From Phlegmacium glaucopus (taxonomy: Eukaryota > Basidiomycota > Agaricomycetes > Agaricales > Cortinariaceae): 64,000 bases of DNA. The DNA is taken from positions 62,001 to 126,000 of the forward strand of contig MU130361.1 in NCBI GenBank assembly GCA_015039465.1, given 5' to 3'. This document shows positions 1-64,000 of the stretch, piece by piece. The translations under genes were made by a program, and so were the position numbers. A model generated the notes under the pieces. That model searched no databases. It was not told the DNA's origin and saw only the letters and a program-made list of their open reading frames with translations. Positions within the stretch are counted from its first letter, which is position 1; every line of letters starts with the position of its first letter.

Positions 1-1222
1 GGAAGCTCGCCAACCGGATCGCCAGCATTCAAACCACGAGCAGTAATTTCTTCTAGAACTTTGTCTTCGTAATAATCATCTACTACCCATTTACCGTCTG
101 TTTAATGAAAAGGAAAAAAGTCAGCTTTTTAGACAAAGAGTTCTGGCAGAAAGAAATGTACCAAAGATCATTTTGCTTCCATGCAGCTTGAATGCACTAC
201 GTGCTGTGATCAAAGTGACGCTCCGCGTACGTAGGTGAGACCCCAGCTTCCCTTCAGCGATGAGGTGGTCCTTTTCCGGTTGAGTGGCATTGAGTTTGAG
301 TGCAAGTAGATTTCGACGAAAGTAATACAAAGAGTCCCGGAATCCGGAAGTACGTGCTGCATCAATGGCTAGCATGTATTGTCTTTGAGGATGTCTATTG
401 GGAAGAATAAACGTAGCAGCCTTGAATCGACGGCCTAGTTTGTAGAAACCCCGACTTTTAACGCCTATGCTCAATATAAGAAGAAAGAAAACACATACCT
501 CCCAGCAGATTTCCAAACTTGTCAATTTTTTCATCGCCTATTGGATTATCCTCCGTTACGAATTCATCACCGTCGATGACATGGACTTGTCCGTGAATTT
601 TTCGGAAAGGTTTTCCTCCTCCCATGGGAGCCTCTTTTTCCACCAGTTCTACATCTCCGTCTAACAGCGTTCCTTCGTCTGCATCAGCTTCACCTTCCAC
701 ATCCGCGTCGGCATCAGCATCAGCATCATCATCGCCCCTTTTAGGTAGTCTGATCAACAACGAACTTGCTCCTCCTCTTCCCCGACCTCTGCCTCGACCT
801 CTTCCTCTTCCACGGGCACGAGGGGTGCTAGTCCCAGTCATTGCTCCTCTTCCTCTTCCACGCGGCCTTCCTCTAGGACGACCAGCAGGCGTGACATTGA
901 CACCAGGAACGTCGTCATCCCCTATCTGTGGAATGTCTTCTACCTGATCCTGATCCACGTCCATAGCTTCATCTGCGTCCAGGTCTTCATCTACCTCCTC
1001 TTGAGCCGAGTCTATTTCTGTGGTTGGAGTTGCAGCATTTGAGGGTAACTGATTGCGAGAGGATGAAGGTATTCTAGGTTTAATGACGATTTTTGGCACT
1101 GTAGAATGGTGAGCGCGCGTCGTAAACTTTAGCGAACAACATACTGGTTGAAAGAATAGCCCTAATGTGATCATGTGACTTGGCTGAAATATTTTAATAT
1201 TTAAGGTGGATGATGACATCAC
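1..1222 (-). CDS. RSC7/Swp82-type chromatin remodelling subunit, 3' part outside the window
   Basis: Subunit of the RSC/SWI-SNF type nucleosome remodeller (Rsc7/Npl6-Swp82 family), a nuclear protein. Three exons are visible, 499..about 1222, 162-434 and 1-97, joined by GT-AG introns 435-498 and 98-161 whose phases fit (LLG-G-RRFKAATF and KMIF-D-GKWVVDDYY). The N-terminal third is acidic and has arginine-glycine runs (GRGRGRGRG) and an Asp-Ala repeat, typical of disordered chromatin proteins. The conserved block follows: EFVTEDNPIGDEKIDKFGN, then RFKAATFILPNRHPQRQYML, AARTSGFRDSLYYFRRN and SHLRTRSVTLITARSAFKLH. The ORF opens at 1222, but the true start may be nearer 1100, because the sequence before PKIVIKPR looks unlike the rest and an acceptor-like CAG lies there. 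Reading is still open at base 1. Family call is firm; the start is not. Confidence 0.88.
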
Positions 1223-1237
1223 TGTTCAGTGTTGACC

Positions 1238-2399
1238 ATGGATTTTGATACAAGCCATCCTGCAGTCAGAGAATATCTGTCTCTCATCCGTCTACAAGTC
1301 CTCACTCCCTTATCTCTCCTAATAAATATCGCAGTAGTCGTTGTATGCGCTTTCGTCGCAAAGCCATCCATTGCCACCGTCTCGAATCTCCATCCCACTT
1401 CCATAACCCCAAATACAACTGTCATTGGAGCATATGTCGCAGCTGTGTTTTTGGGTCAGATAGGATATTGCTTGTTGTTGGTCGTGGCGAGGAAGACAGA
1501 GACAAAGGTGAGTTATTGATACTAGATTGGAAGCGTTATTCATGTTTTAGAGAGCATTGACTGGTGTTGGTTTCTGTCTTGTGTTCGCTAATCTGACGAT
1601 GGCACTCTGGGCGATCGCATGGGTAAGTCATTGTCGTTCTCTCTTCTACGATGTATTTGTTCAACTTCTTTCAGGTCATGCAATGGTTCCTTTTCGCCAC
1701 CATCCTCCAAGGACTCCTCCTTCTCTTTCTCCTATACTCGAACATTGCGCTTCTGGCTTATCACCCTCCGGATGCTTCTCGTCCACTTGATACAGCCCTT
1801 ATTCATGCTCCACTAAGGTTCTTTTTAATCTTGCCTTTGAGTATTCTGTTCCCGTTGTGTTTATTGTTAGTCTCCCCCTTTCTTATTTATTTACCAATGA
1901 TCGACCCATAACCCCTATTAGTGTCACTCTTGGTCTAACTTTCCACCCAACCCCATCTGGTACACCACAGGATTACGCTTCCTGGCATGCTATGTCAGGT
2001 TTCGGCGTCCTCTTGGGTACCAACCTCCTCGGTCTCGCCGTCATCATCATCCGCGGAGACATAGTATGGTGTGTGGCCGCTACATGGGTGGCGGTTAGCA
2101 TATGGTCTGCAAAACCTAAACCTGCACCGGTATACGTAAGTGATTAGTCTAATGAAGTGTCTAGTAAAAGAATACTCAACCGATCATAGATCACAGCTAT
2201 ACTTTTCACTGTCCTTCTTCCTCTTGGCCTGCTCGTGGCTTTCATCTACTCACAGATCTTTGGCCATGGCCGTGTGGTGCTACCACCAGGAGATGAACAC
2301 CCAGGTTTATACCGTCATGGTCCAAATAGTACTACCGCCGCTCAGCAACCGCATGGAATTGAAAGGGGCCCACGAGAAGTCACCGAAGAGAATTGGTGA
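1238..2399 (+). CDS. multi-pass membrane protein of unknown function
   Basis: I do not recognise the family. The ATG at 1238 opens an exon with two hydrophobic segments (LLINIAVVVVCAFVA and AAVFLGQIGYCLLLVV). Further exons, joined by GT-AG introns, add more membrane spans (FCLVFANLTMALWAIAW, MQWFLFATILQGLLLLFLL, FFLILPLSILFPLCLL, VLLGTNLLGLAVIII, ILFTVLLPLGLLVAFIYSQ). The last intron is 2137-2189. The C-terminus is short, hydrophilic and Gly/Pro/His rich and ends at TGA 2397-2399. The protein should have about six or seven transmembrane helices and roughly 300 residues. It starts very close to, and diverges from, the RSC7-like gene, so the two probably share a promoter of about 150 bp or less. 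Confidence 0.75.
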
Positions 2400-2594
2400 A
2401 AGTGTAATTTTTTTAATAGTTCTTGATGGTTGCGTAAGGACTTGCTTTTGTAGTTGTTATATTTCTTGTTTGTATAACGGATTGATGCTATAATATTTAG
2501 CTTGTCGTGTGTCCCCGACAGCAGGAAGGAATACAGCAGCGGAGATACAATTGAAAGTTTCAAGAATATATTTGGGGTAAGGAGAGAACAGATT

Positions 2595-3922
2595 CTACGA
2601 ACCAGCTTTGACGATCGCGCGTGCGTCCCGAATGCGGTATTCCCAGTATCTAGATCATCAAATCAGAATAAACGACGTGAAGGATAAAATAATATTCACT
2701 TTTTATGAACTGTGTCATGCTGCATCGCCAAAGATTTCCAAAACTATTCAGAGAAAGATTAGCACGGTGAACGGCAGAGAAATTTTTAAAATATCAGCAT
2801 CGAATCTCACCTCAGAAGCTTTATCCAGCCCCTCCTTGGTCCCTTCCTTCTCCCAAATATCAGCCATAAATTCGATTGCGGCAGGTACAGGCAGCTCTGC
2901 TCCTTCAGCTGGTGGAGGGTTCTCCAAATCCACGATATCCCTACTTGCCGTATGGGAATGATTTCCAGGTGCAGGTGACGGAATAGTATAAGGCCAGATG
3001 AAATCCTTGATGGAAGAGAAAGGCTGAGAATTATGGTCGAGTATACCACGTAGGTAATTCCACGCAGCGGGATTGTTGGGTACGAGAGAGATAGACTGTT
3101 TTACGTATGTTAGTTCGCGTTTGAATACATGACCACGATCTTCTTCTCTTTGTCTGATACCGCATCCATATACAACGAAGAAACGGTGATGCCAAGCTGA
3201 GTTGTTCCTTATGTCGTTGATTAACATGCAATCGACCAAATCTAATTCTTCGACCCATAAACTGTTATCCCCAAATTGTTGGCTCTCGCCTGCACCACCA
3301 CCGAAGTGAGTCAAGATCCATTGTCGATAACTCCAGGTGTGGTAGTTCTTCTCGTCTACTGCTAGAACTTTTTTAATAAAGGCTAGTTCTTGGCCCGCTT
3401 TTCGGGTTATGGTGACAAGGAGACGGCGGTGCTGCCATACTTGATAGGTTTTAAGGAAATTGATGGCTAGCTCGTCCATCAGTGCAAGTTCGGGGGCGAG
3501 GGGAGCGGAGAGGGCGATGAGGGTTTCGTAGCGGTATTGCCTGGGTAATGGTCATCAGGGGCGGTAATTAGATATGGAGAGGAAGTTTGTTAGATATACC
3601 ATGCAGAATAGTGCGCTGGGTTTAGACGGATGATCACCTCTGTCAATTCGAGAACGCGTTGACTTTTCTCTCCTGATTTAACGACTGCTCGTAAGTAATT
3701 GGTGGCATCTTTGTCTATGTAAAATGTTGTTTTTTTTGTTAAGCCATCAGATTATATAGGGCTTGATATAATGGATTGGAAATTACATTCTTCAGTGTAG
3801 ATGATGGGTGCTATGGGTGTTATTGTTTCGTATTGTTCGAGAGGGGTTACATCTGCCCAGTCTGGTCTTTCACAGAAGAGGAGCGGGCTGTCTTCTGGGG
3901 GTGATTCAGAGAAATTTGCCAT
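2595..3922 (-). CDS. RAM2: CAAX farnesyltransferase/geranylgeranyltransferase I alpha subunit
   Basis: Common alpha subunit of the cytosolic heterodimers that attach farnesyl or geranylgeranyl to C-terminal CAAX cysteines of Ras/Rho-type proteins. Five exons (3787-3922, 3600-3714, 2811-3540, 2700-2743, 2595-2649) sum to 1080 nt, giving 359 aa, the usual length for the family. PPTA-type repeats are visible: LTEVIIRLNPAHYSAW, VLAVDEKNYHTWSYRQW, MLINDIRNNSAWHHRFFV and SISLVPNNPAAWNYLRG. The C-terminus HDTVHKKYWEYRIRDA closes the family fold. The ATG begins MANFSESPPEDSPLLF; the next conserved stretch RPDWADVTPLEQYE is the standard N-terminal signature. The two last exons are tiny (44 and 55 nt). 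Transcribed convergently with the membrane-protein gene, with under 200 bp between their stops. Confidence 0.95.
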
Positions 3923-5160
3923 TGAGAGTGGTTAACGTGATTGATAGCAAGTTAAGGGGCTTACATAAGCTTTAAATAACTCCTAAGGTAGAGGACATCC
4001 ACATCCCACCAACGTCACGTGCACGGCTGTGACACACCCAAATCCAGTAAAAAATCTTAAAAATTGACTTTGTAGCCGCTACATGTGCTTTAGCACAAAT
4101 TTATCTTATAAAAGTTGTACTTAACTGATTAATTTTAGTCCCTAGATAGAAAATAATACTATACTGTTTGATCTGAAAGTGCTGAATCTAATTTTAGAGC
4201 CAAATGCGTGCATATTGGCACAACACGTCTCGAAAGCCTTGCCCGACCGTGTTGAACATGGCACGTAAACACAAATTTGCTCCGCGGAGGATGGAAAATA
4301 TTAAGAAAGGCCGGCCATCGCATACTTCCTGAAAGCTTGATGGATGATCTTGAGAAGGGCTAACCTACCTTATTTCTGATGAATAACCCATTTATTAACA
4401 AAGCTTATTTTAATCAGTATATAGTCAATAGTCCATTTACACTGGCTTGGGCCCAGGCCAGGGCTTGTCAATAAAAAAGGAAATATTATTTCCTATCAGT
4501 TTTTACATTGGATTTGAAGCTCTTAATGTCGGAAATATTCATCAGGAAAATAACACATTGCTAGGCTGGCTGTAAATGCTGGAAAGCGGTAGAGTTGCTA
4601 GAAGTGCTAGAGCTAGTTCTCAAGTTTTGTAAAAATTTCTCCAGCACTCCAGACCATTTTGCTAGGTCTAACACTTCCATCCCAAAGGCCAAATTTACTG
4701 ATCTTGTAGTTATTTGAATCAGACAACTGATGTTACTATAAAATTGGACTCCATAATACTATATATCCAGTGTAAGTTATTTTTTTAGTGTGATCCTGAT
4801 AATCCTTATTTTTTTAATTTTTTTCCTAAGTTCAACAGACCAGCCCTAAACTTGGTCTGTGCGCTCCATCAAATTACCATATGTGCATGTTCGACATTTC
4901 CCACATCACTACTCTTCCCACCACCGCCACCTGCCACAATGGCCCGACAACGGTAATGAAAATGGGAAAAAGGATGCGGCCCTTTTCTTTCCTCTTAACT
5001 ATCAACTTCCCCCCGAATTTTCATTTGCATTACCTATCAACACACATCGCTCTTCTTTACTTTTTCACGACGTCCTTCCTTCATACAAAACCAGCATCGT
5101 CCTTGTCAATCAATTAGTAGTGAGCAATTTGTCTTTATTTTTCAACTAATATTTTTACTC
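3923..5160. other. AT-rich intergenic stretch without a gene
   Basis: No supported coding sequence. It contains a short GGCTTGGGCCCAGGCC-type tract near 4440-4470, similar in style to the GC-rich arms of the hAT-type MITE at 41192. A pyrimidine-rich, CT-box-like stretch at about 4970-5110 looks like a fungal promoter for the broken gene that follows. Confidence 0.5.
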
Positions 5161-5176
5161 ATTTATAGTAGCCAGG

Positions 5177-5590
5177 ATGGCAGGACCTTCTTCTTCTCAA
5201 CATGGCGAACGTCACCATCGAAGCGAACGCGAACGTGAATGATCGCACCATCACAATCGAACCATCTCGTCGACAACCCTTCTACTCCATCGAAGCGAAA
5301 ACCCAAGGTACCGCCACCTTCCCCGCGCCGCTCTGAGCTTTGAGATGAAGGGGGTCCCATCATGACCACTACGACATTCCCAGTCTGTATACATCCCTCA
5401 TGCCCCCTTCACCGCCCTACTTCGTCCGGGCTCGGGGGACCATCATGATAAATCTTGTCCCCCTAGGGGGTATTTCTTTCTTTCTTTATAAAGCCATGGC
5501 ACTGACAGCAACCCCTCTGAACGAGGGGTTATTTTTTATCTTAATAGGCTGTATGGTGACGACGATATACAGCGACGACAACATATGATG
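5177..5590 (+). pseudogene. broken small single-pass membrane protein gene
   Basis: A promoter-like CT-rich tract is followed by an ATG at 5177 and a His/Arg/Glu-rich start (MAGPSSSQHGERHHRSERER) that hits a TGA after 21 codons. The same frame continues as SHHHNRTISSTTLL. Other frames then carry KRKPKVPPPSPRRSEL and later HHDHYDIPSLYTSLMPPSPP with a hydrophobic segment INLVPLGGISFFLYKAMALT. The frame must change at least twice to link these pieces, so I read it as one decayed gene with a cytosolic basic N-terminus and one membrane helix. No family is recognised; it may be only a coincidence of open frames. Confidence 0.4.
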
Positions 5591-5810
5591 TATAACGACG
5601 ACGACAATGACATACGACATACGAAGATGACATACGACAACAACAACATACAGCAATCACGACGTATGACGACGACGACATACAACAGTGACAATGTATG
5701 GCAACAACAACATACAGCGATGACGACGTACGATGTATGATGACGACGACATACAATAATGACAACATATGGTGAGGACAACATACGGCAATGACAACGA
5801 CGATGTATTT
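5550..5810 (+). repeat. degenerate ACGACGACATACAAC-type tandem repeat
   Basis: Imperfect reiterations of motifs such as GACGACGACATAC and AACAACAACATAC, with an irregular period of about 30 nt. Long open frames on the minus strand here (Val/Ile/Cys/His-rich) are products of the repeat, not genes. Confidence 0.75.
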
Positions 5811-6109
5811 AATCTAATTATACCAGAACACCTAACGCTAGTAGTGTACAGCTGAATAATATAATAATTTACGTGCAGTATCTGTGAAAATGAACAGAAA
5901 AAGATGGGATTTTGACATACTTGTACCAGGGCTGTGTACTGGCTCTAGTTCTGAGGACTGTTGGTAACTAGAAAGTCAGCACTTGCTAAATATGGTGATT
6001 TCATGTCACATTTATGTCATGCTGCCATTAAAAAAGTGTTACTGCTGAGTATTGGGTGTGCCAGTTCTTTAATCATGCTTAGATACCCTGCCAGATCAGC
6101 CAGAAATTC

Positions 6110-6271
6110 AGTCACCTAAGCCAGGGCTTGGGCCCTGGCTTAGGGTTTTGAAATATCCAAGCCTGAGCCATGGGCCCTGAGAAGCCTGAGCTAGGGCTTG
6201 GCCTGGCCTGGGCTTTTCAGGGCCGGCTTGGGCCGGCTTTGGGCTTCCAGGCCAAGCCTGCACATCACTAA
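6110..6271. mobile_element. probable hAT-type MITE remnant, one end only
   Basis: GC-rich tract made of GGCTTGG/CCAAGCC and GGGCC pieces, ending in GCACATCACTA at 6261-6271. The last 11 bases are identical to the end of the MITE at 41192-41745, and the preceding AGGCCAA also matches. I could not find the opposite end or a target duplication. Confidence 0.45.
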
Positions 6272-6940
6272 TTACCACCTATCTCACTTATGGATCACTC
6301 ATAATTCGCCACAAATCATGCCTACTATATTGGTGGACGTATAGAGATCTTTGGAATCTTGTCGACGCCTAACCGTTGATGTACCTGCGGTGGGGACAGA
6401 CCGCAAGTAGTACGTAGTTCGTGGGGTTGATGTAGTTCTCTTCAGTAGGTGATAGTGAGGTTTTATGAGGTGCGAAGGTTCGCTTTAAAGTGCGAGATAA
6501 TGCGCAGAAAAAGCGAAGTTTGCAGGATGATTTTGAAGGAGTGCAAGAGTAGCTTAGTACGATGTTCTAAAGGTGGGATCAAAAGTGTGGTAATTCGTCC
6601 GTTCTCCTCTTCCTTTTTTTTACCTTACTTGCTACTGCTAATAATATAGTAACTAGCAATAGCTAAGTGCGGAAAGGTGAAACAAGAATGTAAAATGTGG
6701 GTTAAAGCGGAGTCACATGGACCCGGTAAATTGGTAATGAAACATAGGAGATAAGAGCCAAATAAAGGAGACAAGATAAAAATAAAGGTGATGAGTAATA
6801 CAGTCACCTGAGTGACCTTTGTTTGAGTTGTGTTTAATGATTGCAAGAACAGCTGGCAACTGCGAATGATAATGCGAATGTTGGTGATGACTGCAAGCAT
6901 CTGCGATGATCTGCAAGTGTTCTGCAAGTATGTGTGATGA

Positions 6941-7030
6941 TCTGCGATGACCTGCGATGATCTGCGATGACCTGCGATGATCTGCGATGACCTGCGATGA
7001 TCTGCGATGACCTGCGATGATCTGCGATGA
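6941..7030 (+). repeat. 20-bp minisatellite, about 4.5 units
   Basis: Unit TCTGCGATGACCTGCGATGA, itself two 10-mers that differ at the first base. Degenerate CTGCAAGT/CTGCGATG 10-mers lead into it from about 6860. Unrelated three-frame open readings on the minus strand (IAGHRRSSQ repeats) come from the repeat. Confidence 0.9.
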
Positions 7031-7039
7031 CAACGATAT

Positions 7040-9050
7040 GTGAGCATCTGTGAGTATACTGCAAAGGTTGTGAAACCGCGAAAATGGTGCGTTTACATCC
7101 CTAGACGTCTCCTGGGTCCTATCACCGTCATCCTAATTGCAATGACTATATTCATTCCTAATGTCAATATCCTCAACTGGAACACCATTGACAGCACCAA
7201 CACCGGTTCCAACACCACTGCCATTGTCGTTACCCATGTTAGGTACTAACATCATGCCCAACTTTAAACCAAAATATCTTGTTTAATACCCACTTCCACA
7301 TCCATTATCAATAACTTGGACAACTTTTTTCCCAGACCCAGCATTAACAATGATGCAAACTCAATCCATGACTCAACTACCGATGCCAATTTCAATATTA
7401 ATAGTGCAGAACCAACCATTCATATCAATCTTGATGACATTGACCTGCAGAAAGCTCCCTGGAAGCCTACGCTAAGGCTTTGATAAACGAAACCATCCCG
7501 AGGATTGAGTCTGAATACGAGGCTTCTCAAGCCATGTGGGACGAAGGTTCTGTATGCTTTATTAAATACTTTCACAACTCAGTGTGATTAATTGCTGACA
7601 TTGACTTTTATGCTTTCACTTCTCCTACTCCTCTGAACACTGCTGATGCCAATCGAGAGGCTAAAATTTGAAGAAGATGTTGTCGACCAAATGTGGCACT
7701 ATAATATATCAAGAAGTTGAATCTGTCACCTATATGGGTTACCTTCGATTCCACGGGGGGTTTTTTTCTTGCTCTTTCATTGGCAAAGAGGCATCTGATG
7801 GAGTCCAACGAACCTATCATGCACTTGGATCAGTATACTGCATGATACCCTCACTCTGGAGCTCATGTATAAACACTCATTGCCCCTTCGTAGAGCTCAA
7901 TTTGCCTTAACAGAATACTGTATGTGCTTTTGTTCACTTTGGTATTTTACTAACTCATATGACCCAATAGCTGTTCTGACCTTGTATACACTAGGTCCAA
8001 AGTGGTTGGAAACTGTTGTCCAATTAGGAAGTCTTTTGCCTTAACCAAAACTTATATTGATGTGAACAACAAGTTTGTCATGGCTGGCTTCTTACTTAGC
8101 TGCTGAAAAAGGTACCTTCCAGAGAAGTGAAGCAGGTATGATGAGATTAACGGGTTGCCATCTTCCATTGATAAAAGTATCATGCGCATAAAAGTCAGTT
8201 GATGTCTGCCAAGTCACTGTCTTCAGCTAATGACACAAATCAGGCGGCCATCATGATTGAGACAAACATTGAGATTACTGCCATTATAATCTACAGTCCT
8301 TGCGTTACGGAGCTGGTCTCCTTCAAACCTGCCAGATTCCAATGTACCCAAAATTCTTGCAAAGATTGTCAGCTTGGCCAATACTACATCTACCCCTCAG
8401 AGGCCAGAGGTTCTAGCGGTGTGTCATGATCCTGTCCACACCTTCTAATTCCAGATGTTGAGCTGACTCTCAATCCAAAGATTCTGGGATATATTCTCCA
8501 GTTCACTGATTCCGTTGTCTATGGTGATACCTGACAGGCTTCACGAATATTTCCTTGTCTCAACGCAGACTCGGATTACAACTCTGCTACATAGTAATTT
8601 CAACGACAAGCCTTTTCATGGTCTGAACACTGGCGGTCTCACCCCAAAGCCAGAGACCTATAAATATTGTTTTGTTGACTTGTATACCCTCGTTAGTCTT
8701 CAAGAGATATTACTATTGTCCTGTGGCATTCTGTAATCTGAAAGCCTAATGTGATAGAAGCACAACAAAATCCGTGGTCAAAAGGACATACGGACCCCCA
8801 TCCTCATCCGTTGACGAACAATATACAAAAAACTCGTCGGCGACAAGTGCGGATGGTTTATTTATGTACTTTTTTTTGAAGCTATTGCTCTCTTGTAATT
8901 TAGCCCCATTATCCAATGACCTAGCTTAGGCAATTCATTTTTGCCAAATACACAAGGTGGATGTGCCAGTGAGGGTTGACGACTCAAGCCCCAATACTTT
9001 ATAAGTTGGAATGAACTTAGTGTTTTGACAGCTATGGCTCAGAGCCAAAT
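7040..9050. other. decayed sequence, no intact gene
   Basis: Short open fragments look once-coding, for example ESSLEAYAKALINETIPRIE near 7450-7520, MYKHSLPLRRAQFALTEY near 7860-7920, and IPDRLHEYFLVSTQTRI near 8520-8580. They lie in different frames with stops between them. I recognise no family. They are probably remains of transposon genes; nothing here should be annotated as functional. Confidence 0.5.
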
Positions 9051-9464
9051 TGTTAGGGGACACCCGACTTTAACCCAAACCTCAACCTTAGAATCATACA
9101 CCCCACCTTTCCAACAACCTCCAACCTTCCATCCAACTCCGCTTCCATCACCGGTTTACCCCAAGACCCCGTAGTTCCGCTCCAACTCCGATCCTCCGAT
9201 TCACTCCATCTTTTATTTCTATTTTTCATATCACACCACTTCTTATTTAATTAATTAATTATTATCAGTATCATTCCTTTATTTATTTTATATCTCCGTT
9301 ATGTCCATATTAGTACTTAAACACCCCCAGCCTAGCAGGGATCCCCATCCTTTCCTCTTTGGATCCCCTGCTAGGTAAGTCACTTGTAGATATCTTTTCT
9401 GAAATATTATTAACTTTGGATCCCCTGCTAGCTTGACTAAGTCAGCATCGCAGTTGCCCTAACA
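9051..9464 (+). mobile_element. solo LTR, 414 bp, target duplication CAAAT
   Basis: Starts TGTTAGGGGACAC and ends CAGTTGCCCTAACA, an inverted terminal pair typical of LTRs. It is flanked by perfect 5-bp duplications CAAAT at 9046-9050 and 9465-9469. Inside it carries two copies of GGATCCCCTGCTAG. Same family as the LTR at 37240-37734. Confidence 0.93.
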
Positions 9465-9569
9465 CAAATTCTACCTGTAGTTGGTACTGCTTAAAACCAT
9501 CTGCTAAGAAAGCCACAATAATATATTGAATTGGAGTAGGTTATCAGATGGCTAGTTTATGGGCTTCGT

Positions 9570-12085
9570 TGTGTAGCAATGTCATTAGCAATCTATTATA
9601 ATCTTTCTGGGCCTTGTCCTCTGGGCAGGTGCAAAGGAAATCAACACCTAACTCCAATCACTCTTCCAACAGAGTATCTGCAGCACCATCCATCCTCTTC
9701 ACAACGGCCAAAATCACCACTACTTGTCCATTCTTGTTTCTATGGTGAATTCATTGAACATGCTTGCCACAGTAGTCGCCTTTAATGATCACAAGGAGGC
9801 CATTATCCCATGTTGGATTGGGATATTTAGGGGCGACCCAACTAGGCTCTAGGTAGTTCGAGGTTCTGTAGACGATGTGCCGGATACAAATCCTTCCATC
9901 AACCTCCACGATGGAGACGGTGAGTGACTTGTCCTTGTAGCTTCCGCCGTTTGCTACCGCGTTTAGCTCTGCGCCAATGAGACGCCTGTCTATAAGCGGG
10001 TTTTGCGATACCTCTTGTTCCATGGGGGTGATTTGACTGGTACTAGCAAATGGTGATGACAGGTGAGTTGGAGTGCGAGGTGGTGGGTCCCAGGCAGGTG
10101 TCGACGAAGAGTGGCAGTCAGGCATAGGGGTTGAAAATCCATACATTGGCAGCTGTGAGGGTGTAAATTGCTCCAGGTGGTCCATGGGGGGAATCAAGAG
10201 CTTGTTGGAATGCTTTTCAAATTGAAGTAGTTTTTTCCCAGTGCTTGAAATCACGGTATTTATTAAGCATGATCGTTTGGGGTCATGAAATCAAATACTT
10301 ACACAGATTCAACCACATCATCATAGTCTATGATGATTGTCTTGAAGGGAGATGAGGGGTCGAGATGTGTAAGCTGCATCTCAATCCTCAGCTCACTGGC
10401 TGTATTCTGACTATAGAGGACATTCTTAACAATGCCCTCATACCCCTTCAATGGGTGCCCAACCCTAAAAATTCTGACAGCTGTGCCGATCCAAGGCACT
10501 TGGTTTCGCTTGTGGAGGTTGCTGGGCGGGTTCGACGAACATGGCGCGTGGAAGAATGGGATGCTGGCGAGTTTCAACCAGTTGATATGAGTTTGGAATG
10601 ACTATGAGAAAAATTAGTGGACATGCATACATATGAATCAAATTGAAGCTAGTAGCTACCTGTAAGGCATTGGTAGCCTCAGGACCTGAAATATTGCCTT
10701 CAATGTGCTTCTCCACAAGATGAACAGTGTCTTCATCAAGGCCATCAACCCAACCAGTTGTTCCATGAAGAGGACCAGCCATGATATGGACAAAATCACT
10801 AATAGCAATCACTTTGCGTATGTAATACCAGGGAACAGCCACAGCACCTTCACCAGTGGAGAGATCCACTTCCAAACACTCTGTATTGATGGCTATTATG
10901 GTGCCTTTCTTGCCAGATGGGTGGATGATGACTGCCTCACCTTCTTCAAAACTCCATTCTTGAGGATGAGGAAATGCAGATGCAAGTATAGCAGGATGCC
11001 TGCTGCATTGGAACAGAGAAAATAAATGTGAGGGAATATCAGGAACATTGGATGCGAGGGAATGGAGATCATATTTCTTCTGAATAAGCCCATGCTCAAA
11101 AGTGAGTCCACCGGCAGTATATACCCCATTACCCTGCCTTTTTGGATCAACATTGTGGAGGCACTTGAAGGTGAGGGGATCAAATAGTGTTGGTTGAGGA
11201 CAGATGGTTGATCACTTTCATTTCAGCAAATGGTCTATTGTTGGCGCTTTGAGGCGAGGGACCAGTAAAACCTCTGCTCCCCCAGTCCTCACATCTTACT
11301 ACAAGGCCAATGTCTCCTTTGAATACCCCCTTACCAACTCGTACCCACCTACCCACACTCACAACTGTTGTTGGGTCATGCATCATCAACATCTTTGTCC
11401 AATCAGACATATCAATAGTCTGCCACACAGGACCATTTCGAGTGTGAATAATTCCTGGTGTAAGTTTAAGCAGGTGGGTAAGGCCATTGTTCATCAAACC
11501 CTCCACATAGACCCATCCTCACATTGACCCTCGTGTGAAGGCAGACCAGATTTGATGCTCCTCACCTGCTCTTTGTAACAGGCTGAAGACTGCATCCTCC
11601 TCAAGGCCCACCTAATAGAATTAATGGTAAATTCTTTGTTGAGGCAGGTATAATACTAATAATAGAACCAACCCTACAACCAATACACCATAGTGGGTAG
11701 TCTTGGGCATGTGGTTGTGCAGCACAACCAAGTCTCTCATTGTTATTAGGGTCTGTTATTTGGGCGGCTGATGCCCTTTGGCCTCGAGAATGCTGATAAA
11801 TGTCACTTAATAATAGATCATCCAGGCATTTATCAGGGTCACTAAAAGCACTCCATGATAGAGATGGCTGGGAATCTGATTGGTCTAGGGAGGGTTCCAT
11901 ATCATCAATAAAATCGTCTATAGATATGAGTAATTATGTATTATGGGTTACATTCATGCAAGAAAAGGGAACCACAAACCATGGAGACACTCCGCGTCAT
12001 CCGAGTCGCCGTAGTCATCAAAATCTTCGTGATCTACCTCGGCTTCCAGATCAAGGAATTTGTAGCATATTAGGTGAATCTTATT
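9570..12085 (-). pseudogene. SPT5-like KOW-repeat protein, pseudogene
   Basis: Related to the transcription elongation factor SPT5, in the short, duplicated form seen in many mushrooms. From N to C: an acidic start (DHEDFDDYGDSDDAECLHG), a region ending in an NGN-like segment (MNNGLTHLLKLTPGIIH), then KOW motifs at GRWVRVGKGVFKGDIGLVV, FVHIMAGPLHGTTGWVDG, VRIFRVGHPLKGYEGIV and GLLVIIKGDYCGKHV. Most exons and splice sites can still be followed. The frame is broken by TGA codons at 11519-11521 (before GWVYVEG), after STNTI (about 11180), in PPQC-stop-SKK (about 11150), after GKHVQ (about 9750), and once more before the end. Several sit where CGA (Arg) would be expected. Not functional as read. 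Confidence 0.75.
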
Positions 12086-12603
12086 CCCTGATGGAAGGCA
12101 ATTAGCATACAGTCACCCCTACCAGCTCCCCTCCCTCAAGGACACAACACTTAGGCATGTTTACATCACATTCATTAAAAAAATTCCAAGCCATAGTTTT
12201 TTTTTCTTTTTTTTTTCATTTATTGCCTTTTCCACCCAATATATTTCACCCTTATGTCCTTACTAACTATGTATTGAATGTGTGAAGGGGAGAAGACTTA
12301 CAATGTGGGCGGTGATGGTGGTAGGAGGAAGAGGAGGAAGGTGTAGAAAAGTGGCTGATCCACGATTGATATTACGTGGAAAGTTTCAACGTTGGCAGAT
12401 TTCCATTAAGTTACGGTTTGAGCCATCGAATTTCTTACATAACCCATCCATACCCTGGTTTACGTACCTTCTTCATTCAAACTGCTCGACATTGGCTGTG
12501 CCGCTGTGCTCACTACTTACACTTGGACTTTTAATGATGTGCTAGACCATCATACATTCATTCCATTCATTCATTAGAATCCGACAACTTGAATAACACG
12601 AGG
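12086..12603. other. intergenic, no gene seen
   Basis: Contains a T-rich tract at about 12180-12220 and an open frame at 12282-12545 that has no recognisable domain and no codon pattern I trust. The end nearest 12604 should hold the promoter of the ornithine carrier. Confidence 0.4.
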
Positions 12604-13781
12604 ATGGAGGTGACTATAGAAGACCCCAAGTCGGCAGCGCTGCGTGCTATGCGAGAGATCACCTACGGTAGCGTACGTCTCTGTCAGCAAGGAGTTTAAT
12701 CCCTAGCTACAGTTTACGCATTCACATGTAGATTGCAGGCATCGTATCGAAAGTTTTTGAACACCCATTCGACTTGACCAAAGTTCGTCTCCAATCTCAA
12801 GTCCTCGACGAGACGGCGCGGTTCAATGGGCCTATCGATTGCCTTACGAAAACATGGAAAATAGAAGGTATAAGAGGGTTGTACAGAGTGCGCTAGTTTT
12901 GTCTCTGATATTTCGAGCTTTCCTGCTCATTGGTTCCTGTCCAATTGAATGTAGGGTCTTCCAGCACCTATTGTCGGTGCTATGGTGGAGAACGCGTCTT
13001 TGTTCTTGTCATACAGTGAAATTCAAAGTTTAATCCGTCGTATATCCCATCGAGCACCACAAGAGAAACTTCCTTTATACCACTTGGCCCTTGCAGCTGC
13101 TGGAGCAGGTGCTATCACCAGCTTTCTCTTGTGAGTTGATTTATCTTCCTCAGAATTCTGCTTTTACTTATCCATAATTTATCCAGAACACCGATAGAAC
13201 TCGTCAAATGCAAAATGCAAGTTCAGATGCTTGTAGCGCCGCCTATCGGTGCTGAGGTTTTAGGAGGCGTACACCAGAAACTTCCAGGCCCAATATCAGT
13301 GTTCGTGTCAGTGATACGCAACACTGGTCTTCGAGGACTCTGGTTAGGTCACACAGGAACCTTTATTCGTGAGACAGGTGGAACAGCAGCTTGGTTCGGC
13401 ACCAAGGAATACGTCGCCTCGCTCCTTTTGGCTCGTCGCTCTCAGCACACCTCAATAGACACACAATTACGTCCCTGGGAATCAGCGTTATCAGGCGCGT
13501 GTGCTGGAGCCGCGTTTAACCTTGCCCTATTTCCAGCTGATACTGTGAAGAGTGCTATGCAGACGGAAGAGGAACTTCGTCCTAAATCGACGGCTCGGGG
13601 TTTGGATCCCGGGAGCTCAATACCACGGAAAGCAACTTTTGGAAGGACGTTTATGGCGATGTATCGCGCGCAAGGCATTCGGGGGTTGTACGCTGGCTGT
13701 GGAATTACTGTCGCACGAAGTATACCAAGTAGCGCGATCATATTTTTGATTTATGACGGCTTGAAGAAGTCTTTCGGTTGA
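12604..13781 (+). CDS. ORT1: mitochondrial ornithine carrier (SLC25 family)
   Basis: Inner-membrane exchanger of ornithine/arginine for the urea and arginine pathways; fungal orthologues are ORT1/ARG11 in yeast and arg-13 in Neurospora. Four exons (12604-12672, 12732-12887, 12955-13130, 13187-13781) sum to 996 nt and 331 aa. Three mitochondrial carrier repeats are present with the PxD/ExxK/R signature: HPFDLTKVRLQSQ, TPIELVKCKMQVQ and FPADTVKSAMQTEEE. Each is followed by a GxxGLY/W element (IEGIRGLYRG, NTGLRGLWLG, AQGIRGLYAG). The MQVQ after ELVKCK is typical of this subfamily, but the exact substrate is inferred. Confidence 0.88.
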
Positions 13782-13948
13782 CAGACCCGAGGTAGCAATT
13801 GTTGGCGCAATCAACATCTAGACGCAACGTATATCATTTAATTCAACTTTGCACGTTTTTACATAGATAGGCATCGAAATTTTTATTGAAGGCCAGATCA
13901 CAGGAAATAGGTAGGGATAAAAAAGGGATAAGAACATTGAACGAAGTG

Positions 13949-15343
13949 TCAGGCAAACTTTGCTTCATCAACATGCAGGAGGTCCATGATAGCCTCCAAC
14001 CCCTTATTCCCTCCTAACCTCGCTATTTCCTTCCTAGTTTGCGCTTCGAGGGTCACCAACACGGATAGGGTGTATTCAAAAGACTTCGTCTCGTTTTTGA
14101 GATAGTCGATTGTATATATCTTGAGTGTGGGCGTTGTAGGGCGCTTCTGGAGGACATCTAGACGATTGCATTAATAATTGAAGGCTAGGATAGAGAGTGA
14201 GGTGGAACTTACTCATGACCTGTCGGCTAGACTTATTTGCATGTATTCCGTGCACGATTGGGAAGGAGAATTTTCCTTCAGAAAGATCTTCCGCGAAACC
14301 CTTATTTGATGTGTACTGGCGTGTGATGTTGGTTAACGGTCACAAGAGGTGTGCCGCAGTCGCTTACCTCGGTGCTTTGCAAATTCATCAAATCATCACG
14401 AATTTGAAAGAACACACCGATCAAGTTTACTAGTGGAACGTAATCCCTGTGGGGTATCAATAACTTGTTTCTGAGCTGAGCTAGGCGACATACACGTCAG
14501 TATTTGTCGTACAGCACGCCATCATGAGCCTGATGCCGATTCGTAGGAGGCCTCCAGTTTCTGTATATCATATACAAATTGAACATCCATCTCCTGACGC
14601 GGAACTGTGCCTACTGTTGTTGACCATAGTGATATACTCCTCTTCAGATGGGCACCGAAGTGAGTCACGCCATAGGATCTCCAGGCCTTGCCCACGATGT
14701 AGGGAAAGCAGTTCAGCTGGCACTTGGAGTTAGTTTTCACTTTGCGTGCGCTAACGAAGAAGTACCTGTGACAAGTGTGTCAAGGTCCGTTCGTGGTGGA
14801 GGGGTTGTCGACTTCGAATTTGTGCGCAGAGCAAAAAGTTCCTTATAAGCGAGAAAATACACGTAATTCGCTGTGTTAATAGTCTGCGGGACTCCATAAA
14901 TTTTGTGCGTGACTAATTTTAGATCGAAGATTAATAAATCTTAAGCTGGGAAATAACCTTTGAGCTTACCAGGGTTCCCTCTTCTAAGCTGAGAATCGTC
15001 CTCAATATCATCTACCCTTGATCAACGTTAGGTTTAGTTTGCAACTGAGAACCAGGGGGTTTTTACATGAGACTGGCTGCGTGGAGCATGTTGACAAGTT
15101 TCGCAATAACTTGTAACCTTTCCAGAGGGACATTCAGCCAGATATTAAATGCTTCTATTAGCTTTCCGCGAATTTCTTTGCCTGGATTAGATGTGATATA
15201 CTTGAATGGTTCAAGTAAAGCCTGAAATACGTAATTCAGTCTAGCTAAGAAGCTGGCTGGGACCTCGAGGTTACCTCTTCATTCTCTGCAGACCATTGGG
15301 CCTCCGTCGATAAAATACTGAGCATATCGTCATATTTCGACAT
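13949..15343 (-). CDS. BTS1: geranylgeranyl diphosphate synthase
   Basis: Cytosolic prenyl synthase that condenses isopentenyl diphosphate with an allylic diphosphate to make GGPP for protein prenylation and terpenoids. Nine exons (15275-15343, 15067-15221, 14970-15016, 14766-14912, 14615-14716, 14494-14560, 14368-14446, 14213-14315, 13949-14157) sum to 978 nt and 325 aa. Key motifs are the first Asp-rich motif [12 protein letters not shown], the NLHRG-equivalent [30 protein letters not shown], and the second Asp-rich motif [12 protein letters not shown]. The C-terminus [16 protein letters not shown] is normal for the family. Exons are very short (47 to 209 nt), so no long ORF marks this gene. 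The ornithine carrier ends 168 bp away, convergent. The product would supply the GGPP used by the prenyltransferase encoded at 2595-3922. Confidence 0.93.
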
Positions 15344-15933
15344 AGCAGAGTTTGAGATTCAGAAAATCGTTGTTGGGTGCGCTAGGACAAGTCAAGACCC
15401 ATATCAGGTTCATCTGCTTGTCCATGTTGTCCAGAAGCCTTACGCAGCAACGTTCAGCCTCGCTACCTTGTCAGGTACAACATGAGGCCTTGAGGCTGTA
15501 CGAGCATACAATGTGCTGAGCTTTCCATTTTCAGTCCTCTTATCGTTCTCTTCTTTAATCCATTTTATATCTCACCTAGTCTCCCGAAGGCAGCCCTATA
15601 AGTGATAAAAGATCTATAATCTCACCAAGTATATAAATAGCTAGTTCCCCATCCGTTTGCCTTCGAGTTGCCTTCGAGGTCAAATGATACGTGTTGCTTG
15701 CTATTTTGATTTCAACAGTACACCAACTAGATCTAGTAGTGCTTGATCTTGGCTTAATCAATACTACCAGTAGCGTTGGTCAAGTTTCTTCAAGACATCT
15801 CTTACTAAATATTATATGCCATTCAATTTTGTCTAAGTAAACCCTCCTATTGATCCATTGAAGCTGACAGGTGAGAAGCAATAATTCTCTCAAACATACC
15901 ATTCCGAGCTAAGCCTAGTGTGCTGTGTTCTCT
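15344..15933. other. spacer between GGPP synthase and the caspase-domain gene
   Basis: About 590 bp with no supported gene. It should hold the promoter of the GGPP synthase gene next to 15343 and the 3' end of the caspase-domain gene next to 15934. Confidence 0.4.
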
Positions 15934-18225
15934 CTATGAATCGACTTGTATGACCGTGGCCAATTTGGTTGCCCACTTTGCAGCAGGGGCATCAGGGACA
16001 ACTGATTCACCACCACGAGGCATGTCAATCTCCAACTCGAAAGGTGACTGCTGAAGAATGCTAGAGAAGGAGGAAGGGCAGGTGGACAAGAAAAGCTTGA
16101 AAAACCCAATGTCCTTCTTGTCTCCCTCCCGAAACATGAATTGCCAAGGGTTGGCACCGCCATTACCGTAGCCTATGGTCAACATGGACTTTGGCGGGAG
16201 AGGAGCGTCTAGTTTGGTCGTTAGGTGGCTTGGCCCAGCTCCAAACGGCGGCGTGTACCATTCAACTGCAAAGAATTTGTTAACGGATTTCGCTGATAAG
16301 AGGAAAACATACTGATCGTGAGATCCGTAGGATCGAAATAGAAGAGATAGGGGTAAAGAAATAGTTCGGTTTGGTTAAAGATTGTCATTCCCAAGCTCGC
16401 AAATTCGTCAACTACAATTGTCGCCGGCTCATCAGCGATAAGATTTTCTCCAATGGGAGTGAAATCTTGATCAAAATCATCGATTGGTATTAAGTTCTTC
16501 AACTCCATCCATACATTCCGGAAATCATCACTTCCGGTTCGTGTGAGGTGGTGATAGAAATTCAAGGAGCTTTTGACCACGTTTCGTATTGCTGATTCAT
16601 CACCAACATCGATAGTGTGGGATATGCGAGTGCCAATATGTGGTGCTACCAGTGCGTTGTGGCGATCGAAGTATACTTTCCCACTAAATACAGCCAGCTG
16701 GAGGTCACAGGATTGCATATCATCTACGATAATGATTGCTGATTGATTATGTTCCTCAGGAGGAAATATTGTCTCTAACCAACGCCTATCTTCGCAATAC
16801 AAGGCGATCTTCCGCGAGGCCCGGTATTCGATGAGGCAGTAGTAGAAGAGCTTCGGGTACTGAATATCTTTGGTATCTGGAGGTATTTCAAGCACAGAAG
16901 TGATAGGGCCAACAGAGGTTACTGTGAGATATCCAAGGCAGGGGTTTGGACTGCCGGCGATTTCCAAAAGATTAGAGGCATGGACGGCCATTCGAGAACC
17001 AACCGTGATACCCTGCGCGGCGCCCGCTTCCAGAAGTAGGCTCGAGGTCCTTTTGGGTGTTTCGCGCTTTGCAAGGATGAAAGAACTATCAGCACCAAGC
17101 GCACGGTTGTTAAATAACCGCCGATAGACACCTTGACCCTCACAATGGGGCGTTTGCCTGGCAACAAGCTTAGATTTTTCAACACAGTGATATAGTGAAC
17201 GCACCACGGCGGCATCTTCATCTTATGCATCAACGAAGTATATGTCAGTGTGTTGATGTCGTTCCCTCCGAGAACTTTCATGAGACTACTAGTGAAGAAC
17301 CCATGCTTAATTTTCGGATGCTCGTGGGCGAGCTGGTCACGTCCGCAGGCGGCTAGGAGAACATGGGATGCGTTAAACTTTCCATAGAAGCCGTCAGAAA
17401 TATTGCCACTCCTTGTTCCATGCGACCAGAGCTCCTGATCGGTACTGTTTTTAATCTGGGGAGGGTTGGATATTCGTCGAATCACACAATTTTCTAACTC
17501 CTCTAACTCCTCCCCACGATTCATTCCAGCCGAGCAGCAACAGTCCAAAATCAGAGTCTTGGAGGACAGTTAAATTAAATAAGGGTTTATTCTGAAGCAT
17601 TAAACATAATTACTCACGATGTTGTTGCCTTTAACATCTGATATCTCATTTAGCAGGACAGAGATGGTGCGATCAGGGATTCCTTCAACGACATGGTCGC
17701 CGTTGAGAGAATGAATGTCACTAGGGCACAGCATTTCTATATGTTGGCCAGTAACCCAATCTTGCCACCCGTCAGGTTTACTAGTCTGAGCCCCATGTCC
17801 AGCATAATAGATAATGATGGCAGCCTCATCTCTTTCGTACTTGGCGTTGTCTCTCAGAGAAATGAACCCTGAGAGGATTTCTGCACGCGAGGCTTGTTCA
17901 TCTCGCAAGCTGATAATGTTTGCGTCGGGGACATTCAAACGCTGTTTCAGAAATTGCTCGAAAGTGTCTGCGTCCTCAACCGCAAATTGGAGACAAGATT
18001 CGCTTGATGAAGGATATTTGTTGATGCCGATGACAAGTGCTAAGATGGCAGGTCCTTTCCAATCTCTAAGAAAGCCTCGAATGAATTCTGATGAACACTG
18101 ATAGTAAAATATATGTTACCCACGAGGTGGGAGATGGTTCGGGCGATTGATTGCTGTGGATAAAATATCGACGATCCAAACTCCAACGAATTTTGATATG
18201 TAAGAGAAAACTCACTGAGAGTCAT
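15934..18225 (-). CDS. caspase-domain (metacaspase-like) protein with a long C-terminal region
   Basis: Peptidase C14-type protein. Exons 18216-18225, 17618-18087, 17205-17557, 16313-17157 and 15934-16265 sum to 2010 nt, giving 669 aa. The caspase-like domain occupies about residues 10-270: LALVIGINKYPSS as first strand, catalytic His in IIIYYAGHGAQT, catalytic Cys in LILDCCCSAGMNRG, and HVLLAACGRDQLAHE as the following conserved strand. The remaining 400 residues have no motif I recognise; they include the stretch VVKSSLNFYHHLTRTG. The first exon is only ten nt (MTL plus one base); an alternative with a 26-nt intron is unlikely. Such proteins form large families in mushrooms, with uncertain roles in cell death or heterokaryon reactions; that role is inference. 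Substrate is probably after basic residues if a true metacaspase. Confidence 0.82.
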
Positions 18226-19213
18226 TTTCAGTTTGATAAGACATAGTTCGATTGGAAGTACTTAATGGAGTTGAACAATGAATGATGGCCCTGCCGTGTC
18301 CGAAAGAGTCACTCAGTGATCGTCACGACTACGGACTGCGAGCCTCGTGAATACCTAAAGCCAGCCCGACGTTCAAGGTGGAATGCTGAATGAATGACAT
18401 TGAAGGCTGAGCGCTGAGCGCTGGCGTTAAAGCAAACCCAGCGCAGTACCCGAAGAAGGTACGTAAGTAGTTCCTGGGAGTGTGACAGTGACGCAGATTA
18501 TCACTGTCAGTTTGCTGTGTCAGTGCGTAGTTACACCCGGGTCAATTGAAAGTCCTGTCCTGTATACACCGAGTATGGAGACGATCATAATATTAAATCT
18601 ATACCGGCAAGGCCTGTAGAATGACGTTGAAAGCCCACCGGTATCGGGCTACCATAATCTAATATTAGGTCATCTATTTTTGGTGATTGGAGTTGGGGAC
18701 TCTACAGTGTTTCAACAATTCGACTTTCTGGTCAGCGCTGAACGTTGAACATGATGTCATCTTGCATTCATTTTTTAAAATTCCACTGAGTCCTCCTGTC
18801 CGGGTGGCTTCTAGATTTGTTACCATTTATAACCCATGTAGTAACCGTATGCTGTACACGTTCAAACGTTCATCTGTCATCCGTCTGTCCATTTATTTTC
18901 GATTACTGCGACTCAAGGGCGGCTTCGAGGTCGAACCTTTGAAGAAGAATGTGTTGGTCAGAATAGATAACCTCCAAGCTATGACTAGTCCGATTCCCAA
19001 ACAACAATAATCATATATGCAGTAAATCTCATAACCGTTGTATCCTACAAGAAAAAAAATTATACTAGCCATGACTACTCATATTGATGCGATCGATGAA
19101 GATGCTGTATAAGATGCCAAGAATCAAGGAAAGTTTAGGCTTGTAAATGAAAAAGAGCATGGAAATGGGAAGGAAAGATCATCAAAGAGCATTCAAAAAA
19201 CAAAAAAAAAATC
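18226..19213. other. intergenic, promoter region of the caspase-domain gene
   Basis: No coding sequence supported. Repeated GACAGTGACG/CACTGTCAG pieces near 18480-18525 could form a short hairpin. The open frame at 18687-19010 has no domain and no splice context. The right end (about 19020-19210) is A-rich and should be the 3' untranslated part of the copper-fist gene. Confidence 0.4.
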
Positions 19214-21175
19214 TCAATAAATATGCAGACCAGCCAACGAAGGATTGTACGACTGCGAGTCCTCTCCAGAATTGCCACCATACGGAGGTCGCGTGGATGA
19301 AGACGATCCAGAGGAAGGGGATGCACTGGACGAAGTAGAACTGGGTCCCCCATTGACCAAAGGCCGAATGTTCAATTGGGGTGGTGATCCACGAACACTG
19401 GGGAAAACCCCTTGTACACGTCCACTGGGCCGATAGATGGGAACAGGTCCACTACCTTGATTATCCTGTGAACTCTGGTGACTGGACTGAGACGATGACG
19501 AGAGTGAACGGCTCCTAGACTGACTGAAATACGATGTCATACCATTTGGAGGCAAGAGGCGAGGGTCAATAACAGGCCGACCGTCCATATTCGACATAGA
19601 AGATGGCGGTCGGTGAGCTCGCTGCTGGTGTTGAGGTGGATAATCGGAACTACGTTCGCCTGATGTAGCAAAACCCATACTAGGAGGGGGAGAACGACCG
19701 TAGCCAAAGGGCGCATGGATACGAGGATTCTGGTCTAGATTTGATTGCTGGTTCGCATAGCGACTGCCCCAGGACTGTGGTGGAGGTTGCTGAAATTGGG
19801 CGCCAGTGGGAGGAAAGCTTTGAAAAGACTGGGAAGAAGGTGAAGAAACAGAAGACGACATTTGTCGAAGCCATTCATCAATCGCATCGGGTTGTGAGTT
19901 GTATATTGACAAAGCAGTGTCCGGTGGGGGAATAGCAGAGGCAGGAAGGGATAAAATGGTGCAATCCAGACAGGTACCGCAGGCACCTGGGTTGGAACAC
20001 GACGAATACGCAGAAGAAGGGGACATAGCCGTTGAACGATTGTGGTACAAACAACCTGGACAACTGCAATCGTCACCGCAGCCACAAAGGGAAGGGAAAA
20101 CTGAACTATCTAGGCCGATGGTTTCTTGTCTTGGAGTCCATGAGTTGTTTGTGGGAATTCCCATCATTTGACCTGTGAAAGGCTGATCATTGAAAGCGAA
20201 TGTGGGATTGGACGGTCCAGGTGCGATGTAAGACTGAGGATGCACAGGATGCTGATGTATCATACCGTAGGCGCGTTCGTATGGTTGAAATACATGTTCA
20301 GGATGACGACTAGCATGGCCGTGAGAAGTGCCAGTCGAGGGGAGATGAACTGGACCTCCTTGATTGAAGCCATCATTAGATGGGCGAGGGAGGACAGGGC
20401 GTAACTCTGCTATGCGGGCAAGGATTTGAGAAGATGTGCGAGTGGTGTTTGAATGGTGGCCGAATAGCTCGTGAGAGGCCCGAGAGTCGCGCTGCTGGTC
20501 TTCAGGTACACCTTTCTTTCTACTCCTCTTTCTCGGTATGACACAAGTGCAAGGGTTTCCCGATTTGCACCCGCACTGATGACCCCCTAGCGTGAGATCA
20601 GCAAGGCTGATATACAGAAAAGATATCGCCTAGTGAGGAGCTGCATACCACCATGGTCAGAGTCTGAAGATGTTCCCTCCCCGAGGTTCTGAAATGCGAC
20701 CGACGCTTCCAAGGCTTCTGGTAAGCCATTGGGAAACGCGGCGCTCTCAAATCCTGGTTTGGGACCTGAGGAATGAAAAACATGCAATGTAATCTTGTCC
20801 ATGAGCCAATCGTGAGGGCGACCAAGAATGCTGGGAATTAACACACCTTGCTTTGAGGAAGACGATTCGGCTCTAGATTCACAGATGCATTTTACATGGA
20901 CTTGTTTTGTTTTTCGAAGCTCTCGACAGTGTTCGCATTGGGTGACTGGACGACCTTTCTTTTTAATTTCAAAGAGGGGTCGATCTGTATGTTTACATGA
21001 TGACGAGCGATGACCTTTGATACAGGTCTCACTGGGGGGTAGTCGTGAGATACGATGACCAGACTGTGAGAAAAAAGTGTATACCACGCGTATTTTCTGC
21101 TGCTGATGATCTAGACAACGAGGAGATGAAAGTTGATGATGACGAGAGCGGGGATTACCAGATGTTACGTACCAT
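19214..21175 (-). CDS. copper-fist transcription factor (ACE1/CUF1 type)
   Basis: Nuclear copper-sensing regulator. Exons 21173-21175, 21085-21110, 20649-21031 and 19214-20586 sum to 1785 nt, 594 aa. The copper-fist DNA-binding domain fills residues 1-45: KYACETCIKGHRSSSCKHTD with zinc ligands, then the minor-groove basic motif KKKGRPVTQC. Downstream are cysteine clusters CGCKSGNPCTC, CGCGDDCSCPGC and CSNPGACGTCLDC, as in copper-responsive activation or sensing regions. The rest is Ser/Pro/Gln rich. The first coding exon is the ATG alone: the donor GTACGT follows it directly, and only this choice gives the in-frame MIISSRKYACETC. It probably controls copper homeostasis genes; whether it activates detoxification (ACE1-like) or uptake (CUF1/MAC1-like) cannot be told from sequence. 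Confidence 0.93.
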
Positions 21176-22766
21176 ATTGAAAGACGTACCGCAGACGAGC
21201 AAGCTCGCCAGCGACAAGCGCTGTGTGTTACTGGGATATGAGTAGATGGCTGGGTGAAAAAGCGATTTTAACCATGGTTTATGGAGGAGAATGGGATGTT
21301 GACGAGAGTTGACAGGACCGGTCTCCCTTAAGAAACGCACGGACCATAAGCAATGTCAACAGTGCCAAATACAGCTAAACCCAAAATCGGACCGTGTGCC
21401 CTTCGATGATTTCATTTGTTTGGTTCTCAACGGTCGTGTTACATTTTAGTCGAGCTCTTTTCGCCAGAGGTTAGTCCTCGTTACTCTGGCCTGCTGATAT
21501 GTTACAGTCACCTCTATCATCAAGGCTGTACAGAGGGATTTTCGCTCGTTTTCAAGGGACAATTTTCCCCTTCGAAAGGCGCCACTCACCTTGCACACTC
21601 ACAGTCGTGAGTACCCGATTCCAAGCGTCTATTGCATACAGACCAGTATAACTGACATGAGAGGCCGACCAATGATCCATAATGAGTGGTTGACGGCCAA
21701 AGAAAGCACTCGCCGAAGACTTGGAACTTTGGGTGCGTTGTAATACGCCGTTTGCCACGGTGTCATCCCGTTGACCAAAGTCAATCCACGCTGCTGCGAA
21801 CTTTTTCCTCGAGTTGATACCTCGCTAAATATGTCGCGGGGATTACTGAGCTCGGTGGAGACCTTCTTGTGCTCCTCGATGTCCCAGGATTGCTAGCTGG
21901 TCATCAATGGATCTGGCATTATTGATCGAGTTGAAAGTCTCACTAAAATAGTACCTATCTGTGCTCTTGGCGTGCATGCGCGGCGAATCTCATGGCCTAA
22001 ATATTGTTATCGTGCCAAGGTTTGATGTTTACACTTAATTAAAATTGGACGAGGGAGATATCTACTGGGAATTTTCTGCTCTATAAAGCAGTGAACATCA
22101 ACTTCCAACTTCTATACAAGACAAGGCAGCGATAGGACAGGATAGGGCTTGGCGACTCGTTGCCTGGATGCTGGAATTAGACAACAGCTTCCATAGGCTC
22201 AATCAAAATCCGCTCTCCATCGTGAGAGGGGCTCGTAACAAGTTTTTTGATAATAAATTTATGCTGTTGAATTAAGTGACTTCTGAATCTTATAGTACAG
22301 ATTATAATCTATAACATGATATCTATCCAAAAACATTTGCCTCATTTTTAGAGCTGGCAGAGTGAAAAGAACTGAGACGTCTCATTTGGTGCTGCTGATA
22401 AGACCGGCAACTAAAAAATTTGTACTGGAATTTGAGCAACGCCTCCCATGTGACGGACTTTGTTACAAGATTGTCCATCATGCATCACGAATGATCTTGG
22501 AACGAGACTAACAGCTTCCAGACACTTTTTATCAGAGGAATTTTATTCCCACTTGGAAGTTCGGAACGTTTGATGATTTGAGGTGCATGCTTGTGCTGTT
22601 TGGTCCTATTAGTTTTGAGTATGTACAAATTTGGACCCATACCGGGGGAAAGCCCGTACGGCCATTTGAATTGACCCTTAGCCGAATTCAAGGAAGTATA
22701 TACAAGTATATATAACAGTGGAATATTCACGATATGTAGCAACCTCTACTGATGGGAAACCGGAAT
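21176..22766. other. long spacer, no gene recognised
   Basis: About 1.6 kb between the start of the copper-fist gene and the end of the alanine aminotransferase gene. Open frames here are short, lack domains and have no coherent splice sites. Promoter of the copper-fist gene is expected in the left part. Confidence 0.4.
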
Positions 22767-24403
22767 TCATTGTAAACCATACTGTTCGACAAACCCTTGG
22801 TGGAATTTCTCGAGTTTTCCTACATACTCATCCACGCCAGGACACAGGCATGTCAATCTATAATGCCACTCTCCTTCCTTTTGCCCGAAACCGCTTCCCG
22901 GGACGACACAGATACCAGTTTCGTCAAGCAGGGCCAACGAGTAAAAGGCATCCGGCTCCTTCCCTGCTTCCCTGGCTGCCTCCCGCGCTTTCTTTGATAG
23001 TGTGATTTGTGGATACAAATACAATGCACCTGGAGAATCAACGCATGAGACACCCGGCAGTGCATTCAAACGCGCTGCCATGGTGTGTGTGCGTGAAGCC
23101 AATGCGGCGTGGATAGTGTCGGTTTCTTTCTTCCACAGCTCGTAGCTCTCTTGGCCAGGCTTAGGTGGTCTTACCATTGAGTCAACGCCAATTTGTCCGC
23201 CAAGAGGCGGGCAGAGGCCAACTGAAACCATCTTGTAGATAAGCGCAAGGACATCCTCTGAAAAGTTGGTACATTCAAAGTATCCGCCACGTCGGCCGCA
23301 TTCTCCAGAAACGCCCTTGGAGATGGAGTGGAACGACACGAGAGGAATGAGTGACTGCTTTTTACCCACCACCTTTTTGAATGATGTGAAGGTGTGAGTA
23401 TCGGGACGATGAAGATTGATTTGATACACTTCATCGGCTAAGAGCACCAGGGAATATTTTTCGCAGAGGTCTACGAGCTTCTCCTGAGTTGCCTCGTCGA
23501 GAACAGCGCCTGTCGGATTGCCGGGATTAATAATGACGAGACCTTTTGCAATCACACCTTCCTTGTGGGCATTTGCAAGAGCTGCTTCGATATCAGCAAC
23601 GGAAGTGGACCAGCCGGATGATTCGTCTAGATGGTAAGGTATGGGAATACCCTGATGTTGAGCAAGAGATGCGGTGTACAGGGGGTATTGAGGAATAGGA
23701 ATAAGGATTCCAGCCTTCGGTGAGGATATAAGCATATTGATCAGTAGAGATACACCGGCTGAAGCTCCTCCGGTCAAAAATATATTTGCGGGGTCAGATG
23801 GGTAGCCATCACGCTCTGAACAATGATCAGAAAGGATGCTATGGTGTCAGGAGAGTGTGGGCACCTTGGATAAATTTGGCAACATTTTTTCGGATAAAAG
23901 GAACACCCTGGCTATGGGAGTATGCGCCTATTGATCCAATTTCCTCAGACAACTCCTTCGCACGTTCGATAACATCTTCCGGGAAAGCGTTGGGTGCTAG
24001 GTTAGCCAATTCAGGCCATTCCATGAGAGCAGCGACCTGATCGATGGTTGAAATCAAGTCACATCATAGACTGTTGGAGGGTCCTTACCTGCCTGGTGAA
24101 GGTGATGGGTGGCTGATCTAATCCTTTCTGCTGAGGGTTTCCTATGTTGGAAGAGATGACTTTATCGAAAGGGAGGCCATGGTTAGGCTCCTTGAGCTTG
24201 TCTCTGAGGACTTCAGCCTTGATGGCGAGCTCGCCACGCACAGCATACTGTACCTTCTGAAGGGCGGGGTTAAGACCGTCTATGGTGAGGGGACGCATTT
24301 GTGGATGTGAAGTTGAAAAATAACGGGTATGGTGTGAAAGAGATTTTATCGATGGGGAATATCGGGGGCAAGACCGCCACAAGGCTGGACCGCGATAAAT
24401 CAT
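22767..24403 (-). CDS. ALT1: alanine aminotransferase, probably mitochondrial
   Basis: PLP enzyme that interconverts alanine plus 2-oxoglutarate with pyruvate plus glutamate. Exons 24089-24403, 23865-24036 and 22767-23815 sum to 1536 nt, 511 aa, the usual length with a presequence. The first 35 residues (RGPALWRSCPRYSPSIKSLS...) are rich in Arg/Ser and lack acids, as expected for import into mitochondria. Then NPALQKVQYAVRGELAIKA and VISSNIGNPQQKGLDQPPIT mark the alanine transaminase subfamily. Further motifs are NPGNPTGAVLDEATQ, LVLLADEVYQ, and the Schiff-base Lys in SFHSISKGVSGECGRRGGY. C-terminal VVPGSGFGQKEGEWHYRLT completes fold-type I. Confidence 0.95.
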
Positions 24404-24900
24404 CAGAAGTGAAGCAGAAACGCGTGACTTGTGCCGGTGTCAATTACTGAGCTCACTTGCTTAAGTACCCTAACATGTAGTATTTGCGAATGGTTGACCA
24501 TCGTACTCTACATTCAACTACGGGAGAACAATCAAGCTTCAAGCTTCAAGTGCCGCACTGTTTGCACACTGACAGCACCTATGGGGCTTTAAATAAATTT
24601 CTCCGGTTGTCGTAGCCTGACACTTTGTTGCTGATTTCGCCGTCTGTCATGTAGATACATATATTTATCCACACCTTTCTACCATGTACAGTCGTCCAAA
24701 GTCCGAGAACTGCATCGTAACAAATCGGAGGTGCTGGAATGACAAGGTTACGAGTGAAATGAAGATTCTAACGCCGAGTCCACTGAGAGTAATCATAAAG
24801 CTTGCCTGCGAATTTGTTTAGCCGTTGGAACCAACTAGCACCAAATAACCATGCAATTTTTCTGTGATCATCGCGAGAACGAGGTCTGAAAAGAAAGGTT
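24404..24900. other. divergent promoter region between ALT and RRP9
   Basis: Both neighbours start here and point outward, so these 497 bp must contain both promoters. A short direct repeat TCAAGCTTCAAGCTTCAAG lies near 24533-24551. No gene seen. Confidence 0.5.
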
Positions 24901-26920
24901 ATGCCTGACTCGTTCTTCACATCCGCCAAGCCTCGTAAACGAAAACGGACTGAATCATCTGCCCACGGCGAGGTTCTTGGGAAGTCAAAAAAATTTGCTC
25001 GCAGGACCACAATTTCGCAGGAGGGCAAACGGAAATCTCGTGTAGATGAGGAGTTGTCTGACCAGACGGACGAAGGCGATGGTGCTATTGATGATATGGA
25101 TCTTAGGGCCAACATGGACGAAGATCCAGGAGCCAGTGGGGAAGAAGATGAAAACGAGACGCCTGCTGAAAAACGACTTCGGTTGGCTCAACTATATCTG
25201 GACAGCGTCAAAGTTGATTTAGGTGAGCCTCAAAGCTGCCTTCAATCAGCCATGCTTATTCCCTCATTTTTATACAGCCGACGGAGAATTTGATGCTGCT
25301 GATATCGACAAGGAACTCATTTCTGCCCGACTTAAACAGGATGTGTTGGAGCATTCTGGCAAAGTCCATCTTTTCGTGGCAGATTCCGTATGTGATATCT
25401 TTGTACCATTCTTTTTCTCTTCTAAAAGATTTTTTGTTCTAGTTTGATTTTGCTCAACCCCCCAGCTCTGTGCTCCGTACACGCGGACATCGTTTTTCTG
25501 TAACTTCTGCCGTTGCTTCAGAATCGGGAAAATATTTGTTCACGTCCGGAAAAGAAGGAACTATTGTAAAATGGGACTTGTCTACTGGCAAAAAATTAAC
25601 CACAAAGTATAAAATCCGACCGCTGAACTCGGACAAGAAGGGGAAGGGAAAAGCTACATCAGACCTAGATATTAAGGGACATACGGATGAAATTCTTTCG
25701 TTGGCGTTGAGTGGAGATGAAAAACTATTGGCAAGTGCTGGGAGAGATAAAAGGGTATGCGTCTGGGATACGGAAACATGCGAGTGGGTCAAGGCGTTCT
25801 CAGGGCACTTGGGTCACAAAGATGGGGTCTCAGTAAGCCTGTAAATCATGACCACATTAACACGATGCTGACTTGGTACTCCAGAATGTGGCTTTCCGCA
25901 AAGGGACAAATCAACTCTACTCTGGTTCATTTGATAGGACAGTCAAGGTCTACGATCTCTCACCATCAGTTATGGGTTATGTGGAGACGCAGTTTGGACA
26001 TCAAGATCATGTTTTGGGACTCGACGCTTTGAGAGGGGAGAATTGTGTAAGCGTTGGGGGTCGTGACAAGACATTGCGGTATTGGAAGATTGCTGAAGAA
26101 ACACAAATTGTGCTTCGTGGTGGGGGAAGAAGTCGAATAAGGGAGGTTTTGGAGGGAGGATTGTTGGGAGACGACGAAGGCGACGATATAGATGAGGGTG
26201 GGATGGAGGTAGGCACGAGAGCGAAAGGAAAGGGAAAAAAAGAAGGGAGGAAGTTTGTTGAAGGGAGTCTCGAGTGTGTTGCTATGATTGATGAAACGAC
26301 GTTTTTAAGCGGTGGCGACAGCGGGTAGGTTTCCTGTCACTCTCAAAAGATACTTCATTTTAACTCGCACAATCTTCAGATCAATATGTCTGTGGAATTT
26401 ACACAGGAAAAAGCCAGTCTTCACAGAAGGCGTTGCGCATGGGTTCAATGAAGCGCTTTCTGAATCCGAAGGAATTATTCAGACCCCAAGGTGGATCACG
26501 GCTCTAGCGAGTTTACGATATTCAGACTTATTTATGTCAGGTATGAAGGGGCCGTTCGTTTACCATTGCTAGTCCTTATTTTCTCTTCGTTCAGGTTCGT
26601 GGGAGGGTGACATTCGAATATGGAGACTCGACTCCAAACTAAATTCTTTCAGTCTCGTTGGAAAAATACCCGCACCTGGAGTGGTGAACTCTCTTCAGCT
26701 TCTAATACTGCCGAAAGGTTTTTCAAAAACAATAGCATGGGGCTCTTCCTCATCGCATCCAGCCTTAGAACCCACAAAAAAGGAACCGAATGCACGGCCT
26801 TTTCTGCTGGTTGCGGGTTTAGGTCAGGAACATAGACTGGGTCGGTGGCTGAAAATAAAAGACGGGGGAGCTGTTAATGAGGCCATGGTGGTAGCTTTTT
26901 CACCACGGACGTTAACTTGA
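24901..26920 (+). CDS. RRP9: U3 snoRNP-associated WD40 protein RRP9/U3-55K
   Basis: Nucleolar component of the U3 snoRNP in the small-subunit processome; binds the U3 box B/C motif and helps pre-rRNA cleavage. The start MPDSFFTSAKPRKRKRTE is basic (nuclear/nucleolar signal) and is followed by an acidic linker and the conserved pre-propeller ETPAEKRLRLAQLYLDSVK. WD repeats are visible at TSGKEGTIVKWDLSTG, GHTDEILSLALSGDEKLLAS, GRDKRVCVWDTETCEW, SGSFDRTVKVYDLSPS, GGRDKTLRYWKIAEE, GDSGSICLWNLHRKKP and SWEGDIRIWRLDSK, giving the seven-bladed propeller. An inserted glycine/charged loop (GGGRSRIREV to KGKGKKEGRK) lies between blades. At least six introns, all GT-AG. It ends 124 bp before the next ATG, on the same strand. 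Confidence 0.93.
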
Positions 26921-27044
26921 TATGTACGGTGCTTAGTAACGCCCGAACTGTGATTGGTTGATCTATAGTTATGTCACACAAATGTGAGTATTTTTCAAAG
27001 ATATACCTCTATGTCTGCAACTCCGTCCTTTTCTTTCGACCGCC

Positions 27045-28135
27045 ATGTCGCTCTCAGACTCTTCCATCTCAACAGTCGTTCCTCTCCCTTCTCGTCCAAA
27101 CACCTCCGTAAAGCAGAAAAAGCCTCCAGTATGGCCTATTGATGCTTCAGTACCCGGTGTCCGGACTCCACCAGCTGCGAAATGTGCTAGAAATACACGA
27201 GAGGACGGCATCTGCTGTAAAGAGCTTATTGATGATGAGCGTACTTTGATTGATCCCGACGTTGTTCGCGACGTGTAAGACGACCAATTCTCTTGGACGC
27301 GATAAGATGTTCACATTGAATTTAGCGTGATTGGTCTTTCCGACGGGCTTACCGTTCCATTCGCTCTTGCAGCGGGTCTTTCCTCACTTGGAGAATCAAA
27401 CCTTGTCGTATTAGGTGGTATTGCTGAACTTATTGCCGGTGCTATATCGATGGGTATTGGCGGCTTTCTCGCTTCGCAGGCGGAGCGCGATCATTACCGT
27501 TATCTTCGCCACCATACTGCACAACGAGTCATTAAGAGTTGTGCAGGAGAGATGGAACGAGAGGTTTCAGAGGTGCTAGGTCCTGTTGGAGTTGATGAAA
27601 AGACTTGCCACGCTGTCGCGCGGTGTCTAAGAGACGTGGAATTGGATAGCCAAGGAAATGGCCCCTTGTCTACTGGTGGTGGTACCGATCCGGAAAGTGT
27701 GGCTCTTAAATGGAGTCAACATGTAGGATTAACTGCTTTCTTGCTTAAATTTGGGCAAGGTCTTGGTGTGTATGCTTTTATTCATGCCTTTGAATGTTTC
27801 CTTATGTATTTGTCTGCTTGTTGTCTGCAGAGGAAATTCCCAATCGTCGCATGTATATCTCCGCATTCACCATAGGCATGGGATATTTTATTGGTGGTTT
27901 AATTCCCCTCCTGCCTTACTTCTTCATCCCTCGTGCGCAAGTCGCCCTCATATACTCCTCCATCGTGACTGGAATTGTGTTGCTTGTGTTTGGCGCTGTC
28001 AAGGCACGCGTGACTGGCGCTAGTCAAAGTCCAGCTGGCTATGTCTGGGGTGCTTTCAGCACCCTCATGGTGGGTGGCCTCGCAGCTGCAGCTGCGTTTG
28101 GAATTGTTAGAGCACTAGAAGGTGAAGTTGATTAG
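27045..28135 (+). CDS. CCC1: CCC1/VIT1-type vacuolar iron/manganese transporter
   Basis: Vacuolar-membrane transporter that moves cytosolic Fe2+ or Mn2+ into the vacuole. Exons 27045-27274, 27326-27765 and 27831-28135 sum to 975 nt, 324 aa. The hallmark first helix is VIGLSDGLTVPFALAAGLSS, followed by AGAISMGIGGFLASQAERDH, the conserved second segment whose Met/Gly/Glu residues contribute to metal binding and dimerisation. The hydrophilic loop (HHTAQRVIKSCAGEMEREV and on) is the cytoplasmic metal-binding region. Then SAFTIGMGYFIGGLIPLLPY, ALIYSSIVTGIVLLVFGAVK and STLMVGGLAAAAAFGIVRAL are helices 3 to 5. It sits directly after RRP9 in tandem. Metal specificity is inferred from the family. Confidence 0.93.
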
Positions 28136-28769
28136 CTATAATTTCATGCAATTCTTTCTAAATGATTCACTTCCACAGGCAAAAAATGAATAATGTTCCC
28201 CCTATTTGCATTACTTATACTTTATTTTGCTTCGAGAGGTTGTTACATGCTTCCTTGCCTCGCGTCTCCCTTGCACAGACTCACCCCTTTGCTTTTGTGC
28301 CAAGATAAGTCTTCTGGATGTTCTATGAAACACTTCGAAAGCCTCTTTACATATCCCTTCATGATCATTATTTCCCACTAGTACTTTGTGTAATTGTCGA
28401 TGTCTGGCTCTCGATTACGTGAGCAGAGTATGTACGTTTTGCATGGTATAATCCGTTTTGGACGAGAGTCGAGCACAGACTGCGATGAAAGCGATGGGGG
28501 AAGCGAAGTCAAGTGCCATCGTCCGAGTTTGTTCGGATCAAGCAGAAGGTTTAGGATCCTTGAGGCAGTTGGCACCGTAATCTCACGTTAGCCGCGTGAT
28601 TCCTTTAGACTCCAGCAAATGGACTGCCGAAGAGAATGCACTGCAGAAGACCTGCCATCGAAAGCGTGGCGGTGTCTATTATAATATAAACACAATTTGG
28701 CCTCAAGAACGTCCCTGTGTGACGGCTTTAATCTACACCACTTTCATCTGCACTCTACGTGGCAACATT
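28136..28769. other. spacer with the promoter of the kinase gene
   Basis: About 630 bp with no supported gene. Short open frames continue upstream of the kinase ATG but lack a domain; a TATA-like TATAATATAAAC lies near 28680-28691. Confidence 0.4.
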
Positions 28770-30832
28770 ATGGGCAGCTCACAAAGTCGATCCAACAAGC
28801 AGTTGAAGCGGTATTCACGAGTTGCCAGTGACCAACTGAAATCTGTGCTTCGACGACCACGTCGGTCCACTCAAGAGAATACTGAGGACGACGAGAAACC
28901 TAGCAAGGCCGGTGTCGATCAGGAAGCAATGAACAGTACACCAATCTATGAGACAGAACGGAACAGGGCTGCTCCGGTACGTACTTGCATGGTATTTGTG
29001 GCTGTGTCCTTATAACTTGATTAGCGACTACAACAATCTAACTCAATGCCAGTCACCGTTCCTTGTCAAGTAAATAATGCCCATTATCCTTTTATTTCGT
29101 TTAGCTCATTATCTCCAAGTATAGAACTGGGAAGACCCTTGGCAGTGGAACTTATGCTATCGTAAAGGAAGCCATTCATGTCGAGACTGGCCAATACTTT
29201 GCTTGCAAAGTCATAAATAAAAGACTCATGGAAGGTCGTGAACACATGGTCTCTCCTCCTTTCTATCGCCTTCTATCTACATCTTACGTTTATCAACCAG
29301 GTCCGCAATGAGATCGCAGTCCTCAAGCGTATTTCTAGTAGTCATCGCAATATCGTCACTCTTCACGATTACTTCGAGGTGTGCCGATCCAGACCAATCA
29401 AAGAAGTATCCTTGGTTAAATCTCATTCCAACAATAGACATCCCACAATCTCTATCTCTGTTTCGATCTCTGTACCGGCGGAGAGTTATTCGACCGCATC
29501 TGCGCCAAAGGCAACTACTATGAAGCGTGAGAACTTCGTAGATCGCACTTTCTCCGTTCTTAATCAATCAGGACAGTGATGCCGCCTCTCTAGTTAAAAC
29601 TATCTTCAAGGCCGTCCAATACATCCACAAATCTGGCATCGTCCACCGCGGTATGTCCACACTCCATTCGTTCGCCGCATGCTTGTGTTTATAGATCTAT
29701 CAGATTTGAAGCCTGAAAATCTGCTATTCCGTACAAAAAATGAGGATGCTGATATCATGATTGCTGATTTTGGTTTGAGCAGGATCATGGAAGAGGAAAA
29801 GTTAAATATGTTGACTGAAATTTGTGGCACGCCGGGGGTGAGAAGTTGTGCCAAACTTGCCATATCGTCTCCTTGTTGATCGCTTTTTGTAGTATATGGC
29901 GCCAGAAATTTTCAAGAAAAGTCGGTTGTAGCCCTGGTTGTATTTTTTCTCGTCGCTCATTTTTTTTGAATAGGCGGACATGGAAAACCTGTCGACATCT
30001 GGGCAATGGGTGTGATTACTTATTTCCTCCTTGCTGGGTACACACCGTTCGATCGTGACTCTCAACAACAAGAAATGGAGGCGATCATAGCTGGTGATTA
30101 CAAATTTGAACCTGAGGAGTACTGGCAGAATGTTTCGCCCACGGCCAAGGATTTCGTTAGGACATGTTTGACGATTGATCCTGTAGAGCGGCCGACTGCA
30201 GAAATTGCACTACAACATAAGGCAGGCTAAGTTTCAGTCTATCCTTGTTGCAGATGTTAAATTAGGATCGACAGTGGTTAGCGGATGAACGACCTCACTT
30301 CGTGCCAGATCCAACTAGATCAGATGGTGGTCCCGCCGATCTTCTACCGAACGTGAAGAGGGCTTTCAACGCCAAGCAATTGTGTATGTTTTCCCTCAGT
30401 TTTTGAAAGTCGGTTTTTTGACACTGATCTTTTTTGATATAGGGCGAAAAGCAGCATTCAGCATCAAAGCCGTTAACCGAATGGCATCTCTTGCCCACTC
30501 AGACCCAGGAAAGGCTCAGATGAGAGAGGATATTTCTAAGTACAAGGAAGAATCTGCCAGGGTGCGTTGGTTGTTCTATCATTTTTTCTCCAAGACTGAT
30601 CGCTTCGCCTGACGTTTCTAGGAAAACCTGGAAGTATGTGTTTATACATCTGCTTCAAGTAAATGGCTGACGTGATTGTTATTAGAGTGCAAATATCACA
30701 TATCAAGAAGGAGCGATGTTGAAAAAAGTGGACGATATCTCGGTGGATAGTAATGATGACCTTCAGAGCAAAATGGCGAAAGCAAGTCTAGATGATAAAC
30801 ACAAGGAAACTAAGAAAGACGAGAACAAATAG
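28770..30832 (+). CDS. CaMK-type Ser/Thr protein kinase with an N-myristoylation signal
   Basis: Protein kinase of the calcium/calmodulin-dependent group. The start [16 protein letters not shown] fits N-myristoylation (Gly2, Ser6 and basic follow-up), suggesting membrane attachment. About eleven short exons are needed. Kinase motifs in order: glycine loop [22 protein letters not shown] with the ATP Lys, [17 protein letters not shown], the catalytic loop [11 protein letters not shown] (intron inside; the second of two acceptors gives the exact motif), [46 protein letters not shown] and the end [11 protein letters not shown]. The tail [19 protein letters not shown] segment ([20 protein letters not shown]) is basic/hydrophobic, as in calmodulin-binding autoinhibitory helices. 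The far C-terminus is Lys/Asp-rich. Upstream signal and targets are unknown. Confidence 0.9.
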
Positions 30833-31537
30833 CCTTTACCGTTCAATCCAATCTCTAATCGATGACTATTGTCGCTCCAAGAGGGTGAGACATCGTATTA
30901 TCGAAATGAATTACATATTACAAACTTCTAGCAAGTGAGATTCGTTTTCACGTATCCTAATCCTGATTCATTTGTTTTTACCTACTTCTCTTTTCTACAC
31001 TGTTGTATAGCTTTGTCGTAGTTTCTTTAGGATTCCCCTCCCACTGCGAGCTGAGAGGGGCTATATATATCAAAGTCCAGATTTTATCAGGGCAATGCTT
31101 TGGGATTTTATGTTGCTAATGACTTAGGTTATGAGGAGACGTTTTATCTTCTGAATCTAAAGAACATTTTTTTTTGCATTTTATAAAAACATTTGAGTGG
31201 AGATTCGTATCGGTATATGTAATTTTTTTGGAGTCTAGCTTTGATCGTCGGCAGGTCAGCCGCGCCAGTTTCAGTTCTCTCCCTCCAGCAAAACCGTCAC
31301 GATTATGTCTGCCAGCAACGCCCGCGCGAGAGAAAAATCTCTGATACTATAGCGCTAGTCAAAGAATCTGGCTGGCGTTCTCTACCAACGGAGCTTATTT
31401 CAACTCGTCTCAAAATAATGGTATTGTGCACAGCCACTGAGATGAACATTCCCTCCTACCGTCTGCACATGCAATTACTGGGAGGCTGATACTTACATAA
31501 ATAATTGACAAGCTCAATACCTACTCTCTGATCAAAC
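30833..31537. other. spacer between kinase and HMG-CoA lyase
   Basis: About 700 bp. No gene supported; the open frame at 31241-31489 has no recognised domain. The right part should hold the HMG-CoA lyase promoter. Confidence 0.4.
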
Positions 31538-32809
31538 ATGATATTCTCCAAATTACCACTCAGGGCATCGGTGTCCTCATTGCTAAGGACTCGACCAATT
31601 CACGCGATCATTGGGAGGAGGACATATGCTGTCCCCGCCTCTGCACCTGCAGAGAAGGTAGTGAATATTGTGGAGGTGGGCCCTCGTGATGGACTACAGA
31701 ACGAGAAGGGTTCGGTTATACCGGTTGAACTCAAAGTCGAGCTAATCAATAGGTTGGTACGAGCAGGCGTGATGAATGTTGAGGCAGGAAGTTTCGTCAG
31801 TCCAAAATGGGTTCCGCAGGTCTGCGTTTTCCTTGAGTTACACGGATTTTTTTGAAATGAATCTTTAAATGAGGTAGATGGCTGGTACAGCTGAGGTGCT
31901 CAAAGGCATCGAAAGGCTACCGAATGTTCATTATGCTGTGCTTGTGCCAAATCAAAGGGGATTGGAGAACCTTCTAGCGCTACTTGAAAGTCATCCGGGA
32001 TCCCCACCCCTTACAGATGAGATTTCTGTGTTTACAGCGGCCACAGACTCGTTTGCTCGGCGGAATCTCAATTGTTCCGTAGCTCAATCCTTGGAGAAGT
32101 TGGAGATTGTGACGCGTGCCGCTTTGGATAAGGGGTTGCGTGTTAGAGGGTATGTAAGCGTGGTTGTTGCATGTCCTTTTGAAGGAAGGACGGATTTTAA
32201 ACGTGTGAGAGACGTGGCGAAAGAGCTTTTGGACATGGGGTGCTACGAGGTGAGCCTTGGAGAGACGGTTGGGCAAGGCAGACCCCATGAAGTGGCCGAA
32301 ATGCTTGAGGAAGTCAAGAAGGCTATCCCTGTGGACAAACTGGCTGCGAGTTTTCCATCTCTCAATCTGTTTCAAATAATGTTGATTTCGCCAATTTAAT
32401 CTTTAGGGACATGTGAGTGAAATCAAATGTTGGCAGGGTGGTTCTAGCTACTATTAATATCTGGATGTAGTTCCATGACACATATGGAACGGGCATTGCA
32501 AATGTCCTTACGGCTCTTCAACACGGCATCCGGACGATTGACGCTTCAGTGGCTGGACTGGGGGGATGTCCCTACTCACCAGGCGCGACGGGCAACGTAG
32601 CTACGGAAGACGTTTTATATGCACTCCAAGGCTCCCAATATCACGTTAACGGCTCAGCTGAAGGCGGAGGAACGCTTGACCTGAGGGAGATGGTGGACAT
32701 TGGCTGGTGGATCAGCGAGAAATTGGGCCGCGAAAGTGTGAGTCGCGTGGGCCGTGCAATTCGATCCAGGCAGAAGAGGGAGGTTGAAGAGAAGGAAAAC
32801 AAATTTTAA
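31538..32809 (+). CDS. HMGCL: hydroxymethylglutaryl-CoA lyase, mitochondrial
   Basis: Splits HMG-CoA into acetyl-CoA and acetoacetate, the last step of leucine breakdown and ketogenesis. Exons 31538-31819, 31878-32345, 32407-32412 and 32471-32809 sum to 1095 nt, 364 aa. The N-terminus (KLPLRASVSSLLRTRPIHAI) is a typical mitochondrial presequence. Active-site motifs: VEVGPRDGLQNEK (catalytic Arg and metal Asp), EAGSFVSPKWVPQMA, the GHFHDTYGTG motif with metal-ligand histidines, and the Cys-containing loop AGLGGCPYSPGATGN. Exon 3 has only six bases (Gly-His) and follows a GC-AG intron (donor GCGAGT at 32346); using the nearby GT donor instead shifts the frame into a stop. So the model is forced by the reading frame and the conserved motif. 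Confidence 0.94.
32407..32412 (+). other. 6-nt microexon of HMG-CoA lyase
   Basis: GGACAT between acceptor CTTTAG (32401-32406) and donor GTGAGT (32413). It encodes Gly-His, the first His of the HxHD motif. Upstream intron 32346-32406 starts with GC; downstream intron 32413-32470 is GT-AG. Confidence 0.85.
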
Positions 32810-33424
32810 AGTCAGTGCTTATGCTTTTAATGTTGTAGTACAACTGATGATGTATTCTAGTTCCAACTGAAATGCAGTGCTCGTCATCGTTTTCAGCCGC
32901 GCATAATAGGAAAAAGCTGCCTTTGTCCTTCAATGAACCTGATCCCTTGAAGATGATAGTCGCGAAAAAACTCGGCGAAGTACGTAAGGATGAATAGACT
33001 GGTTTGTTATATGGCCGTTGTAGCACCGAGTTCAGTTATAAGCATGTCCCTATCATTTTTTTCCAGCATAATGATATAACAAGAGGACCACAATAGATAC
33101 CGGTTGTATCACGTGGTACTGTACATAAATACGGCTGAAACGAACTCTTGTAACTTGACCCCCCACAGCAACTATCGTGGCACATACGATAGCAACTCTT
33201 CTTCTTGTTTGAATTAGGGTACGGTTTCTGAAAGGGCAGATAGATATAGGACTCAATTAAGCCGGAGCATCTTCCAGCATTCGCATTCTTCGCAAATTTG
33301 CGTTGGAATGGATGTTGCTTGACTATGAAGTCCTCACATCCTCTTTGTAGTAGTTCATGTCACACATAGTCATGGCGTGACGTAAATTTTATAAAAAAAA
33401 AGTTCAATCCACATCTACCAAGTC
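32810..33424. other. spacer upstream of zuotin
   Basis: 615 bp without a supported gene; short minus-strand open frames lack domains. The A-rich stretch near 33390-33402 is just before the zuotin start. Confidence 0.4.
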
Positions 33425-35018
33425 ATGGCGACGGTTCAAGTCCTTTCAGTGGTTGCTCCTCCTGTTTCTCCGTCTTATAAGCTTCCAAGTATACCTTCGA
33501 CGTCACGTATATCCGGTATAGCTTCATCCTGGTCCATATTGTTGAAAACTTACCTCCTTGTGATCTAGCTACTCATCCCTCAGGCCATCGGACCCTCCTT
33601 CCTGTAGGGCCAGCTTACTTGACGCATCTTCGTGTATCATTACACCATGCGTACTCCTTCTCTTCACTTGATAAACATCTTGCTGCCGAACGGGAGCGTC
33701 TGGCCGCCCTTCATGGGGATGACATGGCTGGCGAAGATGATTTAGGCGTTGGCGATGAAGAGGAGACTCCGGAGCTGCTTAAATTAGATCCTAAGGAGTG
33801 GAAGGTACTTTGTTGCTTCCATGTACATCTCGCACTCAGTCGGACTCGCCGATTCTCAGAAACAAGATCAATACGCCGTCCTTGGTCTCTCCCACCTTCG
33901 TTATAAAGCTACTCCGGAACAAATCAAAGTGGCCCGTACGTCAGTTCTACCACTTATTGAAGTTTAAAATTTCATTCCATTCTGCAGACCGCAAGAAAGT
34001 TCTAAAGCATCACCCTGATAAAAAGGCCTCTTCCACATTGCCTACAGCTTCAAACTCGCTCTACCTCGCTGGAGTCAATCAAAACACCAATGACGATGCT
34101 TTCTTCAAGTGTATTCAAAAGGCTCATGAGGTTCTTACTAATCCGGAAAAACGCCGCCAGTTCGACTCCGTAGACCCGCTGTTCTTGGACCTTGAGGAAG
34201 ATATGCCCACTGCAGCAGAAATTAAAGTAAGCCAATTTACTTACGCGCCCGCAAATTTTCACTCTATTTTATCTTTATAGAACAAGAATTTGGACTTTTT
34301 TACTACCCTTGCCCCTGTCTTCGACCTTTACTCTCGTTTTTCCAAGATCCAACCCGTCCCTGGCCTTGGTCATATTGACTCTAGCAAGGAGCAAGTTGAA
34401 GGTTTCTACGACTTTTGGTATAACTTTGACAGTTGGAGGAGCTTTGAATGGCTAGATAAGGAAATTAACGAGGGCAGCGACAGGTTCGTTTTGATTACCT
34501 TCTGGTATATGCCTCTAAATCCGTGCTGATTGATATATTATTTATTAGCCGTGACGACAAGAGGTATACAGAAAAGAAGAACAAATCGGAACGGGCACGA
34601 AGAAAAAAGGAGGATATTACAAAACTGAGAGGATTAGTCGATATGGCACTCGGGTGGGTCCCGAGCTTATGAAGAATTCTATTGTCTTCTTACTGTTCCG
34701 TTCCAGTCTTGACCCCCGCATCAAACGTATCAAGCAACAAGAGAAAGAAGCTCGTGAAGCAAAAAAGCGTGGCACACCAAGTGCCCCCGCTAAGAAAACG
34801 AAGCAGGAAGAAGAAGAAGAAAAGAAGAAGGCAGAACTGGAGGCCAAGCAAAAAGAAGAAGAGGAGAAGGTATGCATGCAGTACATTCAGATTCTCGTTC
34901 GACCCATGAATGAATTCATTAGCTTGCTCGTGCTGAGGCCAAAAAACAAAAGGCTGCTGCTGCTAATGCAGCAAAGAAGGCTAGAAGGCAACAGCGTGTC
35001 GCAGATGAAGCGACTTAG
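33425..35018 (+). CDS. ZUO1: zuotin-type ribosome-associated J-domain protein
   Basis: Hsp40 of the ribosome-associated complex; it stimulates the Hsp70 partner at the tunnel exit during translation. ATG 33425; exon 1 (33425-33506) joins exon 2 (33584-33804) as ...STSRHRTLLPVGPAY, the N-terminal signature. The J domain runs from QDQYAVLGLSHLRYKAT through the HPD motif in KVLKHHPDKK to KAHEVLTNPEKRRQFDSVDP. Then the zuotin homology domain follows: DFFTTLAPVFDLYSRFS, VEGFYDFWYNFDSWRSFEW, and the RNA/ribosome-binding basic region KRYTEKKNKSERARRKKED. The C-terminus is a Lys/Glu/Ala helix (KQKAAAANAAKKARRQQR). There is no SANT/Myb domain, as in yeast zuotin and unlike animal DNAJC2. Confidence 0.95.
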
Positions 35019-35142
35019 TTTCAACTTAGTTTTGGATAATGTATTGCTTGCGTCCTTAGTCTACTAATGGACATTTGCACACGTGATGTGATGTTGATAC
35101 TTAATTAAGAATTAGTTTTTATCTTGTTCATTTACTGTCGAG

Positions 35143-37139
35143 ATGATCAGAGAATTTGCATCGAAAAGGCTTACTTCCCCGTCGCGGGCCCACCTTCACG
35201 CTGATACCAAGCTCTCAAAAGGAATATCATCGAAACGCGAGACTCATTCTAAGAGCTTGAACAATGTCCTTGCTTCCCTCGACGCGTTAAAGCTGTCTTT
35301 CGGGGAAGACGACTCCGAGATCGAAATATCCGGGCCATTCCCTCTCTCCCTTGAATCCAAATCCAGCATTACTGTGGCAAGAACTGGCTTGATCGAGAAA
35401 CTTGCTCTACAAGCTAACAACAAACCGTGTGTTTTCTTGCTCATATTGACATGACATCCAGCTGAGAACATCAGGATACACCCTTTCTTTCGTCCTCGTA
35501 TTCAACATGCGTCCAACAGTTGGTCAAATGGCCCCCGCTACCTTTCATCAAAAGTATCGTCTCCACCAGCTTCTTTAAACGCAATCACAACAACCTCAAG
35601 CGCTGTTTCTGGAAAGCTCGAGTTCAATACCCTCGCGATTTCGGACTCTGTACCAGACATGCCAGATATACAATTCAAAGATAATCTCGACCAGTTTCCC
35701 GTCTACTCCTACAAGCGTCACAAACCCTTACCCGTTGTTGTATACACCCAACACGAAGAGGAAGCCAACGATTTAATAGCTGGACTCAAAGCTGGGTATG
35801 ACTTTCAATAAAGATCTAGTCTGTTTATGGTACTGAAATGCTGTCGTAAGTCCCGTGGCTTTAGACATCGAGTGGCGTTTATACTTCGTAAGACCAAAAG
35901 GTGCAGCCTCAACTACGTTGCTTGAAAGACGGGCAGCCGTTGTTCAAATAGCAGATTCAAGTGGCTTGATTCTAGTCATTCAGATATATAGCATGAGCCG
36001 TATGTTGTCTGTCATTGTCTGCCGCGCTCTTCACTCACGCCAACCTTGTTTATTGCTAGGATTTCCGATTAAATTACAGGTAGGAGTATTTTGCCGTTGC
36101 TGGATCCAGAAAAGGTAGTTAAAGAGAGCAATCAGTCCCTGATCGAGAATCACGAAATTCCAAAGATTGGTGTAAACATTCTCAGTGAGTTGTTCTATTT
36201 AGCCTGCGCGTTATTATTCTGACTGGATCTTGAGATGATGGCAACAAGTTGTTTCGGGACTATGGTATCCTTGCTCAAAATCTATTGGAGCTAGGAGCCT
36301 TCGCTTTATTAGCTGATCCGGCTGGTTCTCAAAAGAGATCAACGAGCAAAAGAAAAATCATCAGTCTCGCAAAGGTAAGCTTTTTTTGTAGATACCTGTA
36401 CAACAAATTAAACACAACTTTAATTAATAGCTTGTTCAATGGTACTGTGGAATGCAACTAGAGAAGGGTGATGAAAGGACCGGTAACTGGGAGCTCAAAC
36501 TTGATAAGCAACAAATTGACTGTGAGCGTTGTGTGTTAATAGTAATGATCTAGTCTAACCATTTGCAATTGGTCTTTTCCCCTAGATGCCGCAAATGATG
36601 TTCATTCATCAATGGTAGTATACCAAAAACTATGCAGCATCGCTCAGCTTAACGGTATCACTTTCACTGACAAGTCTATGTTTACCTCCAATGTCAAATG
36701 GCCAATGTTGGGAAAAGATCAGTAAGGCAGCTAATTTCTTATTCTAATTTGATGAAGTTAATCTTTAAATGATATAGGAATTGCTATCAGACAGACCAGA
36801 ATATTATACCATCTCATGGGCAGTTTATACGTGCATACCAATCCTGGCATCATTATAAGATGTCATTAGATACCATGTGTGCAGAGTTAAGCTTGAAGAA
36901 GAAGTATGGCCATCAGCAAGAAGACATCAATTTGAAACCAGGAACAGTAATGTGAGGACCTGAAGTTAATTCAATTTTGTACTAATGTGTCTTGTAACAG
37001 CTCATACATTATTGGTGCTTTGCAAGCAAATCCATCTCTTCCATATTCTCTGCCAAAGTTAATTGAACTAGTCCAAATGGATACAGGATCATGGACCCGT
37101 CATAGAAAATGGATTATTTATGCTTGGAACCAAATATAA
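35143..37139 (+). CDS. DEDDy 3'-5' exonuclease (WRN-exo/RNase D fold)
   Basis: Nuclease of the DnaQ-like superfamily acting on nucleic-acid 3' ends. The first 150 residues are Ser-rich and probably disordered. The exonuclease domain shows motif I as PVALDIEWRLYF (Asp, Glu), motif II as GVNILNDGNKLFRDYG (Asp), and motif III as LDKQQIDYAANDVHSSMVVY (Tyr and Asp). Nine or ten exons. One intron ends at AAATTACAG, which gives SMSR-RSILPLLDPE in frame; an earlier acceptor would create a stop. The C-terminal 100 residues (NPSLPYSLPKLIELVQ, SWTRHRKWIIYAWNQI) resemble tails of fungal proteins with this domain. It is the last intact host gene before the repeat-rich region; the next LTR begins 100 bp after its stop. 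Role in DNA or RNA metabolism is not decidable here. Confidence 0.88.
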
Positions 37140-37239
37140 TGGCCTATTACTGGTGCTTGTAGATATGAAGATTACATAACTATTAGATAATTAAAATGTG
37201 ATGTGAGTGTTGTTGGTGTTCACAAGGTAGCCTTGAGGT

Positions 37240-37734
37240 TGTTAGGGGACACTCAATTTCACACCCAACTCCCAAATCCCAATTGGCCCTGAACCCAACC
37301 CAACTCCCAAATTGGTATATTCCACCCCATCAGTGAAACTGATTCATCACACTTCCCTCACCTGACCGATCGGGCCCGATTCAACTTCAAATCCCAATCA
37401 GACCCAACCCATCTTCATTTATTATTTATTACTTTCATATGACACCATTTCATTTATTTCATTTATTTTCATATATCTGTTATGTCCATATCTGTACTTA
37501 AATAACCTTGCCTCAGCAGGGATCCACACCTTTTCCTCTTTTGGATCCCCTGCTAGGTGAGTTAGACATAGATTGTACTTAGTAATATTATTAACTTTTG
37601 GATCCCCTGTAGATTGTCCAACCTCCACCCAACTTTTGCCTTGTGTTTGGCCCCTGACCAAACTCTTGAATGTCAGTAGAAGTTTAGAACTCCCAAACCC
37701 AATCAGGATTGGCTGACTTGCAGTTGCCCTAACA
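37240..37734 (+). mobile_element. solo LTR, 495 bp, target duplication GAGGT
   Basis: TGTTAGGGGACAC at the start and CAGTTGCCCTAACA at the end, flanked by GAGGT at 37235-37239 and 37735-37739. Shares the GGATCCCCTGCTAGGT motif and end sequences with the solo LTR at 9051-9464. Confidence 0.93.
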
Positions 37735-37785
37735 GAGGTGCCAGCACTTGAATTTAGTGATCATCATGGGTACCTGTGGAATGTC

Positions 37786-38197
37786 TGTTATGAACTGTTT
37801 TCTTTTCTTCCTTCCTTGTTATCTCCACTGAAACATGCCCTTTTCATTGTTTCACTTACATGCTTATGACTTATTGTAAGAGTTGTCTTTCACCCTTGAT
37901 CTATGACTCACTCTTACATGCATTATGACTCATAGTTTACTATAAAAACCCTATTTTATTTATGCATGTACCTTAGCTAGTTCTTGAGATTCTATGTGAT
38001 AATAGATCTCTTACTCTCTCAAACTCAATAAGCCAATACTTAGGCAACTCCTAAGCATTCTTTTGATTTGAACTCAAATAACAAACAACTGTCTAGAACT
38101 AGATAAATCAATCTAGGTTCTTTGAAGTCATACAGTAACAATGTTATTTACTTTACCCTCCCTAGCTTATATGGATTCCATGCTCATTACATGGAAT
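37786..38197 (+). mobile_element. probable LTR fragment of another family
   Basis: Begins TGTTATGAACTG and contains a TATA-like CTATAAAAACCC near 37939-37950 with a CT-rich follow-up, the layout of an LTR promoter. It is interrupted at 38198 by the next element. Its far end is not identified. Confidence 0.5.
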
Positions 38198-39112
38198 TGT
38201 TAGGGGATACTCATTGTATCCACATCTACTATAGCTTACCTACAATACTCTCTACATTTGTATTGCTAACTGCTATCATCATCCTACATCTTCTCACCCC
38301 TTCATCATAGTAGTAGTAGTCCCTCTGCTGATGATGTCCCTGACTGCGGTCACACATCAACATCTATTCTTGTTATCTATGACACTGTTACATAACTTAC
38401 ATTCTGTTATACATTACTCCAGTCCAGCTCCATTGGAGTTGTCTCCGGTAGTCCATACTCTGTTTCAGTACTTTCCCTTGTCTCTGGATCTACTCCTCCT
38501 ACATCCAGCTCCGAGACTTCTCTGTATCATTCCGGCTCTTCTGACGTTACTCCAAACCCATTACCACATCTTCACCATAACAACTATTCTTTGTCATCAC
38601 TTTCCCATTATCAGTCAGCACACCTGCTACAGATTATTCACCCAAGAATGCAAGACTTTCCAGGAGCAGAGCGCAGCACTTTATCTTTATCTTTTATATT
38701 TCAGTTGCTATTCCTTTTATTATTTAAGTACTCAAAACTTGTATGTTTTCCTTAGTTTGAATATCAACTTAGTTTCCTCCTCTTGTTCGTCCCCTAAGTC
38801 ACTGAGGTCTTCCGTCTTATTCCATTCTCTTCTGGTTCCAAAATCAGGACACTGTAGGAGCTGGGTGGCACAGCACATACACTGAGGCCAAAGTCCTTTC
38901 AATTACTTGTTCCGGTTCCGTTCTGTCCGCTCCGGAGTTACTCCAATGTTACCCCTTTGTCTAAACTTAACAGACACACCCTACCTCCTATTATGTACTA
39001 GCCATATATAGTTGTATTAGCTCTCATGCTTGTAGTATATAGGTGTAAGGTGGTTATCTTTGATAACCATCTTGGAATTCAATTTGATACTGGGTCCCCA
39101 CATCCTCTAACA
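38198..39112 (+). mobile_element. solo LTR, 915 bp, target duplication GGAAT
   Basis: Starts TGTTAGGGGATACTC and ends CATCCTCTAACA; flanked by GGAAT at 38193-38197 and 39113-39117. The 184-codon open frame inside (38331-38885) is Leu/Ser/His rich, without a domain, and is taken as chance. Confidence 0.85.
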
Positions 39113-39209
39113 GGAATCCATATGAATACAGTGTTTGAAAGTCCAGTTAGGTCTGGTTATTGGGTACCTGGACCCTCTAACTGAGACTGATATAAATCAT
39201 TGTTTGTGT

Positions 39210-40650
39210 TGTTATATAACACCAACCAGAGAGCAATGGACTAGTCTTTAAGTTGAAAGCCTCACTGTTGTTCATTTAGGGAAGGTATAACCTTGACTTG
39301 TAGCACACTAAGGTGGGGGGGGGGAGAATAGAGATGAGAAGGATGAGGATGAAGATCTTAGAAGGTGACTGAGGTAGAGGATGAGGATGAGGATAAATGA
39401 GAAAGAGTCTTTGTAAGACTATAGCAGTAGACAATAGGTTGACAGTAAGGGACTGAAAAAGCGAACTTAGAGGGATTAAGGAGGAGGATGAGGATGGATA
39501 AGAGAGTCTTCAGCAAGACTATAGCAATTGACAGTAGAGGACAGTGACAGATAAAAGGTTGAAAAAGCGAACTTGAGGAGGAATTCACTGGAATTCCACT
39601 GAGAGGATGACTGTTGGGGAGTAAGAATGAATTGGAGGGAACTACCTATCCTGGTACAAAAGAGCAGTATTTATACCCTAAGGATGAGGCTATGTAGAAC
39701 AATAAAAGGGAAAGAAGTATGTGCTGTCAAAAGAAGAATGATGAAGAGAGGACAGCTGTGAGAAGAAAAGAACAATGGAAAAGAAGAAGGAACAATAAAA
39801 AGATCTGTAAAGTGTCAAAGTGTGAGAGAAAAGAAGAGAAGGCAGTGTACATAGTCCAATAGCAAAAAATATATCAACTCCATAGGCATGTGGTCATGTC
39901 AAAAATGTGAAAGGTCCTGAGTCAACACTTGAAAGGTGCAGCCTTGTTCCCAAGAAAATACTACTTGTCCATGATCCCATGTCGTGCAGCCTTGATAACA
40001 CTTGACACTCTGTGAGAATAATCCTCTGCTGCTGATTCATCTGCAACTCCTGCTTAGTCATGATCCTCCTGGACTTCCTAAATTGTCATAAAGAGGGTGG
40101 GAAGGCTTCAGGTACTGTGTGAATGATGGTTTTGGCAGTGAATGATAAGATAAGAGGTAGATAATTGAGGATAGGGGACTGAGTGAGATCCAGGAGTGAG
40201 GTATGGCAAGATAGATAGCTGAGGGGAAGACTTGTGGGTCCATAGCCACAACAATGATGACAAAGCCTTTTACATAATGGGAGATGTAGTTGATGTGTCC
40301 ATAAAGGGGCTGTTCTTGAAATGATGGGCCAAAGATATGATCAAATGCGAGCCGATGACTGATGTGAATAGTAGATTGATCACTTTGTTGAATCACTAGC
40401 CAAGGAACAAATGGATGGTAGATGTTTAGGAGCATGTTGATAGTGTAAATGATTGAGAGCATAGTGGAAGACATTGAGAATATGATGAGTGATGAGGATG
40501 ATAACATTGAATGAATGATTTTATTGACCAGGAATGCGATTCAGGGCTGCTTCCAAAACAGGCAAGTGAATTCAAAGTCTGCTTATTTTCATGATGGCAA
40601 CTTTTAAGCTTTGTTCCCATGCTACCAATCAGTATTGGTGTGCGATACCG
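39210..40650 (-). mobile_element. 1.4-kb LTR-like repeat, copy A
   Basis: Inverted copy of 60014-61399. On the minus strand it reads from about 40650 (GGTATCGCACACC) to 39210 (GTTATATAACA). Midway it has GTATAAATACTGCTC-type TATA sequence, then the stretch with AAGTTCGCTTTTTC and CT-rich blocks, as in an LTR U3-R-U5. It holds a 149-codon open frame (40507-40058, starting MLSSSSLIIFSMSS) also present, though frameshifted, in copy B. The end beside 40661 interrupts the KDZ-associated gene. Flanks do not give a clear target duplication. Confidence 0.65.
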
Positions 40651-40660
40651 GTCGCGTCAG

Positions 40661-40839
40661 GTTGTTAATGGGGTTTTACAATTATGAATGGCACAACACG
40701 GGTGTCCCAGTGTCAACTCCATCCATGACAGTGACCCAAACAGACTTGATAGCTTTAAAAATAGGGTGAAATAATAAATCTCACAGCTATGAGCATATGG
40801 ATATTGTACTTACCTTTACCGTTCTCATCTTCATAAATA
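40661..40839 (-). pseudogene. C-terminal CxC6 part of the split KDZ-associated gene
   Basis: On the minus strand, directly next to the copia LTR, the frame reads YEDENGK, then a GT-AG intron (donor GTAAGT), then IKSVWVTVMDGVDTG and, after a one-base slip, PCCAIHNCKTPL. This Cys-Cys and His-x-Cys pattern is that of the CxC6 cysteine cluster associated with KDZ transposases. The first codons continue the frame that is broken at 49135 (CKKCTHI), once copia and the inversion are removed. It runs into the LTR-like repeat copy A at 40650. Confidence 0.75.
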
Positions 40840-41797
40840 TGGTAGAATTGCCTCATTAGTCTCCTGACATGTGATCAGATCTTACTCCATTTAACTTTCA
40901 TCTCAGATTACATCTTAGATTACATCTTAGATTATATCTGATCTGATCTGATCTCCAAGATCTAGTATCTGATCTCAGATCAGATCCTTTCACACACTGT
41001 CAAGATATCTCCAGATAGGTTTCTTATTGTTCTCTTTTATATATAATCAGTAGCTAGCTTGCCAGAAGTCCCCAGTTACTCACTCTGGACTTCAGGCAAG
41101 TACTTAGTTGTTTTACTCAATATATATAGTTACTCACTCTGGACTTCAGCTTACCATAGCTCTTGTGTCACTTACTTTGAGTTCCTCTAATTAGTGATGT
41201 GCCGGCTCTGGCCTCAGGCCAGAAGCCGGGCCAAGCCGGGCCAAGCCGGGCCCAGAGGTTGGCCTAAGGGGGCTTTTGGCCCGGCTTATGTACCTTAGAT
41301 ATAGCTCTTAAATACCAAATTTTTGGGCAAATTTTTTGATATTTTTGCAATGGAAATGCATCAAAATTGAATTCTGTGTCAAACACAAGGCTCATGGAGA
41401 GCTGCGCTGCACTGCCGCTGATGTTCAATGAGCTCCATCAGTGCTTTAATTTCAATCAAAATTTGTCCAATCTGTTGATTGTGCTTAATTCAGGTCAATT
41501 CTTTGTCTCTTGCACCGAAAACTCCAAAGAATAGTGTAAATACATTAGATTATTCATATCTAACACTAAATAAAATACTTTCAAAGTGAGAACTTACAAA
41601 TTCAAACATATCTGCTGAAAGCCCCGGCCCTGGCCAAGCCTGATTTTTGGCTTTTGGCCCGGCTCACACTTTCATGAAGCCTGAGCCGCCTCAAGCCAGG
41701 CCAAAGCCAGGGCGTTCAGGCCAAACCTGAGCCGGCACATCACTACCTCTAATCTCGCACGCAGCTGTCTTGCACGCCACTCTACTTGCCTGCTTCA
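40840..41797 (+). mobile_element. copia 5' LTR, interrupted by a hAT-type MITE
   Basis: Begins TGGTAGAATTGCCTC (other copies: TGTTAGAATTGCCTC) and ends CTTGCCTGCTTCAA. Without the 562-bp insertion (MITE plus one target copy) it is 396 bp, matching the solo copy of 398 bp at 42481-42878. Preceded by AAATA (40835-40839), half of the target duplication whose other half is at 49131-49135. After it come GGGTTATGGGCCCCGCG (possible primer-binding region) and the gag start. Confidence 0.9.
41192..41745. mobile_element. non-autonomous hAT-type MITE, 554 bp
   Basis: Perfect 17-bp inverted ends TAGTGATGTGCCGGCTC ... GAGCCGGCACATCACTA, flanked by the 8-bp duplication CCTCTAAT at 41184-41191 and 41746-41753. 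Eight-bp duplication plus TAG-type ends is the hAT signature. No transposase ORF. Two other LTR copies in the window (near 42526 and 49186) show the empty site with a single CCTCTAAT. Confidence 0.92.
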
Positions 41798-42164
41798 ATG
41801 GGTTATGGGCCCCGCGCTCTAAGCGCCCCAATTAAGCATTTTACAAACTTGCTCTTTTAGTACTTAGTTTTCACAAAGCATATTACCACTCTATTTTTGT
41901 ACCCCTTGCCAGGCCAAGCCTTATATTGCTTCCGCCAGTACGGAAGGACGTGCACGCTCATTAGGACTGCGTCTAACCCGGAACAACCGTCTGGACTCTG
42001 TGTTTGAATACAAATTTTCATTTTAACTAGTTTACACTTAGTTTAGCTTTCTGCAAGTTTGAAACACTATCTGCCTGTGGAACATCGTGCAATTCACCGT
42101 ACCACGCTCACACGTCGTACTATACGTGCTCACACACTTATACGCCTATACATCACATTTCATC

Positions 42165-42420
42165 ATGTCCTTAGCCAACTCCTCACCATGCTTCACCAAA
42201 CTTAATTCCACTAACTACCCAACTTGGGCTGGTAATATGGAAGCTTGGTTTTGCTCCTCTGGTCTCTGGCGCATCGTAAATGGCTCTACTCCATTGCCCA
42301 GTCTCTCTGCAGAACCAACAGATGCACAGTTACTTGCAGTTGAAACCTGGGAGACAAAATCAGACAAGGCTTGCAGGATGGTTATTTTTGATGGTAGAGG
42401 ATGATCAGAAAGTCCATTTC
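42165..42420 (+). pseudogene. copia gag, N-terminal part, cut by inversion
   Basis: ATG at 42165; FTKLNSTNYPTWAGNMEAWF and GLWRIVNGSTPLP are the classic copia gag (UBN2/DUF4219-like) start. A one-base slip moves the frame to FLMVEDDQKVHF near 42400, where copia similarity stops abruptly and gypsy gag begins. The missing continuation (RDNPVAMWTALQAVHMQ) lies on the opposite strand from 52680 downward. Confidence 0.85.
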
Positions 42421-43720
42421 AATGAAATCAGACCTATCCCTCCAAAAGAATATCATGGTATGGCAGATGCATGTTTATATTGTTGAAGCAGGCAAGTAGA
42501 GTGGCGTGCAAAGCAGCTGCGTGCGAGATTAGAGGAACTCAAGGTAAGTGACACAAGAGCTATGGTAAGCTGAAATCCAGAGTGAGTAACTGTATATATT
42601 GAGTAAAACAACTAAGTACTTGCCTGAAGTCCAGAGTGAGTAACTGGGGACTTCTGGCAAGCTAGCTACTGATTATATATAAAAGAGAACAATAAGAAAC
42701 CTATCTGGAGATATCTTGACAGTGTGTGAAAGGATCTGATCTGAGATCAGATACTAGATCTGGAGATCAGATCAGATCAGATATAATCTAAGATATAATC
42801 TAAGATGTAATCTGAGATGAAAGTTAAATGGAGTAAGATATGATCACATGTCAGGAGACTAATGAGGCAATTCTAACATATATCACCAGTTCGTCCATGA
42901 GAGTGAAGCTTATCTTCAGGATGGCAAGGTTCGAGGACGATGAAAGGTGTTCTTGTTGTCCTACTTCCTGACTGGGAAAGCCTACGACTTCTACACTTCC
43001 TATTGATTATTGAATGCAGATGAGGAGGTCCTTAGCTCAGCGTCATCAGAATGGGAAAGTGTTGCAGAATATGTTCATGAGCTCCAAGAATTATTCAATA
43101 TGATAGGAGACATACCTGAGCAAGACAAGGTCATTTAATTCTGGAATAGCTCCAGGCCTATAATTCAGAAAGGCTTTGGGAGAGATAATCTTAATCCCCT
43201 TGGGATGAAGTGGTTTTGCAAGCAGAGATCATTCAGATATCTGAGAAGGTTGCAGAAAGACAAGACCATCAACATGGATAGCTGCCTCAGCCAGCCAGGT
43301 CTATGGGAAATTCCAGACCCAAAACTCAACAGACGGATTGATCCATTCAATTGGTAACCTTTGATTCCCATCAGAACTCTGATGCTGGAGGAAGCAAGTT
43401 TCAGCATAAAAATAACCATCAAAAAGATCTCACCAGTCACATACACCCAGGACTGATGATAGTAAATCCCAAACGAGTAAAGGGAAGTCTCCGTCATCTG
43501 GGAAGAGCCATTTGCATCGAAGTCATCAAACTAATAGTAACCATGATACTCTGCATCTGGCCAATTGTCATGCGGAACATATGTCAGACATGTTCATGGG
43601 CCTTGCCTTGCGAGCACAGACTTCATTTGATGCTTGTCAGGAGAAATGCCCTATCCCAGGTCCATTATAGATAGATGCAAATATTTTAGATAACTTCCAA
43701 AATGAATTAAAGGGCATGAA
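42421..43720 (+). pseudogene. gypsy gag, C-terminal part, decayed
   Basis: Starts inside a gag at NEIRPIPPKEYHGMADA. Solo LTR 42481-42878 interrupts it, then it resumes as HQFVHESEAYLQDGKV, KVFLLSYFLTGKAYDFYT, EYVHELQELFNMIGDIPEQD and PIIQKGFGRDNLNP, the conserved gag core of mushroom Ty3/gypsy elements. In-frame stops (TGA after RGR, TGA after TSY, TAA after KVI) and frame changes show it is dead. Its N-terminal part is on the minus strand at 52681-53445. Confidence 0.8.
42481..42878 (-). mobile_element. solo copia LTR, 398 bp, target duplication TATAT
   Basis: Minus-strand LTR with ends TGTTAGAATTGCC and GCCTGCTTCAACA. Flanked by TATAT at 42476-42480 and 42879-42883. Inserted in the gypsy gag frame between Leu-Tyr and His-Gln. 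Confidence 0.93.
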
Positions 43721-43764
43721 GTTGTGACATCACAGTTTTACCTAGTAGTACCCCTGCCATCAGC

Positions 43765-44850
43765 ATGTTCTCAAGGCCAGAAAACGCAGCACACCTTAGA
43801 CCACTTGTCCCCAGCCACATTGTCAATCAACTCCAGGAACACATGGGTCAAAAAGAGCATAAAGCAACAATTGCAGATCTTCAGTCATTCTCAGCAACTG
43901 AAGCACAGCGGTGTATGCTGAGAACAAATATTCTCAATGTATTATATTACTCAGTTGATTTGCACCCATCTGTTGGGATTGTTAGTATGTTGTGGTTTCC
44001 ACATTGTCGCACCCAAGTCAATTCAGTCTTGTCTTTATCTGGAGCCACCGTCATTCCGCCTGACTGAGCAGGTGGAAGATGATGCAGTCAGTATGCTACT
44101 GGAGGATAGCCCTGGTGATTGCATCAGGAAAATATAGAAAAAACTTAAACAGGCTTATTCTTGGCTTAGTGGGCTTATTGCCTGCTAAGCACAAATAAGC
44201 CAAAAATAAGAAAATGACTTGGCTTACACAGGCTTAATGAGTACTTAAGGCTACTTATTTGAGCTTGGAATTCAAAATCTGGTGATCTAAGTTGAATTAA
44301 GTACAAATTAAGTGTGTTAAGTTGTAAATTAAGGCATCTAAGCCAAGTCATTTACTTATTTTTGGCTTATTTGTGCTTAGCAGGCAATAAGCCCACTAAG
44401 CCAAGAATAAGCCTGTTTAAGTTTTTTCTAGATTTTCCTGATGTGGTGGGTCAGTGGCAACCAGGAGAAGTTGAATGGCATTGATTTAATTTGGGGCTGG
44501 AGACATTTTGAGGCATCTGTAAGTAAATCCTTTGAGAGGTCTCTATCTTACTGATGGATTATGTTTTTAGCTCCTTGGTCCATTGGTCAGCCTTGATGAT
44601 ATTACTGAGGCAGAAATTGCTCAGCGCAAGGATGGGCTGATTGAATCCCAGAATATGGTGCGGAGTACGTATGCAAGATATGCCCGACAAAATATGGCCT
44701 TAGAGGAGGAAATTGGGGAGATCAAAGCTGACGATCAGGAGCTGGAGGTCATTAAAAGACATGATACTTATTACCCAATCAAGGTGGCTCTGATTCCCTC
44801 AAATTTCCAATGTCAGTTGACAATTAAATTCTTTTCCAAGCTCATAGCTT
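43765..44850 (+). pseudogene. unrecognised transposon-type gene with a foldback insertion
   Basis: Two coding-like blocks on the plus strand: RPENAAHLRPLVPSHIVNQL with ATIADLQSFSATEAQRCMLR, later VEDDAVSMLLEDSPGDC; then, after the foldback element, KLNGIDLIWGWRHFEAS, an intron starting GTAAGT, and SLDDITEAEIAQRKDGLIES, SQNMVRSTYARYARQNMALE, EEIGEIKADDQELEVIKRHD. The residue pattern is that of a real protein, helical and charged, but I do not know the family. Frame changes and the insertion suggest it is no longer active. Confidence 0.45.
44123..44442. mobile_element. foldback (long inverted repeat) element, 320 bp
   Basis: Arms of about 105 bp, nearly perfect: ATCAGGAAAATATAGAAAAA ... paired with TTTTTCTAGATTTTCCTGAT, including the shared core CAGGCTTATTCTTGGCTTAG. 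The centre is AT-rich. No clear target duplication and no ORF. Confidence 0.85.
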
Positions 44851-44924
44851 CGTAGCTTGTGCTGAGGGAATCAAATTCTGAGTAAATAGTGCAATTAGGA
44901 AGACCACAATTTGTTTGGATTACT

Positions 44925-45623
44925 GGAAACTTTGGAAATAAATTCAATATTACAGCCTTATCTTTGGTATATGAGGTAATATGCTGTTGGGTTTGGCAGG
45001 ACCAAACCTCCAGCAGATGTTGCCAATTGAATTCCTGCAGAGCTGCATGCATCATTTGAAGGTCTGATAATGGGGTATAAGCCAGTAGGCGCTGCGGGAT
45101 CTGGACATTTCAGGCTTGGCTTTTCAGAAAATCCAGTTGGTCAGGTTTCCTGAGAGCCGGGCCTGAAGTAGAGCAGTGGATGGGTGAAACCATTAAATTT
45201 CTTCCAAATCAAGATCTTGCAGAGCCACACCGTTACATGGCGCAAGATATGACTCTGCAGGATTTGATTTCTGTAATATTGAATTGATTTCCAAAGTTTC
45301 CAGTAATCCCTGCTGCAGCTCCTTTGCAAGAAATGTAATGTTTTCACTTATCCATTGCTTTACTTCAGGCTTGGCTTTCAGAAAATCCGACTAACTGGAT
45401 TTCCTGAAAAGCGAAGCCTGAAATATCCAGATCCCACAGCTCCTACTGGCTTATAGCCCATTATCGGACCTTCAAATGATGCGGCTCTGCAGGAATTCAA
45501 TCCGCAACATCTGCCAGAAGTGTGGTCCTGCCAAACCCACCAGCATATTACCTCGTATACCAAAGATATGGCTCTGCGGGATTTGATTTCTGTAATATTG
45601 AATTTATTTCCAATTTTCAAACC
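44925..45623. repeat. inverted repeat of coding sequence (arms 44925-45152 and 45365-45623)
   Basis: The two arms are diverged reverse complements. Both encode the same peptide style: SNDAALQEFNPQHLPEVWSC on plus in the right arm, AALQEFNWQHLLEVWSC on minus in the left arm, with HQHITSYTKD and ILNLFP following. The spacer has a third part-copy in plus orientation (RYMAQDMTLQDLISVILN at about 45225-45290). Arms meet in small hairpins with CAGGCTTGGCTTT/GCGAAGCCTGAA. Confidence 0.7.
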
Positions 45624-46149
45624 TTTACCACTAGAAGCATTAAGAAAGCCTAGGCGCAGGTACTGCATTGAAGCTGACACCCCTGCCTGTTCTGATGCCT
45701 GACCAGCACTGACAATGTAGCCTGTTGTGGCTTGATTTGGTAGTTGTGTCATAGAATGTGTAGGTTAGGCCAAAGGTCTGTTGGCAGACCAGTTACATTA
45801 CATCAGACCCAATTCAACTGCAGCAACCTGGATCCAGTGATGCTGTTTCACTTGATCCAGTTTCCTTAGAATTGGATCCAATGTGTTGTACTTTTATCAG
45901 TTCCAGTGAGCCCCATAGCACCTGGTGAGGCTTGGCAGGATTTGACCTGGACATAATATTGGCCCTACAGCTATGGAACAGTACTGACAGAGGCAGAAAT
46001 TCCAGCAGAACCCAAGGGCCTATTTTAATTCTTGCTGGACTACATTTACAGGTTTATACATTTTCTACATTTTCAATGTAATCCAATTGCTTCATCCATC
46101 CATTAAATCCCTGGTTCCTTTGAAACTTTTGTGAAATAAATTCCAATAC

Positions 46150-47411
46150 CTTTCAGTGGAAGTATTGAACTAGGCAGAACCTGTCACCGTCGCTGTCAAC
46201 TTCCTCAATGCTGTGTGCCAGCACCTTGCCACAGAGTCCAACAATTGTCCCAGGATTATATTGGAACTGTAGACCAATTCCAGGAACCTCCAATTGACCG
46301 TTAGTATAATGGCCCAAAGTTGTGATAATATCATAAAATGGGGCAAACCCCTTTCCATCGCGATGCAAAATGGTCTCTCAATTGGAGATAATGGAAAACA
46401 CGGTGAAGGGAGAGGGCCAAAGTACTCATTTGGGCCTCAGAGAATTTGGTGCTGCATTAGTAATTTCCCCATTTTGAATGGCACAGAGAATTGAGAATGC
46501 CCGCACAGCAAGCTTGGGATGGATTATTGCCAAGATGGCGCTGAGCAAGAATAAGGATTCCAAGTCGGTGTGCAGATATTGAATAATGGGGGAGTGGGGC
46601 CAGCCACGGAAGGACCCAGAGACAGACAACTGGTGTGCAACATTGAACCAACATGGTGAAAAGGGTATGTGGCCAGCTGAAGTGGGTGTAGTCCTGGTGG
46701 CCTTATACCCCCTCTCCTGCCATTTCAGACTCTTGGATTTGGAAACCTCTGGAAGGCTTCCTTTGAAACTCTTGTCAAGGTTGTGCATCCTCACAGTCAT
46801 TTTAAGCTTGCATACAGTTAGTAAATTTGTAAATAATCCAATAAGGTTGAACATACATTCCGGGATGTAGTGATTGCACCAGGCAGGTACCAAAGCACTA
46901 TAATCCCGCAGGAATCAACCACAGTACAGGGAACGTCTTGCAGTGGTAGGCAGTGCCCTTCCGTAGCGGTAAAGAGAGGCAGAAATCTCTTCCGTAGCGC
47001 AGCCTCACTTTCCTCCATACCAATATTTTGACAAGTAGTCAATGAGTCGGCATACTGCTCAATTGGTGGACTTGGGAAATGTTCGAGGCTGGCCAGCTAG
47101 AAAGGTTCTTGGACTTACTGGGGTTGTGGAATGCCTTGTAGACGTGACCTACAATCATTTCACAGTCTTTTAGAAATGGGTAGGATAACTGGGGGCAAGG
47201 TAAAGGATGCTGGACCCTGTGAATTCGGGATAAGGAATGAGTCATGTATAGTGCTATCTCTTCTGAAAGATTCATAGGTCCTTGCGGGAATTTGAGGGCA
47301 GAGAAAGGCATTGTGATGGTTGAGGATAGGCAGTCTTGCAGCTGTAGTGTGGAGAAGCAAGAAATAAGAACTGGTCAAGTTTGGGTGCCAATTATTGACA
47401 GGAGAAAGCAA
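46150..47411 (-). pseudogene. TET/JBP-like 2-oxoglutarate/Fe(II) dioxygenase, decayed
   Basis: Relative of TET/JBP enzymes that oxidise 5-methylcytosine or thymine in DNA; such genes are expanded in mushrooms beside KDZ transposons. Minus-strand blocks in order: FLKDCEMIVGHVYKAFHNPS, CQNIGMEESEAALRKRFLPL, DVPCTVVDSCGIIVLWYLPG, GHIPFSPCWFNVAHQLS, SLFLLSAILAIIHPKL, SPFTVFSIISN, then the core with the Fe-binding His and Asp in LHRDGKGFAPFYDIITTLG, LEVPGIGLQFQYNPGTIVGL and distal CGKVLAHSIEEVDSDGDRFC. The core frame is still open, but a frame slip follows SSMPTH near 47040 and TGA replaces an expected Arg in ISN-stop-ETILHRD, with another stop before VLWPS. Neighbour on the right is the divergent CxC5/CxC6 gene. 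Confidence 0.72.
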
Positions 47412-47554
47412 TTGTTGAAAACTGAATATTGCTAAGACTGAAATATTGTGGCTGGGAATTGAGTCTTATAACTTTGATACTCACATTAATATAGTACTCA
47501 TCCTGCTCCTTGCTGCAGCTGTAGGATGACATGGGATGGTGTGGTATAAATTGT

Positions 47555-47680
47555 TGTTGTTGTTTTAGACTTGTAACACACAGAGGTAGGGGGTGAGAAT
47601 AGAGATAAGAAGGATGAGGATGAATGAGAAAGAGTCTTCAGTAAGACTAGACTGAAAAAGCGAACTTAGGGACTAATGCT
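47555..47680 (-). mobile_element. fragment of the 1.4-kb LTR-like repeat
   Basis: Matches part of copy A (39300-39450): GACTTGTA(A/G)CACAC, then GAATAGAGAT(A/G)AGAAGGATG, AATGAGAAAGAGTCTT and GACTGAAAAAGCGAACTTAG. Ends are lost. It lies between the divergent TET/JBP-like and CxC5/CxC6 genes. Confidence 0.65.
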
Positions 47681-47765
47681 TGTAAATTTATACTACCAGC
47701 ATCAATTAATCTATAGTAATCCTACCTCCTAGCCAATGCTGCAGGATGACACAGGATGAGAATAA

Positions 47766-48032
47766 TTAATTAGGCCAGGGAAGTTCATCTATTTCATTTG
47801 CCACAAGCTCCCCCATAATTGTAAGAATGGCAAGCTTGCCCATAGCCATAAGTGTAAAGTCACATGCCCAAGCTTCCAAGTTAGCCTCATCACACCAGAA
47901 AGTTCTGTATTTCAAATTTCCGCCTGTCCACCTTTTCCACCTGTCTGCCAGATCACATGTGTGATACACCACGTGCCTACCAACGCCAGTATTAATCAAT
48001 GCACAAACCTCCCTGTGTAATACTAAATTCAT
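47766..48032 (-). CDS. unrecognised open frame, 88 codons
   Basis: Reads MNLVLHREVCALINTGVGRH ... and ends in a region KLAILTIMGELVANEIDELP with protein-like residue choice. No family recognised. It lies between the starts of the TET/JBP-like gene and the CxC gene, so it may be an exon or a relic of the same transposon. Low confidence that it is a gene. Confidence 0.25.
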   Translation of the reverse strand: MNLVLHREVCALINTGVGRHVVYHTCDLADRWKRWTGGNLKYRTFWCDEANLEAWACDFTLMAMGKLAILTIMGELVANEIDELPWPN

Positions 48033-48056
48033 ATCTCAATATAATGACTGTAGAAG

Positions 48057-49135
48057 ATGTTGCCAACCTCTTTTCCTGAAGCTCTAAACCATGATATGCT
48101 TATCAAAATTTCCTCATTTCTTCTCTATACATCACAATTCAAGAATGATATCCTTCTTGCCCAAGCGTCAAATGGGCCAGCTGGCGACCCACCTTTGTTC
48201 TTGCCCCAATCAGTGGCAATTATTCTCTCTAATCTCTGTGACATAGACCTAGCATCAAGCGATAAGCTATGGTCATATCTGAAGGATGCTGTGTGGCATT
48301 ATGCTGAGACAGCAAAGGTTGTTGATGAAAGATTCAAGTGTTATGGGAAAGATCTGGGGTTTAGTGGGTTCTGCTTAATCTGAAAATTTTTGACATGTTA
48401 ATCTAATATCAATAGGTTCTTTATATCCTCCAGTTAATTATTGTATCAATGGCCAGTGTAAGCCAGCAGCAAAGGGCTTGAAGCTTCAGAAGACGGATCA
48501 AACTCAAGGTGTGCTATATACTTTGGATAAAGGTGTTCATCCGGTTTGGGTGATAACATTCCAATGTGTTGGTATATATAAATTTTATTGCCGATTTAAG
48601 ATGAATGCTGAATACACAAAATTCAGAATGTCAGAGAGCCTATTACCACAACTATTTTATGGAGGGCGGCATGCGGTATTATTATGATGGTGATCTACCA
48701 GATGTAATCCAGGTTGAGGAGCATCAATTTGTTGAGAGGAAGGTTGTAAACATGTGGCGGACAGATATGAATGTTGCATGGTATGTTTCAATCTCTTGCA
48801 GAGCATGCTTATCATTTTTGTTGATTTTCACTTCATGTCACACAGGAAATCATTTACAAACTGTGCTCGTACCTATGAAATTTCTCTCTCAGTGCCCAAT
48901 TGCCATCCTGCAGATTGGCCATTCAAAGCTGCATTGAAAGGGGATCATGTATGAGATGCATTCACAATCCTATCCCTGCTCAAAGACCACCATGAATGCA
49001 ATACAGCCTTGGTAGTGCCCCATACAGGGGACCAAGCAGGTCGGTTCATGGAAGCCATCAAAGCCCGAAACACACACTTCAAAATTTATGGGCAAAATGA
49101 AGTCATACATCGATGCAAGAAATGCACCCATATTT
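48057..49135 (+). pseudogene. KDZ-transposon-associated CxC5/CxC6 cysteine-cluster protein, N-terminal part
   Basis: The CxC5 and CxC6 clusters are domains that accompany Kyakuja-Dileera-Zisupton transposases in fungi. Exon 1 starts MLPTSFPEALNHDMLIKISS and is helical. After an intron comes the cluster: YPPVNYCINGQCKPAAKG, GVLYTLDKGVHPVWVITFQC, then ECQRAYYHNYFMEGGMRYYY, DGDLPDVIQVEEHQFVERKV, and after another intron SFTNCARTYEISLSVPNCHP. CxC6 begins with RNTHFKIYGQNEVIHRCKKC. A TGA replaces an expected Trp (GDHV-stop-DAF, near 48950). The gene stops at 49135, where a copia LTR begins; its continuation is on the minus strand at 40661-40839. Divergent from the TET/JBP-like gene. Confidence 0.75.
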
Positions 49136-49326
49136 TGTTGAAGCAGGCAAATAGAGTGGCGTGCAAGACAGCTGCGTGCGAGATTAGAGGAACTCAAAGT
49201 AAGTGACACAAGAGCTATGGTAAGCTGAAGTCCAGAGTGAGTAACTATATATATTGAGTAAAACAACTAAGTACTTGCCTGAAGTCCAGAGTGAGTAACT
49301 GGGGACTTCTGGCAAGCTAGCTACTG
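49136..49326 (-). mobile_element. copia 3' LTR, 5' half deleted
   Basis: Minus-strand LTR end: TGTTGAAGCAGGCAA at 49136 is the reverse complement of the LTR terminus. It covers about 191 bp and then joins pol directly at CAGTAGCTAGC. The flanking TATTT (49131-49135) is the reverse complement of AAATA before the 5' LTR at 40840. Confidence 0.9.
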
Positions 49327-52300
49327 AGTGTTCAATCCACCAGAGTAAGTCAATTTATGATCTAAGGTTCCTTTACAATATCGCAATAAATGCTTGACCG
49401 CTGCCCAATGACTAGGGCCAGGATTGGAGTTGAACCGTGCCAAATAAGACACACTGTATGCAATATCTGGATGAGTCATAGTACCTAGATATTGAAGGGA
49501 ACCAATTGCACTAAGGTAGGGGACACTCTTCATGAATGTCTCTTCCTCTGGCATAGGTGTCAGGACAGGATGACAGTCACTCATACTATAATGTTCAAGT
49601 ATGTCAAGGATGAACTGGCACTGATGAAGTCTGATGGTGTGAGATTTGTGATCTCTAGTGATCCCAACACCAAGCAAATATTCTGTAGGTCCTAGGACTC
49701 GACATTTGAAATGTTGTGCAAGTTGATCCATAGCCTTCTCAATGGCAGCAGTGGACTTGGATGCAAAGGTGATATCATCAATATAAATGGGTACAATGAT
49801 CTTAACCTCTCCATTAGTGTAAATGTAAACAGAGCGGTCAGATTCAATGTGTTTGAAACTCATATCGCTGAGAGCATCATGAAGTTTCTTATTCCATTGA
49901 CAAGCAGACTGCTTTAAACCATACAAAGATTTTTGCAGTCTGCATACCATATTGTGTCCACCTTGATGGAATCCCTCTGGTTGAGTCATATATATCTCTG
50001 TCACCATTAGTGAAAGCAGAGGAGATGTCAAGGGAATGCAATTCAAGGTCCTGTGTAGCTGCTAGGGCAAGGATCAAGCGTAGTGTTGCAGGTCTAAATG
50101 TAGGAGCAAAGACCTCTGTGTAGTCAATGCCTGGTCGCTGACTGTAGCCTTTGGCAACAATTCTAGCTTTATAACGTTCAATAGAACCATCTGCATTACG
50201 CTTGACTCTAAAGACCCAACCAGATCCAATTGCCTTCTGCCCATGTGGGAGTTCAACCAATTCCCATGTGCCAGTTTGCAAGAGAATGTTGTATTCAGCA
50301 TTAGCAGCTTCTGCCCAGCGCTCTGCATCATCACTCTTCATTGCTTGTTTATAGGTGCGTGGCTCAGCTCCTGCTGCTAATCCTGCAAACTGGACTTCTT
50401 CCAACCTATCATCCTCACCATCACTCTCCAGTATAGGAGGAGGGGTTCTCACCTTCCACCAATCCATGTAGAGCGCCTAGGTAATTGTGGCTCAGGTGCA
50501 TTGAGTGGTAATTGAGGTGGAAGTGGAGGACTTTCTGGTAGTGGTAATAGCTCAGGTGCTACAATGGGTGGTGGTGATTGGGGTAGAATTAGAGGACTTT
50601 GTGGAATTGGAATTGAAAGTGGAGAAATTATCATATTCAATGGTTCATCATCCCCCCCAAAATTAGGCAAGGGTGACAGATTGGCACCAGGTGATGAAGG
50701 AACCTGAAGATTGATTTTAGACAATGGACCAACAGACAAGCCGAGGAAGTAATGTTCATCAAATTCTGCACGTTCACAGATGATGTACTTCCTTGTGGTA
50801 GGATTATAGAATTTCCATCCTTTATATCCAGAAGGATAACCAACAAAGATACATTTCTCTATGTGTGACTGAAGAGATTTATGTTTGTCCCCTTGTATGT
50901 AGACATATGCAGTGCATCCCCAAACTCACAAGTGCTCTACATCAGGTTTCCTTTTGAACCATGCCTCATAAGGTGTAGTGTGAGGTAATGATGCAGTAGG
51001 AAGACGATTCCATATGTGGATGTGAGCAGCAAGACATTCACCCCAGAATGAAGCAGGTAAGTGTGACTCTGAGAGCATAGTAGTAATATCATCACTCATA
51101 GTGCGATTAGCTCTTTCAGCTGCTCCATTCATTTGAGGGCGGTTGCGAGTGGTATGACGACGCATAATTCCACAACTATCAGTGAACCTGATGAAAGCAT
51201 TTGACATGTAATCACCACCTTTGTCATCCTGCATGGATTTGATCTTGCAATTCAATTGATTCTCAGCATAAGCTTTGAATGTTTTGAATGCTTCAAATGT
51301 ATCACTCTTCTGTTTGAGCAACATAGCTACTCTGAATTTTGTGCAATCATCAATGAAGACAACCCAAGAGCGATAGCCTTCTGGTGTTGCAACAGGAAGA
51401 GGACCATGTAAATCAGTGTGGATCAATTCCAAAGGGTGCAAGGATTGACTGGGAGATGTAGGGAATGGATTTGAATGGATTTTGCCTGACAGGCAAGGTT
51501 CACATATAGGATCTGGCTTTTGCTTTGTATCTAATACAAGTCCAGTTACCAACTCTTCATTGATCATCTTCTGAACATCTCTGAAGCTATGATGTGCTAA
51601 ATGACGATGCCAGAGATTGATATCAAGAGGAAGAGTTGAGACAATGTTGGCATACTCAGAAATAGGTTCTGTGACACCATCCAGCATGGCAGCATTGTTG
51701 TCTGTAATTGAAGCAGAGAACAAAGTAGCACCTTTGTGGATGAAATTCATGCATTTTGAATTGATATGAACTTCAAAACCTTTATGACGTGTCAAGTACA
51801 GAACTGACAATAAATTACTTCGAAGTTGTGGTACATGTAAGACTCTTGTCCATTCTACAGATCTGATTTCCTTTCCGTTTACAATTGGGCGAAAACGCAC
51901 AGAACCAACCTCAACAGCATAGACAATGGTATTGTCTGCTAGCCTGATTGGTATGCTTGTTTGGACATAGTTTCGAATCCAGTGACGATGAGGGGTCATA
52001 AAAGAAGTGGCCCCTGTGTCTGCATTCCAATCAAAGTCAGCATCTGTTTGTAAAGGGTTGGAAGGATTGGAGGGATCAAAAGTAGAAGAAAGAGCACTTG
52101 CATTTCCAGCAAATTCAACAACATTACCTTTGGCTTTGTTGGCCTTGTTACCACCTCTGCGCTTTTTGGCATTATTCTCCTTTGCAGACTTCTGAGCATT
52201 GATGAATTGATAACATTTCTCCATGATGTGGTTTGTCATACCACAGAAGTCACATTTTTCTTTGGAAGTTGGAGTTGAAGAAGATGATGCAGAAAAGGCT

Positions 52301-52680
52301 GTACCAACAGATGGCATGTCTGAAGCATGACGGCGGCGTTGGGTTTCCTCTCCAACAAAAGCCTGATGAATTGTAGCTTTGTCCAATTTATCCAGCAGGA
52401 GGAGTGATGAAGTGAATGCACTGTACTCATCTGGGAGAGCACAAATCATTGCCATTGAGGCAAGCTCATCATCAAGCTGCTTCAGGTCAAAGCCAGCAGG
52501 GCAAAGATCCTGAATGCGACGTAGAGCTGCATCCACTCTATTCATGAGTGTTTGCAAAGATTCGTCCTCCTGCTTTCTAATTGAGAACAAATCATCATAA
52601 GCATTGAACCTGTGACCAGGATGCTTCTGCATATGAACTGCTTGAAGAGCAGTCCACATAGCAACTGGGTTGTCTCTTAT
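49327..52680 (-). pseudogene. copia gag-pol, RNase H missing, N-terminus cut by inversion
   Basis: Minus-strand polyprotein. Gag remainder RDNPVAMWTALQAVHMQ with FNAYDDLFSIRKQEDESL; zinc knuckle CDFCGMTNHIMEKC; protease WNADTGATSFMT; integrase zinc region HRHLAHHSFRDVQK with CEPCLSGK, and catalytic motifs HTDLHGPLP, FIDDCTKF, DKGGDYMS and RNRPQMNGAAERANRT; then RT with WVFRVKRNADGSIERYKARI and VAKGYSQRPGIDYTEVFAP, HSLDISSAFTNGD, the YIDDITFASK active site, and GTMTHPDIAYSVSYLARF. The frame from 52659 to 50926 is open. RT has a frame break near 49985-50000 and the linker near 50650. It ends at LTYSGGLNTQ, so RNase H is deleted and pol abuts the LTR. Confidence 0.9.
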
Positions 52681-53445
52681 AATTGATTCTGGTGACTCTG
52701 ACTGGGTACGTCGGTGCTTGTGTTTGCTATGACACTGCTTCCTCTGTCGTTGATCCCGACGCTTTCATTTAGGTTCTTCCAGTATACTGCCATTGGTATT
52801 ATCTTCAAACTCGGACTCAGTTTCAGATGGAGACAATGAACTATACTCAGGAGACTCAAAGGGGTCAATCCTTCACTGTTTCGGACCTCAGGTATGGCTA
52901 AAGAGCAGCCCCCAAGTAACTTTTTGGGGCTATCTGCGCTGACAAACTGGGCAGCTAATTACTTTTTCCAACACTCAATCTCGTGGTGTAGTCATGACTG
53001 CTTGCCTATTGCTCAACACCAATTCACCATGGTCTCCACATCCCTGTAGTTAACGATGTTCACATCTCTGAGATGTACTAACACGAGTATTTTTTGTATG
53101 AGTGTAATACAGCTGCCTGAGTATTCACATCTAGTTCTTCCTGCTTGAGGCCCACATTTCCCCATTCTCAGGGGTTGATTACTGCATGGTTAAGGCATCT
53201 GCTGCTGCTCTAATGATGTGGTCCAGCTCAACAGCCATTTGTCTAGCACTAGGGCTCAAACCTATTTGGTGCTTCTGGGTCCTTTTGATGACCTGGGAAC
53301 CTGGGACTATGTGCACATCTGCGCTGGACTTGTCCAAGGAGAATCTTCTTGGCTGTGAGGATAGTCTCAATGCAACAACATCGCTGTACATTCGCGATCC
53401 TGTCATTGCATCGGTTGTGTGGTTTGTTACAACATTGTGGACCAT
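52681..53445 (-). pseudogene. gypsy gag, N-terminal part, cut by inversion
   Basis: Minus-strand start MVHNVVTNHTTDAMTGSRMY with SDVVALRLSSQPRRFSLDKS, then DPFESPEYSSLSPSETESEF, EDNTNGSILEEPK-stop-KRRD, and basic HSKHKHRRTQSESPES. Such acidic-then-basic, Ser-rich N-termini are usual for mushroom gypsy gags. Similarity switches to copia gag at RDNPVAMW (52680). Continuation NEIRPIPPKEYHG is at 42421 on the plus strand. Contains a TGA or TAG-type interruption, so inactive. Confidence 0.7.
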
Positions 53446-53529
53446 TAACTTGTTGCTCGGGTTAATGAGAGGTTGAGAGGGAACGGGTATAGTTTGAGCT
53501 GGGCTGGGCCAGTTAGCTACTCTGGTACA

Positions 53530-53965
53530 AGCTTATAAATTATAGGTTCTGGTAGACATAGTCAGTATTGCGAAACTTGAGATGGGGATGGTCTGGGTGA
53601 TCAGTCTGAAGGCTCCTAGGTGTCTAGACGGTGAAGTAGATGGTGTTGAAAGAAGCTTTTGTAGTGTCAAAAAAGATGTGATGAAAGTGGCTGCTATGAC
53701 GGATAGCGACAGTGTGGTTTTGGCACACAGAGGAATCACACGAGAAAAGACAGAACATTAAGCTAGTATGATTCACTGGGGAGCTATCTATGAATGGAGG
53801 GGTATTTATACCAGTAGGTAGATAGCCACATAATTAGTCGGTAATTGGAATGATAAGTAATCTAGGGTAAATGAAGGTGAAACACAGCTAAGGCTGCTAT
53901 ACCAAAGAAAGTAATCAGAAAAGAATGTGACGAGGTTGGATTAACAAGGGGTATTCATTACAATC
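53530..53965 (-). mobile_element. probable gypsy 5' LTR
   Basis: On the minus strand, a TATA box GGTATAAATACCCCTCC (about 53796-53812) is followed by a CT-rich leader and the gag start 350 bp later, the layout of an LTR promoter. A likely start is TGTAATGAATACCCC near 53965. Exact ends and a duplication were not found. Confidence 0.55.
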
Positions 53966-54780
53966 ATGATCACCAGTCAGAGTAGACAAAACTCAAGTTT
54001 TTTGCCTCTCCACCTCCAAGTGCAAACCTCCTTGCAGTCCCTCGTCTCAGTGGTACATAAATCAATAAAAAACTATATCCTTCGCAACTTGCAAGATTGA
54101 CTGCCATGATGGCTTCCAGCTCTGTCCGAGATGTAGTGGTGTCCCGAAAGCCATCAGCATGCTCGGATGGACCTGTCAGCCTGACAGAGTGGCTGAAAAA
54201 ACAGGGACGTGTCATTGTGAAAATGTGCATTAGTGACACTATAAATATTGATTTTGAACTAAGTGAGCAAGCTGAAGAAGCTTGAAGGACAATCTTCTTG
54301 CAGCCCTGATGGGGAAGGAGGACAGGATCACTCAGAGTGACGATGTCACCTGATCTCTATGCATCATAATTCTATTGTGCAAAACCTTGGTACACTACAC
54401 TCATGCCTCATTCCAAGTCATTCATCTACCTCCAAGTTTCTAATCTATAACCTATTATCCTGAGATTGCCCATCTGCACTGCCACAATATACAGGCAGGT
54501 CTATCAATGAAGCAGGTAGCTACAATGATTCATGGAATTTGAATGAAAAGAGAGGGTAAGAAGAGTGATAGGAATGAAATAAGAACATATTCAAAGAAAG
54601 ATCTGAATGTCACAGGATGTCAATTGCTGGGAAACTATCCTCCAATCCCAGAATGCTCCTTTTTTCCCCTCTCAAACACCTTGATAATATGCCTTTTCTC
54701 AAATGGGAGGGCTCCTGACAACTTCCAGTGTTCATCTGTCAGCTTCTTCAAGTCATCACCTATAGAAAATCCCAAATGCT
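53966..54780. other. region without a recognised gene
   Basis: Open frame 54097-54285 (MTAMMASSSVRDVVVSRKPS) has no known domain. The rest is AT-rich relic sequence. Confidence 0.35.
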
Positions 54781-56694
54781 TGCATTGGGTCTAGCTGTGG
54801 AGCATGATTCTATAGGTCTGGTATGCTGTGAGGTACAGCAGTTAGTGATTCAATCCCAAGCCCACACAACTAAATGTGTCAGATTGATCCAGTCTTCTGT
54901 TGTCTGGCATAGCCAGTCCCTGAAATCTTCCACTGTAACCAGACAAGTCGTGAGCCACACGCTGCAACCATGCTTGTCGTTCCTCAAGAATAGTCCATAC
55001 CGCATATGCTAGGCGGCCCAAAAACCCATTGTTCAGGCAGAGGACAGCGGTTGACAGGTTATCATGTAAGTCATTGAGCTGTTAGAAAGGCTTTAGGAAC
55101 AATCAAAACATTTTCAAGGAATGAGTAATACCTGTGGCATCCCACAGCAGTGGCAGTAGTTGATAGGAAATATCAACCTCACTCTCCAAGTTTTGAATGG
55201 GCTATTTGCATCAGTCCATCCTGCTGATATCCCTGTGCATGTTGATAGATTGTGGACTGCATTATGGCCTCTTAGAAGACATGGAGTGCACTTGCCTTCA
55301 CTGCCACTGTGATTTCCAAAAGATGCTTCTTCATACCCACCATTTCCAGCCATTGCAACAAACACTCCACGGCAGGGTTTCCTTCCGCTGAGCCCTGTGT
55401 GATGACGTCTCTACTTGCATGCTGGGACCCATACTGTCCTGCAAGTGCCATCCCTGAGTACATTTATACAAGTGAAGGAAGGCATCAAATTTACCTGGCG
55501 CACTAGGCTGTTGCTCCCACCACTGCTGTTTCTTTTTTGTTTCAACGAGGTTTCGAGTTGGTTAGCATACTGAAAATAGTCATCAAGACTGGAGAGGAGA
55601 GAGAGGTAGGTGGAAACAGACATACTGCATGGTTGCTGAAGGGTACTCACCACTGGCAGAGGGGGCCCCGGGAAGCACAGTCTCATTTTCCCCTGCCCAG
55701 CAATGGATGGCCTGACAGCTGAGTTAAACCATTTCCCAATAAGCCTTCATGTGACGTTACCTGAGACACTTGTGCTGAGCACCAGCCACAAAGGGCAGCA
55801 GTAGAAAGATTGATGCAAGACTGTCCCCATCCATCAAGGAATTCACCAGTAACAAGACGTAGACATTGGTCTGTGCATAGCCATGCCTGCTGTTCCTTAA
55901 TCCCAATGTTACTTTCCCCCATCTTTACCTTGGGTGCAAACCTGTCCACATCCCAAAACACGCCTGGGCTGCTTTGCCATCTTGCCCTACTCGGCCACTC
56001 TCTTGGTTGTGGTTGATATGATTTTGTGGTGATTTATAGTGGAACACTAAATGAAAGCCATGTCAATGTCACAGCTCATAGTGTTCTGTAAAACAGCCTA
56101 GTTGCGAAAAAAGATGAGTAGATGATAATAATAAAAGATATATATAAGGACTTACTTGTAAATCAAATGCAGAGCCGCCCCAGCTTCCTGCCTCAACAGC
56201 CTATTTAATGAAGCAGTGAGTCAGCAAGTAAATTACAATAAGAAAGGAATAAGTACATACTTCCTGATCCATTAATGAATCATCCCAGCTTCTGGCCTCA
56301 ACAACCTATGTAAGGAAGGCACAGGAAGTCAGCCATATCACTCCAAACAAAGCTTTATACATACCTGCTGCGATATAGACGCCTCAATGGCAACCTCACC
56401 CATTGCAACATCTCCCTCAGGCTGAACAAGGTTAGCTAGCCTACTCCCATGGCCAATGTCATCAGGATGGATCCTTTTACAATGGTTGTACATGTCTTGA
56501 TATTGAGTATACTGAATGTCGCATCCAGGGCATGTAAACCTCTTGCTCACCACATTGTGGAGTAGAAGTATGGTACAGTGTGGTCTGCAAGGATATATTA
56601 CAGACAATCGGACAGAGTGCACTTGTTTCTTATGATTAGCCAGTTTGTAGGAAGTGTTGAAGGTGGATGCACATTTGGCACAAGTAAATTGCAT
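54781..56694 (-). CDS. multi-exon C2H2 zinc-finger protein, function unknown, possibly decayed
   Basis: Starts MQFTCAKCASTFNTSYKLAN, a C-x2-C-x12-H-x4-H finger, and after an intron has a second one, RFTCPGCDIQYTQYQDMYNH (same spacing). Two consecutive 45-nt exons, 56261-56305 and 56156-56200, encode VVEARSWDDSLMDQE and AVEAGSWGGSAFDLQ, so they are tandem duplicates. Further downstream are coding-like blocks with unclear splicing: KEQQAWLCTDQCLRLVTGEF with DGWGQSCINLSTAALCGW, SLDDYFQYANQLETSLKQKR, KFDAFLHLYKC, LESEVDISYQLLPLLWDATG and LGRLAYAVWTILEERQAWLQ. I do not know the family. Some frames carry stops, so the gene may be a pseudogene or the splice model incomplete. Its place among transposons suggests a mobile-element accessory. 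Confidence 0.5.
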
Positions 56695-57120
56695 GATCTG
56701 TGTGTAGAAATATAGTATTGAGTAGGACTGGTATATATACTGAATGATATGGTCCAGGGTCCATTGTCCTTAAGCTTGATGAAAGAAACTTATACAAGGT
56801 GCAACGTATGGTGTCTGGCCCTCATCCAGTAGTAAGTGTGGTACAGGAGTGTTGTTAGGTGCCAGTTTGAAGAAGTGTTCCTGATGTCCAACAATCCTTA
56901 CAATTGAGTGACTCTACAAGCATGCCTGCATCAACCGGAAATTGAAGCTGGGCATGTAAACCTGAATAAAATATGTATGTACTGATTACTATGGGACTAG
57001 GCAGAAAATGAGGCAGACACCCATTCCCTAAGCAAATATATCAGAATATACAGCGCTCAAGGCTCAAGGCTCAAGGCTCAAGGCTCCATTCTCATCTCCT
57101 ACAATAAACAGCAGCAGTCC
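56260..57120. repeat. short tandem repeat near 57055-57090
   Basis: AAGGCTC repeated about five times (7-bp unit) at 57059-57090. The rest of the stretch is AT-rich and looks like promoter and leader of the C2H2 gene. Confidence 0.6.
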
Positions 57121-57232
57121 CTCTCAAAAGCAATTGAGCTTGAGGACATAACAAATTACTTGGTGGATGTCAGGGTTTACACTCAGGTTTTATTGTGTTG
57201 TAACAGCATGGCTGGACAATCTAGGAACAGCC

Positions 57233-57526
57233 TCATTGCATACCTGTTTTGTTTTCCTTTTTACGTCTTGTATGGCCATAACATACAGCTCCGTGTTGCA
57301 TTGCATAATAACGACACATAAGCTCTGTGATTAGGGATTCCCCAAACAACCCTTTAATCTCCATTTTTGTCTTGTACGGCTGCCACACACCACAGTCATG
57401 CATGACCCTGCCTATAATAGCAGTCCCGGAGATAGTGTTGGGCATATGCATATTGGACATATTGGACATATTGGACAGGCATGTGCACATTGGACATTGT
57501 GGCAGTGCAATCTGGCAGGACCTCAC
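57233..57526 (-). CDS. unrecognised open frame with ATTGGACAT repeat
   Basis: 97 codons; block VWQPYKTKMEIKGLFGESLI, TELMCRYYAMQHGAVCYGH is protein-like and may be an exon of a lost gene. The part SNMSNMSNMHM is encoded by a 9-bp tandem repeat TTGGACATA (about 57452-57480). No family recognised. Confidence 0.25.
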   Translation of the reverse strand: MRSCQIALPQCPMCTCLSNMSNMSNMHMPNTISGTAIIGRVMHDCGVWQPYKTKMEIKGLFGESLITELMCRYYAMQHGAVCYGHTRRKKENKTGMQ

Positions 57527-60013
57527 TCAGAACTCAACGGATTACAAGTTAATTAGATTATGTAGTTAGATGTAGATTACAGGCTAGAGCCGGAGAACCC
57601 AAAGCAGAAGGAACAGGTGACGAGAAAAGAATCATCTTTACCACACAACTATCAGTTCATATCGGCAGGTCCAATTTTACTGCTCCAACGTGTGCACTGA
57701 TTACTATCATAGGGACTGGGCGGAAAATGAGGCAGGCAACCATCCCACCACTCTGTGTTAATAATCGCCAGCTGCATTTTCTGTTTATGTGCATTCGCAG
57801 TTGTTACATGTATGGCCTAGACGGTAGCAAGGAAAAGGGTCTGCCATTACACCCTGTGCTGTTACACCCGCACTTTCTGGGCTGAAAAGAAGCTGCAACA
57901 GAGGTCATAAACCCCACTGAAAGTTGGACTGAATTAAAGCAATAAAATTGTGAGATTTGAAAAATGACACATGGTAATATTCATAAAATTGACTCGAATT
58001 TCATCTGATCCAATATTTAGGACATTTTCATCTTTCAGTTTCTCGAGCTTAGTGGATGTGATTCAATGCTGTGAGGAGGAATTCTCCCTACCTCAAAAAA
58101 ATCACTCCATTGTTAGCTATTTTTAATAATTTCAAATTTGTTCCTTGTGGTATATCACATGTACACACATGGAATTTCACACTGTGTTACAATTTTCAAA
58201 TAGACAATCCATCATGTTTTGAGTGATGGCTTAATTGAGCCTACATTCTTACATACTAATTTGCTACCTCTATGTTTTTACCTTCAGATCTTAGTATCAA
58301 TGTACCAAGCTGGGAAAACGTGATTTAGGATAAAAAATCTTCCACTTTAGGTTTCTTCTTGTCACTACCACTCCCAGATTAGTTAGTAAGTTCATTTAGA
58401 TCAAATTGTACTTTCCAGCATATCAAATATATTTATGACCGAGAAAAATCTGCATTAGTACATTAGATACAAGGAATCCACTATTTTGAGAGTTAGCAAA
58501 AGTCAAACTCTCAAACTTCCTGAGATTTGTGAAATAGATCTCAGCTCTTTCTCTCTTTGCCAATACACCTTGAGTCCTCGCCAAGTCCTCGTGTAACAAA
58601 GTCCCACTCAGGCTGTGTTTGCTTCGATAATTTGATTTGGGTACATCTAAGATCGGATAATCTTTTTTCTTACTGATGGATGTGTATTGATCCCCAGTGA
58701 GAACGGGATCTGAGCTATTCTGAGAAACTGTGCAAATATATGACCTCCACCGGCATAGCCTGTGAATATCAGCTGCACACTGTTTGAATCTGAGTTGCGT
58801 GTGGAATGATGACATCAAATACAAATCAATCTATTTTATGCTGTGAAAATTGTTGAGATTGGTGAATTCTGCATTGAACTTTACTCAAAGTGCTGTATCA
58901 CAAAAGAGATCTATCTCCTTAAGACAGTTTCCTTACCACAAAACATTATTATAACGAGGCACTTTATGCAGTAGCCTGAATTACCTATGTAATGTGGTTA
59001 ATGTATTTTCATTTTCAATTCTGAAGTCTATTCATACACGTACTTCTTGTTTCTAACGTTTGTCACTTCATATCTCTAGGCTGCTAGGCTCTCGCTCTAA
59101 ACATGTCCCTGTATAGTTCCCAGTTCCCAGAGATCTCTCAGTGTTCTGGGCAACACCTGTGACAAGCTCTTTTCAAGCTCTTTTGATTCTCACTCACATA
59201 GGCTGGATTCACCAAGCTCATATGGCCCTTGTGAAATGGCTAATAGCTCATACTGTGCTCTTGTAGAGAAACTTAGCAGGACAGTGGAGAATACTGCAGT
59301 ACTGCAGAACATGATTTAGGTATTTAAAAGTGCGTTAAATGCTCTTTTTGGTTGCTTTTCGGCGCATATACCCACTGAAAAATATTTTGGTAGAACCCTT
59401 TATGCCCAGATATGGGTGCAGCATCCTAATATATGCACTGTCCCAGGTAAGAAAAATTCAAATGAAAGCATGACTCAGAAGAAAAACCAGCATCAAAAAC
59501 TAAGAGATGGAAGGTTGAAACAGTGCTGCCATCTGCCTACCATCAACACCACCATCATCCACATTGATGATGATGACGACGACATTTACCCAGACCCACC
59601 CACTACCTGCCTCTCCACGTTGGCTGCCCATCCAGTATGTCAGATATTATTCTCCCCCTTCCAATTTTCCCTAGAAATCTGTATGTATTTCATATTCTCA
59701 TGGTGTTCTTGCTACTAACACTTTAGCAGACCTTATAGATTGCAGGATGCCTAGTTCATTGTACAGTACACTAGAAGCATTATAACTGCCCAGATACTCC
59801 CAGATAGCCACCGACTTGCTTTGTAGACCCAGAATTTTCTGTATTTACTATTAATCATGAATTTATTAATTTCAATACCTACCGAAAAAGTGTCAGATAT
59901 ATTCTGTACAGTACAGACTACCTCAGACTACCTCAGACCATCTTGACCTTGCTCCAAGAGTCAAAGAACATCCTGGATGTTACAGACAGAAATCCTCATA
60001 TTTTTTTCCGACA
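57527..60013. other. AT-rich relic region
   Basis: No gene supported. Open frames at 58423-58824 (minus) and 59416-59718 (plus) have no domain. A piece near 58690 (CCAGTGAGAACGGGAT) is partly repeated in inverse near 61530, so the area likely consists of old element fragments. Confidence 0.4.
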
Positions 60014-61399
60014 TGTTATCGCGCACCAATACTGATTGGTAGCATGAGAACAAAGCTTAAAAGTTGCCATCATGAAAATAAGCGGACTTTGAATTCGCTT
60101 TTTGAATTCACTTACCTATTTTGGAAGCAGCCCTGAATCGCGTTCCTGGTCAACAAAATCATTCGTTTGACGTTAACATCCTCATCGCTCATCATATCCT
60201 CAATGTCTTCCACTATGTTGTCTATCATTTACACTATCAACATGCTCCTTAACATCTACCATCCATTCGTTCCTTGGCTAGCGATTCAACAAAGCAATCA
60301 ATCTACTATTCGCATTGGTCATCGGCTTGCGTTTGATCGCATCTATGGCCCATCATTTCAAGAATGGCCCGTTTATGGACACATCAGCTACATCTCCCAT
60401 TATGTCAAAGGCTTTGTCATCGTTGTTGTGGCTATGGACCCACAAGTCTTGCCATACCTCGCTCCTGGATCGCACTCAGTCCCCTATCCTCACTCATCTA
60501 CCTCTTATCTTATCATTCACTGCCAAAACCATCATTCACGCGGTACCTGAAGCCTTCTCACCCTCTTTATGACAATTTAGGAAGTCCAGGAGGATCATGA
60601 CTAAGCAGGAATTGCAGATGAATCAGCAGCAGAGGATTATTCTCGCAGAGTGTCAAGTGTTATCAAGGCTGCGCGACATGGGATCATGGGCAAGTAGTAT
60701 TTTCTTGGGAACAAGGCTGTGCCTTTCAAGTGTTGACTCAGGACCTTTCATATTTTGACATGACCACACGGCTATGGAGTTGATATATTTTTACTATTGG
60801 GCTATGTGTACTGCCTTCTCTTCTTTTCTCTCGCACTTTGACACTTGTACAGATTTTTTTACCGTTCCTTTTTCTTTTCCATTGTTCTTTTCTTCTCGCA
60901 GCTGTCCTTTCTTCATTCTTCTTCTGACAGCGTGTACTTCTTTCTTTTTTTATTGTTTTACATAGCCTCATCCTTAGGTATAAATACTGCTCTTTTGTAC
61001 CAGGATAGGTAGTTCAGTTCAATTCATTCTTACCCCCCAATAATCATCATCTCAGTGGAATTCCAGTGAATTCCTTCCTCAAGTTCGCTTTTTCTGCCTT
61101 TAACTGTCAATCTATCCCCCACTGTCAATCACTATAGTCTTGCTGAAGACTCTTCCTCTATCATCCTCATCCACATCCTCTACTCCCTTCGCTTTTTCAG
61201 CCTCTTACTTGTCACCATCCCCTACTGTCAACCGCTGTAGTCTCACCAAAGACTCTCTCATATTCATCCTCATCCACCTCTATTCTTGCCCCCAACCTCT
61301 GTGTGTTAAAAGTCAAGGTTATACCTTCCCTAAACGAACAACAGGGAGTCTCTTGACCTAAGGTCTGGTCCACTGCTCTCTGGTTGGAGTTTATATACA
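60014..61399 (+). mobile_element. 1.4-kb LTR-like repeat, copy B
   Basis: Starts TGTTATCGCGCACC and runs to about TATATACAACA at 61399. Inside are the open frame MTLTSSSLIISSMSS (frameshifted against copy A), a TATA box GGTATAAATACTGCTC near 60978, and a CT-rich R-U5-like part with AAGTTCGCTTTTTC. About 85-90% similar to copy A by eye, in opposite orientation and 20 kb away. Flanks give no clear duplication. Confidence 0.7.
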
Positions 61400-61914
61400 A
61401 CAACAACAACGATTTATAACGTGGCAAATCCATGACCTCACCCGACCTCATCTGACTTGAACTAACCTCCTCAGTTTACTGTTATCCTCTGCTCATATCA
61501 GAAATATCTCAGCACACCTCTGCAGAGCTCCAATCCCGTTCTCACTGGGATATTGATCGGGGATCAGTTGATCACACATGAACACAATTACTAGAGTATT
61601 AACAATTGCGATAACTTTATCATATTCCCCAAACTTATATTTGATCAATCAAGCTGTTGGCTGTTGGATGTTGAGGATCAGGCATGCTCCAGTAAATGCC
61701 ATCTAGCGTTTTTAGAGCCCTGTTGAGAGTTTGCTGCAATTTGTCTCATCGAAAGTAGGCGAGATTTTGAGAGATGTGTCATGGTCCCCATGGTCAAAAG
61801 CACCAAAATATACTATTATAAGTGGTCAAACATATGAATTCCTAGAATCAGAGCAAAAGGAGTTGCCAAAACACATCCAAACCAAGAAGGATCCAATTTG
61901 ACATGTACCCCAAA
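61400..61914. other. spacer, no gene seen
   Basis: AT-rich with CAACAACAAC at the left end; could be the start of the internal region of the element to which copy B belongs, but no primer-binding site or gag is recognised. Confidence 0.35.
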
Positions 61915-62828
61915 TCAAAGCTCACATGCATAGAACCTCAATACCACCCTCAAAAACGCGCCACAGATCTGGCTGATTGGGCAAGATTGAACTTGCCGCC
62001 CAAAAAGTCTGAAGCGCTGAGAGTGGTGGAAACTTATCAACAGGTTCCTTCCAATCAGAACTGAGGTCTTATCAATGATTAAAAACCTGTTATTTAAAGT
62101 GGAACATGGTGCCCTTTGAGGTATGTTACTCTGGTCTGCAGATTTCCTCCAACCTGAGATGAGGCGCCAGGCCTGCCACTTGTTGCCGATAACAATGCTG
62201 ATGCCAACACCTGAACTGGCATCAGAGAAGGCACCTTTGTCTGTGACAAAGGCTGGTCCTGGGATGGCACGAGAAACTCTTGGCAATTGGAGTGCATGAA
62301 GCCACCAAACAAGGTCAGCTGGGGTGTGACAAGGGGTGTGATGGGGTACAAAGGGGTTTGAGTTGAAAGGACCAATGAGGGCTTCCAAACCAGTAAGGTA
62401 AGCCTGGCCTGCCGGAAAAACCAGACTAGCATGTAGAAGCTTGCCATAAAGCTTCTGGGCTTCTTCCAAGGTGTGGGTAGATTGTGATAACCAATCTTCG
62501 ATCACTGTCCTATATTTAGCCTTTTGTTTTCCATAATGACAACGGTGCATTCTGAAATGTTCCATTTGAAGCCCAAGTAAGGCACAGTTGATGAAAAAGG
62601 TATAGCTTTTGATGGTTCCCATGGGATACCAAGCTGTTCAGAGATGGTGTTGATGTCCGTGTCACAATAAGTGAATGCTGAACCTGGGTGGGACCTGTCT
62701 GGGAGATTGGAAAAATCTTCAATTGGGCAAGCTGCATCTTCATCAAACTCTGCAGGTAAGTTGTTAGGTAGAGTTTCTTCCTGATACCAAAAGTGACTAC
62801 CAGACTGAACCCAACCTCCATTTTGCAT
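61915..62828 (-). pseudogene. DIRS-like retroelement, RT C-terminus and RNase H fragment
   Basis: Reverse transcriptase/RNase H of the tyrosine-recombinase (DIRS) class common in mushrooms. Minus strand: FTYCDTDINTISEQLGIPWE, then IPFSSTVPYLGFKWNISECT in one frame; after a slip near 62510 YRTVIEDWLSQSTHTLEEAQ, KLYGKLLHASLVFPAGQAYL, ADLVWWLHALQLPRVSRAIP and the RNase H piece DKGAFSDASSGVGISIVIGN, KWQAWRLISGW. Both ends are missing: no RT catalytic palm motif and no tyrosine recombinase in the window. The frame slip and truncation make it a relic. Confidence 0.8.
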
Positions 62829-64000
62829 GATGATGTTGTGCCAACGTCAATGTTTGATGTTATAAGATGCGTGATGTATGGCTAGGATACAAAAGAAAAT
62901 GTGATCATTGACCCATTTAGAGATTGGACCAATTCCATGAGCATGAAAAATGTCAAGTGTCGCATCTCCTTATTCCTATCTCTTTTGTTATAAATTACCA
63001 TAGTCCTGGTCTTATAGTGTCTTCAAAGTCATAACACCTATATTCACTATGTAAAATGTCTTTTTTTAAAAATACAAGATCATCACTAACATATTGTATT
63101 ATGAGACAATAGACCATCCTTTTTAAAGTTAGACTAATATCTCTTCTTTGACTTACTTTATTATATAAATTTGAAATTTGCTATATCCTCCCTTTATCTG
63201 CTTCACAGCAGTATCAATTCATTAACCTTTCTATACCACCCATCCTATAATTGTCATTCTATCCAGGCCAACCTGAAACTTGTTTACCTCTTATTACATC
63301 CTCAACAATTACCAAACACTTCACTTCTAGACAATTACCTCTTCTGCCACCATTTATAATCCTTCTTACAGCATAATGCTTGTCCAATGGTGATGGCATA
63401 AAATGAAAAGCATCCTCTTGTATGCTTGTGTATTCTGTGTGTTAATATAATTTAATATAAAACAGACAACAGTAGCATGGGTGTGAGGGTGGATAAATTA
63501 TAATGAGTCTTTCTTTATAATTAATTGTATTAAGACATTTATGTCTGTAATTGGAGAGCAATGGATGTATTATGTGAAGTAAATTGAATAAGAAAACAAA
63601 GACTCAGTGACTGTTTTACAGTCATGGTCTTTATTTAATATTCTTTTTACTTCTTATCAACCTATTTATTTTTATTGAGCCTATAATGCTTGTAATTCCA
63701 ATTGCTCAGAGCTCTGTTGTTGTGATGTTTAAGCTACTATAAGTAACTAGCCATATAATTGATTAGCATCTGTGCACTTGATGTTGGCCCAAAACTGGGT
63801 CCTTAACTGGTTTATTCAAGAGGAGATCTGAGCCTTGAGTAGGGCTACTGCAAGCCAGGCATCCTTTATTTCTTTCCAAGGCCATCATTGCTCTAAAAAG
63901 AACCCCCTCAGGTATATACCACTGTATACCTTCATTTTAACTAGCTTATATACTTATTTGTTGTTGTTTGGCAATCACCTTATTTAATGCATTTAGTATT
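62829..64000. other. AT-rich end of the window, no gene seen
   Basis: Low-complexity AT-rich DNA; the open frame 63171-63359 is Leu/Ser/His-rich and unsupported. Confidence 0.4.

Follow-up and report, generated by a model that had tools for sequence, protein, structure and literature searches.

The window analysed here is a stretch of 64,000 nucleotides, positions 62001-126000 of contig C129 in the 60.5-Mb, 259-contig genome of Phlegmacium glaucopus. It contains a nest of transposons in which a copia element, a gypsy element and a CxC5 gene are each found in two pieces of opposite orientation (Table 1). The copia element has the organization of its type, with gag, integrase and then reverse transcriptase, LTRs and a 5-bp target-site duplication, and its Pfam matches follow in the order PF14223, PF22936, PF13976, PF00665, PF25597 and PF07727. 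The window copy lacks a region equivalent to C61 positions 4368 to ~5590, which takes in the 3′ end of pol and the beginning of the 3′ LTR, and the comparison of its LTRs covers 198 aligned positions, 8 of which are counted twice owing to the duplication of a 554-bp insert, which leaves ~190. Among the matches listed, the named relatives of the copia pol include Agrocybe chaxingu (first named), Agaricus bisporus and Trametes cinnabarina, all three of them mushroom-forming basidiomycetes. The label "gypsy" comes from an earlier reading, and only the gag/LTR part of that element lies in the window. The gene had been labelled CxC5/CxC6 in the first-pass annotation; CxC5 stands, with PF18718 matches on two pieces (E 6e-16 and 2e-13; 59.0 and 50.7 bits against a cut-off of 26.9), whereas the CxC6 model gave no match on the pieces tested.

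Table 1. Features of the inverted locus, in window coordinates.
Feature	Position	Strand	Evidence or remark
CxC5 gene region, continuation beyond the copia insertion, unmoved	40654..40834	-	Paralogs
Copia target-site duplication AAATA, outer unmoved end	40835..40839
Copia 5′ LTR	40840..41799	+	Split by the 554-bp insert at 41192-41745
5′ part of copia gag, unmoved	42165..42432	+	Colinearity with relatives
AGA at junction 1, last copia bases, common to the gypsy break site	42430..42432	+
Inverted segment (10,242 bp)	42433..52674		Placement of the ends is free by up to 3 bp inside the common AGA; flipping recreates both parental joins exactly
3′ part of gypsy gag, now reversed	42433..43600	+	Cut by the solo copia LTR at 42481-42878
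Solo copia-family LTR with TATAT duplications, inside gypsy gag	42476..42883 (LTR 42481-42878)	-	Genome relatives
CxC5 gene (KDZ-transposase-associated), 5′ part, now reversed	48054..49130	+	PF18718; paralogs
Copia target-site duplication TATTT, moved end	49131..49135
Copia 3′ LTR remnant	49136..49327	-	1 mismatch to the 5′ LTR in ~190 positions
Rest of copia gag-pol, now reversed	49328..52674	-	Pfam; gag, integrase and reverse transcriptase regions; frames broken
AGA at junction 2 (TCT on +)	52675..52677	-	Flanked by gypsy on the right and copia on the left
Gypsy LTR region and 5′ part of gag, unmoved	52675..53962	-	Gypsy relatives

The duplications AAATA and TATTT, found where the first-pass annotation had placed them, are the identical 5 bases in opposite orientation at the copia ends. 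A genome search with the CxC5 flank gave six other, paralogous loci, and at five of them (C25, C240, C145, C144 and C147) the flanks that copia splits in the window are colinear on one strand and without copia, which agrees with the earlier claim that the gene continues across the empty copia site; at the sixth (C207), the match was too short and the second flank was absent. The succession was followed at the base level in C25 (89% over 48040-49128), where the sequence of window position 40838 and below, on the other strand, begins four bases after the equivalent of 49128, while in the other four loci the two flanks come in succession at about the expected spacing.

For the copia element, the reversed part (49300-52680, minus strand) and the unmoved 5′ part (41810-42425, plus strand) were queried separately against the genome. 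The two parts adjoin on one strand at all four other loci that match up to the break (C61, C171, C195, and C129 at 133 kb, outside the window); other matches, such as C131, stop short of the break and were left out of this count. All four relatives read CATTTCAA(T/C)GAAATCAGAG across the break and then continue with sequence coding for residues similar to DNPVAMW, with GD in place of DN in C61 and with one extra base slightly downstream of the break in C195. Among 120 listed protein homologues, 21 match the pattern (a gap of 2-8 residues being allowed) and every one of these has four residues in the gap, VHF-NEIR-DNP as in the window; the remaining 99 did not match the pattern. Because the relatives read NEIR between VHF and DNPVAMW, copia extends through 42432 in junction 1, and the NEIR of NEIRPIPP, previously taken as the start of gypsy, is copia sequence. 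The colinearity that had been predicted for related copia elements was present at each of the four loci, but VHF joined directly to RDNPVAMW was not, the relatives having VHF-NEI-RDNPVAMW.

Similarly, the gypsy gag pieces downstream of junction 1 and upstream of junction 2 are colinear in the relatives C46 and C224, which have LTR-like repeats ~9 kb apart and are empty at the site of the solo LTR. The gypsy break is read through at the three loci read (C46, C224 and C168; e.g. SPASVIR/PIPPKEYHG, the slash marking the break), and the join needs no base added or removed relative to any of them. Both C46 and C224 have GCATCTGTAATAAGGCCGATTCCTCCTAAAGAATATCAC (SPASVIRPIPPKEYH) across the break and C168 has SRPTIKPIPPKEYSGVADA; the window has GAATCAATTATAAGA and CCTATCCCTCCAAAAGAATATCAT. 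These relatives are ~80% identical or less, and immediately upstream of the break their DNA aligns poorly; the gypsy bases that stood there ahead of the inversion were therefore deduced from conserved codons, and the upstream match depends on the conserved frame together with the sequence around ATAAG.

Both chimeric junctions are present in the assembled sequence, at 42432/42433 and 52674/52675. In the first, copia runs up to 42432 (...CATTTCAATGAAATCAGA) and gypsy starts at 42433 (CCTATCCC); in the second, read on the minus strand, gypsy runs through ...ATCAATTATA and the common AGA (52677-52675) and is followed from 52674 by copia GACAACCC. Flipping 42433-52674 restores the order of copia, gypsy and CxC5 together with the matching duplications, with 0 bases gained or lost, and leaves both rejoined gag frames uninterrupted (copia VHFNEIR/DNPVAMW, gypsy ESPESIIR/PIPPKEYHG), as the first-pass annotation had foreseen. 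Its main claim, an inversion of ~10.3 kb that can be reversed from the window alone, passed every test run, at 10,242 bp, and its breakpoints, 42420 and 52680, were ~12 bp and 3-6 bp away from the real ones at 42433 and 52674. The reciprocal, exact exchange and its timing after the copia insertion can be read in the assembled sequence, which supports the inversion well and places it at single-base resolution. Here it is proposed, with a probability of nearly 0.9, that this stretch of the transposon nest was inverted once, after the insertion of copia into the CxC5 gene, by two breaks and end joining. Many transposon fragments here are truncated, and unrelated copia and gypsy fragments could in principle adjoin by chance with no inversion at all; this is the least probable of the readings considered, the fragments being exact base-level complements in both families, with matching duplications and with flanks that are colinear in the gene paralogs.

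An assembly or library artefact, with junctions absent from the organism, is very unlikely. Assembly errors usually break at repeats, and the region is repeat-rich, with inverted copies of a many-copy 1.46-kb element (abundant, with 40 of 1,346 candidates scored) flanking it at 39191-40653 and 60017-61418; however, the breakpoints lie in two unlike sequences with 3 bp in common and not at repeats, and two reciprocal, exactly complementary junctions would be unexpected from chimeric reads. Furthermore, a second copy, uninverted or near-identical, was sought in the assembly for 42882-46500, 48040-49131, 49300-52680 and 52676-56000, and none was found: the first and the last have no second full-length match in the genome, and the next-best matches for 48040-49131 and 49300-52680 are at 89% and 92%, respectively. 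For the stretches compared, the assembly carries a single version of the inverted locus.

The repeats of this region also bear on the mechanism. Copia-family LTRs are found at 40840, 42481 and 49136, and the 1.46-kb element lies inverted on both sides, and homologous recombination between inverted repeats of either kind might be considered, but it is hardly credible as the origin of the inversion. The breakpoints lie within gag sequences and not inside inverted repeats, where homologous recombination would place them; exchange between the 1.46-kb elements would invert ~19 kb and not 10.2 kb; and, because in the unflipped order all three copia LTRs share one orientation (direct repeats), LTR-LTR recombination would delete and not invert. 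Both routes were rejected on breakpoint positions and LTR orientation. As in cut-and-paste end joining, the junctions are reciprocal and restore both ancestral sequences, with no inverted repeat of at least 40 bp at the breakpoints and no duplication or loss at either junction, the gypsy parental bases being those deduced from relatives. We infer that two double-strand breaks and end joining, either classical or microhomology-assisted, lie behind the inversion. Copia had inserted into the CxC5 gene before the inversion; one break then fell in copia gag and the other in gypsy gag, on the opposite strand and ~10 kb away, and the two ends would have been rejoined backwards by end joining, with no base gained or lost and only AGA in common between the break sites.

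This AGA comprises the bases common to both break sites at the crossover, three upstream and none downstream. At least three shared bases were found by sampling in 5.7% of random copia/gypsy site pairs (P = 0.057), and since AGA alone is not significant, classical and microhomology-mediated joining are not separable; AGA hints at a possible use of microhomology without proving it. The sequences TTCAAT and TCAATT, which had been put forward as the microhomology, lie upstream of the true crossover. It had also been suggested that microhomology-type joining, rather than recombination between long repeats, made the inversion; the absence of inverted repeats of at least 40 bp at the breaks agrees with this, and the microhomology itself is possible. 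Replication-based template switching (microhomology-mediated break-induced replication) is an unlikely source of the inverted segment: it would suit the short common AGA and can yield a moved inverted piece or a small inverted block with ~6 bases unaccounted for, as in other copies described below, but template switching usually leaves duplications or deletions and both joins are exactly conservative here. Inversion by end joining is retained as the preferred reading. Because the two copia LTRs differ at a single position of ~190, the copia insertion is young and the inversion younger still. The solo LTR in gypsy is a separate insertion, which differs from the copia 5′ LTR at 8 of 404 aligned bases and from the 3′ LTR remnant at 7 of 197 (gap columns excluded in both).

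Inverted pieces were also found in other copies of this copia family. From 64 matches, those with at least two pieces including internal sequence, or longer than 1 kb, were grouped by judgement into nine copies: C61, the window copy, C129-b, C131, C171-a, the older C171 fragments (1307076-1327798; pooled as one, being indistinguishable), C171:1269700-1270360, C195:25521-27001 and C195:20602-21023; LTR-only and single short matches were dropped. The three without an inverted piece are C61, which is intact, and two colinear fragments, C171:1269700-1270360 and C195:20602-21023; the other six all have one, with matching duplications in only two of them, the window copy and C171-a. The latter has its 5′ half on the minus strand and its 3′ half on the plus strand; CATTG stands at either outer end, 2 bp (CA) are shared, and flipping 1324480-1328053 (3.57 kb) restores the element order. 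Of the flanks of C171-a, the one compared with the genome (L003:900-1501) occurs there once, and the outer one consists mostly of a many-copy repeat. The C131 copy, whose 5′ end is missing, changes strand at 476554/482317, where its two parts come within ~12 bp of complementing each other exactly; it could be two different copies, because the parts have 93% and 86% identity to C61. In C129-b, which is otherwise colinear, ~150-170 bp of the leader and gag start have moved 4.7 kb and are inverted, with AACT at both cut sites, a rearrangement that needs a three-break event or two inversions. Additionally, C195:25521-27001 contains an inverted block, and the older C171 fragments contain one of 90 bp, with ~6 bases unaccounted for. 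At 1308103/1317294, also among the older C171 fragments, an apparent break is no inversion but a 9.2-kb insertion whose ends are inverted and which has a CTATAAA duplication.

The comparison with control families was post hoc, between families that differ in age and length and with a search that scores the best candidates only. No inverted piece was found in the five gypsy relatives with at least two pieces (the window's own gypsy, split by the inversion itself, left out), and no orientation switch was seen by eye among the scored places of the 1.46-kb element; for another repeat (61420-64000), one of three multi-piece copies, on C127, switches orientation. A copia-specific reading of the recurrence is weakened, because the C127 repeat also switches orientation and the two colinear fragments bring the copia count to 6 of 9. 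It is rather doubtful that the transposon clusters of this fungus invert in short, mostly conservative steps at such a frequency that a reversed piece is present in the majority of copies of one copia family. If true, local inversion would be a main route by which these elements break up and would provide a within-genome clock for inversions, and, should the wider pattern be borne out, the rate of inversion in fungal genomes could be gauged sensitively from transposon copies.

The inversion is of an ordinary mutation kind and a clear example of it; what goes beyond routine is that one genome undoes it, and that it is not alone. A single assembly can polarise an inversion and resolve it to the base, with nested transposons as the landmarks (colinearity, duplications and the pre-insertion gene site). 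A literature search for end joining at inversion breakpoints in connection with transposable elements in basidiomycetes gave no paper. Nested LTR-retrotransposon insertions are a known arrangement, and copia, gypsy, the solo LTR and small DNA transposons are likewise inserted in one another here; however, through nested insertion alone an element cannot end up with its halves oppositely oriented and its target-site duplications separated by 8.3 kb. The cut-and-paste (end-joining) inversions of Drosophila are attributed in PMC7584159 to breakage followed by ectopic rejoining, and the inversion in the window is of the same kind, an ordinary end-joining inversion; unlike the cases given there, it is only 10.2 kb long, occurs in a fungus, has both breaks in LTR-retrotransposon gag, and has its polarity and original order from one genome. 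In filamentous ascomycetes, frequent intrachromosomal inversions are described in PMC3219968 and PMC12778737 from gene order or synteny across species or isolates, and mesosynteny was not seen in the basidiomycetes surveyed in PMC3219968. Like the inversions of fungal mesosynteny presented there (PMC3219968, PMC12778737), the one in the window is local and without translocation, and, unlike in those ascomycete synteny studies, a single genome, probably agaricomycete, is enough to place its breakpoints to the base.

A 3.57-kb inversion splits a second copia copy, on contig C171 (1324480-1329976; loci L003 and L005), which has CATTG duplications on both outer ends; at its copia break two bases, CA, are shared. 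On contig C129, just right of the window, a further copia element is without a piece of about 150-170 bp; this piece was found inverted, 4.7 kb off (128659-128827 and 133503-133506; L017 and L012), and AACT is present at each of the two cut sites. An orientation switch, nearly an exact complement, was also found at 476554/482317 in a copia copy on contig C131 (473504-482317; L004 and L080). Inverted pieces occur beyond copia too, since the orientation switch at 276959-278214 of contig C127 sits in another repeat family, which matches window positions 61420-64000. Additionally, an older copia fragment on C171 holds a 9.2-kb insertion (1308103-1317294; L082 and L084), with the ends TGGGGGTCG.../...CGACCCCCA and the duplication CTATAAA.

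Smaller features of the window and its abundant repeat
Feature	Window position	Description
Abundant 1.46-kb repeat	39191-40653 and 60017-61418	two copies, inverted
554-bp insert	41192-41745	inside the copia 5' LTR; inverted ends TAGTGATGTGCCGG
Sequence next to the copia 5' LTR	41800-41815	TGGGTTATGGGCCC
322-bp element	44122-44443	near-palindromic

The abundance of the 1.46-kb repeat comes from a genome search in which 40 of 1,346 candidates were scored. The near-palindromic element has 100% matches at five other places in the genome and further ones at 94-96%, and because of these matches it has probably been mobile recently. The insert in the copia 5' LTR is flanked by an 8-bp duplication, CCTCTAAT, and resembles a small element of the hAT type. 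The sequence that follows this LTR resembles a primer site of the half-tRNA kind, which would pair with the anticodon arm of the initiator tRNA-Met.
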